From the NCBI GenBank assembly GCA_947626715.1, contig CANQTG010000001.1, positions 1-64,000 on the forward strand: 64,000 bases of DNA, given 5' to 3'. Origin of the DNA: an uncultured Lachnospiraceae bacterium. GTDB taxonomy: Bacteria; Bacillota; Clostridia; Lachnospirales; Lachnospiraceae. Of the stretch, positions 1 through 64,000 are shown piece after piece. Within the stretch, counting starts at the first letter, position 1, and each line of letters opens with the position of its first letter. The translations under genes were made by a program, and so were the position numbers. The notes under the pieces are model-generated. The model was not told where the DNA came from, did no database searches, and was given only the letters and a program-made list of their open reading frames with translations.

Positions 1-497
1 AGCAGAAGCTCCGCCCCGTACTGCTGCGCATACGGCGCTTTGGAAAGCGCGTCCGCCCTTTCCGCTCCCATATCCACAAACAGGGCCGGAAGCTTTGCCG
101 ACCTCATGACCTCCATTGAGAAGCATTCCCCGTCGATCGAAAGGGTATGGACGCCTTCTTGCAGGGTCCGTATCTTCCCCGAAGAAGGGAGCGCGGCCCC
201 GTCGATCGAAAGCGCGCTCTTTTCCTTCGTCCATAGGCGCAGCGTATCACCCTCCTGCCAGAATGCGGGCAGGAACAGATAATATTTATTTTCCTCTTCC
301 TTCCGCCAAAAGCGGATGACCCTGTGCCTGTGATGTGCTAACGGAAGCGATACGTAGATCTGCCCCGCCTCCTTCTGCCAGTCCTGCGCATACGGCAGTC
401 CGCCAAGTCCTACCACTCTGCCGCCCCGCAGCAGGATCCCCAAAAGCAGCAGGGCGGAAAACGCCGTCATCACAAAGCGGCCGCGTAGTTTCCTCAT
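1..497 (-). CDS. CotH-kinase-like protein, N-terminal part (3' end beyond window)
   Basis: Absent from the ORF track because it has no stop in the window. Reverse strand reads MRKLRGRFVMTAFSALLLLGILLRGG...KYYLFLPAFWQEGDTLRLWTKEKSALSIDG...CFSMEVMRSAKLPALFVDMGAERADALSK..., which parallels the CotH protein at 12305-14080 (EYLFLPSFWEQGD; TFTVVVLASSKLPALFIET). ATGA overlap with the upstream epimerase gene (494-497). Confidence 0.75.
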   Translation of the reverse strand, partial: MRKLRGRFVMTAFSALLLLGILLRGGRVVGLGGLPYAQDWQKEAGQIYVSLPLAHHRHRVIRFWRKEEENKYYLFLPAFWQEGDTLRLWTKEKSALSIDGAALPSSGKIRTLQEGVHTLSIDGECFSMEVMRSAKLPALFVDMGAERADALSKAPYAQQYGAELL

Positions 498-1510
498 TCT
501 GCCTTCCCGTTATCCTGAATACGATAATATTCCAAAAACCATGCCGCAAACTTTGCAAGCCCTTCCTCGATCGGGGTGGACGGCCTAAAATCAAAGTCCC
601 GCATCAGCTCCGTTACGTCCGCATACGTCTGGTACACGTCGCCCGGCTGCATGGGATAATATTCCTTCACAGCCTCCCTGCCGAGGCATTTTTCCAATAC
701 GGCGATAAAATCCATCAGCTTTACCGGCCTGTTGTTGCCGATATTGTAGATCTTATAGGGAACGCCCTTTTGATTGGGAAGCGGCGGGCTGCAGAGGATA
801 TTGCAGATCCCCGTTACGATATCGTCTATATACGTGAAATCCCGCAGCATATCGCCGTTATTATAGATCTGGATCGGTTCGCCGCGCATGATCTTCCTTG
901 CGAATTTAAAATAAGCCATATCCGGCCTGCCCATCGGCCCGTAGACCGTAAAGAAGCGCAGCCCGGTCGCCGGATAGCCGTACAGCTTGGAATACGCGTG
1001 CGCCATCAGTTCGTTGGACTTTTTGGTCGCCGCATACAGGCTCACAGGCTCGTCTACCTTATCCTCCGTAGAAAACGGCACCTTTTCATTGCCGCCGTAG
1101 ACGGAGCTCGAAGAGGCGAATACCAAATGCTCCGTGCCAAAGCGCCGGCACGCTTCCAGAATGTTCGCAAAGCCTACCAGATTGGAGGCCACATAGGAAT
1201 CGGGATTCTCAATGCTGTAGCGCACGCCCGCCTGCGCTCCGAGGTTGACCGTGATATGGGGCTTTTCCGTCTCAAACAGGCGAAAGACCGCCTTCTTGTC
1301 CGCCAGATCGCCCTTTATAAAGGTATATCCCGGAAAGGCGCGCAGAACGGACAGCCTGTCCTCTTTGAGCGAGACCTCGTAGTAATCGTTTAGATTATCA
1401 AAGCCGATCACCTCCGCCCCCTGCTCCAACAGCCGTTTTGAGAGATGAAAGCCGATAAAACCGGCTCCCCCGGTGACAAGATATCGTTTCGTCCGATCCA
1501 GTTCTTTCAT
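494..1510 (-). CDS. NAD-dependent nucleotide-sugar epimerase, UDP-glucuronate 4-epimerase-like
   Basis: GGAGFIGFHLSKRLL Rossmann motif, YAATKKSNELMAHAYSKLYG (YxxxK), TGLRFFTVYGPMGRPDMAYFKF typical of CapI/LspL-type epimerases. Confidence 0.9.
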   Translation of the reverse strand: MKELDRTKRYLVTGGAGFIGFHLSKRLLEQGAEVIGFDNLNDYYEVSLKEDRLSVLRAFPGYTFIKGDLADKKAVFRLFETEKPHITVNLGAQAGVRYSIENPDSYVASNLVGFANILEACRRFGTEHLVFASSSSVYGGNEKVPFSTEDKVDEPVSLYAATKKSNELMAHAYSKLYGYPATGLRFFTVYGPMGRPDMAYFKFARKIMRGEPIQIYNNGDMLRDFTYIDDIVTGICNILCSPPLPNQKGVPYKIYNIGNNRPVKLMDFIAVLEKCLGREAVKEYYPMQPGDVYQTYADVTELMRDFDFRPSTPIEEGLAKFAAWFLEYYRIQDNGKAE

Positions 1511-1535
1511 ATTTTCCTCCTTATCCGATCCGCTC

Positions 1536-2381
1536 CTAGTTCGTATGCGTATAAAAATCTTCCCGGCCGGGATCCGTCAGGGATTCATATTCCGCTTTCT
1601 TTTCCTGCGCAAACTCCGCCCGGTCAAAGATATAGATATCGTAATTGTCGGCCGTCGTCAGATAACTGAACTCATACTCGTCGATCGGCTTAGTCCCTAC
1701 GATCGGCGTCCCGGTGCGCAGGACGATGTATTCCACGCCCTGCTGCTTGGCATAGTCCGTGACCGCAAAGGAGCGGACGGGGCTCGCCTCCATCGCTTCG
1801 TACAGAGGATTGTTATTCCAGCCCTGCACAAGCGCATCCCGCCCGTAGGCGAGCAGGATACTGGCGTCATACTGACGGATAAACTGCAGCAGCTCGGCCG
1901 GCACGACCGCTTTTACATCCCGTCCTTCCACATGCATGACGTCTGCGACGGAGAGGACGGCCTCCGGCAGATGATAGGGATTCTCGGCCTTCGTGACCAT
2001 CGGATTCTTATAGATCAGGCTCCCGCCGCGTACGAGCAGCAACGCGATCAAAAGCCCCGCTAACAGCCGCCGCCTTCCCGTCTCGATCATGCTCAGGATC
2101 CTCGCGCCCGCATACGCCGTGACCAGCCCCATCGGGACCAGCCAGAGGATACGGTAATAGACGCCCGGTTCCAGAAACACGCGCATGGCCACATACGCGA
2201 ACAGCGGAAAGAAAAACAGGGCGAGCGCGGCGGCGGTCAGATATACGAGCGTCAGCCGGATCTCTTTTTTCTCTTCCGTCAGCCACAGATACAGGAGCGC
2301 CGCCAGCACGAACACCGTCGTCATACTGCCGCCGCCATAGTCTTTATAGACCGTCAGGATCGTTTCCAACAGGCCGCCCAT
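1536..2381 (-). CDS. Multi-TM protein, matches the C-terminal part of the DUF6077-like protein at 53584-55464
   Basis: Start trimmed to MGGLLETILTVYKDYGGGSMTT with strong SD AAGGAGG. The tail (VKAVVPAELLQFIRQYDASILLAYGRD...) resembles the C-terminus of the 626-aa protein (IRVIAPEDLGHYLRQYSSNIIYPCSMR...). Confidence 0.65.
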   Translation of the reverse strand: MGGLLETILTVYKDYGGGSMTTVFVLAALLYLWLTEEKKEIRLTLVYLTAAALALFFFPLFAYVAMRVFLEPGVYYRILWLVPMGLVTAYAGARILSMIETGRRRLLAGLLIALLLVRGGSLIYKNPMVTKAENPYHLPEAVLSVADVMHVEGRDVKAVVPAELLQFIRQYDASILLAYGRDALVQGWNNNPLYEAMEASPVRSFAVTDYAKQQGVEYIVLRTGTPIVGTKPIDEYEFSYLTTADNYDIYIFDRAEFAQEKKAEYESLTDPGREDFYTHTN

Positions 2382-2410
2382 GTCCCGCCTCCTTTCTCTT
2401 CCCTTTGGCG

Positions 2411-3454
2411 TCACTTTAAGAACAGATACAAAAGCCCATAAAAAACGCTTGGCATAAGACAGGCCCCTATCTGAAAAACGAGCGCCGCCCTTTTTTGGGA
2501 TACCGCCACGATCAGCGCCGCAAGAAAAAGCAGGATCGGGACGGTAAAGATCCCCGTACTCGTCGTAAAGACCGTATCCGTCACAAGAATGAACAGCAGC
2601 CCCCACTCCCCCGCGTCCATTTCCTCTTTTGCGATAAAGATGAGCCACAAAAACAGAGCCGGGATCATCAGATTCGGAAACATCGCCTTGCCCTGCCAAG
2701 TCCGCGTATAGGCAAAGCTCTCCGGCGTATAGATCGACACGTTCCCAAACAGATACCACAGATTTAAGAGCAACAGGAACACCCATTGATTCTTTCTCTG
2801 CATTGGAAAGAGCTGCTTCCCGAGCTGCCCATAAATACAGTACATCAAAAACAAAAACAGGATGCTGATATAACTATGGCACAGTATTGTCACATGGATC
2901 CCGCAGATATCCGAAAGCCATGCCAGAAAGACGGGCGCCGTGGACAGGGCGTGGCGGATATCCAGCTCCCCGTCCGCCCCGTAATAGGGCGTATAGCGGT
3001 ACATCGTATCCGTATGCTGGCTCGTGAGCGAAGCCGCCACATAAAAGGAATCGTCGCCGTCCAAATACTGCATGTGGAACGCAAAAAACATCTGAAGCAC
3101 GATCAGTCCTATCACGAGCAGCATGAGCGGAAGCTGCCCCTTTTCCGGCGCGGATCCCCTCGCCTTTTCCATACACGGCCCGATACAGCCATGCCCGATC
3201 AGCAGGGATAGCAGCGCCAGAGCGGCGATTCCGATCGTATAGCTATGGACAAGCGCATGATACGACGCCTGCGCGGCGATAAACGGCACCGCCATGACCT
3301 GAAACGCCGCAAACATCATAAACCAGCCCGCCAGCCAGACCATTCCCAGCGACTGATGTTCTTTTTTCATAAAGCGCACCGGCGCCAGTCCCAAGCACAG
3401 GGGCAGAAGCCATGTGCAAAGCGCCAGCAGCCCCAGCTGCAAACCCGCCGCCAT
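2411..3454 (-). CDS. Multi-TM protein, matches the N-terminal part of a DUF6077-like protein
   Basis: Hydrophobic 347-aa ORF; DDSFYVAASL...STAPVFLAWLSD...HVTILCHS matches DDSYYLTKAA...SSWPIYIAYWADSFGISPTTLAHS in 53584-55464. Ends just before the C-terminal half. Confidence 0.6.
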   Translation of the reverse strand: MAAGLQLGLLALCTWLLPLCLGLAPVRFMKKEHQSLGMVWLAGWFMMFAAFQVMAVPFIAAQASYHALVHSYTIGIAALALLSLLIGHGCIGPCMEKARGSAPEKGQLPLMLLVIGLIVLQMFFAFHMQYLDGDDSFYVAASLTSQHTDTMYRYTPYYGADGELDIRHALSTAPVFLAWLSDICGIHVTILCHSYISILFLFLMYCIYGQLGKQLFPMQRKNQWVFLLLLNLWYLFGNVSIYTPESFAYTRTWQGKAMFPNLMIPALFLWLIFIAKEEMDAGEWGLLFILVTDTVFTTSTGIFTVPILLFLAALIVAVSQKRAALVFQIGACLMPSVFYGLLYLFLK

Positions 3455-4528
3455 TTATCTTACCTCTGTAAATAACGCGGCATAGTCATATTCCTCTACC
3501 ATACGTTTCATCTTCTGCAGCTCCTCTTCATAGTTCTCCACGGCGATCCTGTGCCTCCCATCCGAAAAGCAGTCCGTCATATAGCGGTTGATACGCTTCC
3601 TGTAATGTCCGGTATCCGCATACAGATCCAGATCGCAGACGATCTCTTCATCCCCCGGAAAGAAAAACAGCTCCACGTTATCATACGCTAACAGTTTTTC
3701 CATAAAATAACGGTATTCATACACGACCGCATCCAGCTGATTGTTCTGCAGGTATTCATACCAGTACAGAATGCTGTACGGCGGGAAGAACAGGGTAAAT
3801 TCCGTATCGGGATGGGATTCGATGATCGGCAGGATATTGGCCTGCAGATTCGCCTCCAGACCGTCGATGAACATATCCTCGGGAAAGCGCGCGTCGTTCT
3901 TCTCCGGGACCTGATAGTGCGACAGCACATACTCCCTGCTATAGCACCCTTCCAGCGCCTCCTCCGAGGAATAGACATGGCTCAGGCTGGCGGGCTCCCA
4001 TTCTACGAGCGGCTTTAAGATATAATCCAACAGCACATCCTTATTATACCAGTAGTTCACGTCGTCGAAAAGATTCTTATTATACAGATATTCCGGCAGG
4101 GGATACTTCGTTTCCGCGACGCCGCCCGTATACGAGGCCAGATCCACGCCCCAGAATACCCGCTTTAATTCCCCGCCATTTTCATCCGCCTTTTCCATGA
4201 TGTTCCTGATATCCCGCGGATACGCTCCGTTATACGGCAGCTTGAGCATATGCAGCCCCATATCCTGTAAAAACCAATCCGTCTCAAAATTCACGGTCAT
4301 GGAAGAGCCCAGCATAAGGCTGTCATACTCCATATGACGGGCCATGCCCGGATTTTGGCTGAGCTGATTGTCGATCTGGTAGGGAAAGCCCGGCAGAGGC
4401 GCATGGTAATGAAAAAAGGGATCCACCGCAATCACCAAAGCCGCGGCCGCCGCAAGGCCCGCCAATATCAAGATACAGGTTTCCTTCCACCATCTTATGT
4501 AAGTCATCGCCGTACCCAGCTTTCTCAA
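3455..4528 (-). CDS. SGNH/DltD-AlgJ-like membrane-anchored protein (acylation partner)
   Basis: N-terminal TM, DSLMLGSSMT (GxSxT-like), DTGHYRKRINRYM (D..H) near the C-terminus; adjacent to MBOAT gene. Confidence 0.7.
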   Translation of the reverse strand: MRKLGTAMTYIRWWKETCILILAGLAAAAALVIAVDPFFHYHAPLPGFPYQIDNQLSQNPGMARHMEYDSLMLGSSMTVNFETDWFLQDMGLHMLKLPYNGAYPRDIRNIMEKADENGGELKRVFWGVDLASYTGGVAETKYPLPEYLYNKNLFDDVNYWYNKDVLLDYILKPLVEWEPASLSHVYSSEEALEGCYSREYVLSHYQVPEKNDARFPEDMFIDGLEANLQANILPIIESHPDTEFTLFFPPYSILYWYEYLQNNQLDAVVYEYRYFMEKLLAYDNVELFFFPGDEEIVCDLDLYADTGHYRKRINRYMTDCFSDGRHRIAVENYEEELQKMKRMVEEYDYAALFTEVR

Positions 4529-6003
4529 AAATTAAAGTATAAAAACGCGCTGACCTCGGAAAAGGAGAAAACCGACCACAAAAGCAGGACGGAAACGCCC
4601 AGCGCGCGCAGGCGGGTCGGCCGAAAGCGCTCTATTTTTTCATTCACATTCTTACAGCAAAGCAGGATCAGCCAAGCCGCCGCCAGATAAGCCAGCGGCA
4701 GGATATAAGCGCTCTGCGGCAGGCCGGTCAAATGCAGGAGCTTTAGGCAGTAGAAAAATTCCGGCGTCTGGAACTGCTCCAAAAACCCCGCGGGGACGCT
4801 CCCCGGCGCATAGCTCCCCGAAACGAGCCCCTTTAGGATAAACAGCGCCTGTCCCATACTCTCCGCGCGGAAAAATATCAAAGAAAACAGGAAAAACACC
4901 ATCGTCCCCAGCCATGTGAGCGCCGCCGGCAGCTTTTCCAACGCGGGCAGAAAGCGCTTTGTCAATATGTATACCGCGCCGTGCAGAACGCCCCAGCACA
5001 AAAAGGTCCAGCCCGCGCCATGCCAGATACCGCTGAGCAGATAGACCATAAAGACGTTAAGATCGGCGCGCCGTTTCCCCTTCCGGTTCCCGCCCAGCGG
5101 GATATAGACATATTTCGTCAGAAAGCGGCTCAGCGTGATGTGCCAGCGTTTCCAAAAGTCGATCAGATTTACCGCTTTATAGGGAGAGTTAAAATTCACC
5201 GGGATCGTGATATTGAACAAAAATCCCGTCCCTCTGGCCATATCGCAATAGCCGCTGAAATCAAAATACAGCTGCACCATATAGGATACGATGACCAAAA
5301 GCAGCGTCAGGGCGCTCAGCTCCTCGATACGGGCAAAGCCCCACGATACCGCCCTGCCAAAGACGTCCGCGATCAGCACCTTTTTCGCCAGCCCGCAGGC
5401 AAAGGCATATATCCCCTTCGACGCGTTTTCCGCCTGAAACCCCTTTCTGGACGGGTCCTGAAACTGCGTTATCATCTCGTCATACGTTACGATCGGGCCG
5501 GCGATCAGCTGCGGGAAAAAGGAAACGAACAACGCGTAGTCCAAAAAAGAATAGTTCCCCGTCTCCTCCCTGTAGGTATCCACTAGGAATCCCACCTGCT
5601 GGAACGTAAAGAAGCTGATCCCTAAGGGCAGCACCAGATGCTGCAAGGCAAGATCCGCATGGAAAAGGGCGTTTAGGTTCTCCAGAAAGAAATCAAAATA
5701 CTTATAATAAAACAATACGCCCAGATTGGCCGCCGAACCGGCCGCCGTCAGGTACAGGCACCGTCTTTTTCTCTCCGGTCTGCCCCGCTCTCCGAGTATC
5801 AGGCGGTACAGCAGATAGTTTCCTAAGATACTGCCCGTGATGACCGGCAGATAACGGATATTGAACCATGCGTAGAACCAAAGCGACATGGCCAGCAGCC
5901 AAAGCTTCCCCCACGCATACCTGCCCTTCGCATTACAGGCAAAATAGCCGGTCAGGGTCAGCGGCAGAAACAACAAGATAAAGATATAGGAATTAAACAG
6001 CAT
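4525..6003 (-). CDS. MBOAT-family O-acyltransferase (AlgI/DltB-like)
   Basis: LYFDFSGYCDMARGTGFLF...PYKAVNLIDFWKRWHITLSRFLTKYVYIPLGGNRKG...LSGIWHGAGWTFLCWGVLHG are MBOAT signatures. Confidence 0.95.
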   Translation of the reverse strand: MLFNSYIFILLFLPLTLTGYFACNAKGRYAWGKLWLLAMSLWFYAWFNIRYLPVITGSILGNYLLYRLILGERGRPERKRRCLYLTAAGSAANLGVLFYYKYFDFFLENLNALFHADLALQHLVLPLGISFFTFQQVGFLVDTYREETGNYSFLDYALFVSFFPQLIAGPIVTYDEMITQFQDPSRKGFQAENASKGIYAFACGLAKKVLIADVFGRAVSWGFARIEELSALTLLLVIVSYMVQLYFDFSGYCDMARGTGFLFNITIPVNFNSPYKAVNLIDFWKRWHITLSRFLTKYVYIPLGGNRKGKRRADLNVFMVYLLSGIWHGAGWTFLCWGVLHGAVYILTKRFLPALEKLPAALTWLGTMVFFLFSLIFFRAESMGQALFILKGLVSGSYAPGSVPAGFLEQFQTPEFFYCLKLLHLTGLPQSAYILPLAYLAAAWLILLCCKNVNEKIERFRPTRLRALGVSVLLLWSVFSFSEVSAFLYFNF

Positions 6004-7006
6004 AGTTATCCTTCCCGGGGATCCCGCAGCAGATACGAAGCGCCCTTGCCTTTGGCAGCACGCGGCTTGAGAGCGCGAGCACGAGCAGCGTATCCAATAC
6101 GAAATTACCCGCTATGATCAGGACGGGAGACGCAAGGCCCGCGGCCGATACGAGCAGCGTCCTGCTGCCCACCAGCGCATAGGCGTCCAGAAGATACATC
6201 TGCAGGGACCACGTCCCGCAGGATACGAAAAACGCCGCCAGCCTTCCCCTGACAAAAGCGGTAAGGGCAAAAAAGAAAACAAAGGAAGCGAGCGCGCACG
6301 CCATCTCCGCAAAACGCGCCCACTGCGGCATCCCCTCCTCCAGTCCCAGAAATCCGGCAAAGCAAAGCAGAGTCAGCAAAAGGGCAGGAAAAGCGTTTTG
6401 TCTTTGCAGCAAAAGCGGCAGCGCCGTATCCGCCCGCTTTCGCAGGCCATAGCCTAACAGGAAATACCAAAGATACTGACAGACCATATTCATCAGCAGA
6501 AGATCCGTCACATACGGCTTTAGGGCAAACAAAAGCGCCGCGGCCAGAACGGCCGCCCTCCTGCTCCTTTTCTCTTTTTTCAAAAGCTTTTCGTACAGCG
6601 GGAACAGCATGACGATCACAAACAGCGTCCACAAAAACCAGTCGCTCCCGCCGTAGAGCGCGAAATCCGTCAGCGCGCCGCGAATATCCATCTGCTCATG
6701 GACAAGCGGATTGGGGACTAAGCGCGGCAGGATATCCAAAACGGAAAACACGATATGGGGGATCAGGATACGTCCGCACTTTTTCAGGGCATATTTCCCA
6801 TAATCGCCGTCGAAGGAATAGCAGAAGCCCGATACCAGAAAAAATAAGGGCATCTGCAGCGTCCACAAAAACGTATGCAGCGTTTTGCACCACCAGATCT
6901 CATGAAGATTTATCGGGAACACGATCACGGAATGATACAGCAGCACCATCAGGATCGCCATCCCCCGCAGCATATCGATCTCCCGGAAACGTTTTAATTC
7001 CGCCAT
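5993..7006 (-). CDS. Acyltransferase-3 family membrane protein (OafA/YrhL-like)
   Basis: MAELKRFREIDMLRGMAILMVLLYHS motif; multiple TM segments. Confidence 0.9.
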   Translation of the reverse strand: MAELKRFREIDMLRGMAILMVLLYHSVIVFPINLHEIWWCKTLHTFLWTLQMPLFFLVSGFCYSFDGDYGKYALKKCGRILIPHIVFSVLDILPRLVPNPLVHEQMDIRGALTDFALYGGSDWFLWTLFVIVMLFPLYEKLLKKEKRSRRAAVLAAALLFALKPYVTDLLLMNMVCQYLWYFLLGYGLRKRADTALPLLLQRQNAFPALLLTLLCFAGFLGLEEGMPQWARFAEMACALASFVFFFALTAFVRGRLAAFFVSCGTWSLQMYLLDAYALVGSRTLLVSAAGLASPVLIIAGNFVLDTLLVLALSSRVLPKARALRICCGIPGKDNYAV

Positions 7007-7029
7007 ACGTCACCTCACTGAATTAGATT

Positions 7030-7058
7030 ATTTTACCATACTCTCGTTTTTATGACAA
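7030..7058 (-). promoter_or_regulatory. Predicted sigma-A promoter for the 5993-7006 operon
   Basis: Reverse strand TTGTCA-N17-TAAAAT upstream of the acyltransferase start. Confidence 0.6.
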
Positions 7059-7081
7059 CGTTATCGCCGTTTTTTCCTGAA

Positions 7082-7110
7082 TTGACACTTTCCCGAAAAT
7101 ATATGATAAT
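7082..7110 (+). promoter_or_regulatory. Predicted sigma-A promoter for the 7169-11028 operon
   Basis: TTGACA-N17-GATAAT about 60 nt upstream of the ATG at 7169; supports trimming the 7052 ORF start. Confidence 0.65.
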
Positions 7111-7168
7111 AGAAAAAAAGCGGAACGGAGCCCCGCTTCCGTTCGTAAGACCAAAGGATGATCCCAGA

Positions 7169-7822
7169 ATGAAACGCGTTACGATCCAAAAGCTGTTTTC
7201 CTGTTATCCATATGTTATCGCCCTGCTGGTCCTGCTGCTCTGCCTTGCGGCGTATCCGCTGCAGCTGATCGGCCGTACCGAATATGAAAGCGGCTCGCTT
7301 GAGACGGGTATCTTTCCCAATCTGGATCTTTCCGGCGGCGAGACCGCCATCTGCACATTTACCCCGTCCCGCGGGCACTTAACCTCCGTTTCCTTCCGCT
7401 TTCTGATCAGCGGGAAGGCCCCTGACGGGAGCGTTACGCTGGAATTATACGACGAACAGCAGAAAAAGCTCGCTTCCTGCATACTGGAAGCCGGGGACGT
7501 CATGAATTACCGCTGGATAGACTTCCCCGTAGATCTGTCTCTTGAAGCCGGGAAGACCTACGCATGGCGTCTGCAGGCCTCCGACTATGAGGAAGCCTCC
7601 CTGTCCCTGTACGGCGGGAGCCCCGATATCGGCCCCGTCGAGACCCAAACCTTCTATTACAACGGTCTGGAGCAGGAGACTATAACGCCCGCCGCCGTCT
7701 ATACCTATACCGGCCGGATCGAACGGGAGTCGGCTCTTCCTTATTATACGGCTTTTTTGCTGCTCGGCCTGATCTTATACGGCGCGTTCCGAAAATTTGA
7801 AAAAAACGACGGGGATATCTGA
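7169..7822 (+). CDS. Membrane protein with N- and C-terminal TM segments and a beta-rich extracytoplasmic domain, unknown function
   Basis: ORF 7052-7822 trimmed to MKRVTIQKLFSCYPYVIALLVLLLC; central region SVTLELYDEQQKKLASCILEAGDVMNYRWIDFPVDLSLEAGKTYAWRLQA looks like a carbohydrate-binding-type beta-sandwich. Confidence 0.6.
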   Translation: MKRVTIQKLFSCYPYVIALLVLLLCLAAYPLQLIGRTEYESGSLETGIFPNLDLSGGETAICTFTPSRGHLTSVSFRFLISGKAPDGSVTLELYDEQQKKLASCILEAGDVMNYRWIDFPVDLSLEAGKTYAWRLQASDYEEASLSLYGGSPDIGPVETQTFYYNGLEQETITPAAVYTYTGRIERESALPYYTAFLLLGLILYGAFRKFEKNDGDI

Positions 7823-7823
7823 T

Positions 7824-10070
7824 ATGGCAGACAAATTCATAAAAAAACTGATTCCTTATCTCATGTTTGCGCTCGCAGGCGTCTTTTTCCTGCGCATGGG
7901 CGACGAAAGCCGCACGCCGGTCACCATAGACGCCTGCGATATGATAAAATCCGCGGGCTATGAGGACGATACCGCCATCGGCCTGACGCCGGACAGCCAG
8001 TTTTCCGGCGTCATGCTGACCGGCGCTTCCTATCTGCTGGACGCCGGGGACTACCGTATCGGTATCGCCTACCGCACCGACGGCGGCGGAGATGAGCTCG
8101 TCCTTTATGACAACGGCAGGGAGCTTGCCGTCCATGAGCTTGACCCGGATGCCACCTATCAGGAATACCCGTTTACACTGGAGCATTCCTGTCCCGATTT
8201 TTCCTATGAGATCCGCTATGGCGGCGAAAATTCCATTCTTATCCAGAGCGTCACGCTCTCCGCAAAGAAGCGCTTTTACCGCGATACCGACTTTTTGATC
8301 ATCGTCTTTCTCCTTTTGACCGCCGCGTTCGCTCTCTGGCGTTACCGTTTTGCCCGCAAGGGGCGCGGCATACGGGAGGATTATATCGTCTTAACGCTGC
8401 TTGGCATCGGCGCTTTTTCCTCCCTTCCCTACTTCAATACCGGCCTAAGCTGGGCCGTAGACCTGTGCTATCATCTGATCCGTATCGAAGGGATCAAGGA
8501 CGGGCTCATGGCGGGCCAGTTCCCCGTCGTGATCTACCCGGAGGCGCTGCATGGAAACGGCTATTTAAACTGCATGTATCCCAATCTCCTGCTCTATTTG
8601 CCCGCTTTTTTGCGCATGAAGGGCGTCTCTTTGGCAGACAGCTTTAAATTCCTAGTCATTTTGTGCAACTTCGCCACGGCGTTTCTCACCTATCACTGCG
8701 CCAGAACCATCGGCGGGAACCCAAAGGCGGCGCTGCTCGCCTCCCTGCTCTACTCCTGCTGCCCATACCGCTATACCAATATCTATGCCAGAGGCGCGGT
8801 CGGGGAATTTCTTGCCATGACCTTTTTCCCGCTCATCTTTGCCGGACTTTATCATGTCCTGCTCGGCGATCGGAAAAAATGGGGATATCTCGTGCTCGGC
8901 ATGAGCGGGCTTTTGCAGACGCATATCCTGAGCGTGACGCTGGGCGCTCTCTTCTGCACCCTCTTCTGCGTCCTCTATCTAAAGCCGCTCCTGCTCGAGG
9001 GACGCATCCTATCGCTGTGCAAGGCGGCTCTTGTCAGCCTGCTCATAAATCTCGGCTTCCTCGTCCCTTTTCTGGACTTTTATCAAAACGGGAATCTCTG
9101 GACCGACGCGCTGGAGCTGGGTACCTATCAGGAATATACTCTGAATCTGTCGGGGCTTCTTGGGAGCCAGACGACGGGGGATTATTACGTCTTAACGCTC
9201 GGCGTCCCGCTCGCTTTCTGCCTTATGATCTCCCTTGCCTATGTCCTCTTGGAGGGAAAGAAAGCCGGAGAGGACGGCTATCTGCGTTATCTGTTCTTAC
9301 TTGGCGCGTTCCTGCTCTTTATGTCGCTGAATTTCTTCCCCGGCTGGGAGATGATGACGCTTCCTTCCTTAAAGCTCCTGTTAGAAAAGGTACAGTTCCC
9401 GTGGAGGCTCTTAGGGCCTGCCAGCCTGCTCTTTGCCATGACGGGCAGTATCTGCTGTTTTCGCTCGAACATGCTTTCCCGGTACGGGCGCGTCCTTTTT
9501 ATCGCGCTCGCCGGGCTCTGTATGCTCTCCGCCACCCGGTTTAAAAGCGAGGATTTTGCCTATCCTGATAACAGGATCTATACCCGCGGGCATGAAAGCA
9601 AGCTGATCGGCATCCCGAAAGGGGCCAACACGGTCGTCTATCCCTTCGAATGGCGTCCCCGCCATACCGTCGATTCCGATCTTACGACCGAGCCTTCTCT
9701 TTCCGACAGTTCCCAGATCAGCCTTCAGTCCATTAAGCGGGAAGGGACGACCACTACCCTGCAGTACAGCTGCTTGTCCGAGGATCAGTATATCGAAGTC
9801 CCCGTGATCTATTACATGGGCTATGAGGCGGTCGATGAAAACGGCGCTCCGGTCCCTTTGGAAAGCGGCTATAATAACCGGATCCGCGTTACGCTAAGCG
9901 GCGACGCAAAGCCCCATACCGTAACGCTCTCCTACCGGATCCCGCTCTCCTACACGCTCTCTGCATGGATCTCCATTCTAAGCGCCGCCGGATATCTCCT
10001 GTTTTTAGCAGCGCCGTACCTGCGCAGGGCCACTCTTACCGCCGGAAAGGAAAACAACGATGTTAGATAA
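7824..10070 (+). CDS. Large multi-TM protein, PTPS_related (PF10131-like)/YfhO-like
   Basis: WAVDLCYHLIRIEGIKDGLMAGQFPVVIYPEALHGNGYLNCMYPNLLLYLPAFLRMKG...LLYSCCPYRYTNIYARGAVGEFLAMTFFPLIFAGLYH resembles this family; start trimmed to MADKFIKK. Confidence 0.75.
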   Translation: MADKFIKKLIPYLMFALAGVFFLRMGDESRTPVTIDACDMIKSAGYEDDTAIGLTPDSQFSGVMLTGASYLLDAGDYRIGIAYRTDGGGDELVLYDNGRELAVHELDPDATYQEYPFTLEHSCPDFSYEIRYGGENSILIQSVTLSAKKRFYRDTDFLIIVFLLLTAAFALWRYRFARKGRGIREDYIVLTLLGIGAFSSLPYFNTGLSWAVDLCYHLIRIEGIKDGLMAGQFPVVIYPEALHGNGYLNCMYPNLLLYLPAFLRMKGVSLADSFKFLVILCNFATAFLTYHCARTIGGNPKAALLASLLYSCCPYRYTNIYARGAVGEFLAMTFFPLIFAGLYHVLLGDRKKWGYLVLGMSGLLQTHILSVTLGALFCTLFCVLYLKPLLLEGRILSLCKAALVSLLINLGFLVPFLDFYQNGNLWTDALELGTYQEYTLNLSGLLGSQTTGDYYVLTLGVPLAFCLMISLAYVLLEGKKAGEDGYLRYLFLLGAFLLFMSLNFFPGWEMMTLPSLKLLLEKVQFPWRLLGPASLLFAMTGSICCFRSNMLSRYGRVLFIALAGLCMLSATRFKSEDFAYPDNRIYTRGHESKLIGIPKGANTVVYPFEWRPRHTVDSDLTTEPSLSDSSQISLQSIKREGTTTTLQYSCLSEDQYIEVPVIYYMGYEAVDENGAPVPLESGYNNRIRVTLSGDAKPHTVTLSYRIPLSYTLSAWISILSAAGYLLFLAAPYLRRATLTAGKENNDVR

Positions 10071-11028
10071 AATCGCCGTTCTGATACCATGCTATAACGA
10101 AGCGCCCACGATCGAAAAGGTGATCCGGGACGCCAAAAACGCGCTGCCGGACGCGGTCGTCTATGTCTACGACAACAATTCCACCGACGATACCGCGAAG
10201 CTTGCAGGGCAGGCGGGCGCGGTCGTCAGATACGAATATAAGCAGGGGAAGGGCAACGTCATACGCCGCATGTTCCGGGAGATCGACGCAAAATGTTATA
10301 TCCTGATCGACGGAGACGACACCTATCCTTTGGAGCAGGCCGCAAAAATGGCGGAATATGTGCTTGAGCGTCACGCCGACATGGTGGTCGGGGATCGGCT
10401 TTCCTCCACCTATTTTTCCGAAAACAAGCGCCCGTTCCACAATTTCGGCAACAGCCTTGTGCGGGCGAGCATCAACCGGCTCTTCCATACGGATATCAAG
10501 GATATCATGACCGGCTACCGCGCGTTCAGTTATTCCTTCGTCAAGACCTTCCCCGTCCTTTCGCAGGGCTTTGAGATCGAAACGGAGATGACGATCCACG
10601 CGGTCTATAACCATATGCAGATCGAAAACGTCGTCGTAGACTATAGGGACCGGCCGCAGGGCAGCGTCTCCAAGCTCAACACCTATTCCGACGGCTTCCG
10701 TGTCATACGGATGATCCTGCGCCTGTTCAAGACCTACAAGCCGCTGGCATTTTTCTCCATGATCGCGTCGTGTCTGCTGCTGCTCTCCATCGGTTTCTTT
10801 CTTCCGGTTTTCATCCGGTTCCTAGAAACGCACCTTGTCCTGCAGATCCCTACCCTCGTGGTCTGCGGCTTTGCCGCGCTGGCGGCGATACAGGCCTTTT
10901 TCGCCGGCCTGATCCTGAGCAATATGAGCGAGAACAATCGAAGGGATTTTGAATATCAGATGCACCGGACGCAGGATACGTACAAGGCCCTGCTTAGAGA
11001 AGAGCGGGAAGCAGGGGACTCAGACTAA
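10060..11028 (+). CDS. GT2 polyprenyl-phosphate glycosyltransferase (DPM1/GtrB-like)
   Basis: IAVLIPCYNEAPTIEKVI...VYDNNSTDDT...ILIDGDDTYP...MTGYRAFS, two C-terminal TM segments. Confidence 0.9.
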   Translation: MLDKIAVLIPCYNEAPTIEKVIRDAKNALPDAVVYVYDNNSTDDTAKLAGQAGAVVRYEYKQGKGNVIRRMFREIDAKCYILIDGDDTYPLEQAAKMAEYVLERHADMVVGDRLSSTYFSENKRPFHNFGNSLVRASINRLFHTDIKDIMTGYRAFSYSFVKTFPVLSQGFEIETEMTIHAVYNHMQIENVVVDYRDRPQGSVSKLNTYSDGFRVIRMILRLFKTYKPLAFFSMIASCLLLLSIGFFLPVFIRFLETHLVLQIPTLVVCGFAALAAIQAFFAGLILSNMSENNRRDFEYQMHRTQDTYKALLREEREAGDSD

Positions 11029-12315
11029 GGAAGAGCCCGGATCCTCCCAGCTCTGGATATGCCGCCAAAAACGGTATCCGAAAATGAGCAGCGTCGCCAT
11101 GCTGGCGGCAAACAGCGCGGCGTTGACCCCGTCTACCCCAAACCACAGGATACAGGGAGCGGAGAGCCCGGCGGCCACGAGCATACCGGCCAAAGCCCCG
11201 GCCAGCATTCCCCGCCCGTCGCGCAGGATCGTCAGGATCATTCCCAAAAACCAGATCATCGCGATAACGCCGCAGCAAAAGACCGTCGGCAGAAGCAGAT
11301 ACGCGTAAGGACGTATCCTTTCCGTAAACAGCAGCGTAAGCGCCCATTCCCCCAATAACGCGCAGCACAGCAGGGCAAACGCCGTCAGACCGGCGAGCGC
11401 CGCCGTCAGCCTCCAAAACAGTCTCAGGAACTTCTTCTTTTCCCCCTCCCGCCGATACGCGGAAAACAACGCCGTAAACGTCGTAAAGATATAAGAGGCC
11501 AGAAGCTGGATCACCGAAGCCGGAATCGCCGCCGAGCTGTAATATCCCAGCGTCTCGCTTCCGGCGATCCTTTCCAGAAAATAACGCGTGATCGGCACGA
11601 CCGCGTTCAGGCAGACGGCGTAGGCAAACAGCGGCAGGCACTCCCTTGTCAGCGAAAGCAACGCGTTTTTATCCCAGCGCAGCGCAAACGGCTGCAGACG
11701 GCGCGAACGCGGGATATCAAACAGCGCGATCACCAGATAGACCGCCGCCAGCATCGCGAACGTCGTAACGGATAAGCTCCCGCTTACCGACTCTGCCACG
11801 ATAAAGACAAGCAGCATCAGGATCCCGCGCAGCAGAAAGGACGCTCCGGCGATATCAAGCCGCCACGCCTTCTGGTCGATCCCGTGAAACACATCTGCGA
11901 TCGGCTCGCTTAACCGATAGAGCATAAACAGGCATAAAAATACCGTCACGGAAAGCGGATAGCCGTTTGCCAGCACAAACAGCCCGTACAGGGCAAAGGC
12001 CGCGATACTCGCCAGCAGCCTGTGCGTTACATAAATATCCGCGCTGTATTTCCCGCTCGTATCCGATACTTGAAAATTACGGATACAAAAATAAGAGAGA
12101 TTGGTAAAAACATTGGTCAGGGACAGCCCCAGCGCAAAATATCCCGCAGCCGAATAATCCGCCAGATGGACGATCAGGATCGTCATCAGCCACTGCGCCC
12201 CGATAAAGGCGACCGAGCCCGCGACATTCCAGAACATATTTTTTCTGACGACCGAAGCCGGGGCCTCTATCGCTCCTTCTTTCCGTTCCGTTCCCTTTTC
12301 CGTCCTACTCTCCAT
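11020..12315 (-). CDS. Oligosaccharide flippase (Wzx-like)
   Basis: Poly-TM protein NMFWNVAGSVAFIGAQWLMTILIVHLADYSAAGYFALGLSLTNVF, polysaccharide-biosynthesis transporter type. Confidence 0.8.
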   Translation of the reverse strand: MESRTEKGTERKEGAIEAPASVVRKNMFWNVAGSVAFIGAQWLMTILIVHLADYSAAGYFALGLSLTNVFTNLSYFCIRNFQVSDTSGKYSADIYVTHRLLASIAAFALYGLFVLANGYPLSVTVFLCLFMLYRLSEPIADVFHGIDQKAWRLDIAGASFLLRGILMLLVFIVAESVSGSLSVTTFAMLAAVYLVIALFDIPRSRRLQPFALRWDKNALLSLTRECLPLFAYAVCLNAVVPITRYFLERIAGSETLGYYSSAAIPASVIQLLASYIFTTFTALFSAYRREGEKKKFLRLFWRLTAALAGLTAFALLCCALLGEWALTLLFTERIRPYAYLLLPTVFCCGVIAMIWFLGMILTILRDGRGMLAGALAGMLVAAGLSAPCILWFGVDGVNAALFAASMATLLIFGYRFWRHIQSWEDPGSSLV

Positions 12316-14080
12316 CTTCCTCTTTCCTTACATAGACCGCCCTGAGCGTAAACGCAGTCCCGTCATACGCTTCTGTAAAATCGTAGCGTTCTCCGGTATC
12401 CCCGCGGATCCAATGAGAGAAGCGGAAGCCCTCCAGCTTGGGATCCCTCGGTTCATGGAGCGTCCTGCCTTCTACGGCGTCGATCTTCGTCACATACATC
12501 ATACCCGCGCCCGGATCGCACTCGATCTGGCCATACCCTCGCCCTTCCAGCCAGATATCGCTCAAAAACTCCTCTCTCTGGCGCAGAAATTCTTTTATGC
12601 CGTCGATCTCGGCTTGATATTCTTCCTCAAAGTCCAGTTCTTCCCCGTACTTAAAATCCTCGAACGGATCCCAGCGCATATAATCCAGATAGGCGCAGTC
12701 CCATATCTCATCCCGATACGCGTCGATCCGCCCGTTTAACATCTCCTCGATCGCCGGAAGCGCGTTCTTTTGGTATTCCGTTTTCACCAGCTCTTGAAAC
12801 GACGGGATCCAGTACAGGTCGTACCACCACGAAGCGCCCTTTTGCTCTGTCGCCGCATAGAGCCCTCTCGGCTCCTGATAATTGACGGGACGGGTCTGCT
12901 CGATCAGCGGATTCCCCAGCGTTTTGTCATAATCCCATACCGGCCCCGCATAGAACCTGCCGTTATCCCGATAGAAATACTGGCTCGCAAACATCGCGTC
13001 CAGATTCTTCCCGATCTCTTCCATCAGATATTTTCTGGCAAAGCTTTCCTCATCTACAGTCTCCGTATCCGAAAGGCCGCTTTGGATCTCATCTTCCAAA
13101 GCCTGAAAGGAGCTCTCGATATCGGCCGCCTGCGTATCCGTAAGCGCGCCCGGATACTCGATCACGACATGCTGGCCGCCTTTCGTCACAAAATAGCGCA
13201 CCGCCTCCTCCAGCCGCGTCTCGTCGTCATATTCCAGAGCCGCCAAAAAATCCGTCCCACCTTCCGGCGTTTTCTGCGTCAGTGCCTCCGCCTCCAGCCT
13301 TTCCGCCGGTTTTTCCGAGAGCAGATAGCAGCCCCGATACTCGTGATTGATATACAGATCCACAAACCCGCTCGCCGGCGAATAAGGCAGTCCTATTTCC
13401 CCCGCCATATCGTACAGGATCTTATTGCGCAGGAGCGATTGGTCCTGCCGATTGGCCAGCAGGATATATTTTCCCCTTGCGCCGCTCCCCAAAAGATCGG
13501 CGGTCTCCGCAAGCGTCATCTGATACGGCTTCTTATCCTCTAGGAAGGTGGAATTTCCCCGCGATCTTAACTTTTTAAGCTGGCCGCCGGCCCTTAACGT
13601 CCCGTCCGGCTCTATCATCTGATAAAGGCCGCGCTCGCCGTTCCCTTTCTCTTTTTCGATATACGAAAGACTGCCGGAGGCCGTCTCGATAAATAACGCG
13701 GGCAGCTTTGAGGAGGCAAGGACTACGACCGTAAACGTGCTCTCTCCCGCGCAAAGGCGGTGTTCCCCGGTCGCCAGATACACGGTTTTCTTCCCTCTCC
13801 CCAAAGCCTCCTGATCCCAGCTAAGCCGCCGCTTCCCCTTTACCTCGATATCCGCCGGATCGCCCTGCTCCCAGAAGGACGGCAGAAACAGATATTCCTT
13901 CCCGTCATAATAATTGTGCCAGAGCGTTAATCCGATCCTCTCGTCCTTTGCCCCGATCGTAACGCCGATATCCTGAAACGAGGCCGGCTGTTTGTCATTC
14001 CAATACAGGCGCAGCGCGATATAGGAAAAAAACAGGGCCAGCGATCCCAGTAAAATAAAAGTCCTCCGTTTTTTCCTCAT
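12305..14080 (-). CDS. CotH kinase family protein with C-terminal InlB/Flg_new-like repeat
   Basis: RSRGNSTFLEDKKPYQMTL, INHEYRGCYLLSEKPAERLEAEAL, FYAGPVWDYDKTLGNPL are CotH motifs; C-term DPKLEGFRFSHWIRGDTGERYDFTEAYDGTAFTLRAVYV resembles a Listeria-Bacteroides repeat. Confidence 0.85.
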   Translation of the reverse strand: MRKKRRTFILLGSLALFFSYIALRLYWNDKQPASFQDIGVTIGAKDERIGLTLWHNYYDGKEYLFLPSFWEQGDPADIEVKGKRRLSWDQEALGRGKKTVYLATGEHRLCAGESTFTVVVLASSKLPALFIETASGSLSYIEKEKGNGERGLYQMIEPDGTLRAGGQLKKLRSRGNSTFLEDKKPYQMTLAETADLLGSGARGKYILLANRQDQSLLRNKILYDMAGEIGLPYSPASGFVDLYINHEYRGCYLLSEKPAERLEAEALTQKTPEGGTDFLAALEYDDETRLEEAVRYFVTKGGQHVVIEYPGALTDTQAADIESSFQALEDEIQSGLSDTETVDEESFARKYLMEEIGKNLDAMFASQYFYRDNGRFYAGPVWDYDKTLGNPLIEQTRPVNYQEPRGLYAATEQKGASWWYDLYWIPSFQELVKTEYQKNALPAIEEMLNGRIDAYRDEIWDCAYLDYMRWDPFEDFKYGEELDFEEEYQAEIDGIKEFLRQREEFLSDIWLEGRGYGQIECDPGAGMMYVTKIDAVEGRTLHEPRDPKLEGFRFSHWIRGDTGERYDFTEAYDGTAFTLRAVYVRKEEDGE

Positions 14081-15291
14081 CGGCTTCTCCCAAACCTTCT
14101 CTCATGCCTGCCCATCTTTTGCAGAAAGGCGGCTCTGGCATAAAATTCCGTAAGCGCTCCCGCATTCTTTGCCACGTCATATCCGCTGTCGCCTACCAGC
14201 TTGGCATAAGCGCCGCGCCGCGCTTCTATTTCCGCGCCGTTTCCCGCCCCCGGGCCTTCGCCCAGCATAGCAAGCGCTTCCTGCGCCCACTCCTCCGGCG
14301 TCGCCGATAACGGCAGCGCCCTTACGAGATCCGTCAGGGCCACCTCCTCGGTAATGGTATCCGCCATCAGAACCGGCAGCCCCGCCGCCTGCGCTTCGAT
14401 CAGCGTCAGCGGGATCCCTTCGAACAGGGAAGGAAAGATCACGGCGTCCGCCGCCTGCATCAGCGCGGGAACGTCCGCGCGCATTCCCAAGAAGCGCACC
14501 TGCGACGCGATCTCCAGCTCCTTCGCCAAAGAGCGCAGCTCTTCTTCCAGCCGTCCCACTCCGCACAGCCAAAGCCGCGTATCCGGCTCTCGCTTTACGA
14601 TCTCTTTCATAACATGCAGCAAAAATCTGTGATTCTTCTGCTCCTCCAGCCGCCCGACATGGAGAAATACCCGCAGCGCATCCTGCCTCTGCCCCGCCCC
14701 GCTTTCCTCCGCCAAAAGCTCCCGGCGCACCCGCTGGCGGATCTGGCGTTCAAAGCGGAAGGCCTCCGGCTCGATCCCGTTTTTCAGAATGTAAAATCTG
14801 GGTTTTTGGCAGGCCGCTTTTCCAAACAGCCATATCCCCGCCGGTTTCGAGCAGGCAAAGAGATAATCCGCCTGATAGCGCAGCGGATACTGCAATATCG
14901 TCTTGACCAGCGCGGAAAGCCCGCTGCCGGAAGACGTATTGTGACTGTGGGCGATCGTAACCATGCCCGCCCGCTTCGCCTCCTTTAAGTAGAGGGAAGC
15001 GGTGCTGCGCATATGGCCGTGCACGATATCGTATTCCCTATGCTTTTTAAAGAAGCGCCGCCACTGCCTTCTGTAACGCAGGGCCGTAGACGCGCAAAAG
15101 GGCTCCATCGAATAGATATGCCCGCCCATTCGCAGCACTTCCTCCGTATAGTCGCAGATATCCTGCGTATGGATCACAAAGTCAAAGCTGACGCGCCCCC
15201 GGTCAATATAGCGGTACAGATTCATCACCATGGTCTCTGCGCCGCCCCGATCAAGACGTCCCAGCACATGCAACACATGCAGTTTCCCCAT
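14077..15291 (-). CDS. GT4 family glycosyltransferase (EpsF-like)
   Basis: HVLHVLGRLDRGGAETMVMNLYRYID...FPSLFEGIPLTLIEAQAAGLPVLMAD. Confidence 0.92.
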   Translation of the reverse strand: MGKLHVLHVLGRLDRGGAETMVMNLYRYIDRGRVSFDFVIHTQDICDYTEEVLRMGGHIYSMEPFCASTALRYRRQWRRFFKKHREYDIVHGHMRSTASLYLKEAKRAGMVTIAHSHNTSSGSGLSALVKTILQYPLRYQADYLFACSKPAGIWLFGKAACQKPRFYILKNGIEPEAFRFERQIRQRVRRELLAEESGAGQRQDALRVFLHVGRLEEQKNHRFLLHVMKEIVKREPDTRLWLCGVGRLEEELRSLAKELEIASQVRFLGMRADVPALMQAADAVIFPSLFEGIPLTLIEAQAAGLPVLMADTITEEVALTDLVRALPLSATPEEWAQEALAMLGEGPGAGNGAEIEARRGAYAKLVGDSGYDVAKNAGALTEFYARAAFLQKMGRHERRFGRSR

Positions 15292-15345
15292 ATCGGCCTC
15301 CGCTTCCCTTTCCTCTCCCTTATTCGGCGTTTTCCTTTGCCTTCC

Positions 15346-16818
15346 CTACTCCGCCTGGCGCACGCCATGCGCCGGGTCATAGGCGTCAAACCCCACCGCG
15401 TCCACGAACTGCCCCCATTCGTTATCATAAAGAAAGATTGTCAGCCCGTCGTCTACAAGCTGGTACATCTCTCTGTTATAGCTGATACTATATCCCGTCA
15501 GCCTGAGCGTATCAAAGCCCTGCTCCCAGAACCACTCCCCATCGGACGGGCCGATCAGGCCGCTGACACACTGTCCGTCCACCACCGCGAACGAACCGCC
15601 CTCTAGGAGCTTTTCCCCGTCTAAACCGAACGCTTTCGCCAGCTCGCGCAGGAAGTCCTCCATTCCCGTAACGTCCCCGCTTACGCAGAACGCCGCCGTA
15701 TGCCCGTCGTAGGGAAGCCTGCTCATATATTCCGGCAGGCCGCCGATCCGGCTCATCTGCTCGTTTTTCCGGTCATGCTCCCGTTCCCGCAGCGCGATAT
15801 CCCACGAATTATCCGCATCCATCCTTCGCCAATCCGTCAGCTCATAGTGCGACGTAAGATACTCTCCCATATAATCCGATGCCTTTTGGGAGCCGTAACG
15901 GTTCAAATGGCTGTTATCCCGAAAATCCTGCGCCGTATCGATCTGCAGTTCCTCCATCAGCGCGTAATAATCGATAAAGGGGAGTCCGTATTCCTCCGCC
16001 AGCGCCTCGACCGCCTTCGTCTGCCCGATATTCCAGCCCACGTTCGGCGATTTGAACAGCAAAAGCTCCGTCCCGTTCTCTTTACATAGCTGCAGCATAC
16101 GCCGAAAAATCTCCAGATTCCGCTCCGGTATGACGGCGCTTTCCTCCTCATAATAGGAGGAGAAATCTAACGGAGCGTCGGAGACCAGATCCGGCGTATA
16201 GGCCCCCTTCGCATAATTGACCGTCTTCTCTTCAAAATCCTCCCTCGTCAGCTCCTGCCAGCGGTCTTTGTACTGCGCGATCGGGATCAGATAGGAAAGC
16301 CCCTTTCCTCTGTCCCTGCGGAACATGTCGGATAAGCCTTTCAGCTTTGTCCCGGAAAAGGGCATATCCGTGATCCCGTAGTTTAGATTGTCCGCCTTCG
16401 ACGTATCGAGCTCTTCAAAAATGCTCAGCACCTCTAACGCCATGACCTTCGGCCTCTGCCTCTGAAAAGCTTCCTGCATAAACAGATAGCTCAGCTCAAA
16501 CGGCTGTCCCGAACTGCCAAAATCATAGGACGCGATCCCGTAATCCTCATAGAGCACCAGCGGATCCACCGTGCAGAACATCGTGCTCGCCCCCACGAAC
16601 AATACCTCTATAGAATCCTCTTTCTCCGCATAAAAGCCGTTTACGTTATCGGTCCCCCGATGCCCCATATCCAGTTTCAGGGTCTGCTGGATATAGAGAA
16701 ACGCCGCGGTCAGGATCGCTGTGAACAAAACGATCTTACAGAAAATCTTTCCCGCATTTCCAAGCTTGAACCATTTCATAGCCGTACCAGATATCAGGCA
16801 GAACGCCTGCGATCTCAT
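15346..16818 (-). CDS. SGNH-hydrolase-like membrane-anchored protein (acylation partner)
   Basis: VLFVGASTMFCTVDPLVLYEDYGI and DNSHLNRYGSQKASDYM; adjacent to MBOAT. Start may be 16779 (MKWFKLG). Confidence 0.75.
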   Translation of the reverse strand: MRSQAFCLISGTAMKWFKLGNAGKIFCKIVLFTAILTAAFLYIQQTLKLDMGHRGTDNVNGFYAEKEDSIEVLFVGASTMFCTVDPLVLYEDYGIASYDFGSSGQPFELSYLFMQEAFQRQRPKVMALEVLSIFEELDTSKADNLNYGITDMPFSGTKLKGLSDMFRRDRGKGLSYLIPIAQYKDRWQELTREDFEEKTVNYAKGAYTPDLVSDAPLDFSSYYEEESAVIPERNLEIFRRMLQLCKENGTELLLFKSPNVGWNIGQTKAVEALAEEYGLPFIDYYALMEELQIDTAQDFRDNSHLNRYGSQKASDYMGEYLTSHYELTDWRRMDADNSWDIALREREHDRKNEQMSRIGGLPEYMSRLPYDGHTAAFCVSGDVTGMEDFLRELAKAFGLDGEKLLEGGSFAVVDGQCVSGLIGPSDGEWFWEQGFDTLRLTGYSISYNREMYQLVDDGLTIFLYDNEWGQFVDAVGFDAYDPAHGVRQAE

Positions 16819-16860
16819 CCTTTCTTTTCTTACTCTGCGTTTCCGCGCCGCCGCGGCGGA

Positions 16861-18360
16861 TCAAAATCCGAAATAAGCAAAATTCCTCACATCATAGGCC
16901 GGCCCGTAGGCTCCCAGCACGATACAGGAAAGGATCAGCATAAGCAGAAATCCCCAGCGGAACCAGATACACTGTCTCCCCAGCCAACCGTCGATCCGCT
17001 CTCCCGTCCTGTACTTTATCCCGTCCATCACAAAGAACAGGATCAGCCCGGCAAGGGCCGCTTTCCAGCACTTTTCGCTGACTCCCATCGTATAGAGGCT
17101 CCCGTCGAACAGCACCCACGGATCCCATTTGCACAGGATCCGCCTTAAATACCCCGCCGCATCTTTCAGCGTCGCGGATTTAAAAAAGACAAATGCAATG
17201 ATGTTTAGGAGCCATGTCTTTACGATCCGCATTCCCCGATAGGCAAAGGACTGCGTCCGGGTATGCAGCCTGCGATTTACGGCATCGACGATCGGTTCTA
17301 AGCGCCGTTCCGCGACCTGATACAGCCCGTGAAGAGCGCCCCATACCACGAAATTCCAGCTCGCGCCATGCCACAGGCCGCTGATGAGAAAGGTAAGCAG
17401 CAGATTGATATCCTTGCGGAGCTCTCCCTTGCGGTTCCCGCCCAGCGGGATATAGACATAATCCCGCAGCCATGTGCTCAGGGACACATGCCAGCGGCTC
17501 CAATACTCCCGCAGGCTGTGGGCAAAATACGGCGCGTTGTAATTATCCTGCAGGGTAAAGCCCAGTATCCCGGCCGCTCCCTGCGCTATGCTCATATAGC
17601 CGTTGCAGTCCGCATACAGCTGAAAAAAGAATACGGTAACTCCCAGCGCCAGCTCGACAGAGCCATACTGCCTGTAATGTCCAAAGACTTCATCGCTGAA
17701 TATCGCAAGCCGGTCGGCGATCACCAGTTTCTGAAAATATCCCCAGACCATCAGCGTAAGCCCCCCGCTGATCCGTTCCCAGTTCCATAGCTTCCAGCTG
17801 CGGCAGGCGCGGATCTGAAGCAGGAAGGCATCCGCCCGCTCAATTGGGCCGGACATCAGCTTAGGGAAAAAGGAAGTATACAGCGTAAAATCCAAAAGAT
17901 TTCTCTCCGCCGATATCTTCCCCCGATACACGTCCGCAAGATACGAGATCATCTGAAGGATATAATACGAGATCCCGATCGGCAGGATCAGGGAAACGGG
18001 AGCCTTTACGCCGCCCGCGCCGAATATCCGCAGGATCCGGTTCCCGTTTTCGATCAAAAATCCCAGATATTTGCAGGCCGTCAGGATCCCCAGCAAAGCC
18101 AGCACGCTGACGAACATTCCGATCCGCCGCGCTTTCTCCTTTGGTGCGCCCCGCCTGTGCAGCCGCTCCAAAAAAAGGCCCGCCGCGTAGGAAAGCAGCG
18201 TGCTGACAAGCAGGATCAGCAGATACTTATCGTCAAAATGCAGCACAAAAAGCAGGCTGACCAGTAAAAGCCAGCCTCTTCTCCACCTGCCCGGTATCAG
18301 GAAATAGCATACGAGCACGACAGGCAGAAACACAAAAAACTGATATGAAGTAAACGACAT
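16861..18360 (-). CDS. MBOAT-family O-acyltransferase
   Basis: LREYWSRWHVSLSTWLRDYVYIPLGGNRKGELRKDINLLLTFLISGLWHGASWNFVVWGALHG. Confidence 0.95.
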   Translation of the reverse strand: MSFTSYQFFVFLPVVLVCYFLIPGRWRRGWLLLVSLLFVLHFDDKYLLILLVSTLLSYAAGLFLERLHRRGAPKEKARRIGMFVSVLALLGILTACKYLGFLIENGNRILRIFGAGGVKAPVSLILPIGISYYILQMISYLADVYRGKISAERNLLDFTLYTSFFPKLMSGPIERADAFLLQIRACRSWKLWNWERISGGLTLMVWGYFQKLVIADRLAIFSDEVFGHYRQYGSVELALGVTVFFFQLYADCNGYMSIAQGAAGILGFTLQDNYNAPYFAHSLREYWSRWHVSLSTWLRDYVYIPLGGNRKGELRKDINLLLTFLISGLWHGASWNFVVWGALHGLYQVAERRLEPIVDAVNRRLHTRTQSFAYRGMRIVKTWLLNIIAFVFFKSATLKDAAGYLRRILCKWDPWVLFDGSLYTMGVSEKCWKAALAGLILFFVMDGIKYRTGERIDGWLGRQCIWFRWGFLLMLILSCIVLGAYGPAYDVRNFAYFGF

Positions 18361-18362
18361 TC

Positions 18363-20186
18363 CTATTCTCCTTTTCTGACCGTGAGCGGGACCGTTCCCA
18401 GTTCCTCATACCAATAGCGTTCCCCGTTGCGAAGCTGCAGCCTAACCTCCGTATCGCCCTTCCAGTCAAACTGCAGCGGCATATCAAAATAAGCGCCGGG
18501 CGCTAAATTGCCCCAGAGATTGGTGCCGATATCCTCACGCTCCCTGCAGGCGATCCGGATCTCATCATATTGGGAATTTAAATACGCCGTCCCGGTATTC
18601 CATATCCTGAGCGTAACATAGCAGGTATCCCCCTCCTCCTCCTGCGAGAGCAGCTCATACGCCGCCCTTCCTTTCCGATCCGCGGGGGATTTCGCATAAT
18701 AGTACAGCGGCGTTTCATAATTTTCCGTCACGATCTCCAGACTGCCCCTTTCTGCGGCCGCATCCAGCAGCGGGTCAATCCGCTCCGCCGGCGCGTGAGA
18801 AGCTAAAATATAGCAGCGGTCCTGACTCAGCACCTTTTCAATATCGCCCTGTGCCTTCTCCTTATCCAGCGTCTCCGTGCCCCAGATAATATTTTCTTCC
18901 TTCGTCTCCCCGATACGATCCGTCTCATAGCCGATCTTATATTTCGTGACGGGGATACTCTGATAGTAAACATAGACCTTTTCACCGGGCTCAAGATTTT
19001 CCCGAAGCCAGTCGATCGAAAAATTGGCCTCTTCCCCTTTCCAGTATACGTTTTCGCTGTGACGGTATACCAATATGCCGTTATTGGTCAAAAGCAGGGC
19101 GGCGGACAAAAAGAGCGCCGCAAGCTGCGCCTTAGCGCCGCCCGCCGTCATTCTGTCGAGCGCATAAAACGCCAGTATGGCAAAGAGCGGATACGAAAAG
19201 CACCAGAGCCTGTCCGCCACGGGAAACATATGGATCCATGAAGCAAACAGGGCGATCAGAAAGCCCAGCAGGATAACCGCGCAGTAGCGGTTCCTTTCCC
19301 AAAACAGCCCGATCAGAAAGGCCGCCGCGACCAAAGCGGCGATAAAGAGCCGCGCCTCCCGAAAGGTGATGAAGATCTCGTAAAGCATCGCCTGCGCCAG
19401 CTTCAGATCCGCAATACTGCGGGGAATGAGCGGGAAATCCGCATTTCCCCAATAGCTCTGCATAGCGCCGCTCCCGGCCGTCTCCCTCAGCCAGTAAAAA
19501 TAATAGACCGCAAAGCTCAGCCCCACGCCGATACCCGCAAGGACGCTCCTCTGCGCGCGCTTTCGATCCCTGCCCGCGATACCGCATAGAAACTCATATA
19601 AGAGCGCACCGCCGATAAAGAAACAGGCCGGATTGGCGCCCCATAAAAAGACCATAAACGAAAGCGCCATTTTCCGCCAGCTCATCCCTTTTTCCCGATA
19701 GCGATAGTAAACCGCCAGCACCAGCAGCACCCAGACGCACTCCGATACATACTGCTTGAACACGTTGGAATACTGCAGCATAAAATTCATATTCGCCAGA
19801 AAGGCCGGCACCAAGATCGGATACCGGAGCCCGAACAGCCTCTTTGCAAGGACGGCGCTCAAAAACAGGGCCGCCGCAAAGGAAAGGATCGAAAAGCTGC
19901 GCAGGACAAACTCCGTATTGCCAAACAGCACCGTTAAAAGCTTTACCAGATACAGATACAGGACCGGCGCGCTCTGTTCCCATTCAAACACCCCGTCCGT
20001 TAAGGTCAGCAGCGACCGCTTGCTAAAGGAATAGGCCAGCATAGCCTCGTCAAACCAGAGCGAACGCCCTACGCAGTTCATAAAGATACTGACGCCAAGT
20101 CCCGCAAGGATAACCGCCAGACCAATCAGGTCCACGGTCTTTTTCATCATACTCTGACATTTCCAGTTGTGCAGTCGATCGCCCAT
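18363..20186 (-). CDS. GT39-like (GT-C) membrane glycosyltransferase with C-terminal extension
   Basis: GRSLWFDEAMLAYS...SAPVLYLYLVKLLTVLFGNTEFVLRSFSILS; strong paralogue of 22453-23994. Confidence 0.8.
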   Translation of the reverse strand: MGDRLHNWKCQSMMKKTVDLIGLAVILAGLGVSIFMNCVGRSLWFDEAMLAYSFSKRSLLTLTDGVFEWEQSAPVLYLYLVKLLTVLFGNTEFVLRSFSILSFAAALFLSAVLAKRLFGLRYPILVPAFLANMNFMLQYSNVFKQYVSECVWVLLVLAVYYRYREKGMSWRKMALSFMVFLWGANPACFFIGGALLYEFLCGIAGRDRKRAQRSVLAGIGVGLSFAVYYFYWLRETAGSGAMQSYWGNADFPLIPRSIADLKLAQAMLYEIFITFREARLFIAALVAAAFLIGLFWERNRYCAVILLGFLIALFASWIHMFPVADRLWCFSYPLFAILAFYALDRMTAGGAKAQLAALFLSAALLLTNNGILVYRHSENVYWKGEEANFSIDWLRENLEPGEKVYVYYQSIPVTKYKIGYETDRIGETKEENIIWGTETLDKEKAQGDIEKVLSQDRCYILASHAPAERIDPLLDAAAERGSLEIVTENYETPLYYYAKSPADRKGRAAYELLSQEEEGDTCYVTLRIWNTGTAYLNSQYDEIRIACREREDIGTNLWGNLAPGAYFDMPLQFDWKGDTEVRLQLRNGERYWYEELGTVPLTVRKGE

Positions 20187-20245
20187 ACCGCCGCCTAGCC
20201 CTCCCCGCCCTGCGCTTAACGTTTCGTTGCGGATTTCATTCTTTC

Positions 20246-20274
20246 AGTATAACAAATCAGGAAAATCATGTAAA
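20246..20274 (-). promoter_or_regulatory. Predicted sigma-A promoter for the minus-strand operon starting at 20186
   Basis: Reverse strand TTTACA-N17-TATACT, 60-90 nt upstream of the 18363-20186 start. Confidence 0.6.
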
Positions 20275-20359
20275 CTCTGTCGTTGTTTTATTTTATAAAG
20301 TATGGTAGCATGAAACTGACGATTTGGACATACTATTTGGCGAAAAGGTGAGCTTTCTT

Positions 20360-21538
20360 ATGAAAATCTGTTTTGTACTCCCGCATTTCTATCCGTATGT
20401 GGGCGGCGGGGAACGCATTTTCTACGATATGGCAAAGGGTCTGGCGCAGCGCGGCCATAAGATACGCGTCATCGCGCGCAATGTCGGGAAGGAATATCTC
20501 GGGCACAAAAAGGTCGAGGGTCTGGATGTCTGGTATCTCCCGTGGAAATCCATGTTCGGCCACCCGCTGATCCCGGCGGGGGATCTGGAAGAGCATATCG
20601 CTTGGTGCGACATCGTCCACGCTTCCATCTTCACCCCGGCCTTTCCTGCCAGCCGTCTGGCCCGCAAATATAAAAAGCCCTCCGTACTGACCGTGCATGA
20701 AGTCCGGGGCGCAAAATGGTTCTGGGCGGAGGACATCGTCCATGCCAGCGCCTTCTGGCTGTACGAGCAGTTCACCTGCCGCCAGCCCTTCGACGTATAC
20801 CACGCGGTATCGCAGGCGACAAAGCGGGATTATCTGAAGTACTGCGGCAGAAAGAACGTCGTCTGCGTCTACAATGCCGTCAACGAGATGGACACCTCCG
20901 TCGCGGAGAGGTCCTCCCTTAACCTGAGGGACTATTTCTCACTCGGGGAAAACGAGCGTATCTTTCTCTACTACGGCAGGCCCGGCCAGACGAAGGGCAT
21001 TTACGTCTATCAGGAGGCGATACGCCTGCTGCGGCAGCGAAACGTGGATCTCACCGATATACGCTTTTGTTTTATCCTCGGGGCGGAGCCGGTAAAGCTC
21101 AGGAAACGATTCCTAAATTCCATTCGGAAATACGGCTTGTCGGATACGGTGCTGGTGCGGGACTCCCTCCCCAGAGAGGATCTCTGCCGCTGTATCCTGC
21201 AGGCCGACTATGTCGTCGTGCCCTCCATTACCGAGGGCTTTGGCCTCAGCGCGCTGGAAGCCTGCCAGATGGGCAAAAAGGTCATTTCCAGCACCGGCGG
21301 CGCGCTGCCGGAGGTCGTGTACGGGGACTGTCTCTTTTTTGAGAACCGAAACAGCGGAGCGCTCGCGGACTGTCTCCAGAAGGTCATTCAAAAGAAAGAC
21401 GCCGCGTTTTCCCATGTGCCGGAACGCAGCTTCCCCTATGAAGCTATGGTCGACGGTATCGAAACCATTTATAAAAAATTATTAAGAAAGAAAAGGCAAA
21501 AAGATGAAACGCATAAACCTGCTCCTGCCCACCTATAA
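20360..21538 (+). CDS. GT4 family glycosyltransferase
   Basis: MKICFVLPHFYPYVGGGERIFYDMAKGLAQRGH...VPSITEGFGLSALEACQMGKKVIS; SD AAGGTGAG precedes the trimmed start. Confidence 0.92.
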   Translation: MKICFVLPHFYPYVGGGERIFYDMAKGLAQRGHKIRVIARNVGKEYLGHKKVEGLDVWYLPWKSMFGHPLIPAGDLEEHIAWCDIVHASIFTPAFPASRLARKYKKPSVLTVHEVRGAKWFWAEDIVHASAFWLYEQFTCRQPFDVYHAVSQATKRDYLKYCGRKNVVCVYNAVNEMDTSVAERSSLNLRDYFSLGENERIFLYYGRPGQTKGIYVYQEAIRLLRQRNVDLTDIRFCFILGAEPVKLRKRFLNSIRKYGLSDTVLVRDSLPREDLCRCILQADYVVVPSITEGFGLSALEACQMGKKVISSTGGALPEVVYGDCLFFENRNSGALADCLQKVIQKKDAAFSHVPERSFPYEAMVDGIETIYKKLLRKKRQKDETHKPAPAHL

Positions 21539-22451
21539 CGGCGAATCCTATCTGCCCGCTCTGTTAGACAGTCTCAAAAACCAGAGCTATCCCGCGCTCA
21601 GGATCTATGCGCGCGACGACGGCTCCCAAGATGGCACCGTTGCGATCCTGCGCCGCTTCCGTCAGACTCTGACAGGCGGCAAAGAGCTCGTCCTTGTCAA
21701 CGATATCGATCAGGACTGGAGCAATCAGGGGCCGCATCAGAATTTTCATCACATTCTGCGCAGCATGGAGCAGGCCGATTACTATTTCTTCTGCGACCAA
21801 GACGACGTATGGGATCCCCATAAAATAGAACGCGCCGTCTCCCTGATGGAGAAATGCCCCGCCGATGTCCCCCTCCTCTATACCCACAACTATTATGTCT
21901 GCGACGGCGAGCTGCGGATACAGCATACCCTGTCTAAGCAAAATAAATGTATCCGCCCAAAACAGATGGCGCGCATAGAACTGGCAAAGGTGATCATGAC
22001 AGGCACTTGGGCGGGCGTCGGTATGGCGCAGGGCTTTAACCATACGCTCAAAAAGCTGGCCTTCGATCGCGGCAGCGTCACCCCATCGATCGCGGTAGAC
22101 TGCTGGGTCTCATGGGTCGTGGCGGGAATGAACGGGATCCTGATCTACGACGCCAGACCTCTGGCGCGCTACCGCAGGCATCATACCACGTTCAGCGCAG
22201 GCGGCGCAGACGGACTTGCGCGCTATCTGGACTGGCAAAAGCACAAAGACCGGCACTGTCAGAACATTGTAAACGGGATCGCGGATTACCGCCGCCTTTA
22301 CCGGGATCTCGTATCTCCGAGCCGCGCGGCCTTTCTGGATCTGTATGCGGGCAAAAAAAGGATACGGAAGCTTTTCTATCCGCACAGGCTCCGTGACCGC
22401 CTTTTAGAAGAGATCGCATTCCGTATCCTGATCCTCATTGGAAAGATATGA
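21504..22451 (+). CDS. GT2 glycosyltransferase (rhamnosyltransferase-like)
   Basis: NLLLPTYNGESYLPALLDSLKNQSYPALRIYARDDGSQDGT...YYFFCDQDDVWDPHKIE. Confidence 0.9.
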   Translation: MKRINLLLPTYNGESYLPALLDSLKNQSYPALRIYARDDGSQDGTVAILRRFRQTLTGGKELVLVNDIDQDWSNQGPHQNFHHILRSMEQADYYFFCDQDDVWDPHKIERAVSLMEKCPADVPLLYTHNYYVCDGELRIQHTLSKQNKCIRPKQMARIELAKVIMTGTWAGVGMAQGFNHTLKKLAFDRGSVTPSIAVDCWVSWVVAGMNGILIYDARPLARYRRHHTTFSAGGADGLARYLDWQKHKDRHCQNIVNGIADYRRLYRDLVSPSRAAFLDLYAGKKRIRKLFYPHRLRDRLLEEIAFRILILIGKI

Positions 22452-22452
22452 G

Positions 22453-23994
22453 TTATCTGCAGAAATAATACAGCCTTGTCCCGTAGACGTCCAGCACCGT
22501 TTCCAAAGAGCCGTATCCCTCCAGCTCCTCTAACAGAGGATCCAGCGTCTCGCTGTCCGCTTGGGAGGTCAGGATATAGCACTTATCCTCCGGCGCGATC
22601 AGGTTAAGGTCGTCTTTGGCAAGCACGCTGGTCGCCCAGATGATATTATCCTCCGGCACATTCCCGATCCGGTTCACGCCGTATCCGATCTTATAGCTCA
22701 CGGCGGGAATGCTGTTATAAAAGACATAGACCTTCTCATCGGCCTGAATATGCTCCTGCACATAGGCGATCAGAGGGTTCGTTTCATTCCCCGCCCAATA
22801 TACCTCGTCTTTCTCCCGATAGGTCTTGATCCCGCTGTTCGTCAGCACTAGCACCAGCAGGATGAGCACCGCAAAGATCTCTCCCCTGCGCGTCCCTTCC
22901 TTGATCAGCATCAGATCCGCGAAATAAAAGGCCAGTATCGCAAAGAGAGGGAACGAAAACGCCCATAGCCGGTCCCGCACAGGGAATCTGTAAAGAGACG
23001 ACGCAAACAGCGCTAGGAAAAAGCCGATCGCCAGCACGATACCATACCAATTCTTCTTTACGATCCCTACTATCAGCCCCCCCAATACCATAGCAAGCAG
23101 CAAAAAACGCAGCTCCTTATGGCACGCGCCGAACAGCGTGCGGATCAGCTTCCAGCCGACCGCCCACTCGTCCCGGTTAAGGGAAAACAGCGGGAATCTG
23201 TCATTGATCCAGTATTTCTGCATAAAATCATCCGTCGCCGCGGCCCGCAGCCAATAAAAATAATAAAAGAGGAAGCTCGCGCCGATCCCGCAGCCGCCAA
23301 TCACGCTATGCCATAGCTTTTCCTTATTTTTCTCAAAAATGCCCGCCGCAAATTCACAGCTCAGGATCCCGCCGATAAAAAAGCAGACCGGATTGGCGGC
23401 CCATATCAATATCATGTAAGAAACTATCATCAGATACCAGCTTATCTTTTTCTCCCGGTACCAAGCATAGATCAGCAATACCAGCAATACCCACACGCAT
23501 TCCGAAACGTAAGGCTTAAAGACATTGGAATAGCGCAGCAGAAAATTGGTATTCGCCACGAACGCGGCGCATAAGAGCGGATACTTACAGCCAAACAGCT
23601 TTTTGGACACATACCCGCTCAAAAAAATGGTCAGGATATAACAGAATACGGAAAACAGACGCAAGACCCATTCGGAATCCCCAAGCAGCGTCATCAGCAG
23701 CTTGACGATATACAGATAAATGACCGGCGCGCTCTGCACATAATCAAGCGGACTGGCAGTGAGCTGCAAAAAAGACCGGTTCTCCAAAGAGGATACCAGA
23801 TACGCCTCGTCCAGCCAAAGCGAACGGCCTACCCCGTTCATATAGATACTGACGCCGATCCCTAAGACAATGATCGCAAGACTCCCCGCGTCTAACAGCA
23901 GCTTCCATTTATTTTCTTTTTTCCAACCTTCAATCCAAGATCTTAACATAAACCGGTTTCCTATTTCTCTTTTATTATGATATAATATGAGCAC
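22453..23994 (-). CDS. GT39-like (GT-C) membrane glycosyltransferase
   Basis: GVGRSLWLDEAYLVSSLENRSFLQL...QSAPVIYLYIVKLLMTLLGDSEWVLRLFSV; paralogue of 18363-20186. Confidence 0.8.
   Translation of the reverse strand: MLILYHNKREIGNRFMLRSWIEGWKKENKWKLLLDAGSLAIIVLGIGVSIYMNGVGRSLWLDEAYLVSSLENRSFLQLTASPLDYVQSAPVIYLYIVKLLMTLLGDSEWVLRLFSVFCYILTIFLSGYVSKKLFGCKYPLLCAAFVANTNFLLRYSNVFKPYVSECVWVLLVLLIYAWYREKKISWYLMIVSYMILIWAANPVCFFIGGILSCEFAAGIFEKNKEKLWHSVIGGCGIGASFLFYYFYWLRAAATDDFMQKYWINDRFPLFSLNRDEWAVGWKLIRTLFGACHKELRFLLLAMVLGGLIVGIVKKNWYGIVLAIGFFLALFASSLYRFPVRDRLWAFSFPLFAILAFYFADLMLIKEGTRRGEIFAVLILLVLVLTNSGIKTYREKDEVYWAGNETNPLIAYVQEHIQADEKVYVFYNSIPAVSYKIGYGVNRIGNVPEDNIIWATSVLAKDDLNLIAPEDKCYILTSQADSETLDPLLEELEGYGSLETVLDVYGTRLYYFCR
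23077..23083 (-). repeat. G7 homopolymer (coding strand) in 22453-23994, in frame
   Basis: tatcagCCCCCCCaatacc; codons TTG GGG GGG CTG. Confidence 0.9.
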
Positions 23995-24068
23995 TTAGCG
24001 AGGTATTTTCGAGCTTAGTGCGAATAGATACCTGACTTCTTAATGAGGTCTTTTCGAATTTAGAAGTC
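23991..24068. repeat. Two tandem hairpins with related loop and divergent but self-complementary arms
   Basis: GCACTTAGCGAGGTATTTTCGAGCTTAGTGC (23991-24021) and GACTTCTTAATGAGGTCTTTTCGAATTTAGAAGTC (24034-24068); shared GAGGTnTTTTCGA core. Confidence 0.75.
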
Positions 24069-24270
24069 ATGGTATAATGAACTCCAGAATCCGTCTGCTT
24101 CGCAGCTGCCGCGCAAGCAATGAGCAGTGTGAGAACAGAGAACGGCGAAATCCCTGCTTGCAGGCGATTTTGCCGGGCGCTGTTTTCATAGGGCGAAGCC
24201 CGTAAACGAGAAAATCGAAGATTTTCGAGTGCGCGCTGCGAAATCATGATACCGTTGCCTGACCTCTTAA
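24069..24270. other. Palindrome-rich non-coding region continuing the tandem hairpins
   Basis: CCTGCTTGCAGG (24153-24164), GGGCGAAGCCC (24191-24201), GAAAATCGAAGATTTTC (24210-24226); no convincing ORF. Confidence 0.55.
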
Positions 24271-24332
24271 CACTGCTATGATAACTTACAACCACAGGAA
24301 ATGTCAATTTTTTTCCGCCGCCGGGAGAGACT

Positions 24333-24977
24333 ATGTTTAAGGAAGCCTTTGTCATTCTCATCATTCTTTTTCTCTTTTACCTGCTGTGCAGGGCGCTGCT
24401 GAAAAGAAACCGGCGCGCCGCGGCCATTCTGGCCCTTACGGCTCTCGCCGTATCCTGCCTTGCCAATATCGTTTACAACGCCCGAGTCATGTTCCCTGAT
24501 TTTTATCTCGATACCGTAGGCGGCCGTTTCCGCTACGGCACATTTTCCGGCAATCTCTTAGCGTGGTCGGACGGATTTATGTTTCAGGATGAGATCCTTT
24601 TCCCGATCCTCCGCGGCCGCAGCGTATCGTTAGATGATACCGCCGCTTTCTACGAAAAGTTTTTTACGCTCTATTCCGATTCCTGCACATCGGTCGCGAT
24701 CGGGAAAGAAGCGCGGGACAGTCTCCTTGCGCACAAGGGCGATTTTGATTTTCATCACGAGTTCAGCTGTATCGGGATCATGGACTATGTCACAGACAAA
24801 ATCCCGGCGGAGCTCGCCTATGACTTTGAACGGGAACGCTACCCCGACGTCTATATCAACACGGCTTCTCTGAAAGCCCAGCCCCGCCTGACGGTCATGA
24901 TGGACAGCGATTATACGCTCTATGTCATGGGGGAATCCTACTATGAAGAGATCACGGGAGGTACGGACAATGCATAA
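24333..24977 (+). CDS. Membrane-anchored protein of unknown function
   Basis: Two N-terminal TM segments, then a soluble domain (FMFQDEILFPILRGRSVSLDDTAAFYEKFFTLYSDS...); overlaps the next CDS by 8 nt. Confidence 0.6.
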   Translation: MFKEAFVILIILFLFYLLCRALLKRNRRAAAILALTALAVSCLANIVYNARVMFPDFYLDTVGGRFRYGTFSGNLLAWSDGFMFQDEILFPILRGRSVSLDDTAAFYEKFFTLYSDSCTSVAIGKEARDSLLAHKGDFDFHHEFSCIGIMDYVTDKIPAELAYDFERERYPDVYINTASLKAQPRLTVMMDSDYTLYVMGESYYEEITGGTDNA

Positions 24978-26640
24978 AAAACTGACAGGACTTAGCATCC
25001 TTTTTGCCTCGGCCTGCTGCCTTTTCTTTCTTATCAGCATGTTTTTCAATAACGCTTATCTGGAAGCGCTCACTTACGACAACGCTTTTTCCTATCAGCT
25101 CCGCCAGCTTGCTTCCATTCTGCTCTTATGGGGGATCGGGCTCTGCTTCCTGCTCTTGATCCAAAGCGCTCTGCCTATGGTCTGGGCGCTTCTGCTCGCC
25201 TTTCCGACGGGGCTCTGCCTGTGGGTGCTGCCCGGTATGCTCCTTCTCATGCTTGAGCTCCCCTATACCTTCTCTTTGACGATGGCGCTGATCGCGTTTT
25301 TTTTCCTGTGCCTGCTCCTTTTTCGCCTGCGCCAAAAAAGCGGTCTATCTGGACGCATGCAGACGGCCTTAAAGAGACGTTCCCTGTCCCTTCGCGCCTC
25401 GCTTCCCGCCCTCCTGCTTTTGTTTGGCTTTGCGTTTCTGGCCTCCAGCGGCTTTCTCTATGTCTTTCTCAGCTATGATTCCTACTTTTACTTTACCAAC
25501 TACGGAAATACGCTGGCGATCGTAAAGAATTTTCGGGATATCGTAGGCGAGAACAGCTTTACGCTGACCAATATCAGCCAGTTCCTGCCCCTGTTAAACG
25601 CCTATACCGCTTTCTGGGGCCTCGATCAGTGTTTCCAGATACAGGCCTTTCTGACCTTAAACATCGCCGCCTGCTTTTTCTATGCTCTGTACCGTTATGT
25701 CCTAGAGACGGAAAAAGACCCCGGGCGTTTCCTGCTGTTTCCCGCATGGAGCATACAAAAAAAGGCGCTGCTCTACGCCGCGCTCCTGACCCTCTTTCTG
25801 ATTACCTCTACTTCCTTTCTGACCATATCCTCATGGATCCTTGCCAATATGTACTGTATGGCCTATCTGTTTCTTTGTATGCTTTTAACGGAACGAGTCC
25901 TGCTGCCTTCGCAGGGCGAAGCCCCGATCCTAGCGGCTCTGTATTTTGCGGCTCTCACACTGCTGCGCAAGGACGGCATTATCTTTGTCTGCTTCTTTTT
26001 GGTCTGCTATATGATAAAGAGCGAATGGAAGAAACGGACGCTCTTTTTCCTTTTCCTCCCCTCCGTCGTACTCGAGCTTAGCTGGCTCTTCTATGTCCGC
26101 GTCATATTAAAGGCGGCGGTCGAACAGGCGTCCTTTACCTCTATCGCCAATAACGCGAACGTCGCGTTTGTGATCGCGGCCATCTGCGCCGCCTGCCTAT
26201 ATCTCTTTGTCTTCCATCCCCTGTTTGCCGAAAAGCTCCCGTTCCCCGAGACCCTGCCGCTCTATGCGGGCCTATCGGTCCTGCTCATACTCCTGACGGC
26301 CCGCGACTGGAATCAGGTCGTAGACAACATTGATATGACGATCCGAAATATGCTCCTTTACCCCTCCTCATGGGGGATCAGCGCCCTGCTGTTCGGCGTA
26401 CTTCTTACCGTCACCCTGCTGCATCGGCCGTTTTGGGATACCGACACCTTTCTCTGGCTCGGATATGTGATCCTGAATTTTATCTCCTACTGCGCGGTCG
26501 GCAAAAAGCTCTGGGTCAACTGGGACGATTCCTACAGCCGGATCGTCCTGCAGATCGTCCCTGTCTTTGTCTTTATCTGTGGGAAGAAGTTACTTTCCCT
26601 CCTTCGATCCGATACACCAGATCGCAATTCTGTATCGTAG
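24970..26640 (+). CDS. Multi-TM protein, GT-C-like glycosyltransferase candidate
   Basis: ORF trimmed to MHKKLTGLSILFASACC; at least 10 hydrophobic segments; FLSYDSYFYFTNYGNTLAIVKN lumenal loop. Confidence 0.6.
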   Translation: MHKKLTGLSILFASACCLFFLISMFFNNAYLEALTYDNAFSYQLRQLASILLLWGIGLCFLLLIQSALPMVWALLLAFPTGLCLWVLPGMLLLMLELPYTFSLTMALIAFFFLCLLLFRLRQKSGLSGRMQTALKRRSLSLRASLPALLLLFGFAFLASSGFLYVFLSYDSYFYFTNYGNTLAIVKNFRDIVGENSFTLTNISQFLPLLNAYTAFWGLDQCFQIQAFLTLNIAACFFYALYRYVLETEKDPGRFLLFPAWSIQKKALLYAALLTLFLITSTSFLTISSWILANMYCMAYLFLCMLLTERVLLPSQGEAPILAALYFAALTLLRKDGIIFVCFFLVCYMIKSEWKKRTLFFLFLPSVVLELSWLFYVRVILKAAVEQASFTSIANNANVAFVIAAICAACLYLFVFHPLFAEKLPFPETLPLYAGLSVLLILLTARDWNQVVDNIDMTIRNMLLYPSSWGISALLFGVLLTVTLLHRPFWDTDTFLWLGYVILNFISYCAVGKKLWVNWDDSYSRIVLQIVPVFVFICGKKLLSLLRSDTPDRNSVS

Positions 26641-28312
26641 AAAGACGGTGAGCGATGATGATGAGCGTCTTGCTGCCCGCCAGATAGTCGATCGCCTCCA
26701 TGACCGCCGCCTCGGTATCATTGTCTAACGCGGAGGTCGCTTCATCTAATATCAGCACCTCGGGATCATGGTACAGCGCTCTGGCGATTCCGATCCTCTG
26801 GCGCTGTCCGCCGGAGAGACGCACGCCCCCTTCCCCGATCACGGTATCCAGCCCATTCTCCAGCGTATCCACAAATTCCTTTAGCTGCGCCTCCCGCAGG
26901 ACCTCCTGCAGCCTTTGTTCATCTGCGCGCTTCCTGTCTATGCCAAACAGGATATTCTCCCGGATCGAAGCGTCCAGCAGGGAGATCGTCTGCGGGATAT
27001 ATCCCAGCTTCTGATTCCATGCGCGCATTGCGCGGCGGATATCTACGCCGTCTACCAGCACCGCGCCCTCCTGCGGCTCCAAAAGTCCCAGTATCATATC
27101 CGCCAGCGTCGTTTTTCCCTCTCCCGACGGCCCGATAAAAGCGACCGACCGGTTTTTGGGAATGACCAGCGAAGCATGGGAAAAGACCACCTTTTCCGTA
27201 TGCGGATAATGAAAGCTGACGTCTTTTACCTCAATCTTATCCTGAAACGCCAGCGCCTGCGTATCCGCCGTTACCTTCCTGCCTGCGAGCAGGCTGTCGA
27301 TCTCCTTTAGGTCATGATAGATCGCATCGATCGCCGGCTTGCTGAACATGATACGGCTCAGATATTCCGCCATGCGGTTGGCCGACGGCAGCATACGGAA
27401 GGCCGCTACCGCGAATACGGAGATCGTAGGGATAAAGGACGCGGCGTCCTCTCCAAGCGCTACCCGGATACATACAATCAAAAGCAGGCTCGATATCGCG
27501 ACCGTCTCCATCACGGGCTTAGGGATCATGCCGTATACCTTGAATCGGCGGTTGCTCTCCGCATAATCCTTATATTCTTCGTTATACGCTTCTACAAATA
27601 CCTGCTCCCGGCTCAGGACTTTGATCTCTTTGATCCCGCCAAGCGCTTCCAGCACAGCCTGTCTGGTGCTGCCCTGCTTCTCCCGGCTCCTTTCGCCCGC
27701 AATCCGCAGCCGCCTGCGGAACACCTTTAAAAAGACAAGGCCGAATACCGCCATGAGCGCGATGACTCCCAGAGTAATGCCAATGTCCTGATACAGCAGA
27801 AAAAGCAGCAGGGAAAAACAGACCCCGCCTTCCGACGCGAGCTGGAGCCCCGCCAGTATCGCCTCAAAAAAGGAAACCGTATCCTCATTGATATTGCGGC
27901 TCAGCTCCGCGCTGTTATGATCCAAATGAAACAGATAAGGCTGGTTCATATAGCAGTCCATCATCTTATAGGACAGTCTGCGCTGGTTCTCGTAGGTAAA
28001 ACGATACTGCATACTGTGCATGAAATACACGTAGATATTTTTCAGGATATAGACCGCTATGATAAGCCCGCCCAGAAAGACGACATAATCATTGATATCC
28101 CGAAAGCCTAACGCGGCATAGACGCCGCCTAAGATCGGATTTTCCAAGATCGCCCCAGGAGAGAGCACTGCGCTGATAAACGGCAGTACCGCGCTCACGC
28201 CCACCAGCTCCACAAACGCGCCGACGATGATAACGGCAAAAAGCAGGAGCGCCTTCAACTTCTGCTTTTTATCAAAAACATAACAAATTTTTCCCCATGT
28301 GCTCATTTTCAC
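26573..28312 (-). CDS. ABC transporter, fused TMD-NBD (PglK/MsbA-like exporter)
   Basis: Walker A GPSGEGKTT, signature LSGGQRQRIGIARAL, Walker B EVLILDEATSALD. Confidence 0.95.
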   Translation of the reverse strand: MKMSTWGKICYVFDKKQKLKALLLFAVIIVGAFVELVGVSAVLPFISAVLSPGAILENPILGGVYAALGFRDINDYVVFLGGLIIAVYILKNIYVYFMHSMQYRFTYENQRRLSYKMMDCYMNQPYLFHLDHNSAELSRNINEDTVSFFEAILAGLQLASEGGVCFSLLLFLLYQDIGITLGVIALMAVFGLVFLKVFRRRLRIAGERSREKQGSTRQAVLEALGGIKEIKVLSREQVFVEAYNEEYKDYAESNRRFKVYGMIPKPVMETVAISSLLLIVCIRVALGEDAASFIPTISVFAVAAFRMLPSANRMAEYLSRIMFSKPAIDAIYHDLKEIDSLLAGRKVTADTQALAFQDKIEVKDVSFHYPHTEKVVFSHASLVIPKNRSVAFIGPSGEGKTTLADMILGLLEPQEGAVLVDGVDIRRAMRAWNQKLGYIPQTISLLDASIRENILFGIDRKRADEQRLQEVLREAQLKEFVDTLENGLDTVIGEGGVRLSGGQRQRIGIARALYHDPEVLILDEATSALDNDTEAAVMEAIDYLAGSKTLIIIAHRLSTIQNCDLVYRIEGGKVTSSHR

Positions 28313-28331
28313 ACGCTCCGTTTCCCCGCCT

Positions 28332-29684
28332 TTATTCCAGCTCTTTCCACTCCCACGGAAAGCGCTCGATATCTTCCTCTACCAGCTCCGTCCCCATCTG
28401 AACCTCGATAAATTCAAGGCCGCCCGCAGTCGCCATCGCATGTCTCTGCCCTTTTTTGATATAGAGCACGTCTCCCCGGCGCACCCTCCTTATCTCGCCG
28501 TCCAAAAGGAAGAGGCCCTCCCCGTCGATGATCGTCCATACCTCGTCCCGCAGACGGTGCATTTGATAGCTGATGTTCCTGCCGGCCTCGATATACAGGT
28601 GCTTGGTCAGGGAATTTTCTCTGCCGTGCCGGCACTTCGCAAAATCCAAAACCTTATATTCCCCCCACTGCCGCTTTTCATACATCGGGCGGTTATGGAT
28701 CTGTTCCACATAGGGATTTAAAAAAGAACTGGCGTGCTTGTCGCTGACGAGGATCCCGTCCGCGCTGGCCACGACCACCGTATCCTGCAGGCCCAGCGCT
28801 ACGACCGGGATCCCCAGCTCATTGATGACATGCGTATTGCGGCAGTCCTCGCCCCGGATGACAAAGCCGCCGTCCGGCTCTCTCATCTGCTCCGTTAAGG
28901 TGTTCCACGTTCCTAGATCGTTCCATTCCCCATCGTAGCTTACATAGATCATGGAATCCAGCCCTGCGATCACCGCCTCGTCAAAGCTGCGGCGCGGCAG
29001 AGCGTCATAGCTTTCATACAGGCGGTCAAAGCAGATCTCTCCCGTTTCCTTTTTCAGCAGTTCCCCGGCAAACGAGGCGCGAAATACGAAAACGCCGCCG
29101 CTCCAAAGCGCACGGGAAGCGATCAGGCTGCGCGCCGCTTCCAGCTCCGGCTTTTCTATAAATCTCCGTACCCGGCCATACGGCGCATCCGGCAGATTTT
29201 CCCCCGCGATATACCCGTACTTCTGGGAAGGGTAGGTAGGCTTTACTCCCAGCAGGCACACAGACGCGCCGGAACGCAGCAGGGCCTGCTCCATCTGGGC
29301 AAGCTTATCAAAATAATCCTGTTCCACATAGGAATCCACCGGCAGTACCGCAAAGACCTCATTCTCCGCTGCTTTCTTTTTTTCCAGCAGATACGCCGCC
29401 GCCAGCAGGATCGCCGGATAGGTGCCCTTTCTTGACGGTTCCATGATACGCTCCGCACCGCCCGGAAGCTGACGCCGCAGCGAATCCGCCTGCGCTTCCC
29501 CGGCCACGATCAGGATATCCGCGGCCGGACAGCTTGTCCTTACCTGCCTGTAGATACGCTGTATCATAGACTCGGAATCCCCGTTTTCATTCTGTAATAC
29601 CTTTAAGAACTGTTTGGAGCGCGCCTCGCCGGACAGGGGCCAGAGCCGCTTTCCGGAGTCGCCGGACAATAGTATGATCTTCAT
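28332..29684 (-). CDS. manC: Mannose-1-phosphate guanylyltransferase / mannose-6-phosphate isomerase
   Basis: MKIILLSGDSGKRLWPLSGEARSKQFLKV and C-terminal cupin YIEAGRNISYQMHRLRDEVWTIIDGEG. Confidence 0.93.
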   Translation of the reverse strand: MKIILLSGDSGKRLWPLSGEARSKQFLKVLQNENGDSESMIQRIYRQVRTSCPAADILIVAGEAQADSLRRQLPGGAERIMEPSRKGTYPAILLAAAYLLEKKKAAENEVFAVLPVDSYVEQDYFDKLAQMEQALLRSGASVCLLGVKPTYPSQKYGYIAGENLPDAPYGRVRRFIEKPELEAARSLIASRALWSGGVFVFRASFAGELLKKETGEICFDRLYESYDALPRRSFDEAVIAGLDSMIYVSYDGEWNDLGTWNTLTEQMREPDGGFVIRGEDCRNTHVINELGIPVVALGLQDTVVVASADGILVSDKHASSFLNPYVEQIHNRPMYEKRQWGEYKVLDFAKCRHGRENSLTKHLYIEAGRNISYQMHRLRDEVWTIIDGEGLFLLDGEIRRVRRGDVLYIKKGQRHAMATAGGLEFIEVQMGTELVEEDIERFPWEWKELE

Positions 29685-29729
29685 TCGTTCTCTTCCTTTC
29701 GCTTCCTATAAGGCCGCACAGATATTTTC

Positions 29730-30803
29730 TTATCCGATATACGCTGCGATCTGTCCATCCACGCACGATACCGCGTCTCCCCCGGGACGGCATTCCAGAT
29801 ACCCCTCGATCGCCTTATCGAGCGCCGTCTCTATCGTCCATACCGGTCTCCAGCCAAACGACCGTTTCAGCCTAGAGCAGTCCAGCTTCAGATAATTCGC
29901 CTCATGGGGGCCCCCGTCGCCGCGGCTCACCCATCGAAGCGCCTCTCCCGTCCGGGCCTGCCAGATCTTACAGAACAGCTCCGCCAGTTCCCCTGCCGTC
30001 ACGCAGTCGCTTTCATCCGGCCCCACATTATAGCTGCCCGCCAGTGCTCTGTTTTCATACTGCCCTTTGGCGGCCATCAGATAGGCCATGACCGGCTCCA
30101 ATACATGCTGGAACGGCCTGACAGAATCAGGATTGCGGATTATGATATTCTTTCCGGCAAACGCCGCCGCGATACAATCCGGGACGATACGATCCGCCGC
30201 AAAGTCCCCGCCGCCTATCACGTTCCCCGCGCGCATTGTCGATACCGCGAGCTCTCTGCTGCCAAAAAAAGCGTTCCGATAACTGTCCGTCACCAGCTCC
30301 GAGCAGGATTTGGAATTGGAATACGGGTCATATCCGTTCAGCTCCTCGTTTTCCCGATAACCCCATTCCCATTCCCTGTTTTTGTATACCTTATCCGTCG
30401 TGACATTGATAACGGAACGCACCGACTCGCTCTGACGCACGCATTCCATGACATGTACCGTTCCCATCACGTTGACGTCATAGGTATACACGGGCTCCTG
30501 ATAGGATCTGCGCACGATCGGCTGCGCCGCCATATGGATCACGATCTCCGGCTTTCGCTCTGTAAAGACCGCCTGCAATTTCTTCAGGTCGCGGATATCT
30601 CCCGTTACACAGTCCATCCGCTTCTCGAGCGAAAGTATCGTAAACAGGCTGGGAACCGTCGGCGGCTGCTGCGCATAGCCCGTTACCTCAGCGCCCATGC
30701 GCAGCAGCGCGCTGCACATCCATGCGCCTTTAAAACCGGTATGGCCTGTCACCAGTACCCTTCTGCCCCGGTAAAAATCTGATAATTCCTGCATTCGTAT
30801 CAT
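29730..30803 (-). CDS. rfbG: CDP-glucose 4,6-dehydratase
   Basis: FYRGRRVLVTGHTGFKGAWMCSALLRMGAEVTGYA...AAQPIVRRSYQEPVYTYDVNVMGT...TTDKVYKN; start trimmed to MIRMQELSDF (ATGA overlap with upstream GT4). Confidence 0.92.
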   Translation of the reverse strand: MIRMQELSDFYRGRRVLVTGHTGFKGAWMCSALLRMGAEVTGYAQQPPTVPSLFTILSLEKRMDCVTGDIRDLKKLQAVFTERKPEIVIHMAAQPIVRRSYQEPVYTYDVNVMGTVHVMECVRQSESVRSVINVTTDKVYKNREWEWGYRENEELNGYDPYSNSKSCSELVTDSYRNAFFGSRELAVSTMRAGNVIGGGDFAADRIVPDCIAAAFAGKNIIIRNPDSVRPFQHVLEPVMAYLMAAKGQYENRALAGSYNVGPDESDCVTAGELAELFCKIWQARTGEALRWVSRGDGGPHEANYLKLDCSRLKRSFGWRPVWTIETALDKAIEGYLECRPGGDAVSCVDGQIAAYIG

Positions 30804-31966
30804 CGTATTCCCTTCCCCTCGTCCGCCCGTTTTTTCAGGATAGCTTCCATGACGGCCGTATACTGCCCCGCGATCCCTTTCCATTGGAACCGTTCTTCTA
30901 CCAGACGCAGGCTTGCCTCTCCCATGCGCCTGCGTTCTTCATCCTGCACGCACAGGGCGAGCAGCTTTTCCTGAAACTGCTCTACCGGCGCCGCATAGCC
31001 GTTATCCCCGATCAGCTCTTCGCTGCCCTCGCAGGGCGTCATAACAATGGGAAGGCCGCTCGCCATCGCCTCCAACACGACATTGGGCATCCCTTCCTTA
31101 CGGGAAGGCAGAATAAAGATATCCGCCGCCTGATAATAGGCGGGCAGCTCCTCCTTCTTCTTCTGCCCTACAAACGTCACGCAGCTTCCTAGCGCCATAT
31201 CCGCGGCGATCTTCTCTAATTCCCGCCGGTAAGGGCCGTCCCCGACTACGGTCAGATGAAGAGGCTTTTTCGCCTCCCTCTGCAGCTCCGGCAGCATAGG
31301 CAGAATATACTGTAACCCCTTGCGCTCGATCAGCCGGGACACAAACAGCAGCTCTATCCCCGCCGCGCCTCCCTTCGATCCCTTTTTATAAGAGGGATGG
31401 AAATGAGAGGTATCGACGCCGTTCGTAATGATCCGTATCTCTTTTTTATCATAAAAATCCAGCGCCAATTTCTTTAGCCCGCGGCTGTTCGCTATCAGCG
31501 CATCCGCCTGTTTCCATATAAACGCTTCAAACGGCCCCAGCGCTTTATAAAGGAGACGGAACCGTTCCTGAAATCCCGGAATATCCCCGCCTCCAAAGCG
31601 GATGAGATAGGGAAGGCCATACCGCAGTTTCAGATAACAGGCAACAGGGCCGGCCGGAATGGCAAAAAACGCCTGACAGATATCAAAACGCTCCCTCTTT
31701 TGCAAAGCCGACGCCCGTATCATCGCTTTCCACAAATAATCCAACATCTCGGGAAAATTGCAGTGCTCGATATGCTTTCTCCTTGCCTTTAAGCGGATGA
31801 TATGAACATTTTCATGTCTTTCCTCTTCTGGAAGACCGGAAAACCAGACGGTCACGACCGTGACCTCATGTCCCATAGCGGCATATTCCCGGGTCAGGTT
31901 CAGGCAGGCATTGGCTCCGCCGCCGCCCACCGGAGGATATTCATGTGTGATTATCAGTATCTTCAT
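30800..31966 (-). CDS. GT4 family glycosyltransferase
   Basis: MKILIITHEYPPVGGGGANACLNLTREYAAMGHEVTVVT...LPSRKEGMPNVVLEAMASGLPIV. Confidence 0.93.
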   Translation of the reverse strand: MKILIITHEYPPVGGGGANACLNLTREYAAMGHEVTVVTVWFSGLPEEERHENVHIIRLKARRKHIEHCNFPEMLDYLWKAMIRASALQKRERFDICQAFFAIPAGPVACYLKLRYGLPYLIRFGGGDIPGFQERFRLLYKALGPFEAFIWKQADALIANSRGLKKLALDFYDKKEIRIITNGVDTSHFHPSYKKGSKGGAAGIELLFVSRLIERKGLQYILPMLPELQREAKKPLHLTVVGDGPYRRELEKIAADMALGSCVTFVGQKKKEELPAYYQAADIFILPSRKEGMPNVVLEAMASGLPIVMTPCEGSEELIGDNGYAAPVEQFQEKLLALCVQDEERRRMGEASLRLVEERFQWKGIAGQYTAVMEAILKKRADEGKGIR

Positions 31967-32062
31967 GAAAACAACTCTACTTTCTTATCTTTTCAAAGAT
32001 TTCTTCTTTTTATATCCTTCCTGCATTTAACAATATCATTTTTCTGACGGCCTCAAGCAGAT

Positions 32063-32869
32063 TTATGATTTTTTCGTTTTAAACTGCCGCAGAACTTTAA
32101 GTGTTCTCCGAATATCTATTATAAACGCGCCTTTTATCCCATTCTTTTTTAAGCCTTGATGACCTTCCCACAATGATAACATGTAACTCTTTAATCCTTG
32201 TGTACTGGTTCCCCCATAATACATTTTAACGATAACCTCTGGAACATAAACCAATCTGGCTTCCTGACCGTACAAACACCGAAGCATAAACTCATAATCG
32301 GCCGAGCATTTATACGACGTATCATACAATCCGCATTTTTCATATACTTCGCGTTTTAAATATAAAGTAGGATGTCCCGGCATCCACCCCTCTCTGAAAC
32401 TTCCAATCCCCATATGCCAAAAGCGAACAATTTTACCATCATTTACATATACAAGGTCTGCATGAGCTCCCACGCAGAATTCTCCGCCGCTTTCTATTGC
32501 CCCGACCATATGCTCCACTACATGCGGATGTGCCAAACAATCATTAAAAAACACTACGATATCTCCACTGCACATATGATATCCCTTATTCATTGCATCA
32601 TAGATACCACGATCCGGCTCTGATTTCCATATCAGCCTGTCATTTCGACCGCATGAGACCAATCTATTTTTATACTGCTTTATCAAATCCAGCGTTCCGT
32701 CAGTAGAGCCTCCATCTGCAATCACAATTTCTATTTCAGAGTATTCCTGAATCAAAATAGAATCTATCGTTGTTTTCAAGGTTTTAATACAGTTATAAGT
32801 AGTCAATATAAAAGATACTTTCTTCATGTTTTTCCGTTTATATTTCTCCCTCCCCGATACAATTCCCAT
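32063..32869 (-). CDS. GT2 family glycosyltransferase
   Basis: VSFILTTYNCIKTLKTTIDSILIQEYSEIEIVIADGGSTDGT; start may be 32829 (MKKVSF). Confidence 0.92.
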   Translation of the reverse strand: MGIVSGREKYKRKNMKKVSFILTTYNCIKTLKTTIDSILIQEYSEIEIVIADGGSTDGTLDLIKQYKNRLVSCGRNDRLIWKSEPDRGIYDAMNKGYHMCSGDIVVFFNDCLAHPHVVEHMVGAIESGGEFCVGAHADLVYVNDGKIVRFWHMGIGSFREGWMPGHPTLYLKREVYEKCGLYDTSYKCSADYEFMLRCLYGQEARLVYVPEVIVKMYYGGTSTQGLKSYMLSLWEGHQGLKKNGIKGAFIIDIRRTLKVLRQFKTKKS

Positions 32870-34797
32870 CAGGATATCCTATCAACACTTTCAGCCCATA
32901 AGATTGCATAATCAGCGTTTTCTCCATAATTCCATATACACCGATAAATATCAGTTCCATATTCTATACAGGTTCCGATCTCCATATCGCCTGTGTGAAC
33001 AGCTAAAATACACTCCGGTTGCCAGAAAATATTTTTATCGGATAATACAATCGGATGTATCGTCGTATTTTCATTTTTTAATGCAACCCACAAAGGATAT
33101 TCGTAAGTGTCTCCGCCTAACAGCAGACCAATATTTTTTGCTCCCATTTTTTCTGCAGTCGCTGTCAATTCTCGATAAGGTTCTGTTTCCTCCTGACGGT
33201 TCAAAAAATAAAGATCAAATCTCGCTTCTCCGTCCCATACCGCCTGCGCATATGAATCCGCCTGCATTTTTATAGTCCTAATCCCATCTGGGAGCATTAA
33301 CAATAAAACGATACTCATGACTAATATATTCATATAACGGTACTCTTTTTCTGCATTTATTGTATAGCCGATAAAAATACATATCAAAGGCAAAATTGGC
33401 ATCAACAATCTGGTACCCCATGGCTGCCATCTAATACAGAAAAGCATCGTCCCTGTTGAACATAATAAACTGCATATATATGTTAAATTTATTACTTCCT
33501 TCCTCTTCTTTTTTTTAATGAGAGAATATAACAAATGCAATATTGCAAATATACAAACAATCCCTGATATTAGGAACAAGGTTCGTGCCCCTGCTGTATC
33601 ATGATGATACGATTTTACGGCGCCTCTTCCCTCAGAATAACCATAATACGCAGATATTTCCAAGTCCTCTATATCAACCTGCAAATAATCCGCCAATTTA
33701 ACGGTCATCTGCCAGAAAGCGTCTGGCTGTTCTTCCCCTGCGATCTCCAGCGTCAAATTCTTACAGCCATTCAATAATAAATACCTCGGAGATATTGTTT
33801 TAACCATCAGATTCCCCGCCACCTGTTCAAGCGCCAAAATGTTCCCGGTACTCTTATAATTTCTAACAAAACTGGGAAACGCCAGTAAAATAATAATGCC
33901 CGCTGCCAGTACAACTGATTTGAAAATAGTCATAACAGATTCCTGTTTTTTCAAACATACAAGCAACAGCCATAATAACAATAAAGGCACCATAAAACAG
34001 ATGCTGCTTTTCGTTAGATATCCAAATCCAATGCTGCATGCACAAAACACTATATTATGCATATTTTCTGACGAACATAAAGGCAAAGGAGACTTCCCTA
34101 TTTTTAATATAAACCATGCAATCATCAGCAAGTACATAGTTGCTAGTAAATCGACCTGCGTCGTCATACTTTCTGCGATCGCTAATGGACACAACATAAA
34201 TAACAGAGCCGAAAAAAGCGCTCCTCGCTTATCTGTTCCTAATTTTATACTAATTTTATAAGTCATCACCGCAGATAATACATAAGCGAGCCATTGTACT
34301 ATATTAACTAGCTTATCGCTTTTTAAAAGCAAGCATAGATGCAATATAATATATTCTGTAAAATTTGAATAATACAACTGGCGCAGAATACTGGTGGAAT
34401 AATAAGCTACCGATCTGTTTTGTATCCAATTTGCAACTCTAGCCATATGATATGTCATGGAATCCCAATTATTGGGAACGATCGTATACGATAATATAAA
34501 CATTATCAAAGCTAACAATAAGATCAATACCGACAATAAGCGTTCAAACCATTGCCCCCCCCTCCACACATCTTCTTTCAATTTATCTTTCGCATATATC
34601 CATGCGCTGCCTTTTCCACTTTTCATTCTCTTTAACATAAGGAGCACACTTAAAAGGCCGAAAATAATCCAAATTGTCCTTATAGCCGTATAAGTAAGGA
34701 ACTGCATAGCGCTCAATATTTCCGTTGAAAACCAGATTATCATTGAAAAGCAAATAATAATCTCAGGAAAACTCTCTCTCTGCTTCTCTCTATCCAT
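32869..34797 (-). CDS. GT39-like membrane glycosyltransferase carrying an in-frame G8 tract
   Basis: NNWDSMTYHMARVANWIQNRSVAYYSTSILRQLYYSNFTEYIILHL, multiple TM segments. Confidence 0.8.
   Translation of the reverse strand: MDREKQRESFPEIIICFSMIIWFSTEILSAMQFLTYTAIRTIWIIFGLLSVLLMLKRMKSGKGSAWIYAKDKLKEDVWRGGQWFERLLSVLILLLALIMFILSYTIVPNNWDSMTYHMARVANWIQNRSVAYYSTSILRQLYYSNFTEYIILHLCLLLKSDKLVNIVQWLAYVLSAVMTYKISIKLGTDKRGALFSALLFMLCPLAIAESMTTQVDLLATMYLLMIAWFILKIGKSPLPLCSSENMHNIVFCACSIGFGYLTKSSICFMVPLLLLWLLLVCLKKQESVMTIFKSVVLAAGIIILLAFPSFVRNYKSTGNILALEQVAGNLMVKTISPRYLLLNGCKNLTLEIAGEEQPDAFWQMTVKLADYLQVDIEDLEISAYYGYSEGRGAVKSYHHDTAGARTLFLISGIVCIFAILHLLYSLIKKKKRKEVINLTYICSLLCSTGTMLFCIRWQPWGTRLLMPILPLICIFIGYTINAEKEYRYMNILVMSIVLLLMLPDGIRTIKMQADSYAQAVWDGEARFDLYFLNRQEETEPYRELTATAEKMGAKNIGLLLGGDTYEYPLWVALKNENTTIHPIVLSDKNIFWQPECILAVHTGDMEIGTCIEYGTDIYRCIWNYGENADYAILWAESVDRIS
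34555..34562 (-). repeat. G8 homopolymer (coding strand), in frame in the GT39-like CDS
   Basis: attgCCCCCCCCtccacac; codons TGG AGG GGG GGG CAA TGG. Confidence 0.93.
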
Positions 34798-34798
34798 T

Positions 34799-36574
34799 CT
34801 ACATCAACTCCTCATATAGGCGTCTGACAGCTTTTCCATCTTTGATTTCATAAATGGCATCACAATTTTTAATGGTGGTCAATCTGTGCGCAATAATGAC
34901 CAAAGTCATTTTGCCATGCAGAGAATCGATAGCTTCCATAACCGATTTCTCTGTTTCGTTATCCAAAGCAGAAGTCGCCTCATCCAAAATCAATATTTCT
35001 GGATTATGGTATAAAGCTCTTGCAATTCCGATTCTTTGCCTCTGTCCGCCTGACAAGCGCACGCCCCTGTCTCCTACTTTAGTATGGATTCCTTTCGGGA
35101 GCTGCCGCACAAAATCTAATAGTTCAGCTTTTTCTAATGCAATTTCAACGCTGTTTTCATCTATCTCCAGAGGTTCCACTCCAAACGCTACATTTTGACA
35201 GATAGAGGTATCAGAAAGATAAATGCTCTGAGGAACATATCCAACCAGACGTCCCCACAATGCCGGAATCCTTTGAATATTAATATTATCCAGAAAAACT
35301 TCTCCTTCGTCAGGGCGCAAAACTCCCAGAAGCAGATCCGCCAATGTAGATTTCCCTGCGCCTGATTCTCCTATAAATGCAACTGATTTCCCTTTAAGAA
35401 TTTTTAGGCTTAATTGATTCAGTACCGTTTTTTGATCTTTGTTATATGTGAAAGTCACATTCTGTATATTAATAGACTCCTTAAAAGCAAAAGTCTGATC
35501 GGATTCTCCATCTTCCGAATCGATATGATAAAAGCTATCATTATACTTACGCGCATCTATTATATTTTCATATACTGCATTCAGACTCGGAATAGAACCT
35601 GAGATCGTATTGATTGCAACAGAGATCTTCCCAAGCGCAGGTAAGATTCGAAACGCTCCGATCGCGAAAGACGCCAATACCGCTACAAGGCTTTGTGAAT
35701 TAGAAATATTTACAATTCTGATTCCTAAGATAGTCATGATCCCTACAATACAGATTGCCTCAATAATATACGCCGGTATTTCTCCCCCCACATTCTGAAC
35801 CACCGTGGCATTTTGGCGTTTAATGGTATTTTTTTCAAATTCCTTAATAAAATATTTCTGTTTTCGCATCACTAGGACTTCTTTAATCCCATGAAACGCC
35901 TGTAGCAATGCCTGTGATGAAAGAATACTATAGGTCCTGATCAAGAATCCTGCCTGCAACATTTTCTTCCTGAAAATAACAAAAATCAATAATAAGCAGA
36001 TTAACGCCGATAAAATAATCCCTATGGCGATCTGCCAATCTGCATAGCACATATAAATACAGATAAATGCCGCTATCATTATCTGTGTCGCCGCCTGAAG
36101 CAAACCATTTATAATTTGATATAGGGAGCCTACATCGCCATTAACTCCCTGTATCAATTCATTTACGTTCCGTTCTAGGAAAAATCGGTATCCGCGGTTC
36201 ATATAAGACTGCATCATATATACGGAGCACTCTCTTTGTATCTTACATGAATACTTAAACTTTAACCATGCAAAAAAAATAAAATATAGATTCTTAAATA
36301 TATAAATCAAAATAACTGCAATTATAATGGAAGCGACTAATTTATCATTTGTACGAATATCACAAAGATCCGTTATTTTCTTGATATAAGGATTTCTAAA
36401 AAGCTGTTCCGGCTGCAACAGCGCATTCACTAACGGCACAATAATAGAAACCCCTAAGGTTTCCAACACTGCCGCAATAAAAGAGCACACAAGAACAATC
36501 GAACCCATCATTTTTTGGTTTCGATTTAATATACGTGAAAGTTTCTGTAAAGTGTCTATCGTTTCTCGTATCAT
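34799..36574 (-). CDS. ABC transporter, fused TMD-NBD (PglK/MsbA-like)
   Basis: GESGAGKSTLADLLLG, LSGGQRQRIGIARAL, EILILDEATSALD; start trimmed to MIRETIDTL with SD GGAG. Confidence 0.93.
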   Translation of the reverse strand: MIRETIDTLQKLSRILNRNQKMMGSIVLVCSFIAAVLETLGVSIIVPLVNALLQPEQLFRNPYIKKITDLCDIRTNDKLVASIIIAVILIYIFKNLYFIFFAWLKFKYSCKIQRECSVYMMQSYMNRGYRFFLERNVNELIQGVNGDVGSLYQIINGLLQAATQIMIAAFICIYMCYADWQIAIGIILSALICLLLIFVIFRKKMLQAGFLIRTYSILSSQALLQAFHGIKEVLVMRKQKYFIKEFEKNTIKRQNATVVQNVGGEIPAYIIEAICIVGIMTILGIRIVNISNSQSLVAVLASFAIGAFRILPALGKISVAINTISGSIPSLNAVYENIIDARKYNDSFYHIDSEDGESDQTFAFKESINIQNVTFTYNKDQKTVLNQLSLKILKGKSVAFIGESGAGKSTLADLLLGVLRPDEGEVFLDNINIQRIPALWGRLVGYVPQSIYLSDTSICQNVAFGVEPLEIDENSVEIALEKAELLDFVRQLPKGIHTKVGDRGVRLSGGQRQRIGIARALYHNPEILILDEATSALDNETEKSVMEAIDSLHGKMTLVIIAHRLTTIKNCDAIYEIKDGKAVRRLYEELM

Positions 36575-36629
36575 TTCATATCTCCGTACTGCCCTTTCCA
36601 TATAGTAAATAATGAACGTTTTTCCTAAA

Positions 36630-37582
36630 TTATACTCGTTCGCTTTCTTCTTTACAGATAAGCAATCTCTTTTTTCCATATCTGGCGGCAAAAAATGAAA
36701 AAACGCTTGTATAAGAGCCTAATATATATTCGCAGCGAGATAAACATAAACAATCGACAATTCCCGATTTCATCTCACCGCTTTCCTCTCTTCCCCATTC
36801 CTTATCCTGTTGTACTTTTAACCTGTTTCCATATATATTCTTTAATTTTTTCTCTTCAGATATGTCATCTGTCGCAAGAAAGAACCGTGCTTCTTTCTGT
36901 CCCTCTATGATTTCATCTATTTTTTTAATAAACGCATTTGTATTGCTTACTTTAGCAGCTCTTTGATGATCGGTTCTTCTTATATGGATACCGATAACTT
37001 TCTCTCCCGGAATAATTATCTTTTCTGCTCTCTCCAGATATTCTTTTCTAAACTTAATAACGCCATAATCAATATTTTCCTGTCCTTTGTCCTTGACTAT
37101 CCCACAAAATGCATGAATATAAATTTCTCTATCTCCCATGAGCCTTTTACGTATATTATTCCATGTATTGGACATATGTTCATAATATTTATCACTAAGC
37201 TCTTCCACATTCTTTGCTGGGAAATAACTGAAATAATTCTCTCTAAATACCATTTGAGATAATTTTTCGCATAATCTGCTTTTAAATAACGCTGTAAGGA
37301 ATCTGACGGCTCCTATAAGATGAATGCGCTTAATATTTGACCAAAATCCACCATACTTATCATAATTAAGATACTTCAGGTCTATTTCGATAACTTTTAT
37401 CTCAATATCAGCGAATATATCAGCGGCAAAGACTTCCCGAAAACTTATACCGCAATCTTTATCCACCGGCCAGACGATCACAAGCTTTTCCTTCTCCCCC
37501 CCCTCATTGATTTCACTAAATGATATGCATGAGCCAATGTAACGCATCTGCTCATCAAGCCGCTATAAACCTGTATATACAT
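36630..37582 (-). CDS. NodZ/GT23-like fucosyltransferase superfamily gene, frame-disrupted at a G8 tract (candidate phase-OFF)
   Basis: ORF 36630-37547 has VIGIHIRRTDHQRA and RFFLATDD. Upstream frame from 37582 encodes MYIQVYSGLMSRCVTLAHAYHLVKSMRGG..., which would join KLVIVWPVDKDCGISFREVF if the tract were G9. Confidence 0.75.
37496..37503 (-). repeat. G8 homopolymer at the frame break of the fucosyltransferase-like gene
   Basis: cttctCCCCCCCCtcattg; frame analysis on the reverse strand. Confidence 0.93.
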
Positions 37583-37639
37583 TTCCTCATCCTCTTACTT
37601 AACATCCTGAATCGTATTCCGTCAATCCGCCTAAAGAGA

Positions 37640-38974
37640 TCAGCCTTCTATAGCGGTCTTGAGCGTATCTGTCATATAATCTATCATCTCATCTGTCATC
37701 CCCGGGTATACGCCAATCCAAAAAGCATCCCTCATAATCCTGTCCGTAACCCTCAATTCTCCAACCACGCGATAGCCCTCTCCGCTTATCCGCAGTTCAT
37801 CAAAGCATGGATGGTTGATTAGATTCCCTGCAAAAAGCATTCTGGTCTGTATTCCTTTCCTCTCCATCAGCCTGACTATATATTCTCGGTCTACTCCCCG
37901 GCAGAGAATCAAAAAGCCAAACCAACTTGGATTCGCATGTTCACAAGGCTGTGGTAAAATCATTTTATCCTGCAGATCTTCCAAATTTTTATATATTCTA
38001 TTAAAATTATATCGCCGCCGTTCTGTAAACGCCGGAAGCTTCTCTATTTGCGCACAGCCAATCGCCGCCTGCATATCAGTAGCTTTTAAATTATATCCGA
38101 AGTGCGAATACACATATTTATGGTCATAGCCTTTCGGCAATTCTCCATAATGCCCGTCGAAACGATGGCCGCACATATTATCATGCCCGGACGGGCAGAT
38201 ACAATCCCTTCCCCAATCCCGCATTGAACGAATAATTTTATGCAATAATGCATTATTGGTGTATACTGCCCCGCCCTCTCCCATCGTCATATGATGCGGC
38301 GGATAAAAACTAGAAGTCGCAATATCTCCTATCGTTCCTGTAAAATACCACTTGCCATCTATCTCATATTGCGAACCGAGCGCATCGCAATTATCTTCTA
38401 CAAGCCAAAGGCTATATTTTTCACAAAATTCTTTAACTTTTTTCAGATCAAAAGGATTCCCCAAAGTATGCGCAAGCATTACTGCTTTCGTTTTTTCTGA
38501 AAGCGCCTCCTCTAACATATTTACATCCACATTGTATTGAGGGATCGTCACATCCAAAAACACCGGGATTGCCCCGAATTGGATCATCGGCGCAACCGTC
38601 GTCGGGAATCCCGCCGCTACAGTAATAACCTCATCACCACGTTGTATACGTCTTTCTCCAAGTAAAGGAGAAGTAAGCGCCATAAAAGCAAGCAGATTCG
38701 CCGAAGAACCCGAATTTACAACAGAACAATACCGGATATTCAGATATTCCGCCAGTTTCTTTTCAAATGCATCCGTATATCGCCCGGATGTCAGCCAGAA
38801 CTCCAATGAGCTGTCCACCAGATTTCTCATTTCTCTGCTGTCATAAACCCTAGAAGCATAAGGAATTCTCTCGCCAGCTTTCCATGCTTTCTTCTCATGG
38901 TATTTCTCGCAATATACTTCTACCTGCCGTAATATCGTTTCCCTTGCCTCCTGCTCAGACATGTTATCAAACAT
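37640..38974 (-). CDS. rfbH: CDP-4-dehydro-6-deoxyglucose 3-dehydrase (PLP, DegT-like)
   Basis: MFDNMSEQEARETILRQVEVY...VNSGSSANLLAFMAL...GDEVITVAAGFPTTVAPMIQFGAIPVFLDVTIPQYNVD...FYPPHHMTMGEGG (H at the PLP site, as in RfbH/E1). Start trimmed from 39172. Confidence 0.93.
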   Translation of the reverse strand: MFDNMSEQEARETILRQVEVYCEKYHEKKAWKAGERIPYASRVYDSREMRNLVDSSLEFWLTSGRYTDAFEKKLAEYLNIRYCSVVNSGSSANLLAFMALTSPLLGERRIQRGDEVITVAAGFPTTVAPMIQFGAIPVFLDVTIPQYNVDVNMLEEALSEKTKAVMLAHTLGNPFDLKKVKEFCEKYSLWLVEDNCDALGSQYEIDGKWYFTGTIGDIATSSFYPPHHMTMGEGGAVYTNNALLHKIIRSMRDWGRDCICPSGHDNMCGHRFDGHYGELPKGYDHKYVYSHFGYNLKATDMQAAIGCAQIEKLPAFTERRRYNFNRIYKNLEDLQDKMILPQPCEHANPSWFGFLILCRGVDREYIVRLMERKGIQTRMLFAGNLINHPCFDELRISGEGYRVVGELRVTDRIMRDAFWIGVYPGMTDEMIDYMTDTLKTAIEG

Positions 38975-38990
38975 ACATCTTCTCCCAATA

Positions 38991-39767
38991 TTACCAAATC
39001 TTCCAAGGCGCATCCTCTGATTCCCAGAGCGATTCCAGATAATTCTTATCTCGCAGCGTATCCATCGGAGACCAAAAGCCCTCATGCCGATACGCCACCA
39101 TCTCACCCGCTTCTGCAACGGCTTCCAACGGGCCGGCTTCCAGCATCTCTCCGCCATCTCCCAAATAATCAAATATTTTACGATTCATAACCATAAAGCC
39201 CGCATTTACCCATGCTTGGTCAACCCGCGCCTTTTCTTTAAATCCTTTTACTTGATTTGTTTGGGGATCGATCTTCAACGCCCCAAATCTTCCCATTGGC
39301 TGCGTTGTTGTAATCGTTACTGTTTTTTTGTATTTATGATGGAACGCCAATAACTCTGAAATATCAACATCAGCCACACCGTCTCCATAAGTTAGGAAAA
39401 ATTCTTCGTCTTCGCCAATATAATCCCGAACCTTTAATATCCTGCCCGCCGTTAATGTATTTAATCCCGTATTGACCAGAGTTACCCGCCACGGCTCCGC
39501 AAAAACTTCATGAACTAAGATCTCTTTGTTTTTCAACAAAAATGTACTATCTGACTGATTAACATAATAGTGTATAAAATATTCTTTTATCATCTGGCCT
39601 TTATATCCACAGCAGATAATAAACTCATTATACCCGTAATATGAATACAATTTCATGATATGCCAGAGAATTGGTTTCCCTCCTATTTCTATCATAGGTT
39701 TAGGGCGCATATACGATTCTTCGCTAATGCGCGTACCCATACCCCCTGCTAAAATTACCAATTTCAT
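38991..39767 (-). CDS. rfbF: Glucose-1-phosphate cytidylyltransferase
   Basis: MKLVILAGGMGTRISEESYMRPKPMIEIGGKPILWHIMKLYSYYG...CCGYKG...FWSPMDTLRDKNYLESLW. Confidence 0.94.
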   Translation of the reverse strand: MKLVILAGGMGTRISEESYMRPKPMIEIGGKPILWHIMKLYSYYGYNEFIICCGYKGQMIKEYFIHYYVNQSDSTFLLKNKEILVHEVFAEPWRVTLVNTGLNTLTAGRILKVRDYIGEDEEFFLTYGDGVADVDISELLAFHHKYKKTVTITTTQPMGRFGALKIDPQTNQVKGFKEKARVDQAWVNAGFMVMNRKIFDYLGDGGEMLEAGPLEAVAEAGEMVAYRHEGFWSPMDTLRDKNYLESLWESEDAPWKIW

Positions 39768-39776
39768 ATATTTTTA

Positions 39777-40544
39777 TCATCCTCCAATCCATGGCGCCAT
39801 TCCGGCATTCCAAAGATTTTCAGCTTCACTCAGATCCCTTTTAGTCTCAACCGCCAGCCAATAGCCTGAGTGCTTATAAAACGCGAGCTGTTCCTTTTCT
39901 GAAAGTCTTACAAATAAATATTTTTCCAAATTATAATTCCCATCTAAAAAATGAAAAACTTTCGGTGAGAAAACAAAGCAGTCGCCATTCGCCCATGCAT
40001 TATCGCTTTCCTCACGGCCTGTGCTGCTATAGCTTAATTTTCCAGCCTTATCAAACGGAAGCAGCTCTTTTCTTCCCGAAGGCTTTACCATCGCAATCGT
40101 AGCAGTTTTCCCTTTTTGCTGATGATATTCTACCATTTGCAAGGCATTGATATCAGATAGACAGTCGCCATACGTAACAATAAAATCACCGTCAATATAT
40201 TTCTCTATCATGCTGATCCGCTGTCCGGCAGCCGAAAACAAACCCGTATCAACAACTGTAACCTTCCAGTCCTCTGTCCGTTTCTTATGTATCTCTACAA
40301 TATTACTCCGTAAGTCCACTGTAATATCGGATTCATAAATATAAAAATCTACAAAGTATTCTTTAATATAATCTACCTTGTATCCCCCGCATACAATAAA
40401 TTCTGTAAATCCGTATTGTGAAAAATGTTTCATGATATGCCATAAAAGAGGTTTCCCTCCAATATCCACCATAGGTTTGGGTATCCCTTCCCTATCATTA
40501 CTTATGGAGCTCTGCATACCGCCGGCTAAAATTACTACTTTCAT
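39777..40544 (-). CDS. RfbF-like nucleotidyltransferase paralogue with altered nucleotide-binding loop
   Basis: MKVVILAGGMQSSISNDREGIPKPMVDIGGKPLLWHIMKHFSQYG...YWLAVETKRDLSEAENLW; aligns end to end with the neighbouring RfbF. Confidence 0.8.
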   Translation of the reverse strand: MKVVILAGGMQSSISNDREGIPKPMVDIGGKPLLWHIMKHFSQYGFTEFIVCGGYKVDYIKEYFVDFYIYESDITVDLRSNIVEIHKKRTEDWKVTVVDTGLFSAAGQRISMIEKYIDGDFIVTYGDCLSDINALQMVEYHQQKGKTATIAMVKPSGRKELLPFDKAGKLSYSSTGREESDNAWANGDCFVFSPKVFHFLDGNYNLEKYLFVRLSEKEQLAFYKHSGYWLAVETKRDLSEAENLWNAGMAPWIGG

Positions 40545-40573
40545 ACGCTACCCACAATAACCCCCATCAGCCA

Positions 40574-41455
40574 TTAATAAATTAATGAATATTCATCAAT
40601 ATCAGCCTGATTTTTCTGATACCATAAGTATAACTTCCTGACAGCTTCCTTCATATCCGTATAAACCATATCCGGCAGTTCATTAAGGAGTCTGCCATTA
40701 TTGGCAGTATATTCATTCCCCAAGCCCTCCTGACAGACTATGATTTTTTGCGGTGTCTCTGATACTTCATTAACTATTTCCGCAAGATTATACAAATCTA
40801 TCGGTTCCCCACATACCGCATTATATGTATGGAACATCGGTTGATCTAACTTCATAAACTTTTCTAACATACAGCAGAAATCATCTATCCACAAATAATC
40901 AAAATAACAATTTCTTCTCATGGATAATGGAATGCCTTTTAACGATTTACAGCACAAATTGGAAATATATCTGACCTTCCAATTTTCGTATTTCCCAAAA
41001 ACTCCAAATAAACGCAGATTATAAATATTCTCACTACTCTCTATCATCTGATTTACAGTATATTTCATCAATCCATATTGATCCACGGGAATCGAGTGAT
41101 CCGATAAATCTATTTCACGTACCATCTGGATAGGATATCTTTTATCATACTCAGCGCCTGAACCAGTATATATCATCTTCCCATATAATGCAGAGTACTT
41201 GGCCAAATTATGAAATATACGTAAATTGCATTGCAGGATTTTAGTTTCATCTATGGACTTGTTTATTCCATTCCCATAAACGGCAAAATGTAAAACAACA
41301 TCATACCCCTTTAATAAGTACTGCCTGACTGCATTTTCATCCATACAATCCAGTTCCTTACTGGTTGGGGCGTGTATGGTATATCCTCTTTGCAGCAGAT
41401 ATTCTTTCACATTTCTTCCTAAGAAGCCAGAACCGCCTGTTAATAATATTTTCAT
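40574..41455 (-). CDS. SDR-family sugar reductase/epimerase (candidate CDP-hexose reductase)
   Basis: MKILLTGGSGFLGRNVKEYLLQRG; YTGSGAEYDKRYP; DQYGLMKYTVNQMI (YxxxK). Confidence 0.8.
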   Translation of the reverse strand: MKILLTGGSGFLGRNVKEYLLQRGYTIHAPTSKELDCMDENAVRQYLLKGYDVVLHFAVYGNGINKSIDETKILQCNLRIFHNLAKYSALYGKMIYTGSGAEYDKRYPIQMVREIDLSDHSIPVDQYGLMKYTVNQMIESSENIYNLRLFGVFGKYENWKVRYISNLCCKSLKGIPLSMRRNCYFDYLWIDDFCCMLEKFMKLDQPMFHTYNAVCGEPIDLYNLAEIVNEVSETPQKIIVCQEGLGNEYTANNGRLLNELPDMVYTDMKEAVRKLYLWYQKNQADIDEYSLIY

Positions 41456-41499
41456 TATTCAATCACCTTATTTTTACCGATGTTTTTCACTTTCCAATC

Positions 41500-42747
41500 T
41501 TATATTGCATACAACACCGTTTCAGACAAATAATTGCTATAGTGTCTAATATATAATTTATATTCTGGCACTAATGTTTTTATATAATATGGTATCTCCC
41601 ATAAATCTTCTTTTTTATGATAAATACAAATAGCAAGTTTAGGCTTGTCTTTCAACAAAATATGTTTTGCTCCTTTTAATGCTCCTAGTTCAGAGCCCTC
41701 AATATCCATTTTAATGAATGTCACTTTTTCCTTAATATATGAGTCAAGTGCGATTACCTTTACTTTTTCTGAAGCTATATCGAATTGCTTTGAAGGATCT
41801 CCAACCGCTCCTAATATTCCTAACTCCGAAAAGTGAGAGGAAGAATTTCCCAAAGGAGAAAATTCCAAGTATTCGTTATCACTCCACAAGCCATACGGCA
41901 ATAATTCAATCTTATCTACTGCCAGATTACTTATTTTTTCTTTACATTTTTCAACATTTGCCTTATCAGGTTCAAAAGCATAGATCTTTTTATATTCTAG
42001 GCCCAACTCAGCCATTTTCTTAATAAATAACTCTCCTGTAGAAAAATCAAAGCAGCCTCCGTCAACAAATACCTCATCTTCTCCAAAATCCATTATTTTA
42101 TCAAAATACTGTTTCTCAAACGACTCTTTAAGAAAATAATAATCGTAATATTTATATATATCCTCCTCATGTATGCCTTTTTCTACTAACAAGCTAAATA
42201 TCTCTTCACAGACACCTTTATGCATAGGGCTAATAATAATAACATGGTTATTCATAAGCTTCTGCTCTAATAGCTCATCCAATGAAATGACAGATATTCC
42301 ATCTATTTTTGTATGCAGTTTCTCCGCACTACTGTCGCAAAATCGGCTGACTCTTACTCTCCCCCCCTCTTTCGGAAGGGACTGATCATTTAATCCAAGT
42401 CCAAACACGCAGCAGAATTCTCTACACAGTCCCCTTTGCTTGATCAATTTGACCATCTCTACATAATTCGGATGAAGGAGAGGTTCTCCATAACCATATA
42501 AATTGATAACTTTGATCCGCTCTGGAAATTCTTCCAAATCATCCAAGATCTTAAGGAATAATTCCATAGACATTTTTTCATGTCTTTCCTTTATCATAAA
42601 ATCGCTATTATTGCATGGACAAAATTTACAGGCAAAATTACACGCTCCACACGGATCTAAAAACAAGACAAAGGGGGCTTCTAAAGGTACCGCTTCTTCC
42701 AGCTTGGTCCTTGCATTACTATATTCTAATCGATCTCTATTGAGCAT
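41500..42747 (-). CDS. Chimera: truncated radical-SAM N-terminus + FkbM-type methyltransferase
   Basis: CGACNFACKFCPC (CxxxCxxC), YGYGEPLLHPNYVEMVKLIKQRG, then FGLGLND...FCDSSAEKLHTKIDGISVISLDELL, DEVFVDGGCFDFSTGELF, IKMDIEGSELGALKGAKHILL (FkbM). Confidence 0.8.
   Translation of the reverse strand: MLNRDRLEYSNARTKLEEAVPLEAPFVLFLDPCGACNFACKFCPCNNSDFMIKERHEKMSMELFLKILDDLEEFPERIKVINLYGYGEPLLHPNYVEMVKLIKQRGLCREFCCVFGLGLNDQSLPKEGGRVRVSRFCDSSAEKLHTKIDGISVISLDELLEQKLMNNHVIIISPMHKGVCEEIFSLLVEKGIHEEDIYKYYDYYFLKESFEKQYFDKIMDFGEDEVFVDGGCFDFSTGELFIKKMAELGLEYKKIYAFEPDKANVEKCKEKISNLAVDKIELLPYGLWSDNEYLEFSPLGNSSSHFSELGILGAVGDPSKQFDIASEKVKVIALDSYIKEKVTFIKMDIEGSELGALKGAKHILLKDKPKLAICIYHKKEDLWEIPYYIKTLVPEYKLYIRHYSNYLSETVLYAI
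42361..42367 (-). repeat. G7 homopolymer near the domain junction of the radical-SAM/FkbM chimera
   Basis: tactctCCCCCCCtctttc; codons AAA GAG GGG GGG AGA. Confidence 0.93.
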
Positions 42748-42785
42748 TTATCCTGTCCCTCCCTTTATTTTATCTATAAAAAACT

Positions 42786-44558
42786 TCAGTTTTCGTCATA
42801 CGGCCACATTCTCTCCAACGGTCCTGACATCATTCTGCCATTTTTTCCAACAATCGCTTTTACTCTTGGCGATACCGTTTCTTCCGGCGAAACCATCAAC
42901 TCACACAATAACGGAGTGTTATCCTCCATGATTTCCGGTAATATCATATCCAATTCTTTGTTATTATGAATTCGATAAGTTTTAAATCCATATGCTTCCG
43001 CCACCTTAGCAATATCGGGCATAGTCAAGCCGCTTCCCGCTTCACTGGCTACATAATGACCCTCAAAATTATTTCTTTGCATAGCGCGTATACTCGCATA
43101 GCCATCATTATTCCATATAAACATTTTCACGGGAAGCTTCAATCGATGTAGCGTTTCCAACTCCTGAATATTTAACTGAAACGCCCCGTCTCCATTGATC
43201 AATATAGTTCTCCTCCTGCCGTTTGCTATACATGAACCAATCGAATAAGGCAGCCCGAACCCCATTGAGCCAAGTCCTGCGGCATTTTTCATTTTCTGCC
43301 CCTTTTTCAGCTTGAACGCCTGATAGGTAATCTCTCCCGCTCCACCCGAACTTTCAGGTACAATAACATCATCTTCCTTCAACAGCTCGCATAATTTACC
43401 AATAAAGTAATATGCGCTGACATAATCTTCTCTCCCTGCATGTTCTTTTGTAATAACCGGATATTTCCTTCGTACTTCCTTAGAATATACAAGCCATTGA
43501 CGCCACATATTTTTCTGTTTTATAATAGCAGAAATATTTTTATCGTCTTCTATACAGCTCAGTAAATCTGCTAAAAATTCTTTGGCATCGCATACTGCCG
43601 TCACCTTTTTATCAACATTCATTCTTCTGATTTCATTTTCATCAATATCTACAATAACCTTTTTAGCGCATTTCCCAAAATTTTTATCATTAAATGCCGT
43701 AACGCTGGTATCCAAACGACAGCCAATGGACAAGATAAGATCCGCTTCCTGTAAGATCAGGTTGGCGCCTCTGTCGCCCATAATGCCGGGATGACCCACA
43801 TATCGTGCATCCTCTTCGCCAAACATATCGATTGTTTTCCATGTAGTTTCTACTGGAATCGGCAATTTATCCAATAGACGATACAAGGTTTCCACCGCAT
43901 TTGCCAGCTTAATACCATTTCCCGCCAACAGCAATGGCTTTTGGGAGCGTTTCAGCAATTCTACTGTTTTGACAATAGCATCCGTTATATCATTTTTATT
44001 ATATTGCTCCGGTTTATAGCCGCACAAGCTCTGCTCATCTAACATAACAGCCTGTACATCTAAGGGAATATCCAACCACACAGGCCCAAACCTTCCTGTT
44101 GTCGCTTCATAATATGCTTTCTCTAAATGATATTTTATTTCCGTTGGTTCTAAGATCTGTACCGCATACTTTGTAATCGGTTTCACCATAGGTATTATCT
44201 GCACTTCTTGTGAGCCGATCTGTCTAACACCTTTATCGCCAACCAAATCCTCTCTCTTGGATTGTCCTGAAATAATAAACATTGGCGTAGAATCTATCCA
44301 GCCTGCCGTAACGCCCGTAATTGCGTTGGTCGCGCCGGGGCCTGATGTAACCAATACCACTCCCGGCGTATTTGTATGCTGCGCATATGCCTCTGCAGCG
44401 ATCGCAGCTCCCTGTTCATGTAAAAAACAGATATATTCAATATTAGACTTTCCAATAGAATCATCCAGATGCATCGCTCCCCCTCCCGGAAGCATAAACG
44501 CATGTTTGACCCCTTTATTCTCTAAAAATTGAAATACATAATCTGATAGCTTAATCAT
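42786..44558 (-). CDS. TPP-dependent enzyme, acetolactate-synthase-like (YerE-like candidate)
   Basis: HEQGAAIAAEAYAQ, TSGPGATNAITGVTAGWIDSTPMFIISGQ, GDGAFQLNIQELETLHRLKLPVKMFIWNNDGYASI (TPP motif). Confidence 0.88.
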   Translation of the reverse strand: MIKLSDYVFQFLENKGVKHAFMLPGGGAMHLDDSIGKSNIEYICFLHEQGAAIAAEAYAQHTNTPGVVLVTSGPGATNAITGVTAGWIDSTPMFIISGQSKREDLVGDKGVRQIGSQEVQIIPMVKPITKYAVQILEPTEIKYHLEKAYYEATTGRFGPVWLDIPLDVQAVMLDEQSLCGYKPEQYNKNDITDAIVKTVELLKRSQKPLLLAGNGIKLANAVETLYRLLDKLPIPVETTWKTIDMFGEEDARYVGHPGIMGDRGANLILQEADLILSIGCRLDTSVTAFNDKNFGKCAKKVIVDIDENEIRRMNVDKKVTAVCDAKEFLADLLSCIEDDKNISAIIKQKNMWRQWLVYSKEVRRKYPVITKEHAGREDYVSAYYFIGKLCELLKEDDVIVPESSGGAGEITYQAFKLKKGQKMKNAAGLGSMGFGLPYSIGSCIANGRRRTILINGDGAFQLNIQELETLHRLKLPVKMFIWNNDGYASIRAMQRNNFEGHYVASEAGSGLTMPDIAKVAEAYGFKTYRIHNNKELDMILPEIMEDNTPLLCELMVSPEETVSPRVKAIVGKNGRMMSGPLERMWPYDEN

Positions 44559-44567
44559 ACGTCCCTC

Positions 44568-45626
44568 TTATTTCTGTCCTCCAAACATTTTATATTCTAC
44601 ATATTCCGCCATTACATGCCCAATAAAAATATGCGCCTCTTGGATACGCGGTGTAATGAGAGAAGGGATTTTAATTATATAGTCTGCCGCACCATTCAGC
44701 TCCGGATTTTCAAATCCTCCCATCATCAGCACAGAAATCAAACTATTTTTCTCTGCATACCGTAATGCCGCCAGAACATTTTTACTATTCCCGCTCGTTG
44801 TGATCCCTATGACCATATCGCCGGCTTGAGCTTTTGCTTCTAGTTGTCTTGCAAATATCCGTTCAAAACTGTAATCATTTCCAATCGCCGTTAAGGTGGA
44901 AGTATTTACCGACAGCGCTTCCGCATTTAGCCCCGGCCGCTCTTTATAGAAACGGCTGATAAACTCCGCCGCAATATGTTGTGCGTCAGCAGCGCTTCCG
45001 CCATTTCCGCATAAGTAAATTCCGCCGTCATTTTCCAATATTGAAATAATCCTGTCCCCGATCTTCATAACCGTGTCCATAAGTTCCTGATCGGACGCCA
45101 GCTTTTTAAATATGTTGGTATGTTCCTCTAAACGCTGTAAAAAATAATTGTGCGCACACCCTTCATCATTATATTTTTCTAATATGGAAATGATTTCCCA
45201 GATACAACCCATTCCGCCATCGTTCTGCAAAATGATATCCGCCGCATTCTTGGCTTTATCTATCGCATTAGCCGGACATAAACCCAAACCCGCATAAGCA
45301 AGCGGTTCTATATCATATTTACCATCACCTATGTAACAAATATTCTCTCTGGCAACTCCTGTTCCCTGCTCGATTTGCTGCATAGTCTCTCTTTTCGTTT
45401 TATTCCCACGATAAAAATATTCCCACGGGAATCTCTTTTCAAAATAATCTACGATTTCTGTATCTTCGCCCGTAATAGCCGCCAATTTGTACCCTCTGCG
45501 ATGCAATTCAAAAATAGCGTCAATATCCTTCAGATTGATCTGCTTCTGTTCATTTCCATTAGAATCAATGATAACAGAGCCGTCTGTAATAACCCCATCA
45601 ATATCAAATACGATCAGTTCTATCAT
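44568..45626 (-). CDS. Fusion: KdsC-like HAD phosphatase + GmhA-like SIS sugar isomerase
   Basis: MIELIVFDIDGVITDGSVIIDSNGNEQKQINLKDIDAI (KdsC-like) and GGIYLCGNGGSAADAQHIAAEFISRFYKERPGLNAEALSVNTSTLTAIGNDYSFERIFARQ (GmhA). Confidence 0.9.
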   Translation of the reverse strand: MIELIVFDIDGVITDGSVIIDSNGNEQKQINLKDIDAIFELHRRGYKLAAITGEDTEIVDYFEKRFPWEYFYRGNKTKRETMQQIEQGTGVARENICYIGDGKYDIEPLAYAGLGLCPANAIDKAKNAADIILQNDGGMGCIWEIISILEKYNDEGCAHNYFLQRLEEHTNIFKKLASDQELMDTVMKIGDRIISILENDGGIYLCGNGGSAADAQHIAAEFISRFYKERPGLNAEALSVNTSTLTAIGNDYSFERIFARQLEAKAQAGDMVIGITTSGNSKNVLAALRYAEKNSLISVLMMGGFENPELNGAADYIIKIPSLITPRIQEAHIFIGHVMAEYVEYKMFGGQK

Positions 45627-45647
45627 TTTGATAAACCATGCCTTCCT

Positions 45648-46475
45648 CTAACCTCTCAGTTTTCTTTTAACTTCCTCTTCCTTTGCAGTGAGTACCTTCT
45701 CACCTGTTCCCATGATTTTTTCCGTATCTCTGATATTCTTTACGAGCGCGCATAGCTCATAGGGCTCTATTGAAGCTTTCTGATCTGAACCATACATTGT
45801 CTTGTCTAACGTAATATGTCTTTCTACGGAGGCAGCGCCCGCTGCCACAGCGCACATACTCACCAATATCCCTTCTTCATGTCCGCTATAGCCCACCCTG
45901 CATTGGTATCTGTCTCCAAGCGTTTTTATCAGCTTCAGGTTCGCATCCTCCATCGGCATTGGATAGGTGCTGTTGCAATGCAGCAATTCAAACGGGCAAT
46001 CCCGCTTTCTGAATATTTCCACCGCATGATCGATCTCGCTTAACGTACTCATTCCCGTAGCAATAAAAGTATATTTTCCTTCTTTTGCAATCTCCGTAAG
46101 CAAATCATCTCTCGTCAGCATAGCAGACGCCACTTTATTATATTTACAGTTATATTGTTGTATAAAAAGCTGTGAGTCAATATCCCATGCCGACGCATAC
46201 CATTCTATCCCTTTTTCATGGCAGTATCTGTCAATCTCATCATATTCTTCCTTGCCAAACTCCAAGCCTTCCTTTTGGGCGCGCTGCGTTTCTCCCCAAG
46301 GACTTTGCCGAGGGCTGTCCAGATATTCTTTTGTATATACCTTGTCCACAGTCCGTTTTTGAAACTTCACCGCATCACATCCGGCCACAACAGCCGCGTC
46401 AATCAAACGCTTTGCTAAACGAATATCCCCATTATGATTGATTCCTATTTCTGCCGCAATAAATGTACGCATAAT
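45648..46475 (-). CDS. Short NeuB-family synthase (no visible C-terminal SAF domain)
   Basis: MRTFIAAEIGINHNGDIRLAKRLIDAAVVAGCDAVKFQKR...FIATGMSTLSEIDHAVEIF...LLHCNSTYP...GYSGHEEG...VERHITLDKTMYGSDQKASIEP. Trimmed to MRTF. Confidence 0.88.
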   Translation of the reverse strand: MMRTFIAAEIGINHNGDIRLAKRLIDAAVVAGCDAVKFQKRTVDKVYTKEYLDSPRQSPWGETQRAQKEGLEFGKEEYDEIDRYCHEKGIEWYASAWDIDSQLFIQQYNCKYNKVASAMLTRDDLLTEIAKEGKYTFIATGMSTLSEIDHAVEIFRKRDCPFELLHCNSTYPMPMEDANLKLIKTLGDRYQCRVGYSGHEEGILVSMCAVAAGAASVERHITLDKTMYGSDQKASIEPYELCALVKNIRDTEKIMGTGEKVLTAKEEEVKRKLRG

Positions 46476-46667
46476 GCCTCTCCCTCGCATAATATTAATA
46501 GTTTCATTTCCTCCTCTTAAATCAGCATCGGTTCAGAGCTTGTTAGCGCTACCCTTCTTTCTTTAGATGATACAAAATCATTTGGAAAATGTTTTATTTA
46601 TCTCTTGATATACTACCGCTAGCCTTATAAATATATAACATAAATCTCTCTATTTTACAACCACCAT

Positions 46668-46702
46668 CTTGCTTTTAATAAAGCTACGCCTTTAAAAGCA
46701 AG
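46668..46702. repeat. Perfect 11-bp inverted repeat overlapping the stop codon of 46692-47684
   Basis: CTTGCTTTTAA ... TTAAAAGCAAG; no U-tract, so not a classical terminator. Confidence 0.7.
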
Positions 46703-47684
46703 GCTTATTCCTACATTTTCTTTGATAAAACCATATTATTTTATATACATAATCCATTATCCAACATGGGCAAAGCGAAATAATCAATATTACAGGTATC
46801 GGTACATTACTGACCAATTTCCATTTATCCAAATATTTTATACATTGCCTAAAAGTGTATCCATGCAGCCTTCGTAATTTAATAAAACCAATCCACGAAA
46901 ACCACGTGCTGGAACTAAACTTTTTTATGACTGCCCGTTTTTCTTTGCTGTAAACATCCGGAAGTTCCATTATCGTTTTATAAGTCTTTTCAACAAAAAC
47001 CGATAAAGTTCGTTTTTCTTTTACATGTCCTGAAATTTCTAATGGCATCTCAAGAAGTGCCGGATAGTTTTCCCCTCCAAGGCAAAGCAGCAAGCCTTTA
47101 AAATCATTTATTTCGGCAATACTTCTAAGCACTATTTCTATATCCATATATTTTTCATCCGTAACGCATTGTTTTACATTCTCCACAGTATAGTTTTTAA
47201 ATATATCTCTATGGAGTATAGGTATCGCTAACATTTGTAACTTCCATGCACAATCCCTGAAAAATTCTATTCGGTCAAAATATTCCGTTGTTTCTTCTCC
47301 TTTTCGGTATAATGCATTATAAACAATAATATCATACTCTTTATCCAAATATTCCATTACCTTATCAATTCCCTCTATCCGTGGTAAAAATTTATCAGAA
47401 CAGTGCCAAAGATACTCAGCATCAACTTTTAACTTACTATCAGATACTCTCTGAATATCTTGCTGTGAATCATAATGAGCATAATGAACATTTTCAAATC
47501 CCAATTTGTGATATTCCTCAATAATGATTTCCAGACGTTCATCATCGCTTCCATCAAATAAGTATAAGCCTATATTTCTTTTATATAAAGGACTAACCAA
47601 CTTTCGTAATAATTCTCTCACAAAATCCTCTCTATCTTTGGTAAGGATACTAATAGCCAGCTTGTATTTATATTTTCTTTCCAT
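46692..47684 (-). CDS. GT2-like glycosyltransferase
   Basis: KLAISILTKDREDFVRELLRKLV...DAEYLWHCSDKFLP. Confidence 0.7.
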   Translation of the reverse strand: MERKYKYKLAISILTKDREDFVRELLRKLVSPLYKRNIGLYLFDGSDDERLEIIIEEYHKLGFENVHYAHYDSQQDIQRVSDSKLKVDAEYLWHCSDKFLPRIEGIDKVMEYLDKEYDIIVYNALYRKGEETTEYFDRIEFFRDCAWKLQMLAIPILHRDIFKNYTVENVKQCVTDEKYMDIEIVLRSIAEINDFKGLLLCLGGENYPALLEMPLEISGHVKEKRTLSVFVEKTYKTIMELPDVYSKEKRAVIKKFSSSTWFSWIGFIKLRRLHGYTFRQCIKYLDKWKLVSNVPIPVILIISLCPCWIMDYVYKIIWFYQRKCRNKPCF

Positions 47685-47696
47685 ATCTTTCCCTCT

Positions 47697-48620
47697 CTAT
47701 TCTCTATGATTTAGGCGATTTATACTTTCTCTTTCATTATGTAACATACTCAAATATTCTTTGCGAGTTTCCAATGCATTTTCATACATAAAACGCAATC
47801 GTTCTCTTAATCCGCGATATTTAACATTAGTTGATACATCTTCTAAATGAATTACCAAAATATCAGGAAGGTAAACCGTTAAAAGCCCTTTTTCTCTCAA
47901 TTTATATAATAAGGTATCTTCTTCTTTATAAAAAGCTTTTTTTTCAATAAGCATATCATATTTTTCAAAAAATTTTTCTGAAAATATCCAAAAGCATCCA
48001 TGAAGCATCACATCCTTTTTTACGAGCTTTACACACATAGGCTGATCATTCTTTTTAATAATATTTTTTAAACAGTTTTCTAATTTACGGATTTGCATAA
48101 CAAAAAAATAATAAATTACCATTAAATGTATCTTATCCAAAATTAACATTTTTTTTAGCCATATCATGTATCGCTTAATCTGCTCTTCCGTTTCCAACTG
48201 ATCTTCCGTCATATTAACATCTGCACCATATTTATTAATAATACGCGGTCCCGCCACTGCAAATTTATATTGTTCATAGTATTTTTTGATTTTTTCATAA
48301 AAAGCAGTTTCTAATAAAAGCGTATCATTATTCATAAGTATTAAAAAATTATATTTATATTTCCGATTTACATAATGGATTCCATAATTATTTCCACCCG
48401 AAAAGCTTGTATTTCCCTCATTGTGGATCAGATCAATATATTCATTTTTTCTATATCTTTTTTGCAGTAAGATATATGAATTGTCAGGAGAATTATTATC
48501 CACAATTACAATTTGATAATTATCCGTATCAATATTTTTTATTATATATTCCACACACTCAAAAGTTGTTTCAACTGCCATATAATGAAGTATAATAAAA
48601 ATTATTTTTTTTTCCATCAT
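47697..48620 (-). CDS. GT2 family glycosyltransferase
   Basis: KIIFIILHYMAVETTFECVEYIIKNIDTDNYQIVIVDNNSPDNSY...FLILMNNDTLL; start trimmed to MMEKKII (SD GGGAG). Confidence 0.85.
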   Translation of the reverse strand: MMEKKIIFIILHYMAVETTFECVEYIIKNIDTDNYQIVIVDNNSPDNSYILLQKRYRKNEYIDLIHNEGNTSFSGGNNYGIHYVNRKYKYNFLILMNNDTLLLETAFYEKIKKYYEQYKFAVAGPRIINKYGADVNMTEDQLETEEQIKRYMIWLKKMLILDKIHLMVIYYFFVMQIRKLENCLKNIIKKNDQPMCVKLVKKDVMLHGCFWIFSEKFFEKYDMLIEKKAFYKEEDTLLYKLREKGLLTVYLPDILVIHLEDVSTNVKYRGLRERLRFMYENALETRKEYLSMLHNERESINRLNHRE

Positions 48621-48788
48621 TTTACTCCCTTTATTAAACCAACTATTTTCATTTCCTTTTTTAATCAAATGAACTGTTGATTGCTTTTCTATAAACACAC
48701 TTTGTCTCAATCCTAACAATTTTATACGACTGATCCTTTGATATATGAAAATGTCTGATTAAATAAACGGCCTTTATATTTTTACCTT

Positions 48789-49928
48789 CTATTTATTGTT
48801 AATGTACTTAATGATCGGAAGCAATACAACTTCATTATCTACATTATGAACCGCATAATCTCTTATTTCACGATTAAGAGTCCTTTTAGGCTTATGTAAA
48901 TACAATTTATCAAGATATCTTACTATCTCTGCAATATCGACAGGCATATTATTATTAGGAAATACCAAGCCATATTTCATATCATTTGAAAAAAGATCGT
49001 CTTCAGCCCCTAGTATAACTGGAAGACCTTTTGCCAAATATTCTCTTGCTTTAATCGTACTTAATTTGGCAATATTATCTTTATATACTCCAAATGCTGC
49101 CAATCCAGCATCTGCAATATTATATAAATCATTCAATTCTTTACCAAACTTTGTCCCGTAAAATTTCACATAGTATTCCAGCCTGTATTTTTTTACTAAG
49201 TGCTTATATTTAAGGCATTCCGGCCCATCTCCTACAATATGCACATAGACCCTACTATTTCGTTCAACTTGATAATATTTACGCAATCCCTTAATGATTC
49301 TTTCATAACCATGATGCCTAAGGAAAAAAGCGACTGCAATCAAATGTATTTCATTTGAATTATATTCATCAGAAGGCTCCAATAAAGAAATGGATTTTAC
49401 ATTTACTCCATTCATTGTCCGAATTGTAGGAACTCCAAACAGCTTATCATCATCAGAATACGTTACAAATCTGTCAATATTTTCTTTATATTTGTGCCTA
49501 TAAATTATTTCCTTAACATACATAAATGCTGTATAATAATGTGAAAGCATTTCTTTTTTATATGGATATGTTGGAATTTCAACAATTATTTTACATGCAG
49601 GATATTTTCTTTTAATATCTTTTAAAAAAGCAAGATATAATTTATCCACATATATTCTTCTAATATATACAAAATCTGGATCAAGCAATTCATTTAAAGC
49701 CGATTGATACTCTCTTGTAAAGGAGCTACAAGGCATAAGTTCTTTTATACGCTGTACAAAGGTCCTTTTCGATGTTTTTATTAAAATTTCTTTCATTATA
49801 AATTTACGTGACAGCACTTCAATTTGCATTTTAATTTTCTTATTAACCCCTGATGAGCCAAAATTCTCCGCATAAATATAATATCCCCTTTTCATTGCAA
49901 ATTTTACTCCTCTATATATGTCTCCCAA
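48789..49928 (-). CDS. GT4-like glycosyltransferase
   Basis: EVLSRKF...VHIVGDGPECLKYKHLVKKYRLEYYVKFYGTKFGKELNDLYNIADAGLAAFG...STIKAREYLAKGLPVILG. Confidence 0.85.
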   Translation of the reverse strand: MGDIYRGVKFAMKRGYYIYAENFGSSGVNKKIKMQIEVLSRKFIMKEILIKTSKRTFVQRIKELMPCSSFTREYQSALNELLDPDFVYIRRIYVDKLYLAFLKDIKRKYPACKIIVEIPTYPYKKEMLSHYYTAFMYVKEIIYRHKYKENIDRFVTYSDDDKLFGVPTIRTMNGVNVKSISLLEPSDEYNSNEIHLIAVAFFLRHHGYERIIKGLRKYYQVERNSRVYVHIVGDGPECLKYKHLVKKYRLEYYVKFYGTKFGKELNDLYNIADAGLAAFGVYKDNIAKLSTIKAREYLAKGLPVILGAEDDLFSNDMKYGLVFPNNNMPVDIAEIVRYLDKLYLHKPKRTLNREIRDYAVHNVDNEVVLLPIIKYINNK

Positions 49929-51064
49929 TATTTTACCAATTTCTCTGGAGATAAATCTTGTACAAATGCTAATGCATTTTTGCTCAAATCATATCTCTTT
50001 TCATAACTATCTGCCATATTAAGCATTGCCTCTGCGAAATCACAAACTTCAAAACACTTCACTGTTTCAGCTCCACCACTTTCTTTAAAAGGAATCATCG
50101 CCGGAATATCAAAACTAATAACGGGAAGCCCCGTTTCAAACGCTTCCGTAACGCTCATGGGAAAACCTTCATATCTAGATGTTAACAAATAAACTGACAT
50201 TTCCGACAGCAATTCTCCTATATTTTCCACATGGCCCAAAAAAACAATTCTTTCTCCTAGTTTAAGTTCGCTTACTCTTTTTTCTAACTTTCGTTTCAGC
50301 ATTCCATCTCCTGCTATAAATAAATCCCATTCCTTATCTACTTTAGCAAATATATTAAAAGCTTCTATCAATAAATCAAGTCCTTTACTATAAACAAGCC
50401 TAGCACATGTAACAAAATGTTTCTTTGTCAATTTACTTTTTTTTTCATTTTTAAAACTTTTAGGATTGTAAATGACTTGACAATCAATATCTAAAAATTT
50501 TTTATATTTTTGAGCATAATCATGATTCAACACAATAACATGATCCAAGTATTTCGCATTCTTTTTAAAGATATTTTCATGATGGTATAGATAAATATAC
50601 TTTTCTCTAAAATATGCTTCAAAAGAATTGTGTTCCCACCCTATTGCCTTGAACTCATGGGAATATATTCGACACACTTCTCCTAAAATAATTGTAAGTT
50701 GCCACGAAGTAGCTATTACAGCATCATAATTCCCCTCTATTAGTGCATTCATTTTTTTTGAATAACTTTGAGGACAATATGCACGTTCCAGAATAATCGG
50801 TGAAAACAAATCATATACAAGCCATGGGGTCAAATGTGTCATTATGCGAAACAAGAATGATACTATATCTCCTTTATAGGGGAAATACTGCTTAATTTTT
50901 ATCTGGGGTGAAAGATAATATAAACGTTCTTTATTATCAGCTGTATTCATAGTAAAAATAGTCACCTCATGTTTTTTTGCAAATTCATTAGCCATAATAC
51001 AAACTACTCTTTGTTCACCCCCCATGCTTCCTATTGAATTAGTAAAGATAGCAATCCTGCTCAT
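49904..51064 (-). CDS. GT4 family glycosyltransferase
   Basis: IAIFTNSIGSMGGEQRVVCIMANEFAKKHEVTIFT...LLTSRYEGFPMSVTEAFETGLPVISFD. Confidence 0.93.
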   Translation of the reverse strand: MSRIAIFTNSIGSMGGEQRVVCIMANEFAKKHEVTIFTMNTADNKERLYYLSPQIKIKQYFPYKGDIVSFLFRIMTHLTPWLVYDLFSPIILERAYCPQSYSKKMNALIEGNYDAVIATSWQLTIILGEVCRIYSHEFKAIGWEHNSFEAYFREKYIYLYHHENIFKKNAKYLDHVIVLNHDYAQKYKKFLDIDCQVIYNPKSFKNEKKSKLTKKHFVTCARLVYSKGLDLLIEAFNIFAKVDKEWDLFIAGDGMLKRKLEKRVSELKLGERIVFLGHVENIGELLSEMSVYLLTSRYEGFPMSVTEAFETGLPVISFDIPAMIPFKESGGAETVKCFEVCDFAEAMLNMADSYEKRYDLSKNALAFVQDLSPEKLVKYWETYIEE

Positions 51065-51075
51065 AAAAGCGCCCC

Positions 51076-52260
51076 CTATTCTTTTTCTAAAATATGCCGA
51101 TAAATATCTTGCACACTACGATAAGCCACATCTTGTCTATGCATTTTTTTAACATATCTATAAGCTCGCTCTTTATATTCTTCACCATCACCTTCTAACG
51201 CCTGCAGCATTTTTATTGCAAGATCATGAATATCATTATTTTTAAACAGCAGCCCGAACTCATTCTCTCCTATTAATTCTGAATTAGCTCCACTATTTGA
51301 AGCAATTACAAGATTATAAGACAACATAGCTTCTAATGTCACTCGACCATATGCCTCACTCCGAGAAGGAACTATCTCTGCATCGACCATTTCCCGCAAG
51401 GAATTCATATCCTTTATATAACCCACAAAAAACAGATTATCCAAATCATGTTGACTTATATAAAGCTGTATTTCTTGCATATATTTTTTAGATTTAGTGA
51501 GAGATGTTGTGGTCCCTGCAAAATATATCTGAAATCGCCGTTTGTCCACTTTCATTTGATGAATTAAAACATTATCTGCCTCTACTACAAGTTTTTGATT
51601 TTTCCCCGAGCTTATATTTCCTGTAACCAAAAATGTAAATATATGGTCTTCTTTTCTTTTTCCTGCTAGAGGCACAGGGAGATTTTCTTCTATTTTTCTA
51701 GGAACAATCCCATCATATATTATTCGTGTTTTCTCATCAATCGTAAATTGTTTATAAAATTCATATAATGTTTTTGAAATAAAAATAACCATATCGCTGT
51801 TTTGGTACACATAATTCAAACTTGCTTCTTTGCCAAACATATATTCCAAATTATAATCTGCATCTCCATATTCACGAAAATGCCATACATGTTTGCAACC
51901 TGTTTTCGTTGCCACTTGCGCACCTATATCTATAACGCTTGAATTTGAATGGATGATATCTATCCCATTTTTTTTTACATATTGCGAAAGACGCATTACC
52001 GAAATTTTTTGGAACCAATGCATGAGCCTGAATAATCGTTTCTGCACACAAGACCACTCTTTAGGCTGCTGCCACCACCCAAAAAAGCACGGGAAAGTTT
52101 TTATTCCCATTTTTTTTAATTTTTTATCAATAGGACAGCCTCGATACAATACAATAACTGAAACATCATTTCCCAATTCTCGTAATCCATTAACCAATTC
52201 CACCAATGAATGATTTGCTCCACCCATTTTTCGTTCATGGGCAATATATAAAATTTTCAT
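51076..52260 (-). CDS. GT4 family glycosyltransferase
   Basis: MKILYIAHERKMGGANHSLVELVNGLRELGNDVSVIV...EIVPSRSEAYGRVTLEAMLSYNLVIASN. Confidence 0.93.
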   Translation of the reverse strand: MKILYIAHERKMGGANHSLVELVNGLRELGNDVSVIVLYRGCPIDKKLKKMGIKTFPCFFGWWQQPKEWSCVQKRLFRLMHWFQKISVMRLSQYVKKNGIDIIHSNSSVIDIGAQVATKTGCKHVWHFREYGDADYNLEYMFGKEASLNYVYQNSDMVIFISKTLYEFYKQFTIDEKTRIIYDGIVPRKIEENLPVPLAGKRKEDHIFTFLVTGNISSGKNQKLVVEADNVLIHQMKVDKRRFQIYFAGTTTSLTKSKKYMQEIQLYISQHDLDNLFFVGYIKDMNSLREMVDAEIVPSRSEAYGRVTLEAMLSYNLVIASNSGANSELIGENEFGLLFKNNDIHDLAIKMLQALEGDGEEYKERAYRYVKKMHRQDVAYRSVQDIYRHILEKE

Positions 52261-52494
52261 TTTTTATCTCCTCATACTTGTCAATTTTTATTTCCTTTAC
52301 GACATTTCATAGAAACAATCATTCCGGCTCATGCATTGATTTCAAAAAATTTCGGTAATACGTCTTTCAAGAAAGGCAGGATTTTAATCTTTAACTATTC
52401 ATTGCCCATATACTATTAATATCATATAATACTTAATATCCCTGATATATTCATTTTTTATAAATATCACAATAATATAATTCCACGTTCCGTA

Positions 52495-52908
52495 TTATCT
52501 CTTCTCTTTTTCCTCTAAACTCTTATTATTTTCCTTTTCTAGATCTCTAATCCTTTTTTCTAGCCTTGATATAGTTTGTATAAGCTGCCTTATTTTATTA
52601 GTTTGTTTCGAAACAATAGAAGTTAAAGATAGTAAAATACATAATATAAAAGCCGTTGCCCAAATAAACAACCCATTCATACTATTTTGAATGCCGACTA
52701 AATGATTTAAAAATACAAGCAAGTGAGAAAAAGCAATTAAAATCCCCATTACCACACCGACAAAAAGCCAAAGTAATGTATATTTTAGCGATAACATTTT
52801 ATTTTTCAAAAACACACACATCATTATAAAATAAAAGAAAACCGCAATAATCAAAACTATTCGTAATCTTTCCGGCAACATATTATGATCTCCTAATCCC
52901 AAAGCCAA
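52495..52908 (-). CDS. DUF2304-family small membrane protein
   Basis: Three TM segments plus C-terminal coiled coil (LIQTISRLEKRIRDLEKENNKSLEEKEKR), directly downstream of a DPM1-like GT2. Confidence 0.75.
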   Translation of the reverse strand: MALGLGDHNMLPERLRIVLIIAVFFYFIMMCVFLKNKMLSLKYTLLWLFVGVVMGILIAFSHLLVFLNHLVGIQNSMNGLFIWATAFILCILLSLTSIVSKQTNKIRQLIQTISRLEKRIRDLEKENNKSLEEKEKR

Positions 52909-53587
52909 GACGGCAAATAAGCAAAGCTATGCTCACTTTTATCATATAATAAACAGATTTCCACAAATTAATAGAGCTTTCCCCCGAAATACGTTCACGC
53001 ATGATAACCGGAATTTCCGTAATTTTTCCTCCATGCATAATAGCCGCCACAATAGCTTCCGGCTCCGGATAATCCTGTGGATAATCTCTAGCATATATAT
53101 GAATAAAACGCTTATTAACAGCACGGAAGCCGCTTGTAACATCTTTCACTTTTTTCCATGTGCAAAACCAGATGATCACGCTCAAGATCTTAATCCCAAG
53201 CCTTCTGATATTGGATGATTGAAAGCCCTCCTTCTCCATAAAACGGCTGCCGATCACAATATCTGCCTCTCCGCTTTCGATTTTTGGGATCATTTCTTGT
53301 ATATATTGAACATCATGCTGTCCGTCTCCATCTACCTGTATTGCGATATCATAATCATTTTCTACCGCATACTGGTAACCATTTTGCACCGTTCCGCCAA
53401 TTCCCAGATTAATCTGATGATCCAAAAAATTATAACCACTTTCCACACAAATTTTTTTTGTATTATCCTGAGACATATCATTTATTACAAGATAATCATA
53501 TTGTGGATAATTTTTTTTGATTTCTTCAACCACTCTACTTATATTTTTTTCTTCATTATAGGCGGGAACAATAATTAATACTCTCAT
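52883..53587 (-). CDS. GT2 DPM1-like glycosyltransferase
   Basis: MRVLIIVPAYNEEKNISRVVEEIKKNYPQYDYLVINDMSQDNT...VDGDGQHD...VTSGFRAVNK. Confidence 0.93.
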   Translation of the reverse strand: MRVLIIVPAYNEEKNISRVVEEIKKNYPQYDYLVINDMSQDNTKKICVESGYNFLDHQINLGIGGTVQNGYQYAVENDYDIAIQVDGDGQHDVQYIQEMIPKIESGEADIVIGSRFMEKEGFQSSNIRRLGIKILSVIIWFCTWKKVKDVTSGFRAVNKRFIHIYARDYPQDYPEPEAIVAAIMHGGKITEIPVIMRERISGESSINLWKSVYYMIKVSIALLICRLGFGIRRS

Positions 53588-55464
53588 TTCAATTTATCTC
53601 TTCTCAGTTCAACAATCTGGTAACCGCCTACATAAGCGATCTCCGCGTCTTGAAAAATTATGGGTATTTTTTCTTCTTCTGAATAAACAATATAATCCGT
53701 ATCCAAATAATAAATAATTTCTGAAAATCTAGGATTTCTGTCCAGCTCGTGAGTATAAATACTTTGGTAAAAGGAATAATATGTATACTCAAAATCCCCT
53801 ATTTTTTCAGAAGAAGATCTCATTGAGCATGGATATATAATATTAGAGGAATATTGTCTCAAATAATGTCCTAAATCTTCTGGCGCTATTACTCTTATTT
53901 CCGAGCGCATTCCATTATCAAGCATATAATCTGCTACTTCTATTATATTTCCATCTAATTTATATTGATTTGTAGCCTTTTCTACATCACGAAAAATGGA
54001 CCACTGTGGCGTTCCCCACACATACAATAAGAGAGCGCCAATGACTACAATAATTTTTCTGTTTTGATTCAGTGTTAAAACCGTCTCTGAAATCGCATAT
54101 GCTATCATGTACAGAATCGGTATACACCAAAACAATCTATAATAAACCACTTGCGACGTTATATAATTGGATATTATATTATAAAAAAAAGGATTTAGAA
54201 AAATCAACCATAACACAAAACAGCCTTTCCCAAAAACGCATTTATTAATAGTATTTTTTCCAAAAATAATATAAATAAAACTTAATATCCACAAGAGAAT
54301 CAAAGGCGTCATTTGAAAAAATTTCTGCATCCAATATCCCCATGTAATATCAGGATCAATCCCTAGCATCCCCGCCCGAATTCCCTTGGAGAATATTTGA
54401 TATAAAATCATAACGGCAAATACACCAACAAATGCCACTACCCCTCCTATATAAGGAAGCAGTTTTTTTACCTTTTTCCAGCCAATTCTAAACAAATATG
54501 GCAGTCCGTATACGAAACAAAATATCGGTGCTAAAATAAGTCCTACAATTTCACATTCCACACATGCTAATATAATAATAAGATTATATATCCAATACGA
54601 TATTTTATATATATAGTCTTCTTCTTGATAAAGATACAAAATACTATCCAGTAAGCAAAAAAGTAAAATATTTAATACCGCGACTCCGTACCACGGATAC
54701 TTGACAATCCAAAACTCCCCCCAAATATCAGACTTATTTACAACAGACCACATTGCCAATAAGCAATATACAAGTAAAAACCAGAATTTTTGATGTTCAT
54801 TCTTATTAATTTTATTTGCCAATGAAATTGTTACACACATCCATATAATAATTAAAGTCACTCCAAAAGCAGAATGAGCTAATGTAGTGGGACTTATTCC
54901 AAAACTATCCGCCCAATATGCTATATATATCGGCCAAGACGAGATATCAGCACGTGAAAATAAACTTGTTTCATTTAATCCATTGCTCGCTTCTGTAAAT
55001 GTTGGATTTAAATCATTCCTAACAATAGCCGTTGCTGCCTTAGTGAGATAATAACTATCATCAGTATTTCCTCTATACTTCAAGAAAAAAGCATTAAAAA
55101 TGAAAACAAAAATAAGTAATACAACAAAAATATATTTTGCAGGATAATGATAATTCATTATAATATGATTCGCTATACGCTTTTTTTTAAAGAACAAATA
55201 TACTCCAATAAACATCGATAGAAAAAGCGCTATGTCATAAAGGTGCTTTAATACGTTAAAGGTGCAGGAGCTCTTCCATGCAAACAACCAAATCACTTGA
55301 AATAATGCCATCGAGTAAAAAAAACCTCTATATATATAGCTAAAACATCTGCCTGACATATTTAAGATCTCTGATATAAAATATCCAAGCGCCATCAATA
55401 TCAAAGGGTATAATAAGATAAATGAGTATACCCCCATTGGCACATCTTTAATATATCTTAACAT
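53584..55464 (-). CDS. DUF6077-like multi-TM protein (GT-C-type candidate), full length
   Basis: 626 aa, many TM segments; YRGNTDDSYYLTKAATAIVRNDLNPTFTEASNG; colinear with the split pair at 1536-3454. Confidence 0.7.
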   Translation of the reverse strand: MLRYIKDVPMGVYSFILLYPLILMALGYFISEILNMSGRCFSYIYRGFFYSMALFQVIWLFAWKSSCTFNVLKHLYDIALFLSMFIGVYLFFKKKRIANHIIMNYHYPAKYIFVVLLIFVFIFNAFFLKYRGNTDDSYYLTKAATAIVRNDLNPTFTEASNGLNETSLFSRADISSWPIYIAYWADSFGISPTTLAHSAFGVTLIIIWMCVTISLANKINKNEHQKFWFLLVYCLLAMWSVVNKSDIWGEFWIVKYPWYGVAVLNILLFCLLDSILYLYQEEDYIYKISYWIYNLIIILACVECEIVGLILAPIFCFVYGLPYLFRIGWKKVKKLLPYIGGVVAFVGVFAVMILYQIFSKGIRAGMLGIDPDITWGYWMQKFFQMTPLILLWILSFIYIIFGKNTINKCVFGKGCFVLWLIFLNPFFYNIISNYITSQVVYYRLFWCIPILYMIAYAISETVLTLNQNRKIIVVIGALLLYVWGTPQWSIFRDVEKATNQYKLDGNIIEVADYMLDNGMRSEIRVIAPEDLGHYLRQYSSNIIYPCSMRSSSEKIGDFEYTYYSFYQSIYTHELDRNPRFSEIIYYLDTDYIVYSEEEKIPIIFQDAEIAYVGGYQIVELRRDKLK

Positions 55465-55502
55465 CTATTATATAAACCTCCTGCATTCGCCAACAAAAAT
55501 AT

Positions 55503-55763
55503 TTATATTACATAGCCGCTTCTTAAAATAATTCCAGCCAGCTTTTTATTATCTATACTGTAACACATAATCATTTCGATATTTTCTTTTATCTTGATTC
55601 TAAGGCTTCCATGCAACAGAAAATATAATTCATTTATAAATCTATTCTCATCACTGCCTATACGCAACAATTCTCCTCTTCTAAAAGCATCTGTATTTAT
55701 TATATTATAAATTTTTCCCCTTAACAACTGCCCTTCCTTCAACAATTTCGTAAATTGTATCAC
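55503..55763 (-). CDS. Hypothetical small ORF (86 aa), overlaps the ABC gene 3' end
   Basis: ORF only; no recognisable family; may be spurious or a remnant. Confidence 0.2.
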   Translation of the reverse strand: MIQFTKLLKEGQLLRGKIYNIINTDAFRRGELLRIGSDENRFINELYFLLHGSLRIKIKENIEMIMCYSIDNKKLAGIILRSGYVI

Positions 55764-57537
55764 AGTTTTGAATTGTATTCAACCTATGTGCTACTATAAT
55801 CAAAGTAAGCTTCCCTTGTAAGCTATCAATGGCCTCCATAACGGCAGTCTCAGTTTCCATATCAAGCGCTGCCGTTGCTTCATCCAGTATGAGAATTTCC
55901 GGCTTATGATAAAGTGCTCTGGCAATAGCAATACGCTGTTTCTGACCTCCAGAAAATCTTATTCCCCGCTCCCCAACAACTGTTTCTAAACCATCTGGTA
56001 AGCTCTCAATAAACTCTTTTAATTGGGCTTGTCTCAACGCCTCCCAAATGTCATCATCATCTATCTCGCTTTTCGGGATTCCAAACGCTATATTGTTTCT
56101 AATAGTATCATCCAGTAAAAACACTGCTTGAGGAACATATCCCACTATATCTGCCCACATCTCAGGAACAGTAGATATATCTATTCCATCTATCATAATA
56201 GCTCCGCGTTGAGGAAGCAATAGTCCTAAAATTATATCCAATAACGTAGTTTTTCCAGCTCCTGACACCCCTATAAAGCCAACCGACTCCCCTTTTTCAA
56301 TCGTTATAGAAACGTCTTCCAATACTGCTTTTGTTTGATTTTTATACTTCCATTCCACATGATTAATTATTATACTTTTCTTAAAAGTTAATACTTTTTT
56401 TTGTTTTACAGAAGAAATGTCAAAATCAATATTATCTATCTGGCTTTCTTTTGATCCATTTGTCTCTTTCACATTTTGATATACATTAGCCAAACAAGCT
56501 CTATAATATACAATATCCGTCAAACGGCTTGAAATTTTCCCTATGGAGGGAAAAAGTTTGAACGCAGCCATTGCAAAAGCTCCTAACACGGGAACAAAAT
56601 TAGACATATTCTCCGGCGAGACCACCAAGCGTATACATACAATTCCAATTATTCCGCTTACGCACACCCCTTCAGTAATACGATCCGGGCTATTAGAAAT
56701 AGTGCCATTTATCTTGGAAATTTTTCTTTCCATCTCCGAAATTGTCTTGTATTCTCCGATAAAGAATTTCTTCTTTTGCATAACATATATTTCTTTAATA
56801 CCTGTTATCATTTGAAATATTGTTTTACTTTTTAATGCGCCTATCTCGCGGTATTTTCTTCCAATTTTCTTCATTATTGGCTTAAAGCCAAATACTATTC
56901 CTGCCGATACGATCGCCATCACTATTAAAACTCCAACAGCTATTACAAAATCTTCTACAAACAAAAAAGTACCGATCAATAGAATAGTAAATACTTCCGT
57001 CAGTATTTGTAATAAATCCGACAATATTGCATATACTCCATTTATATCTCCCGTACAGCCTCTAAGTACCTCAGAACTGTTAATATCCAAATAATATTCA
57101 TACGGCCGTCTCATATACGATTCCAACATATTATTAGAAATTTCCATTTGAATTCTTGAGCTAAAGGCGTACTGCATATAATAAGAAAAAATCATATATA
57201 AATTTTTAAATATATATATAAAAATTAATCCTATTCCCATTCCCAAAAGCAGCGAAGAAGCAGAATCCAGATCAAATATATATATTAGCTTTTCTGCCAG
57301 CCAATAATTCTCCGCTCGTTCTGGATCTACTACTGCTTGTATAAAAGGAACTATCGCTGTTACTCCCAACAGTTCCAAGAGAGAGCTTATTAAAATCGTT
57401 AGCAAAACTAATATCATTCTTCCTTTCTGCTTTCTGTTTAAAATATAGTTTAATTCCCTTATTATTTGTAATAGATTTGAAAAATTACTCTTCATTTTAT
57501 TTCTTGTATGATGTTTTATAAAAGCACAAAGCACCAT
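55705..57537 (-). CDS. ABC transporter, fused TMD-NBD (PglK/MsbA-like)
   Basis: GVSGAGKTTLLDIILGLL, FSGGQKQRIAIARAL, EILILDEATAALD. Confidence 0.94.
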   Translation of the reverse strand: MVLCAFIKHHTRNKMKSNFSNLLQIIRELNYILNRKQKGRMILVLLTILISSLLELLGVTAIVPFIQAVVDPERAENYWLAEKLIYIFDLDSASSLLLGMGIGLIFIYIFKNLYMIFSYYMQYAFSSRIQMEISNNMLESYMRRPYEYYLDINSSEVLRGCTGDINGVYAILSDLLQILTEVFTILLIGTFLFVEDFVIAVGVLIVMAIVSAGIVFGFKPIMKKIGRKYREIGALKSKTIFQMITGIKEIYVMQKKKFFIGEYKTISEMERKISKINGTISNSPDRITEGVCVSGIIGIVCIRLVVSPENMSNFVPVLGAFAMAAFKLFPSIGKISSRLTDIVYYRACLANVYQNVKETNGSKESQIDNIDFDISSVKQKKVLTFKKSIIINHVEWKYKNQTKAVLEDVSITIEKGESVGFIGVSGAGKTTLLDIILGLLLPQRGAIMIDGIDISTVPEMWADIVGYVPQAVFLLDDTIRNNIAFGIPKSEIDDDDIWEALRQAQLKEFIESLPDGLETVVGERGIRFSGGQKQRIAIARALYHKPEILILDEATAALDMETETAVMEAIDSLQGKLTLIIVAHRLNTIQNCDTIYEIVEGRAVVKGKNL

Positions 57538-57560
57538 ATTCCCTTCCTTATTTTAATATT

Positions 57561-57590
57561 ACGACACTATATTCATTAATATATTGTCGT
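57561..57590. repeat. 30-bp near-perfect palindrome
   Basis: ACGACAcTATATTcattAATATAtTGTCGT between the GT6 gene and the ABC gene. Confidence 0.75.
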
Positions 57591-57620
57591 TTTCCATACC
57601 TCACTTGTTATTATTTTAAT

Positions 57621-58373
57621 CTATCCGTCTTTTCTCACTTCATCTATACCTCTCAATTTATTATATCCACCCCATTTTCTCTTATCTAGCATGATTATCT
57701 TTTTTTCAAATGGCAATTTACTATCTTCTGGAAATAAATATGCCGGCGAAATAATCTTGTATTTTATTTCACTTTCATGTTCATAAATATACTTATTTAA
57801 ATGACTTTCATCATGCCACTTTGCAATTATATTACGCTCCAAATCTATTATGATATTTTTAGATAACTCTTCCATTAATGCAATATACTCATTTGCTTTT
57901 CCTCCATTAAACCCACCCGCAAAATAAGCTTCGCCCTCACCCATAGGTATATACGCTTTAGATAATGGGTTTCTATCATATGTAAAATCATACGCTGTTC
58001 TATCAAAAGGGCCCGGGGACAATGTCACGAAAAGACTTTCTTTTCCGGTTGGCAATATTTCTTTCTCTTCAATTTTTTCTTGAACAATTAAATTTGCATT
58101 CATAAATATTATATAATCATACATTTTTAATTCATCTTTTATCCTTAAAAAATATTCATAGCGATTTAACGTCGGAAAAGGCCAAGGCTCTTTTTTTTGA
58201 TAGCAGGGATGTACTTTTTCAATTATATTATTCATTATCACAGCATTATCTGTAAAAACATAATAATGTTTTTCTGAATTTATAAGAAAATTTTTTTCCG
58301 TATTTTTATAAAAAAGCGGCCAAAAAATTGCATATTCTCCAGTACATACATATAAGATCGCCACTTTACTCAT
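57621..58373 (-). CDS. GT6 family glycosyltransferase (ABO / alpha-1,3-Gal(NAc)T-like)
   Basis: YDYIIFMNANLIVQ (NxN in place of DxD, as in bacterial GT6), YFAGGFNGGKANEYIALMEELSKNI, IIAKWHDESHLNKYIYEHE, ISPAYLFPE. Confidence 0.9.
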   Translation of the reverse strand: MSKVAILYVCTGEYAIFWPLFYKNTEKNFLINSEKHYYVFTDNAVIMNNIIEKVHPCYQKKEPWPFPTLNRYEYFLRIKDELKMYDYIIFMNANLIVQEKIEEKEILPTGKESLFVTLSPGPFDRTAYDFTYDRNPLSKAYIPMGEGEAYFAGGFNGGKANEYIALMEELSKNIIIDLERNIIAKWHDESHLNKYIYEHESEIKYKIISPAYLFPEDSKLPFEKKIIMLDKRKWGGYNKLRGIDEVRKDG

Positions 58374-59202
58374 TTTTTATAATCCTCCTTATTTTCCTTA
58401 TATACTTAGAAGCTTTCAATTTTATGTATCTAAAAAAGACTATCTCCGGTTCACCTAGCCACTCAATATAATATTTTATTGTGATCCTCAGTCTCTCATC
58501 TTTTTTTAAACCATTTCTCCATTTTCTAAAATCAGTATTAATCAACCTTTTTAATTTCATTGAAATATGCCTTTCTCCCACCCCATAACACCTTATAAGC
58601 GGATTTGATAGATATGCTATTTTTGTATAACAACATGCCCTCAGTAAAAAGGCCAAGGCTTCAGCTCCCTGTACGGAAGGAAAGTTTCCGCATTTGAAAG
58701 CAAGCGAAGAATGTATCAGCAATGAGCTGAAAAAAATCAGACGATTATGTAACAAATCCACAATACTGTAAGTGCCTGTAGGAAGATATCTGTCATAAAC
58801 ATTAGGTGGAACATTCTTAGATTTTTTATCCACATGTACATTTGTACAATTTATCTGTACTTCGTAATGGAGACAGGAAAATATTTGAGCTTCTAATTTT
58901 GCTGCCAGCCATTTATCTCCACATTCTAAAAAAGCTATCCATTCTCCATGTGAATTTTTTATACCATGATTCACATATTCGCTTTTTTTCCAATCATTAT
59001 CACACGGCACGTATTTAACTCTATCATCTTCCCCTATTAATATTTCTATCTTCTTATTTACATGTGGATCCAGTCGATTAGCGCATAATAAAACTTCCAA
59101 AGAAACAACCGTTTGTTTTAGCACGCTTCTAACACTATCTTCCAGCAACTCAATATCTTTATCTACTAATACAATAACTGAAACCAAGCATCTATTCTCC
59201 AC
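58366..59202 (-). CDS. GT2 family glycosyltransferase
   Basis: LVSVIVLVDKDIELLEDSVRSVLKQTVVSLEVLLCANR...GEWIAFLECGDKWLAAKLEAQ. Confidence 0.8.
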   Translation of the reverse strand: MENRCLVSVIVLVDKDIELLEDSVRSVLKQTVVSLEVLLCANRLDPHVNKKIEILIGEDDRVKYVPCDNDWKKSEYVNHGIKNSHGEWIAFLECGDKWLAAKLEAQIFSCLHYEVQINCTNVHVDKKSKNVPPNVYDRYLPTGTYSIVDLLHNRLIFFSSLLIHSSLAFKCGNFPSVQGAEALAFLLRACCYTKIAYLSNPLIRCYGVGERHISMKLKRLINTDFRKWRNGLKKDERLRITIKYYIEWLGEPEIVFFRYIKLKASKYIRKIRRIIKNE

Positions 59203-60169
59203 CCAGTTTTTCCCCCTTTAACTTTCCATATAATTCTATAAATTTACGGATTCCTATCATTTTTGAAATTGCAAAAATCATTTTATCTTTCCAATAATTA
59301 CTATATTTAAAATAATCAAGATATTTTTCAGCTTCGTTTATCCATCGTGTTGCATCTTCAATATCATATATAAAAACCGCTTCTAAACAAACTTCTCTAA
59401 TAAGATTCGCATATAATGTATACAACTGATTTTTTAATATAGGATTTATCTCACGCGTCTTGAAATAGTTTGTCCAGTCCTCCAGATTTCTCCATCTATC
59501 ATCATATCGCTTAGGATTATATGAATGTATTATAGAACCGCTTCGTACTCTGTAATAATAATAAGGTTCCATTCCACATACTTTTTTTGCTTCTATAATA
59601 ATTTTATCGATTAATTGGAAGTCTTCCGCCAATCGATTTAATTTAAATTGAAAATTTTTCTCCTGCCAAAAACTACGTCGAAAAATTTTCCCCGCAGCCG
59701 ACCAATTCGCTCTGATTTTGGTTGTTTCCAAAAGAGCTTCTTCTCCCGTCTTACCATCGAATAATGATCTGTCAAGTCTTTTATCCAAAACGATTTGGCT
59801 TTGCTCAACTTTATAAATTCCCTCGGATAAAATAACATCCGGATCATATAATTCAATATTTTCTGAGGCTTTCTCAAGCGCCCATTCTTCAATATAATCA
59901 TCCGAATCTATAAATAAAAGATATTTCCCGCCAGCGCTTCCAATACCGCAATTTCTCGCATCTGATAAACCGCCATTATTTTTATGTATAATTTTTATTT
60001 GAGAATATTTTTGTGCATAAATATCACATATACTACCGCTTTCATCAGTAGAGCCATCATCTATTAAAATCAGTTCATAATTGTCACAACTTTGTCTTAA
60101 TATACTCTCAATACAGTCTTTTAACCAAGCAGCAACATTATATACTGGTACGATTATACTAAAGAGCAT
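59192..60169 (-). CDS. GT2 family glycosyltransferase
   Basis: MLFSIIVPVYNVAAWLKDCIESILRQSCDNYELILIDDGSTDESGSICD...FIDSDDYIE. Confidence 0.95.
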   Translation of the reverse strand: MLFSIIVPVYNVAAWLKDCIESILRQSCDNYELILIDDGSTDESGSICDIYAQKYSQIKIIHKNNGGLSDARNCGIGSAGGKYLLFIDSDDYIEEWALEKASENIELYDPDVILSEGIYKVEQSQIVLDKRLDRSLFDGKTGEEALLETTKIRANWSAAGKIFRRSFWQEKNFQFKLNRLAEDFQLIDKIIIEAKKVCGMEPYYYYRVRSGSIIHSYNPKRYDDRWRNLEDWTNYFKTREINPILKNQLYTLYANLIREVCLEAVFIYDIEDATRWINEAEKYLDYFKYSNYWKDKMIFAISKMIGIRKFIELYGKLKGEKLGGE

Positions 60170-60193
60170 CCTTCCCTCCTGATTTTTAACACT

Positions 60194-61045
60194 TTACATT
60201 CTTATCCAATTCCCACATTTAATATCTGGACATTCAGCCATATTTTGCCACTGTTTAGGTGCTATTACTATTTTCCGGGGATTTTGATTCAACCATGAAG
60301 CCCACCAGCTAAAACTACTATTGGCAATAATATTATGCTTACAATTTGCCATTAATTTCATATCATGAATGCTGCTCACTGCATCTCCTAACTCTACAAA
60401 AAATACATTTTCAAAAGCCCCCATAAATTGTTTGCTCCATTTCATATCATCGGAAAATACATAGTATTGGGGATTTTCCATCCTTTTCTCTATATAGTGA
60501 ATCGCATTCTGATAATACTCTTTTGTACATATACCCCCATATTTGCTTATATTTTCTAAATAATCTCCTCTTCGAATATGGACGCTGACAGAATCACCCT
60601 CCCTAATTCTATGTAAAATATCATCTTCTTCACGCGTCACAGATTCTGGAAAGGTAAAATCTTCCAATAATTCACCTCTAATATCTATGAAATACTTCTC
60701 GCTTTGCCAATAACCCTCTAATAATGCACACCTTTTATTAAACACCTCCGACAGATATACGCTTGGGACATGTTCTATATATAATAATTCATTAAATCCT
60801 ATATGCTTTTCAAGCCATCTAATCAATGAATTGTCTCTTAATTTTTTTTCTAATTCAGAACACGTCCGCAACTTTATTGGGAAATACTTTAACTCCAATT
60901 TACGAGATTCATTCACATTTTCATCAAAAAATCTCCAAATATCTACTTTAACTTTAGGATAACGTTTCTGCAATTTACGGTACAATGCATACTGAAACAT
61001 TTGATTTCCCAATCCACCATATATTTTTACTATAGGCATCCACAA
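60194..61045 (-). CDS. GT11 alpha-1,2-fucosyltransferase
   Basis: VKIYGGLGNQMFQYALYRKLQKRYP, DSVSVHIRRGDYL, YYVFSDDMKW, HNIIANSSFSWWASWLN. Confidence 0.94.
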   Translation of the reverse strand: MWMPIVKIYGGLGNQMFQYALYRKLQKRYPKVKVDIWRFFDENVNESRKLELKYFPIKLRTCSELEKKLRDNSLIRWLEKHIGFNELLYIEHVPSVYLSEVFNKRCALLEGYWQSEKYFIDIRGELLEDFTFPESVTREEDDILHRIREGDSVSVHIRRGDYLENISKYGGICTKEYYQNAIHYIEKRMENPQYYVFSDDMKWSKQFMGAFENVFFVELGDAVSSIHDMKLMANCKHNIIANSSFSWWASWLNQNPRKIVIAPKQWQNMAECPDIKCGNWIRM

Positions 61046-61056
61046 TATCTCCTTTG

Positions 61057-62175
61057 CTAAAATTCAAATCCTTTCATTTCTATCAGCCATTTCCTTTTCA
61101 TCCTATGCTTATAAAATATATCCTTTATATATCTCCAAGACTGTGGAAGTATAATTTTTATAATATTTGTAAACATATATTGATCCATTAATATTTTCTT
61201 CCCTTGGGGTCTATTTATTTTATACAATGATTTTCTTAACCACCAAAAAAACAATTCTTGCTTATACGTATCGGGATCATATATCTGGTTCCGATCGTTA
61301 GCACTAACTAACAAACGGATTAAGTTTATATTTTCCTCCACATTTCCATATATTTCTACATCACGCATATGTGTGTATAACTCTTTCTGCCTCTCTGTGC
61401 TATCAGGCAATAGTCGGGTCATACATCTAATCTTTGTTACATCTGCAAAATTTCTTTGCTCCTGCTGTTGAATATTACTAATTCGATTCCCATAAATCCT
61501 TGATATAAATAGCACCTCTTGTTGACAATACAATTTCCCATGTTCGATACATCTAACCCACATATTATAATCTTGTGCTATTTTTATATCTTCAGCATAT
61601 TTAATACCATTATCCTCTAAAAATTTTTTTCGAAACATAACTGTCGGATGAGCAAATTCAATATTGGAAAAAGAGAGTCTTATTCTAATTCTTTCCTGCG
61701 CAAATTCTCTATAAACACCGGTAAATTGAGATTTACGCGCAAATTCCTCTCGTAATGGAACAATATCTTTTCCACTATATAAAAAAGAAACACAAGCTAA
61801 TACATCAATTTCTTCATGACTATTCATATATAAGACTTGTCTTTTAATACGATTTTTAAAGCAAATATCGTCCGCATCCATTCGCGCAACATAATCCCCT
61901 TTTGCCTCCTGCAAAGCAATATTCAAAGTAACTGTCAGTCCTTTATTTTGGGTATTTCTAATAAGACGAATCCTGTTATCCTCATATTTTATTTTTCTTT
62001 CATGTCGATAATCCATCAGAAATTTTGAACACCAGTCGTCAGAAGCATCATCAACTATAATAAATTCTATATTACTATAACTCTGATCTAATATACTATC
62101 CATCGCAATACGCAAGTATTCAGTTTTTGTATTATATACACCCATAATAATTGAGACAAGAGGTTCGTTTTTCAT
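61057..62175 (-). CDS. GT2 family glycosyltransferase
   Basis: PLVSIIMGVYNTKTEYLRIAMDSILDQSYSNIEFIIVDDASDD...VARMDADDICFKNRI. Confidence 0.93.
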   Translation of the reverse strand: MKNEPLVSIIMGVYNTKTEYLRIAMDSILDQSYSNIEFIIVDDASDDWCSKFLMDYRHERKIKYEDNRIRLIRNTQNKGLTVTLNIALQEAKGDYVARMDADDICFKNRIKRQVLYMNSHEEIDVLACVSFLYSGKDIVPLREEFARKSQFTGVYREFAQERIRIRLSFSNIEFAHPTVMFRKKFLEDNGIKYAEDIKIAQDYNMWVRCIEHGKLYCQQEVLFISRIYGNRISNIQQQEQRNFADVTKIRCMTRLLPDSTERQKELYTHMRDVEIYGNVEENINLIRLLVSANDRNQIYDPDTYKQELFFWWLRKSLYKINRPQGKKILMDQYMFTNIIKIILPQSWRYIKDIFYKHRMKRKWLIEMKGFEF

Positions 62176-62176
62176 T

Positions 62177-63391
62177 TTAACATCCTATTAATTCTATCCA
62201 CTTACTAACCATTCGGGACACATCTAGATCAGCTATTCTATTTTCAATATTACTTTTAAAGAAAAGATATAACTTTTGATCTGTAAGTATTCGGATTATA
62301 CCTTCCGCTAAAAGTGTTTCCTCTTTTGTTATTGGTTCACGCCCATCATACATATTACCATCGCACTTTGGCGTCAAAATTCCACATGAGGAAATCTCTA
62401 TATTGTCTGTTACTCTCTTATACGGATCCGTTAAAGGCGCCAATATCTCTCTAGGACCATAATCAATATCTGTTGAAACTACAGGAACTTTTAAACATAT
62501 TGCCTCTGCTATTACATTCGAAAACCCTTCATGCACAGAGGATACCACAAGCGCCTTTGCTCTTGCCAAATATGGAAATGGGTTTCTGCAAAATCCTCCA
62601 AATACAATATTTTCTGACAAATCCAATTCTTTTACCAATCTCTTCAAATATTTTTCTTGGCTTCCCTTTCCCAAAATAATAAGTTTAATATCTGGTATTC
62701 TTTCTTTCACCTTCACAATCGCTCTAATTAAATGCCAAAATGCTTTAGGAGGTTCCAATCTTCCCATGGCAACTATTAAATGACTGGTTTCTACTCTTTC
62801 CAGAATCCCTTTTTCAGGATTCTCATATGACAATTCTTTAATTCTTGCAACATCAAAACCATTTAAGATTGTTACCACCTTTTCTTTTGGAAGTCTATAA
62901 TTATCCACTAATTCACTGCTTACTCCTGCAGATACTCCTATTATATAATCTGCATATTTATAGAATATTTTTACAAGCGGATCAACAATATATCGATATA
63001 CTTTCTGCGTTTTAAATGCAGAAAGATTACAATGCACTGATAACAAAACTTTACAGTACTGTTTTCCAGAAACAACATTAGCAATATTAGCGCTATCCAT
63101 AAAACTTATTACTGCCGTATATTTTTTTTTCTTTTTTAACTTTCTCAATCTAATAACTCTTAATAAAAACACATATATTTGATAAAATATATTCTGCCTA
63201 TCCTTAACAGGCAAGACACCCAGATCAATCAATCTGCCTTTATATGGAAAAACGATATTACTAATATCATTTAGTATAATATCAATTTCCCAATCATCAG
63301 GGAAATTCGTTACCATATTAGACAAAATCCTCTGTGCTCCGCCTTCATTCAAAGATGATATTACAAACGCCACTTTTTTCCCCATTTTCAC
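62177..63391 (-). CDS. GT4 family glycosyltransferase
   Basis: VAFVISSLNEGGAQRILSNMVTNFPDDWEIDII...VSSVHEGFSNVIAEAICLKVPVVSTD. Confidence 0.94.
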   Translation of the reverse strand: MKMGKKVAFVISSLNEGGAQRILSNMVTNFPDDWEIDIILNDISNIVFPYKGRLIDLGVLPVKDRQNIFYQIYVFLLRVIRLRKLKKKKKYTAVISFMDSANIANVVSGKQYCKVLLSVHCNLSAFKTQKVYRYIVDPLVKIFYKYADYIIGVSAGVSSELVDNYRLPKEKVVTILNGFDVARIKELSYENPEKGILERVETSHLIVAMGRLEPPKAFWHLIRAIVKVKERIPDIKLIILGKGSQEKYLKRLVKELDLSENIVFGGFCRNPFPYLARAKALVVSSVHEGFSNVIAEAICLKVPVVSTDIDYGPREILAPLTDPYKRVTDNIEISSCGILTPKCDGNMYDGREPITKEETLLAEGIIRILTDQKLYLFFKSNIENRIADLDVSRMVSKWIELIGC

Positions 63392-63392
63392 T

Positions 63393-64000
63393 TTAATCCT
63401 TATATATTAATTTTTCTTTTTTTATTCGATACCTTTTTAATATTCCCAGCAGTACGCATGTCCAATTTAAGCCTATTATTTTTAACATACAGCGAATTAT
63501 CTTTTCCTCCCTTTCTTCTGTATAATCCAAATAAAAAAGCAGTTTTTTTATCATTCTAAACATTTCTTTTTTTTCTTCTTTTTCAAATAAATACATATTT
63601 CCTAAAATATTATGACAAAGCGACTTTGCAAACGTTTTGCGAAATGCCAAAAGCAGCTCATTATCCAGCTCCTTTTCATCTAAATATGCCTCCCAATCAA
63701 TCAAATTCAAAAGTTCATCATACTTCCACTGTTTATTCCTTAATGCAGAAGTGGAATTCTCACCAAATCGACGGTAAAAATAAAAAGAACTTATCATTAC
63801 TACACAATCTGCTTCCAGTACTACTCTATCAATTAATGCAAAGTCTTCTGCCAGTCTCCCTTTAGGAAATCGAAATCTATGTTGTTTCCAAAAATCCAAA
63901 CGATAACATTTCCCGCACGGGCTCCAGTTAGAGGCTGTTTTCATCGTTTTTATAAGTGTATCTCTGCCAGACATACCTTGATAATCTTTAGATTCCCAAT
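63393..64000 (-). CDS. GT2 family glycosyltransferase, C-terminal part (5' end beyond window)
   Basis: Frame stays open to 64000 (...WESKDYQGMSGRDTLIKTMKTASNWSPCGKCYRLDFWKQHRFRFPKGRLAEDFALIDRVVLEA); parallels KIRANWSAAGKIFRRSFWQEKNFQFKLNRLAEDFQLIDKIIIEA in 59192-60169. Confidence 0.8.
   Translation of the reverse strand, partial: WESKDYQGMSGRDTLIKTMKTASNWSPCGKCYRLDFWKQHRFRFPKGRLAEDFALIDRVVLEADCVVMISSFYFYRRFGENSTSALRNKQWKYDELLNLIDWEAYLDEKELDNELLLAFRKTFAKSLCHNILGNMYLFEKEEKKEMFRMIKKLLFYLDYTEEREEKIIRCMLKIIGLNWTCVLLGILKRYRIKKEKLIYKD

Follow-up and report, generated by a model that had tools for sequence, protein, structure and literature searches.

In Helicobacter pylori, the fucosyltransferase genes futA and futB are switched in frame by poly-C tracts, and phase variation by invertible promoters is found in the capsule genes of Bacteroides and the surface genes of Clostridioides difficile. 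Genes of Campylobacter jejuni are switched by tracts of at least 8 (PMC6321876), and the tract of cgtB toggles between G8 and G9 (PMC6437147). Poly-G tracts of 7–8 were over-represented in 9 of the 99 genomes studied by Orsi et al. (PMC2831843), and the apparent confinement to pathogens of genomes rich in phase-variable loci is named in a 2025 review as a major question still to be answered (PMC11868660). A search of the open-access full-text literature found no report of poly-G contingency loci or of a multi-locus phasome in Lachnospiraceae; the mechanism is known, and the lineage is one in which such a switch seems undescribed. The locus described here lies in a window of 64,000 nucleotides (the whole stretch of DNA analysed) from an uncultured Lachnospiraceae bacterium, and is a fucosyltransferase-like gene divided by a G8 tract, a length near the lower limit of the switching range.

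The split gene and its relatives

A preliminary description had proposed a poly-G contingency switch captured in the OFF state, and its frame count was confirmed when the minus strand was read again, with the G8 tract (C8 on the plus strand) at 37496–37503, an ATG at 37582 and a stop at 37478 (Table 1). The frame from this ATG translates as MYIQVYSGLMSRCVTLAHAYHLVKSMRGGRRKSL and ends at TGA 37480–37478, while the longest open frame is an ORF of 305 aa (36630–37547; N-terminal letters MRYIGSCISFSEINEGGEKEK), the opening ~15 residues of which have no match in any relative. The tract is the sole lesion in ~950 bases, with the 290 codons 3′ of it open and the HIRRTD motif intact. As expected of a poly-G locus, the gene contains a homopolymer of at least 7–8 G, and a change in its length shifts into or out of frame two halves which form one continuous protein in relatives. 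The reading and the alignment support the view that, as assembled, the gene would be OFF, with two frames of one gene parted by the tract. Since the OFF-frame TGA overlaps a main-frame GTG, it is possible that re-initiation at this codon could yield a protein without the first strand and helix.

Table 1. Features of the split gene and its surroundings in the window
Feature	Position	Strand	Basis
NodZ/O-FucT-like glycosyltransferase gene, two frames divided at the G8 tract	36630..37582	-	Reading; six-sequence alignment; PDB profile match to NodZ (2.9e-7)
G8 homopolymer tract, coding for a 4-residue insertion without counterpart in intact relatives	37496..37503	-	Reading; alignment
Putative peptide of 34 aa made in the OFF state; its opening ~28 residues form the true N-terminus conserved in the family (SGLxxR motif)	37478..37582	-	Alignment; reading
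AGAGG, Shine-Dalgarno-like, 8 bases before ATG 37582	37591..37595	-	Direct reading
Main-frame GTG overlapping the OFF-frame TGA (GTGA)	37479..37481	-	Direct reading
HIRRTD motif (H200–D205 of the joined protein), intact, downstream of the tract	36969..36986	-	Reading; alignment
ABC exporter gene, overlapping the 3′ end of the fucosyltransferase-like gene	34799..36691	-	
PMT_2 glycosyltransferase gene carrying the second tract, readable	32869..34797	-	
In-frame G8 tract, the second of the window, after about 80 codons of the PMT_2-type (GT39-like) membrane transferase gene	34555..34562	-	
DegT/RfbH-like gene, directly upstream of the split gene	37640..39172	-	

Relatives were found in 32 of 397 family genomes, this genome included, in a family-wide search, and about 25 related ORFs open with M(I/L)IIxPxGGLxNRxxxxxSAxxLAxxxxxxLxVxW. 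A lack of homology between the 37582–37504 peptide and the family had been named as grounds for refuting the switch; in an alignment of six sequences, however, this peptide was found to carry the invariant residues M1, G8 (glycine), L9, R12 and A19. In the main frame L34, W38, F52, HIRRTD and C-terminal residues are invariant, and the intact relatives have all of these residues in one frame with no tract. The insertion encoded by the tract is missing from all five aligned relatives and sits between helix 1 and strand 2, as judged from secondary structure taken from the NodZ alignment. The best relative, from a Lachnospiraceae MAG (L038, contig JAITGA010000034.1), shows 39–41% identity over positions 6–310 and is unbroken across the region, and an RfbH-like gene adjoins both it and the split gene. 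No orthologous copy of the split gene was detected in the genus or in viral contigs, and among 143 tracts compared across genomes no homologous coding site of differing length was found in this genus.

The protein had been taken to be a NodZ/GT23-like enzyme. Pfam searches returned O-FucT (2.6e-5) and the FUT8 catalytic domain (0.0046), both under the gathering score, with no match to the Pfam NodZ model at E≤10 or to any NCBIfam model; a match to a curated GT23 (NodZ/FUT8) family model was therefore lacking. However, a family profile compared with the PDB matched NodZ (2HHC, 2.9e-7) at positions 7–265, nearly the whole length, as well as FUT8 and POFUT2 in the C-terminal half. Because of this match, set against the sub-gathering Pfam scores and the missing NodZ hit, the protein is placed by its sequence as a transferase of the NodZ/O-FucT superfamily and not provably of GT23, so that the GT23/NodZ membership suggested earlier is not established. 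The C-terminal half contains HIRRTD, an instance of HxRRxD, which we take to be the main GDP-fucose-binding motif of GT23/O-FucT enzymes. The loss of a donor-binding N-terminus, also suggested previously, holds for the first β-strand, the GGLxxR loop and the helix, but not for this main motif, which is intact downstream. GDP-fucose should be available from predicted pathway genes, as a GDP-mannose dehydratase (Gmd, over the cut-off), a GDP-fucose synthase-like gene and ManC lie side by side on another contig (C10). The predicted activity is probably fucosyl transfer from GDP-fucose.

The PMT_2 gene shares an operon-like run with the split gene. The cluster in the window was found to include ManC-type, CDP-glucose dehydratase-type, DegT/RfbH, NTP-transferase, GT4 and GT2 genes along with PMT_2, ABC exporter, FkbM and NeuB genes. 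It should also be noted that a single ORF at 41500–42747 contains an FkbM methyltransferase domain together with a radical-SAM domain that is truncated, and is either a fusion or a decayed junction.

Poly-G tracts in the genome, genus and family

Across the genome 59 tracts of at least G8 were detected, with 49 exact G8 tracts compared to 23 of exact G7 and ten longer than G8. Over 357 kb sampled from this genome, the counts of G/C runs with lengths of 5, 6, 7, 8 and 9 were 276, 16, 4, 7 and 2, against 248–457, 39–116, 5–32, 1–6 and 0.2–2 expected from Markov models of order 1–4, with runs of 6 and 7 under expectation and runs of 8 and 9 at or over it. A single-contig genome of the same genus (G007) contains 34 exact G8 tracts against 14 of exact G7. 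The present genome ranks first of 120 Lachnospiraceae genomes in its number of exact G8 tracts, the next having 34 (with 37 G7) and all others at most 16. As the counts of the other family genomes are mostly ≤16, the excess of G8 is strong in the genus and not across the whole family. The second-ranked genome (G459) belongs to another Lachnospiraceae genus. Two genomes from other families of the same order, G106 and G093, have 509 and 182 G8 words per genome, well over the rest.

In addition to the gene described here, at least five surface-modification genes of this genome are split at G8 or G9, namely MBOAT, FkbM, TylF, SGNH-like and sulfotransferase-like genes, the last two names resting on motifs rather than Pfam. 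The halves of the MBOAT acyltransferase cover Pfam positions 80–253 in one frame and 258–299 in the other, and the split TylF methyltransferase carries an N-terminal domain. About six genes are split in G007: a DUF4910/DUF2172 gene, two methyltransferase genes, an FkbM gene, a sulfotransferase-like gene and a TylF-like gene truncated at the tract. The tracts are thus above chance and the split genes of surface-modification type, although enrichment of this class was judged by eye. In three further species of the genus, the genes with tracts were mostly found, by reading, to code for glycosyltransferases, methyltransferases and exporters; in these species together with one other genus, tracts were found in GT4, GT2, TylF, FkbM, radical-SAM and ABC-exporter genes as well as in acyltransferase genes, of which one is split (by reading, without Pfam).

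By one rule, tracts of at least G8 split frames in 7 of 44 cases in this genome and 5 of 33 in G007, while control runs did so in 7 of 271 (G5/C5), 3 of 136 (A/T of 7 or longer) and 0 of 29 (A8/T8 or longer) cases. Fisher p values against G5/C5 were 0.001 (own genome) and 0.005 (G007), and 0.015 with the five strict cases only. Of the seven splits in this genome, one falls at a gene junction and another is found on the C strand; the split gene of the window is left out of this count, since its upstream part falls below the length set by the rule. A histidine kinase gene followed by a PfkB-like gene (L026), counted by the rule, was rejected as a split gene, being actually a gene junction. Coding-strand G bias was likewise rejected as evidence, the bias being equal for tracts (33:5) and G5 runs (220:38). 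Some in-frame tracts are in genes unlikely to be switched, such as PTS genes and lipoprotein linkers. Both MutS and MutL are present in the genome, so that loss of mismatch repair was rejected as the cause, and switching may be slower than in Campylobacter, with rates nearer those of mismatch-repair-positive species.

The halves of the split sulfotransferase-like gene show 75% and 85% identity to one intact neighbouring paralogue. Tandem sulfotransferase-like paralogues (L150, contig C92) were also observed to have G8 at three different positions, with one copy split and another holding two tracts in frame. Where one of two paralogues 80–90% identical in DNA carries a tract, the sequence of its partner is ordinary, from which it appears that tracts were gained independently and repeatedly at glycine-rich sites.

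Type I restriction specificity genes are often phase-variable elsewhere, and one such gene of this genome (Methylase_S; L024:1501, contig C21) contains an in-frame G8. In G025, two homologous phage-tail-like ORFs (L183) differ at one site, where one has G8 and the other G9, and this might be a switch of a phage tail. Tracts of G8–G9 were also seen between TTGAC(A/G), which they closely follow, and TAAAAT/TACAAT-like boxes in this genome (L076:130, L080:1591, L013:1501, L081:1581 and L085:1562), with a like promoter setting in G007 (L126:1501) and G004 (L167:3013). Several of these tracts precede secreted or lipoprotein-like ORFs, and they are candidates for promoter-spacer phase variation.

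Origin of the frame break

The G8 tract is considered likely to be a contingency switch of the slipped-strand kind, placed in a fucosyltransferase-like gene for surface glycans which the assembly caught OFF. Replication slippage would alter the tract length and so decide whether the conserved N-terminus, starting from ATG 37582, shares the frame of the catalytic body; in the ON state, a sugar, for which GDP-fucose is the probable donor, would be attached by the enzyme to the surface polysaccharide of the surrounding cluster. The gene would belong to a group of poly-G loci in the genome and genus, located mainly on enzymes that decorate surface glycans. The observed basis of this reading is the frame break, the homology of both halves, the genome-wide excess of tracts of at least G8, the other split genes and the GDP-fucose pathway. 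From these we infer length variation in the population, slippage as its cause, and the donor and acceptor. The switch as first proposed therefore stands with regard to the two frames of one gene at a poly-G tract in a member of the Clostridia, and is strengthened by the pattern of tracts in the genome and genus, but its length variation is still a matter of inference.

A fixed frameshift, in which a recent pseudogene broke at a mutable G run and does not revert, is unlikely. It agrees with the single state seen and with the presence of mismatch repair genes, and the closest relative is so distant (39–41%) that the age of the lesion cannot be judged. However, a second lesion is absent from the ~950 bases, and several more surface genes are broken in the same manner in this genome and in G007. 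In the sulfotransferase-like pair, the part downstream of the tract is under purifying selection (dN 0.073, dS 0.30, dN/dS 0.24), which also argues against it, as support and not proof, since a recent break gives an equal ratio. An assembly or consensus error, with a true tract that leaves the frame open, is less probable again, even though the genome is a draft of 162 contigs and an assembly would reduce a mixed population to a single tract length. The failure of A8/T8 and longer runs to split any gene disfavours general homopolymer error, most other genic G8 tracts are in frame, and a like pattern is present in the independently assembled single-contig genome.

Transcriptional slippage or ribosomal frameshifting could also yield the full protein from the G8 gene, which would then never be fully OFF. 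An eight-G run is a possible slippage site and the GTG overlaps the OFF-frame stop, but in intact relatives, which have no tract, a single frame codes for the enzyme, and frame states vary among the tract genes, making this very improbable. Strongly disfavoured is a functional 305-aa gene starting from ATG 37547 with the upstream peptide coincidental; it has in its favour only that it is the longest open frame, against its unmatched opening residues and an upstream frame with invariant residues and a good Shine-Dalgarno sequence. Overall, the observation is real and a contingency switch its most likely explanation.

With less assurance, we lean towards the wider view that the genus carries a poly-G phasome of ~20–40 switchable genes per genome, comprising glycan-decorating enzymes, restriction specificity and promoter spacers, the last with G8 between the −35 and −10 boxes of surface-protein genes. 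This phasome would have arisen independently of those of Campylobacter, Helicobacter and Neisseria, in a Gram-positive and mismatch-repair-positive gut lineage. If so, the question of restriction to pathogens could be tested directly in a Lachnospiraceae genus that has dozens of poly-G tracts, many of them located in surface-glycan genes, assemblies of such gut bacteria would systematically display switched-off glycan genes as broken, and tract lengths in existing reads would be a cheap readout of phage or immune pressure. Capsule expression in Mediterraneibacter gnavus was reported as not bimodal from promoter reporters, which would not show coding switches (PMC13121745).

Comparison with known systems

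As with futA and futB of H. pylori, a fucosyltransferase-type gene appears to be frame-switched by a G/C homopolymer; however, those enzymes are of GT10/GT11, whereas the present one is of a NodZ/O-FucT-like family and from a different phylum. It resembles the structures of NodZ (GT23), FUT8 and POFUT2 in its profile match and HxRR-type motif, and differs from them in having no Pfam NodZ match, O-FucT and FUT8 scores below gathering, and an activity that is predicted. Random switching of surface structures in gut bacteria would be shared with Bacteroides and C. difficile, which use DNA inversion instead of the tract slippage proposed here. There is also a resemblance to C. jejuni, with its coding poly-G tracts of at least G8 in surface-glycan transferase and methyltransferase genes (cgtB and capsule genes; PMC6321876, PMC6437147) and its many loci per genome in mixed ON and OFF states. 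Unlike C. jejuni, the present bacteria are Gram-positive Clostridia with a tract mode of G8 rather than G9 and with MutS and MutL, and their tracts are known from assembled sequences. The analogy suggests that these bacteria, like Campylobacter, switch their surface chemistry on and off at random.

Follow-up and report, generated by a model that had tools for sequence, protein, structure and literature searches.

YerE-like enzymes remove CO2 from an alpha-keto acid and transfer the remaining acyl unit to a ketone (PMC12247030; PMC12188165). The donor of YerE is pyruvate, from which an acetaldehyde unit is added to CDP-3,6-dideoxy-4-ketoglucose; ErwE acts on the same CDP-sugar but does not use pyruvate and favours 4-hydroxy-2-oxo acids (PMC12247030). 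JanthE accepts 4-hydroxy-2-oxovalerate and couples to ketones (PMC12188165). Branching pathways of this kind and the hydroxy-keto-acid donors of ErwE are known; the physiological substrates of JanthE and the structures made by most predicted YerE-like clusters were described as unknown in 2025 (PMC12188165; PMC12247030). In the Kdo pathway (KdsD, KdsA, KdsC and KdsB), a phosphosugar isomerase, a PEP condensation and a phosphatase follow one another. In the KDN pathway of Bacteroides (BT1713, BT1714 and BT1715), a NeuB-family synthase acts on a sugar phosphate, followed by a KdsC-like KDN-9-P phosphatase.

We analysed a stretch of 64,000 nucleotides (the window) from an uncultured Lachnospiraceae bacterium. 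On its minus strand, positions 46472 to 37640 read as a single run of polysaccharide genes with small intergenic gaps (9-44 bases between neighbours in the first seven), in the order short NeuB, KdsC-SIS fusion, ThDP enzyme, rSAM-stub/FkbM methyltransferase, extended SDR, RfbF2, RfbF1 and RfbH. RfbF1, RfbG and RfbH, the genes of the CDP-4-keto-3,6-dideoxyglucose pathway, all lie inside the window. The features are as follows (evidence in brackets).

45648..46472, minus: short NeuB-family PEP-condensing synthase, 274 aa, barrel only, without SAF domain (PF03102, AF2 model, orthologues)
44568..45626, minus: KdsC-SIS fusion, 352 aa, HAD phosphatase and GmhA-type phosphosugar isomerase (profile matches, orthologues)
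45168..45626, minus: HAD domain of the fusion, residues 1-153, KdsC / KDN-9-P phosphatase-like (DxD and GDGKYD motifs intact)
44574..45146, minus: SIS (GmhA-like) domain of the fusion, residues 161-351 (H217, E221, Q329 and H337 invariant)
42786..44558, minus: putative YerE-like ThDP-dependent C-C coupling enzyme, 590 aa, GDG motif (JanthE is the best sequence and fold match)
41500..42747, minus: FkbM-type methyltransferase with truncated radical-SAM N-terminus (full-length rSAM relatives in L040, L046 and L071)
40574..41455, minus: extended SDR, RmlD/epimerase-like (homologues near the ThDP enzyme elsewhere)
39777..40544, minus: RfbF2, degenerate glucose-1-P cytidylyltransferase paralogue without GGxGTR (motif and score)
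38991..39767, minus: RfbF1, glucose-1-phosphate cytidylyltransferase (380.5 bits, NCBIfam cut-off 300.25; GGMGTR intact)
37640..38974, minus: RfbH, CDP-4-keto-6-deoxyglucose 3-dehydratase, start at 38974 or 38962 (711.3 bits, cut-off 423)
29730..30884, minus: RfbG, CDP-glucose 4,6-dehydratase (TIGR02622, 419.9, cut-off 278.45)

Like the YerE-like systems (YerE, ErwE, JanthE and MMAR_2332; yersiniose, erwiniose and caryophyllose pathways), the locus combines a ThDP decarboxylase-superfamily enzyme with RfbF/RfbG/RfbH. ErwE takes hydroxy-functionalised 4-hydroxy-2-oxo acids as donors (PMC12247030), as the enzyme of the locus may do; in contrast to these systems, the putative donor would come from a NeuB-type PEP synthase, an isomerase and a phosphatase, and not be pyruvate or an aldolase product. 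The order of isomerase, PEP condensation and phosphatase is that of the Kdo pathway, but here the isomerase is GmhA-type and fused to the phosphatase, the synthase belongs to the NeuB family instead of being KdsA, and KdsB is absent. A NeuB-family synthase and a KdsC-like phosphatase are shared with the Bacteroides KDN pathway, from which the locus differs in having no CMP-KDN synthetase, a fused SIS domain and a synthase without SAF. In the searchable literature we found no description of the KdsC-SIS/NeuB/thiamine combination (an earlier mention is possible), nor of a dedicated PEP-synthase donor arm in which a nonulosonic-type synthase is paired with a YerE-like enzyme instead of NeuA.

Enzymes of the locus

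The open reading frame of the short NeuB (46490-45648, minus) extends upstream of the conserved start; ATG 46472, which gives 274 aa as in the orthologues, is most likely the true start. A first-pass annotation had read this protein as a NeuB that ends after the barrel. Consistent with this, PF03102 matched with 247.6 bits over profile positions 1-241, no SAF domain was found by profile search, and the AlphaFold model (pLDDT 85, pTM 0.85) was a bare barrel. The top fold match was 6ncs, a Leptospira NeuB-like protein of 290 aa, followed by PseI, NeuB and then DAHP and Kdo8P synthases. E9, K37, H199, E218, H220 and the HCNSTYPMP loop, which align with PEP/metal/catalytic positions of NeuB, were kept in all 13 orthologues aligned, so that the catalytic residues, whose loss would have spoken against the route proposed in the first-pass annotation, are intact. 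The short NeuB shares the PF03102 barrel and the conserved PEP/metal residues with NeuB, PseI and LegI but lacks their SAF domain and scores below the equivalog cut-offs (257.8 for TIGR03569, cut-off 399.65). The SAF domain of NeuB supplies Arg314, which contacts the N-acyl substrate.

In the fusion, residues ~2-153 matched KdsC (TIGR01670, 100.8 bits, just below the subfamily cut-off of 106.95) and, nearly as well, BT-type KDN-9-P phosphatase (89.5 bits). The best solved-structure matches of this HAD domain were 3e81/4hgo, and D8, D10, K78, D101 and D105 were invariant in 13 orthologues. Residues ~161-351 matched GmhA (169.7 bits) and PF13580 SIS_2. The SIS domain has the Zn/catalytic and phosphate-binding residues of the GmhA sedoheptulose-7-phosphate isomerase: N208, E221, T276-S281, Q329 and H337 correspond to GmhA Asn53, Glu66, Ser/Thr loop, Gln173 and His, and H217, E221, Q329 and H337 are invariant in the family. 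It differs from GmhA in forming the C-terminal half of a fusion, in scoring below the TIGR00441 equivalog cut-off (159.8, cut-off 209.45) and in one systematic change noted, at residue 241: all members of the family have Asn at a position that is Asp in GmhA, a possible sign that the ketose is not sedoheptulose-7-P. Since intact orthologues with 69-87% identity have the same two-domain architecture, the fusion is a real gene and not a frame artefact. We rejected a heptose pathway (GmhA followed by HddA/GmhB/HddC); none of these genes was seen in the window.

The ThDP enzyme has domains PF02776, PF00205 and PF02775 with the HEQ Glu and the GDG motif, where JanthE has CDG. By sequence it was closer to JanthE (8rph, 361.8 bits) than to the best acetolactate synthase (AHAS, 251), and the top six fold matches were all JanthE, the nearest relative among solved structures (the YerE and ErwE sequences lay outside the comparison). 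It scored far below the AHAS cut-offs, and an ordinary acetolactate synthase was rejected. Sequence, fold and gene association point to a putative YerE-like C-C coupling enzyme.

The FkbM methyltransferase with its rSAM stub is probably a decoration enzyme or a deletion fusion; in relatives the rSAM gene encodes ~340 aa, so the rSAM-FkbM protein looks like a deletion fusion. The extended SDR is a candidate YerF-type ketoreductase of the branched product, with homologues near the ThDP enzyme in 6/17 loci of the same type and in 3/3 legionaminate-type (Leg-type) loci (below). A glycosyltransferase of family 6 (ABO-type family, PF03414) is encoded at 57621-58373, within the same polysaccharide locus.

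A putative ulosonic acid donor and its use

We favour, as the probable reading, a donor-making module in which a free ulosonic acid is the keto-acid donor, and a CDP-4-ketosugar the acceptor, of the YerE-like enzyme. The SIS domain would turn a phosphorylated ketose into an aldose phosphate, the short NeuB would join this with PEP to give a 3-deoxy-2-ulosonic acid phosphate, and the fused KdsC domain would strip the phosphate. An aldose phosphate of C5, C6 or C7 would lead to an acid of C8, C9 or C10. In its open form, a 3-deoxy-2-ulosonic acid is a 4-hydroxy-2-oxo acid. The YerE-like enzyme would then decarboxylate the ulosonic acid and transfer the remaining acyl group to C4, the keto position, of CDP-4-keto-3,6-dideoxyglucose, which RfbF1, RfbG and RfbH would supply. 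Further, the extended SDR would probably reduce the side-chain ketone and methyltransferases would decorate the product; the outcome would be a higher-carbon sugar, 4-C-branched and CDP-activated, destined for a surface glycan. An ulosonic acid spent as a ThDP donor would need no CMP-ulosonate synthetase.

The first-pass annotation had proposed an unusual ulosonic route in which the RfbF paralogue might take the place of the activating enzyme. Its succession of isomerase, PEP condensation and phosphatase has good support from intact active sites and a strict gene association; its ending has not. RfbF2 has GGMQSS where RfbF1 has GGMGTR, and it scored 265.7 bits against TIGR02623, the NCBIfam glucose-1-P cytidylyltransferase family, below the cut-off of 300.25. 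Among the RfbF2 relatives whose N-terminus could be read, every one has GG.[QPR]S[ST] or a similar sequence instead of GGxGTR. Since this nucleotidyl-transfer motif is lost, RfbF2 is, on sequence grounds, unlikely to activate the ulosonic acid.

An alternative in which RfbF2 makes CMP-/CDP-ulosonic acid (or CDP-heptose) from the NeuB/KdsC-SIS product, and the ThDP enzyme acts elsewhere, would fit the position of RfbF2 in the same operon. It would also fit its distribution: RfbF2 was called near eight loci with the short NeuB, fusion and ThDP enzyme (the window, L038, L039, L040, L045, L053, L054 and L058), while among the other 61 ThDP loci the only comparable case was a protein with a like motif in L113, a NeuB-type locus. 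However, about half of the genomes with the three genes have no RfbF2 near them, and RfbF enzymes take sugar 1-phosphates, which a KdsC-type dephosphorylation does not leave. Together with the replaced motif and the low score, this makes such an activation very improbable. The RfbF2 family sits beside NeuB-type modules and was not called in aldolase-type loci; its travelling with the module is left without an account in the favoured reading.

Conservation of the three genes and of CDP-sugar genes

A search for the fusion with one genome per species gave 14 loci, nearly all from Lachnospiraceae or genera of the family by record name, and whole genomes of the window's family gave three more. The short NeuB, the fusion and the ThDP enzyme, whose co-occurrence the first-pass annotation had suggested as a check, were found together in 17/17 Lachnospiraceae loci with enough flank, window included (triad loci); many of these loci come from MAGs, and counts from related genomes are not independent. 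The fusion is rare (7/298 Lachnospiraceae genomes). The ThDP enzyme was present in 7/7 fusion genomes vs 59/291 others (p=2e-5) and RfbG in 7/7 vs 109/291 (p=1e-3).

RfbG was also present in 61/66 genomes with the ThDP enzyme vs 55/232 without it (p=6e-25). RfbG/RfbH lay within +-10 kb in only 5-6 of the 17 triad loci; in the others they lay at distances of tens of kb or on a different contig, and in G306 they were not found. The association with RfbG bears on an alternative in which the ThDP enzyme decarboxylates the ulosonic acid without coupling, yielding a 2-deoxy-aldose that is later activated and used. This would be the first half-reaction of the enzyme class, and the sequence data alone do not fix the acceptor. 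However, JanthE, the nearest relative, has ketones as coupling partners (PMC12188165), the genome-level association of the ThDP enzyme with RfbG, which takes part in making the ketone acceptor, is very strong, and no obvious kinase/nucleotidyltransferase for a free 2-deoxy-aldose was seen in the window. We give decarboxylation without coupling only a slight chance.

Decayed copies of the module were observed twice. Contig C3 of the same genome carries one at 461-1192 (L027, 482-1192, minus), in which an internal deletion joins the short-NeuB N-terminus to mid-SIS (72% identical there); a truncated TylF-like gene follows, and a TylF-like gene is in the same cluster in L039 and G246. In [Clostridium] aminophilum KH1P1 (L048:6538-7989), a stop interrupts the short NeuB and the fusion lacks its SIS half; RfbF and the ThDP enzyme are still intact. 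The module is therefore dispensable.

A plasmid locus of Azospirillum thermophilum was rejected as a second instance of the fusion, as its HAD protein has no SIS domain. This protein (L077:12859-13944) ends in a KdsC part that follows an unrecognised N-terminal one, possibly degenerate NeuA-like; its neighbours are a TylF methyltransferase and a short NeuB (57%). Leg genes lie beside them and no ThDP gene is near. Matches from Nonomuraea, Methylomagnum and a Hymenobacter plasmid were short NeuB relatives, in which no fusion was recognised.

Donor modules and NeuA partners in other loci

We compared the triad with 61 other ThDP loci (59 further loci fetched and two extra in G415), with neighbours annotated by BLAST to a reference set, so that labels of 'none' may hide divergent modules. 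The usual layout was RfbF-RfbG-RfbH, a ~540-aa HMGL/4-hydroxy-2-oxovalerate-aldolase-like protein, a ~220-aa HAD phosphatase, the ThDP enzyme and an SDR. The slot contained a DmpG/HMGL-type aldolase in 27 loci, a full legionaminate set in three and otherwise no recognised module. The aldolase was found in 27/61 of these loci vs 0/17 triad loci (p=3e-4), and the HAD phosphatase in 16/27 loci with the aldolase vs 2/34 without it (p=7e-6). The synthase and the phosphatase-isomerase of the triad therefore replace the aldolase and phosphatase found elsewhere.

Other NeuB-type genes were also found in this position. Three loci have a full NeuB with SAF and LegB/LegC/PtmE genes, two of them also NeuC, and none has NeuA nearby. 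In G415 and G559, legionaminate-type sets with a full NeuB and a PtmE-like nucleotidyltransferase adjoin the ThDP enzyme, again with no NeuA close to it. In G367 and G500, a NeuB-SAF-cupin (lyxose-isomerase-like) fusion touches the ThDP gene. Such fusions with D-lyxose-isomerase similarity were seen at L113:7248-8777, L121:7245-8762 and L040:2144-3634; two touch a ThDP gene and the L040 copy adjoins NeuA. In a quick tree of 79 ThDP proteins, in which some clustering of relatives is expected anyway, the 17 triad rows needed 2 label changes (shuffled mean 15.7, 0/500 as low). The two NeuB-cupin loci fall with them into one supported clade, and the Leg-type rows form one clade.

The absence of a CMP-transferase (NeuA/KdsB) from the window, as the first-pass annotation had noted, was confirmed by a PF02348 search of the whole genome: none was found on the window's contig (C1), and the three matches lie on contigs C7 (two) and C59 (one). 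The annotation had added that a NeuA and a full-length NeuB elsewhere might explain the pathway. Both do exist, as C7 has two full-length NeuBs, each with its own NeuA, but they belong to separate, self-contained Pse-type and Leg-type clusters. On all other points checked, too, the annotation's anatomy of the locus was right, including the KdsC-type HAD and GmhA-type SIS domains in one polypeptide. C59 (L031:1839-5106) encodes an HMGL-type aldolase of 540 aa, a CTP_transf_3 protein of 221 aa and, as a protein of its own, a KdsC of 168 aa, possibly an aldolase-based CMP-ulosonic acid unit; a similar set adjoins the ThDP enzyme in L151.

Among 51 NeuB genes in 20 genomes, NeuA was within 5 kb of 21 and the ThDP enzyme within 5 kb of 24, and no NeuB had both (p=5e-9; p=3e-4 without the short NeuBs). 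NeuA was beside 0/17 short NeuBs. G415 (three contigs, 96% complete) has three NeuBs, each adjoining a ThDP enzyme, and no CTP_transf_3 protein; the module was also present without CTP_transf_3 in G309 (possibly incomplete) and G311 (NeuB broken). Because NeuB adjoins NeuA or the ThDP enzyme, never both, the absent CMP-transferase is better explained by use of the acid by the ThDP enzyme.

The same data weigh on an alternative with two neighbouring but separate pathways, in which the ThDP enzyme would use pyruvate to make a yersiniose-like C2-branched CDP-sugar, and the short NeuB and KdsC-SIS would make a free Kdo- or KDN-like acid, converted to a CMP-sugar for the same polysaccharide by an unlinked NeuA-type enzyme (C7 or C59). 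YerE itself takes pyruvate (PMC12247030), three CTP_transf_3 proteins are available in the same genome, and about half of the other YerE-like loci have no recognised dedicated donor module and may use pyruvate. The exclusion of NeuA and ThDP enzyme, however, speaks against separate pathways. Further, each C7 NeuA already has its own NeuB partner, the module occurs in genomes without CTP_transf_3, and the ThDP phylogeny follows the donor module. We regard separate pathways as unlikely and retain the ulosonic acid as the probable donor of the ThDP enzyme.

More broadly, and tentatively, with the balance slightly against it, Lachnospiraceae ulosonic acids, including sialic-acid-like ones of legionaminic type from complete Leg pathways, could serve not as CMP-sugars but as unactivated alpha-keto-acid donors. 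YerE-like enzymes would decarboxylate them and graft the carbon chain onto CDP-4-ketohexoses, giving branched sugars of C13 and more. The aldolase, the short NeuB/KdsC-SIS pair, the NeuB-lyxose-isomerase fusion and the full Leg set would then be interchangeable donor modules of one enzyme family. If this is true, the products of nonulosonic-type synthases have a second fate besides CMP activation. NeuB genes that stand without NeuA would then be accounted for, and a class of very large branched sugars would be expected on the cell surfaces of gut Lachnospiraceae. The donor genes adjoining each ThDP enzyme make the question of the physiological substrate directly testable, and they could provide long-chain donors for biocatalysis.

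In five ThDP loci (L131, L148, L150, L161 and L167, from G447, G337, G413, G444 and G511, respectively), the stretch from RfbH to the ThDP gene encodes a membrane protein (~400 aa, flippase-like) flanked by a repeated pair of ~440-aa adenylate-forming-ligase-like proteins. The ThDP enzymes of these loci form their own clade.

Follow-up and report, generated by a model that had tools for sequence, protein, structure and literature searches.

A linked GT6 and GT11 glycosyltransferase pair on a low-GC polysaccharide island of a Lachnospiraceae bacterium, and the recurrence of this pairing across bacteria and phages

The stretch of DNA analysed here, called the window, covers the first 64,000 nucleotides of a 95,370 bp contig that forms one long polysaccharide locus. 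Window and contig positions coincide, and the features are collected in Table 1. The genes from contig position 64,394 down to 55,705 were all minus-strand genes, spaced by at most 25 bp or slightly overlapping, the only exception being a gap of 83 bp after the GT6 gene. The GT11 gene lies upstream of the GT6 gene and the 1,820 bp between them are filled by two GT2 genes, so that the distance of less than 2 kb given in an earlier note on this DNA is correct and the two genes belong to one tight operon. The product of the ABC exporter gene downstream of GT6 is a candidate flippase or exporter of a lipid-linked glycan. An EPS-type polyprenyl glycosylphosphotransferase gene, above the family cut-off, was found on the same strand at contig position 85,779–87,308, and the locus fits the production of a lipid-linked polysaccharide, presumably an exopolysaccharide or capsule.

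Table 1. Features of the window and of the adjoining contig sequence.
Feature	Position	Strand	Evidence or remark
ManC-type mannose-1-phosphate guanylyltransferase/isomerase	28332..29684	-	PF00483 + PF01050; normal-GC part, outside the island
Low-GC island, window part	32001..64000	.	2-kb bins of 28–43% GC; 54% to the left
ABC exporter with membrane and ATPase domains	55705..57537	-	Follows GT6; exporter role predicted
GT6 transferase, NXN (NAN) type	57621..58373	-	250 aa; Pfam, NCBIfam, phmmer, motifs
GT2 glycosyltransferase, 8 bp overlap with GT6 start	58366..59202	-	PF00535, 33.6 bits
GT2 glycosyltransferase between GT11 and GT6	59192..60169	-	PF00535, 118 bits
GT11 fucosyltransferase	60194..61045	-	PF01531; HIRRGDY, GGLGNQMFQYA, NSSFSWWASWL motifs
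GT2 glycosyltransferase, directly upstream of GT11	61057..62175	-	
GT4 glycosyltransferase	62177..63391	-	Same run
GT2 glycosyltransferase	contig 63393-64394	-	Same run

The assignment of the GT6 gene proposed in the earlier note was borne out. The product matched PF03414 as its sole Pfam family (E 1.8e-30, 106 bits for a cut-off of 25) and the NCBIfam model NF041524, family 6 glycosyltransferase (268.8 bits, cut-off 250), and the two motifs previously pointed out, FMNANL and WHDESHLNKY, were both read in it. The closest solved structure was BoGT6a of Bacteroides ovatus (4AYJ, phmmer E 4.9e-51 over residues 3–241, practically a full-length alignment; also solved as 4AYL and 4CJ8), and the human ABO transferases ranked next (E of about 1e-28). 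The DXD motif is replaced by NAN, of the NXN type, as in the metal-independent bacterial GT6 clade. Judged by its sequence the enzyme is nearest to the metal-independent, A-type BoGT6a, and its own metal independence is predicted. The residues were compared with the BoGT6a substrate contacts given in PMC3961637. Thr10, Tyr13, Trp66, Thr70, Arg73, Asn95-Ala96-Asn97, Thr134, Gly157, Trp189, His190, Asp191, Glu192, Lys231 and Arg243 are all kept, including the catalytic Glu192 in the HDE motif and the diphosphate-binding Lys231. Three contacts differ, Asn69, His122 and His239 of BoGT6a corresponding to Pro, Ser (Ser118) and Tyr in the window GT6.

The donor motif is YFAGG (AGG at 155–157), where BoGT6a, a UDP-GalNAc user, has YYAGG. 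This motif favours an A-type (GalNAc) donor, and we predict that the gene encodes an alpha-1,3-GalNAc (or Gal) transferase. The enzyme could instead be an alpha-1,3-Gal transferase producing a B-type or linear alpha-Gal structure. Bacterial GT6 display 28 different donor-site motifs, so that the motif is an imperfect guide to specificity, and UDP-Gal is very likely made, since the genome encodes two galE-type epimerases above cut-off; no epimerase was pinpointed for UDP-GalNAc. Against these points stand the AGG motif itself and the presence of Gly at residue 268 in the human A synthase and of Ala in the B synthase (PMC4202792), and a Gal donor appears rather unlikely.

The acceptor pocket is less conserved. 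Thr134 and Glu192 are retained but the position of His122, which touches the sugar in the acceptor pocket of BoGT6a (PMC3961637), is occupied by Ser118. Among 93 GT6 relatives, 70 have His and 18 have Gln at this position. Owing to this substitution the acceptor of the window GT6 is uncertain and may differ from that of BoGT6a. All four Acinetobacter sequences, from genomes devoid of GT11, combine Gln at position 122 with a TGA donor motif. The mammalian alpha-1,3-Gal transferase, which acts on unfucosylated Gal, also has Gln there. As a marker of a fucosylated versus a plain acceptor, His or Gln at this position is only suggestive, because Gemmiger loci with a GT11 gene approximately 3 kb away carry Gln too.

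The GT11 product gave PF01531 as its sole Pfam match (E 7.6e-36, 124 bits for a cut-off of 23.9) and shows the HxRRxD motif in the form HIRRGD. The family named in the earlier note therefore stands. The alpha-1,2 specificity attached to it, a transfer of fucose to beta-Gal, is predicted at the level of the family and is not fixed by membership, because GT11 includes the alpha-1,3 enzyme HhFT2 (PMC4202792). Another GT11 gene of the same genome sits on a different contig, and a weak O-FucT-like protein is encoded in the window at 36,630–37,547, so that fucose may serve in more than one place.

ManC had been put forward as a supplier of GDP-mannose toward GDP-fucose, with gmd and the fucose synthase gene outside the window. 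The domain content agrees with ManC being a possible GDP-mannose source, and the two other genes are indeed absent from the window. The proposed genome search located both on another contig (C10), gmd at 25,721–26,734 (531 bits, cut-off 415) and, directly after it, fcl at 26,824–27,744, the product of which is 55% identical to E. coli Fcl. The objection that the genome lacks a GDP-fucose source is thereby ruled out; from gmd, fcl, manC and the two galE genes, both GDP-fucose and UDP-Gal can be made.

The GC content, measured per 2 kb, was 51–58% up to contig position 32,000, fell to 28–43% from there to about 72 kb and then came back to about 50%, delimiting an island of approximately 40 kb that ends at about 68–74 kb. 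The GT6 and GT11 genes, with 30% and 33% GC, respectively, are both inside it. Other sampled stretches of the genome had 46–57% GC, mostly 52–57%. Nine other genomes searched in the genus yielded no GT6, whereas four of 397 genomes of the family (above cut-off, the present genome included, in a sample covering more than 300 genera) and one other among 398 genomes drawn from the phylum did. A maximum-likelihood tree built from 94 GT6 sequences placed the window GT6 in a pair with a Treponema sequence (support 100/90) and outside the main Bacillota clade, which holds 32 of the 33 named Bacillota sequences. This position also separates it from BoGT6a, a Bacteroides enzyme, the host here being in all likelihood a member of the Clostridia. 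The low GC content and the grouping with Treponema away from the Bacillota clade indicate that the operon probably lies on a horizontally acquired polysaccharide island. The closest relative of the GT6 and the closest relative of the GT11 sit in different loci, so that the pair was not inherited jointly from a known pair. Among divergent pairs the GT6 and GT11 distances agreed weakly (r 0.22; 129 of 5000 permutations as high), and co-inheritance of this exact pair is not supported.

The association was then considered across genomes. A GT6 alignment made blind to the neighbouring genes was used for a single scan of genome contigs and yielded 252 relatives, the best 80 of which were kept with flanks of up to 10 kb and searched with the GT11 profile. 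A GT11 gene was present within 5 kb of GT6 in 58 of these 80 named loci, 33 of which are from Bacillota, and in 42 of the 54 whose flanks reached 5 kb or more in both directions. At the 48 loci with flanks of about 10 kb, 37 GT11 ORFs lay at 0–5 kb and four at 5–10 kb (binomial p 1e-7), and GT11 was within 1.5 kb at 39 of the 80 GT6 loci versus none of 50 control loci (30 GT8 and 20 GT32 loci from the bacterial family of the window, with 1.5 kb flanks; Fisher p 7e-11), both p-values being indicative only since the loci are query-like, the controls represent a single family and kinship survives the collapse by identity. The distance profile points to adjacency beyond the mere sharing of a sugar cluster and, together with the control loci, rules out chance neighbours. 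After collapse at 60% identity, 37 clusters were linked, seven unlinked and seven undecided. In five of the unlinked clusters the genome encodes a GT11 at some other place; for the other two, Acinetobacter and one 1.4 Mb Helicobacter MAG, no GT11 was found anywhere in the genome. GT11 is far commoner than GT6 in the family of the window (68 of 397 genomes), so that GT6 predicts GT11 and not the reverse. The pairing is ordinary among bacteria that possess GT6, the genes being near each other or even fused in most. For the two families, functional coupling is seen in this genomic context, and we infer it for the window pair.

At three loci a single ORF contained both domains, each above the Pfam cut-off. 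The order is GT6-GT11 in a 543-residue protein of a Planctomycetota MAG (L114) and in a Hoeflea protein with approximately 195 additional N-terminal residues (L095), and GT11-GT6 in a 529-residue protein of Gastranaerophilales (L100). In the GT6 tree, the first two were sister rows and the third stood apart; its opposite domain order and separate position imply that the fusion arose at least twice. A limited literature search found neither a mention of GT6-GT11 fusions nor a paper on GT6 together with GT11 in gut Firmicutes. GT6 was also encoded in 71 phage records, mainly of Synechococcus phages (two cyanophages with GT6 were counted in 2014, PMC3961637), and GT11 was within 1.5 kb of it in all five phages read. 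A search of IMG/VR with GT6 alone gave no match.

We propose that the GT11 and GT6 enzymes act in sequence on one galactose, with a probability of roughly 0.6. In this model GT11 would transfer fucose from GDP-fucose, provided by ManC, Gmd and Fcl of the same genome, in alpha-1,2 linkage to a beta-linked galactose of the growing lipid-linked unit. GT6 would next attach alpha-1,3 GalNAc, the likelier sugar, or Gal to this fucosylated galactose, which would complete an A- or B-type trisaccharide branch, GalNAc(or Gal)α1-3[Fucα1-2]Gal, and the finished unit would be exported into an exopolysaccharide or capsule. The logic of a route from H to A/B, suggested in the earlier note, gains support from the linkage across phyla and from the natural fusions. 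The two GT2 genes separating GT11 and GT6 weigh against this explanation, as does the fact that no beta-galactosyltransferase was identified, and confidence in the ABO-type mechanism is held down mainly by Ser118. It may be that the two enzymes contribute to the same polysaccharide at different residues, the fucose being carried elsewhere than on the galactose used by GT6, with no ABO-type trisaccharide. The intervening GT2 genes, the replacement of His122, the other GT11 linkage exemplified by HhFT2 and the possible multiple uses of fucose would agree with such an arrangement. We consider it unlikely, as linkage across phyla and two origins of fusion are hard to explain unless a single acceptor is usual.

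ABO-type chemistry involving GT6 and GT11 is already known in bacteria, and the window locus joins this known kind as another case, being preceded by BoGT6a, E. coli O86 and H. mustelae BgtA. BoGT6a converts 2'-fucosyllactose to an A-antigen-like product (PMC3961637), and the window GT6 resembles it in the features described above. In E. coli O86, WbnI (GT6) and WbwK (GT11) participate in a single polysaccharide pathway leading to a blood group B-active O-antigen (PMC4202792). The comparison is by description; there the product is a Gram-negative LPS O-antigen made with a B-type donor, whereas in the window two GT2 genes split the pair and the product would be an exopolysaccharide or capsule. 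BgtA, a GT6 enzyme like that of the window, is an alpha-GalNAc transferase acting on H-type acceptors to produce the A antigen (PMC4202792), but GT11 was unlinked, elsewhere in the genome, in both of the Helicobacter isolates that were inspected (L104 and L108). The cyanophages P-SSM2, S-CAM9 and B23 share with the window the proximity of the two genes, within 1.5 kb in their case, and differ by being phage genomes and by a GT6 with DXD in place of NXN. Less expected were how widely the pairing is spread, the existence of fusions and the large number of Clostridia.

The earlier note saw in the cluster a candidate for blood-group-like mimicry. On a mimicry reading, the island would be kept because an A/B-type coat evades host immunity or binds host lectins. 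The predicted product is A/B-like, the GC content of the island is still foreign and H. mustelae makes A antigen through BgtA. The pair is nevertheless also present in Chitinophagaceae, Mucilaginibacter, a Planctomycetota MAG, Pelagibacter and the cyanophages, soil or marine bacteria and phages with no host bearing ABO antigens, and GT6 is scarce in the family and the genus of the window. Mimicry is unsupported as the default reading, and very unlikely as the reason for which the island is kept; nothing in the cluster shows that host-antigen resemblance is its purpose. The occurrence in environmental bacteria and phages makes host mimicry unlikely as the origin of the pair and argues for a general bacterial module.

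The natural antibodies against A and B are commonly attributed to stimulation by bacteria and, to our knowledge, few bacteria with the enzymes behind ABO-like sugars are known. In 2014, the known bacterial GT6 were Gram-negative, all but one (PMC3961637). The GT6-GT11 linkage offers a simple genomic flag for candidate makers of ABO-like sugars, albeit no proof of mimicry; it reveals many candidates in Clostridia (Lachnospiraceae, Gemmiger), and the natural fusion enzymes can be tested directly. A gut bacterium carrying the pair may still be recognised by antibodies, even if mimicry was not its origin. We tentatively suggest, at somewhat less than even odds, that the GT6-GT11 pair, natural bifunctional fusions included, is a module which bacteria and cyanophages have put together repeatedly and which is widespread among them, that ABO-type trisaccharides are frequent in bacteria and of general, non-mimetic use, and that gut Clostridia acquired the module several times and may, so far unrecognised, contribute largely to anti-A/anti-B priming.

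At the level of annotation, the ribosome-binding site makes the ATG at 61,039 the probable start of the GT11 gene, in preference to the TTG at 61,045.

GT6, the ABO-type transferase family, and GT11, a fucosyltransferase family, were joined in one protein in three of the loci with GT6 relatives, and both domain orders were seen among these natural fusions. It is possible that A/B-type trisaccharides are produced in this way by a single enzyme. GT6 was also encoded in 71 phage records, for the most part cyanophages, and in the five phages read, GT11 adjoined GT6 or was located at most 1.5 kb away. In the Acinetobacter loci L086, L091, L093 and L099, the GT6 donor motif (equivalent to AGG at 155–157 of BoGT6a) was TGA, position 122 of the acceptor pocket was Gln, and GT11 was absent genome-wide. 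These enzymes are candidate makers of linear alpha-Gal.

Features and their locations
Feature	Location	Remarks
GT6/GT11 fusion	L114:9995-11626	Planctomycetota
GT6/GT11 fusion	L095:9413-11587	Hoeflea
GT6/GT11 fusion	L100:3774-5363	Gastranaerophilales
Phage loci with GT6	L028, L029, L033, L034, L035	Synechococcus/Prochlorococcus
ABC exporters	window 26573-28312, 34799-36691, 55705-57537	three, alike, same contig
Possible fucosyltransferase	window 36630-37547	
CDP-3,6-dideoxyhexose genes	window 29730-30884, 37640-44558	RfbF, RfbH over cut-off; CDP-glucose 4,6-dehydratase-like gene
NeuB-family synthase	window 44568-46490	247.6 bits; adjoins KdsC-phosphatase/GmhA-type isomerase fusion

Between 32 and 72 kb of the contig (window part 32001-64000), the GC content drops sharply from 54% to 28–43%. 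This stretch of about 40 kb belongs to a larger polysaccharide locus and is probably an acquired island. The ABC exporters perhaps mark three adjacent glycan assembly units. A further product matched O-FucT below threshold (24.4 bits for a cut-off of 31.5) and, with phmmer, POFUT2 and FUT8 weakly around its HIRRTDH motif; it is possibly another fucosyltransferase.

An acetolactate-synthase-like TPP enzyme is encoded near the CDP-3,6-dideoxyhexose genes, and a yersiniose-type branched 3,6-dideoxy sugar is a possible product. Among the ORFs read, no CMP-sugar synthetase was recognised alongside the NeuB-family synthase, which together with the adjoining fusion may make an unusual ketosugar acid, nonulosonic or otherwise.
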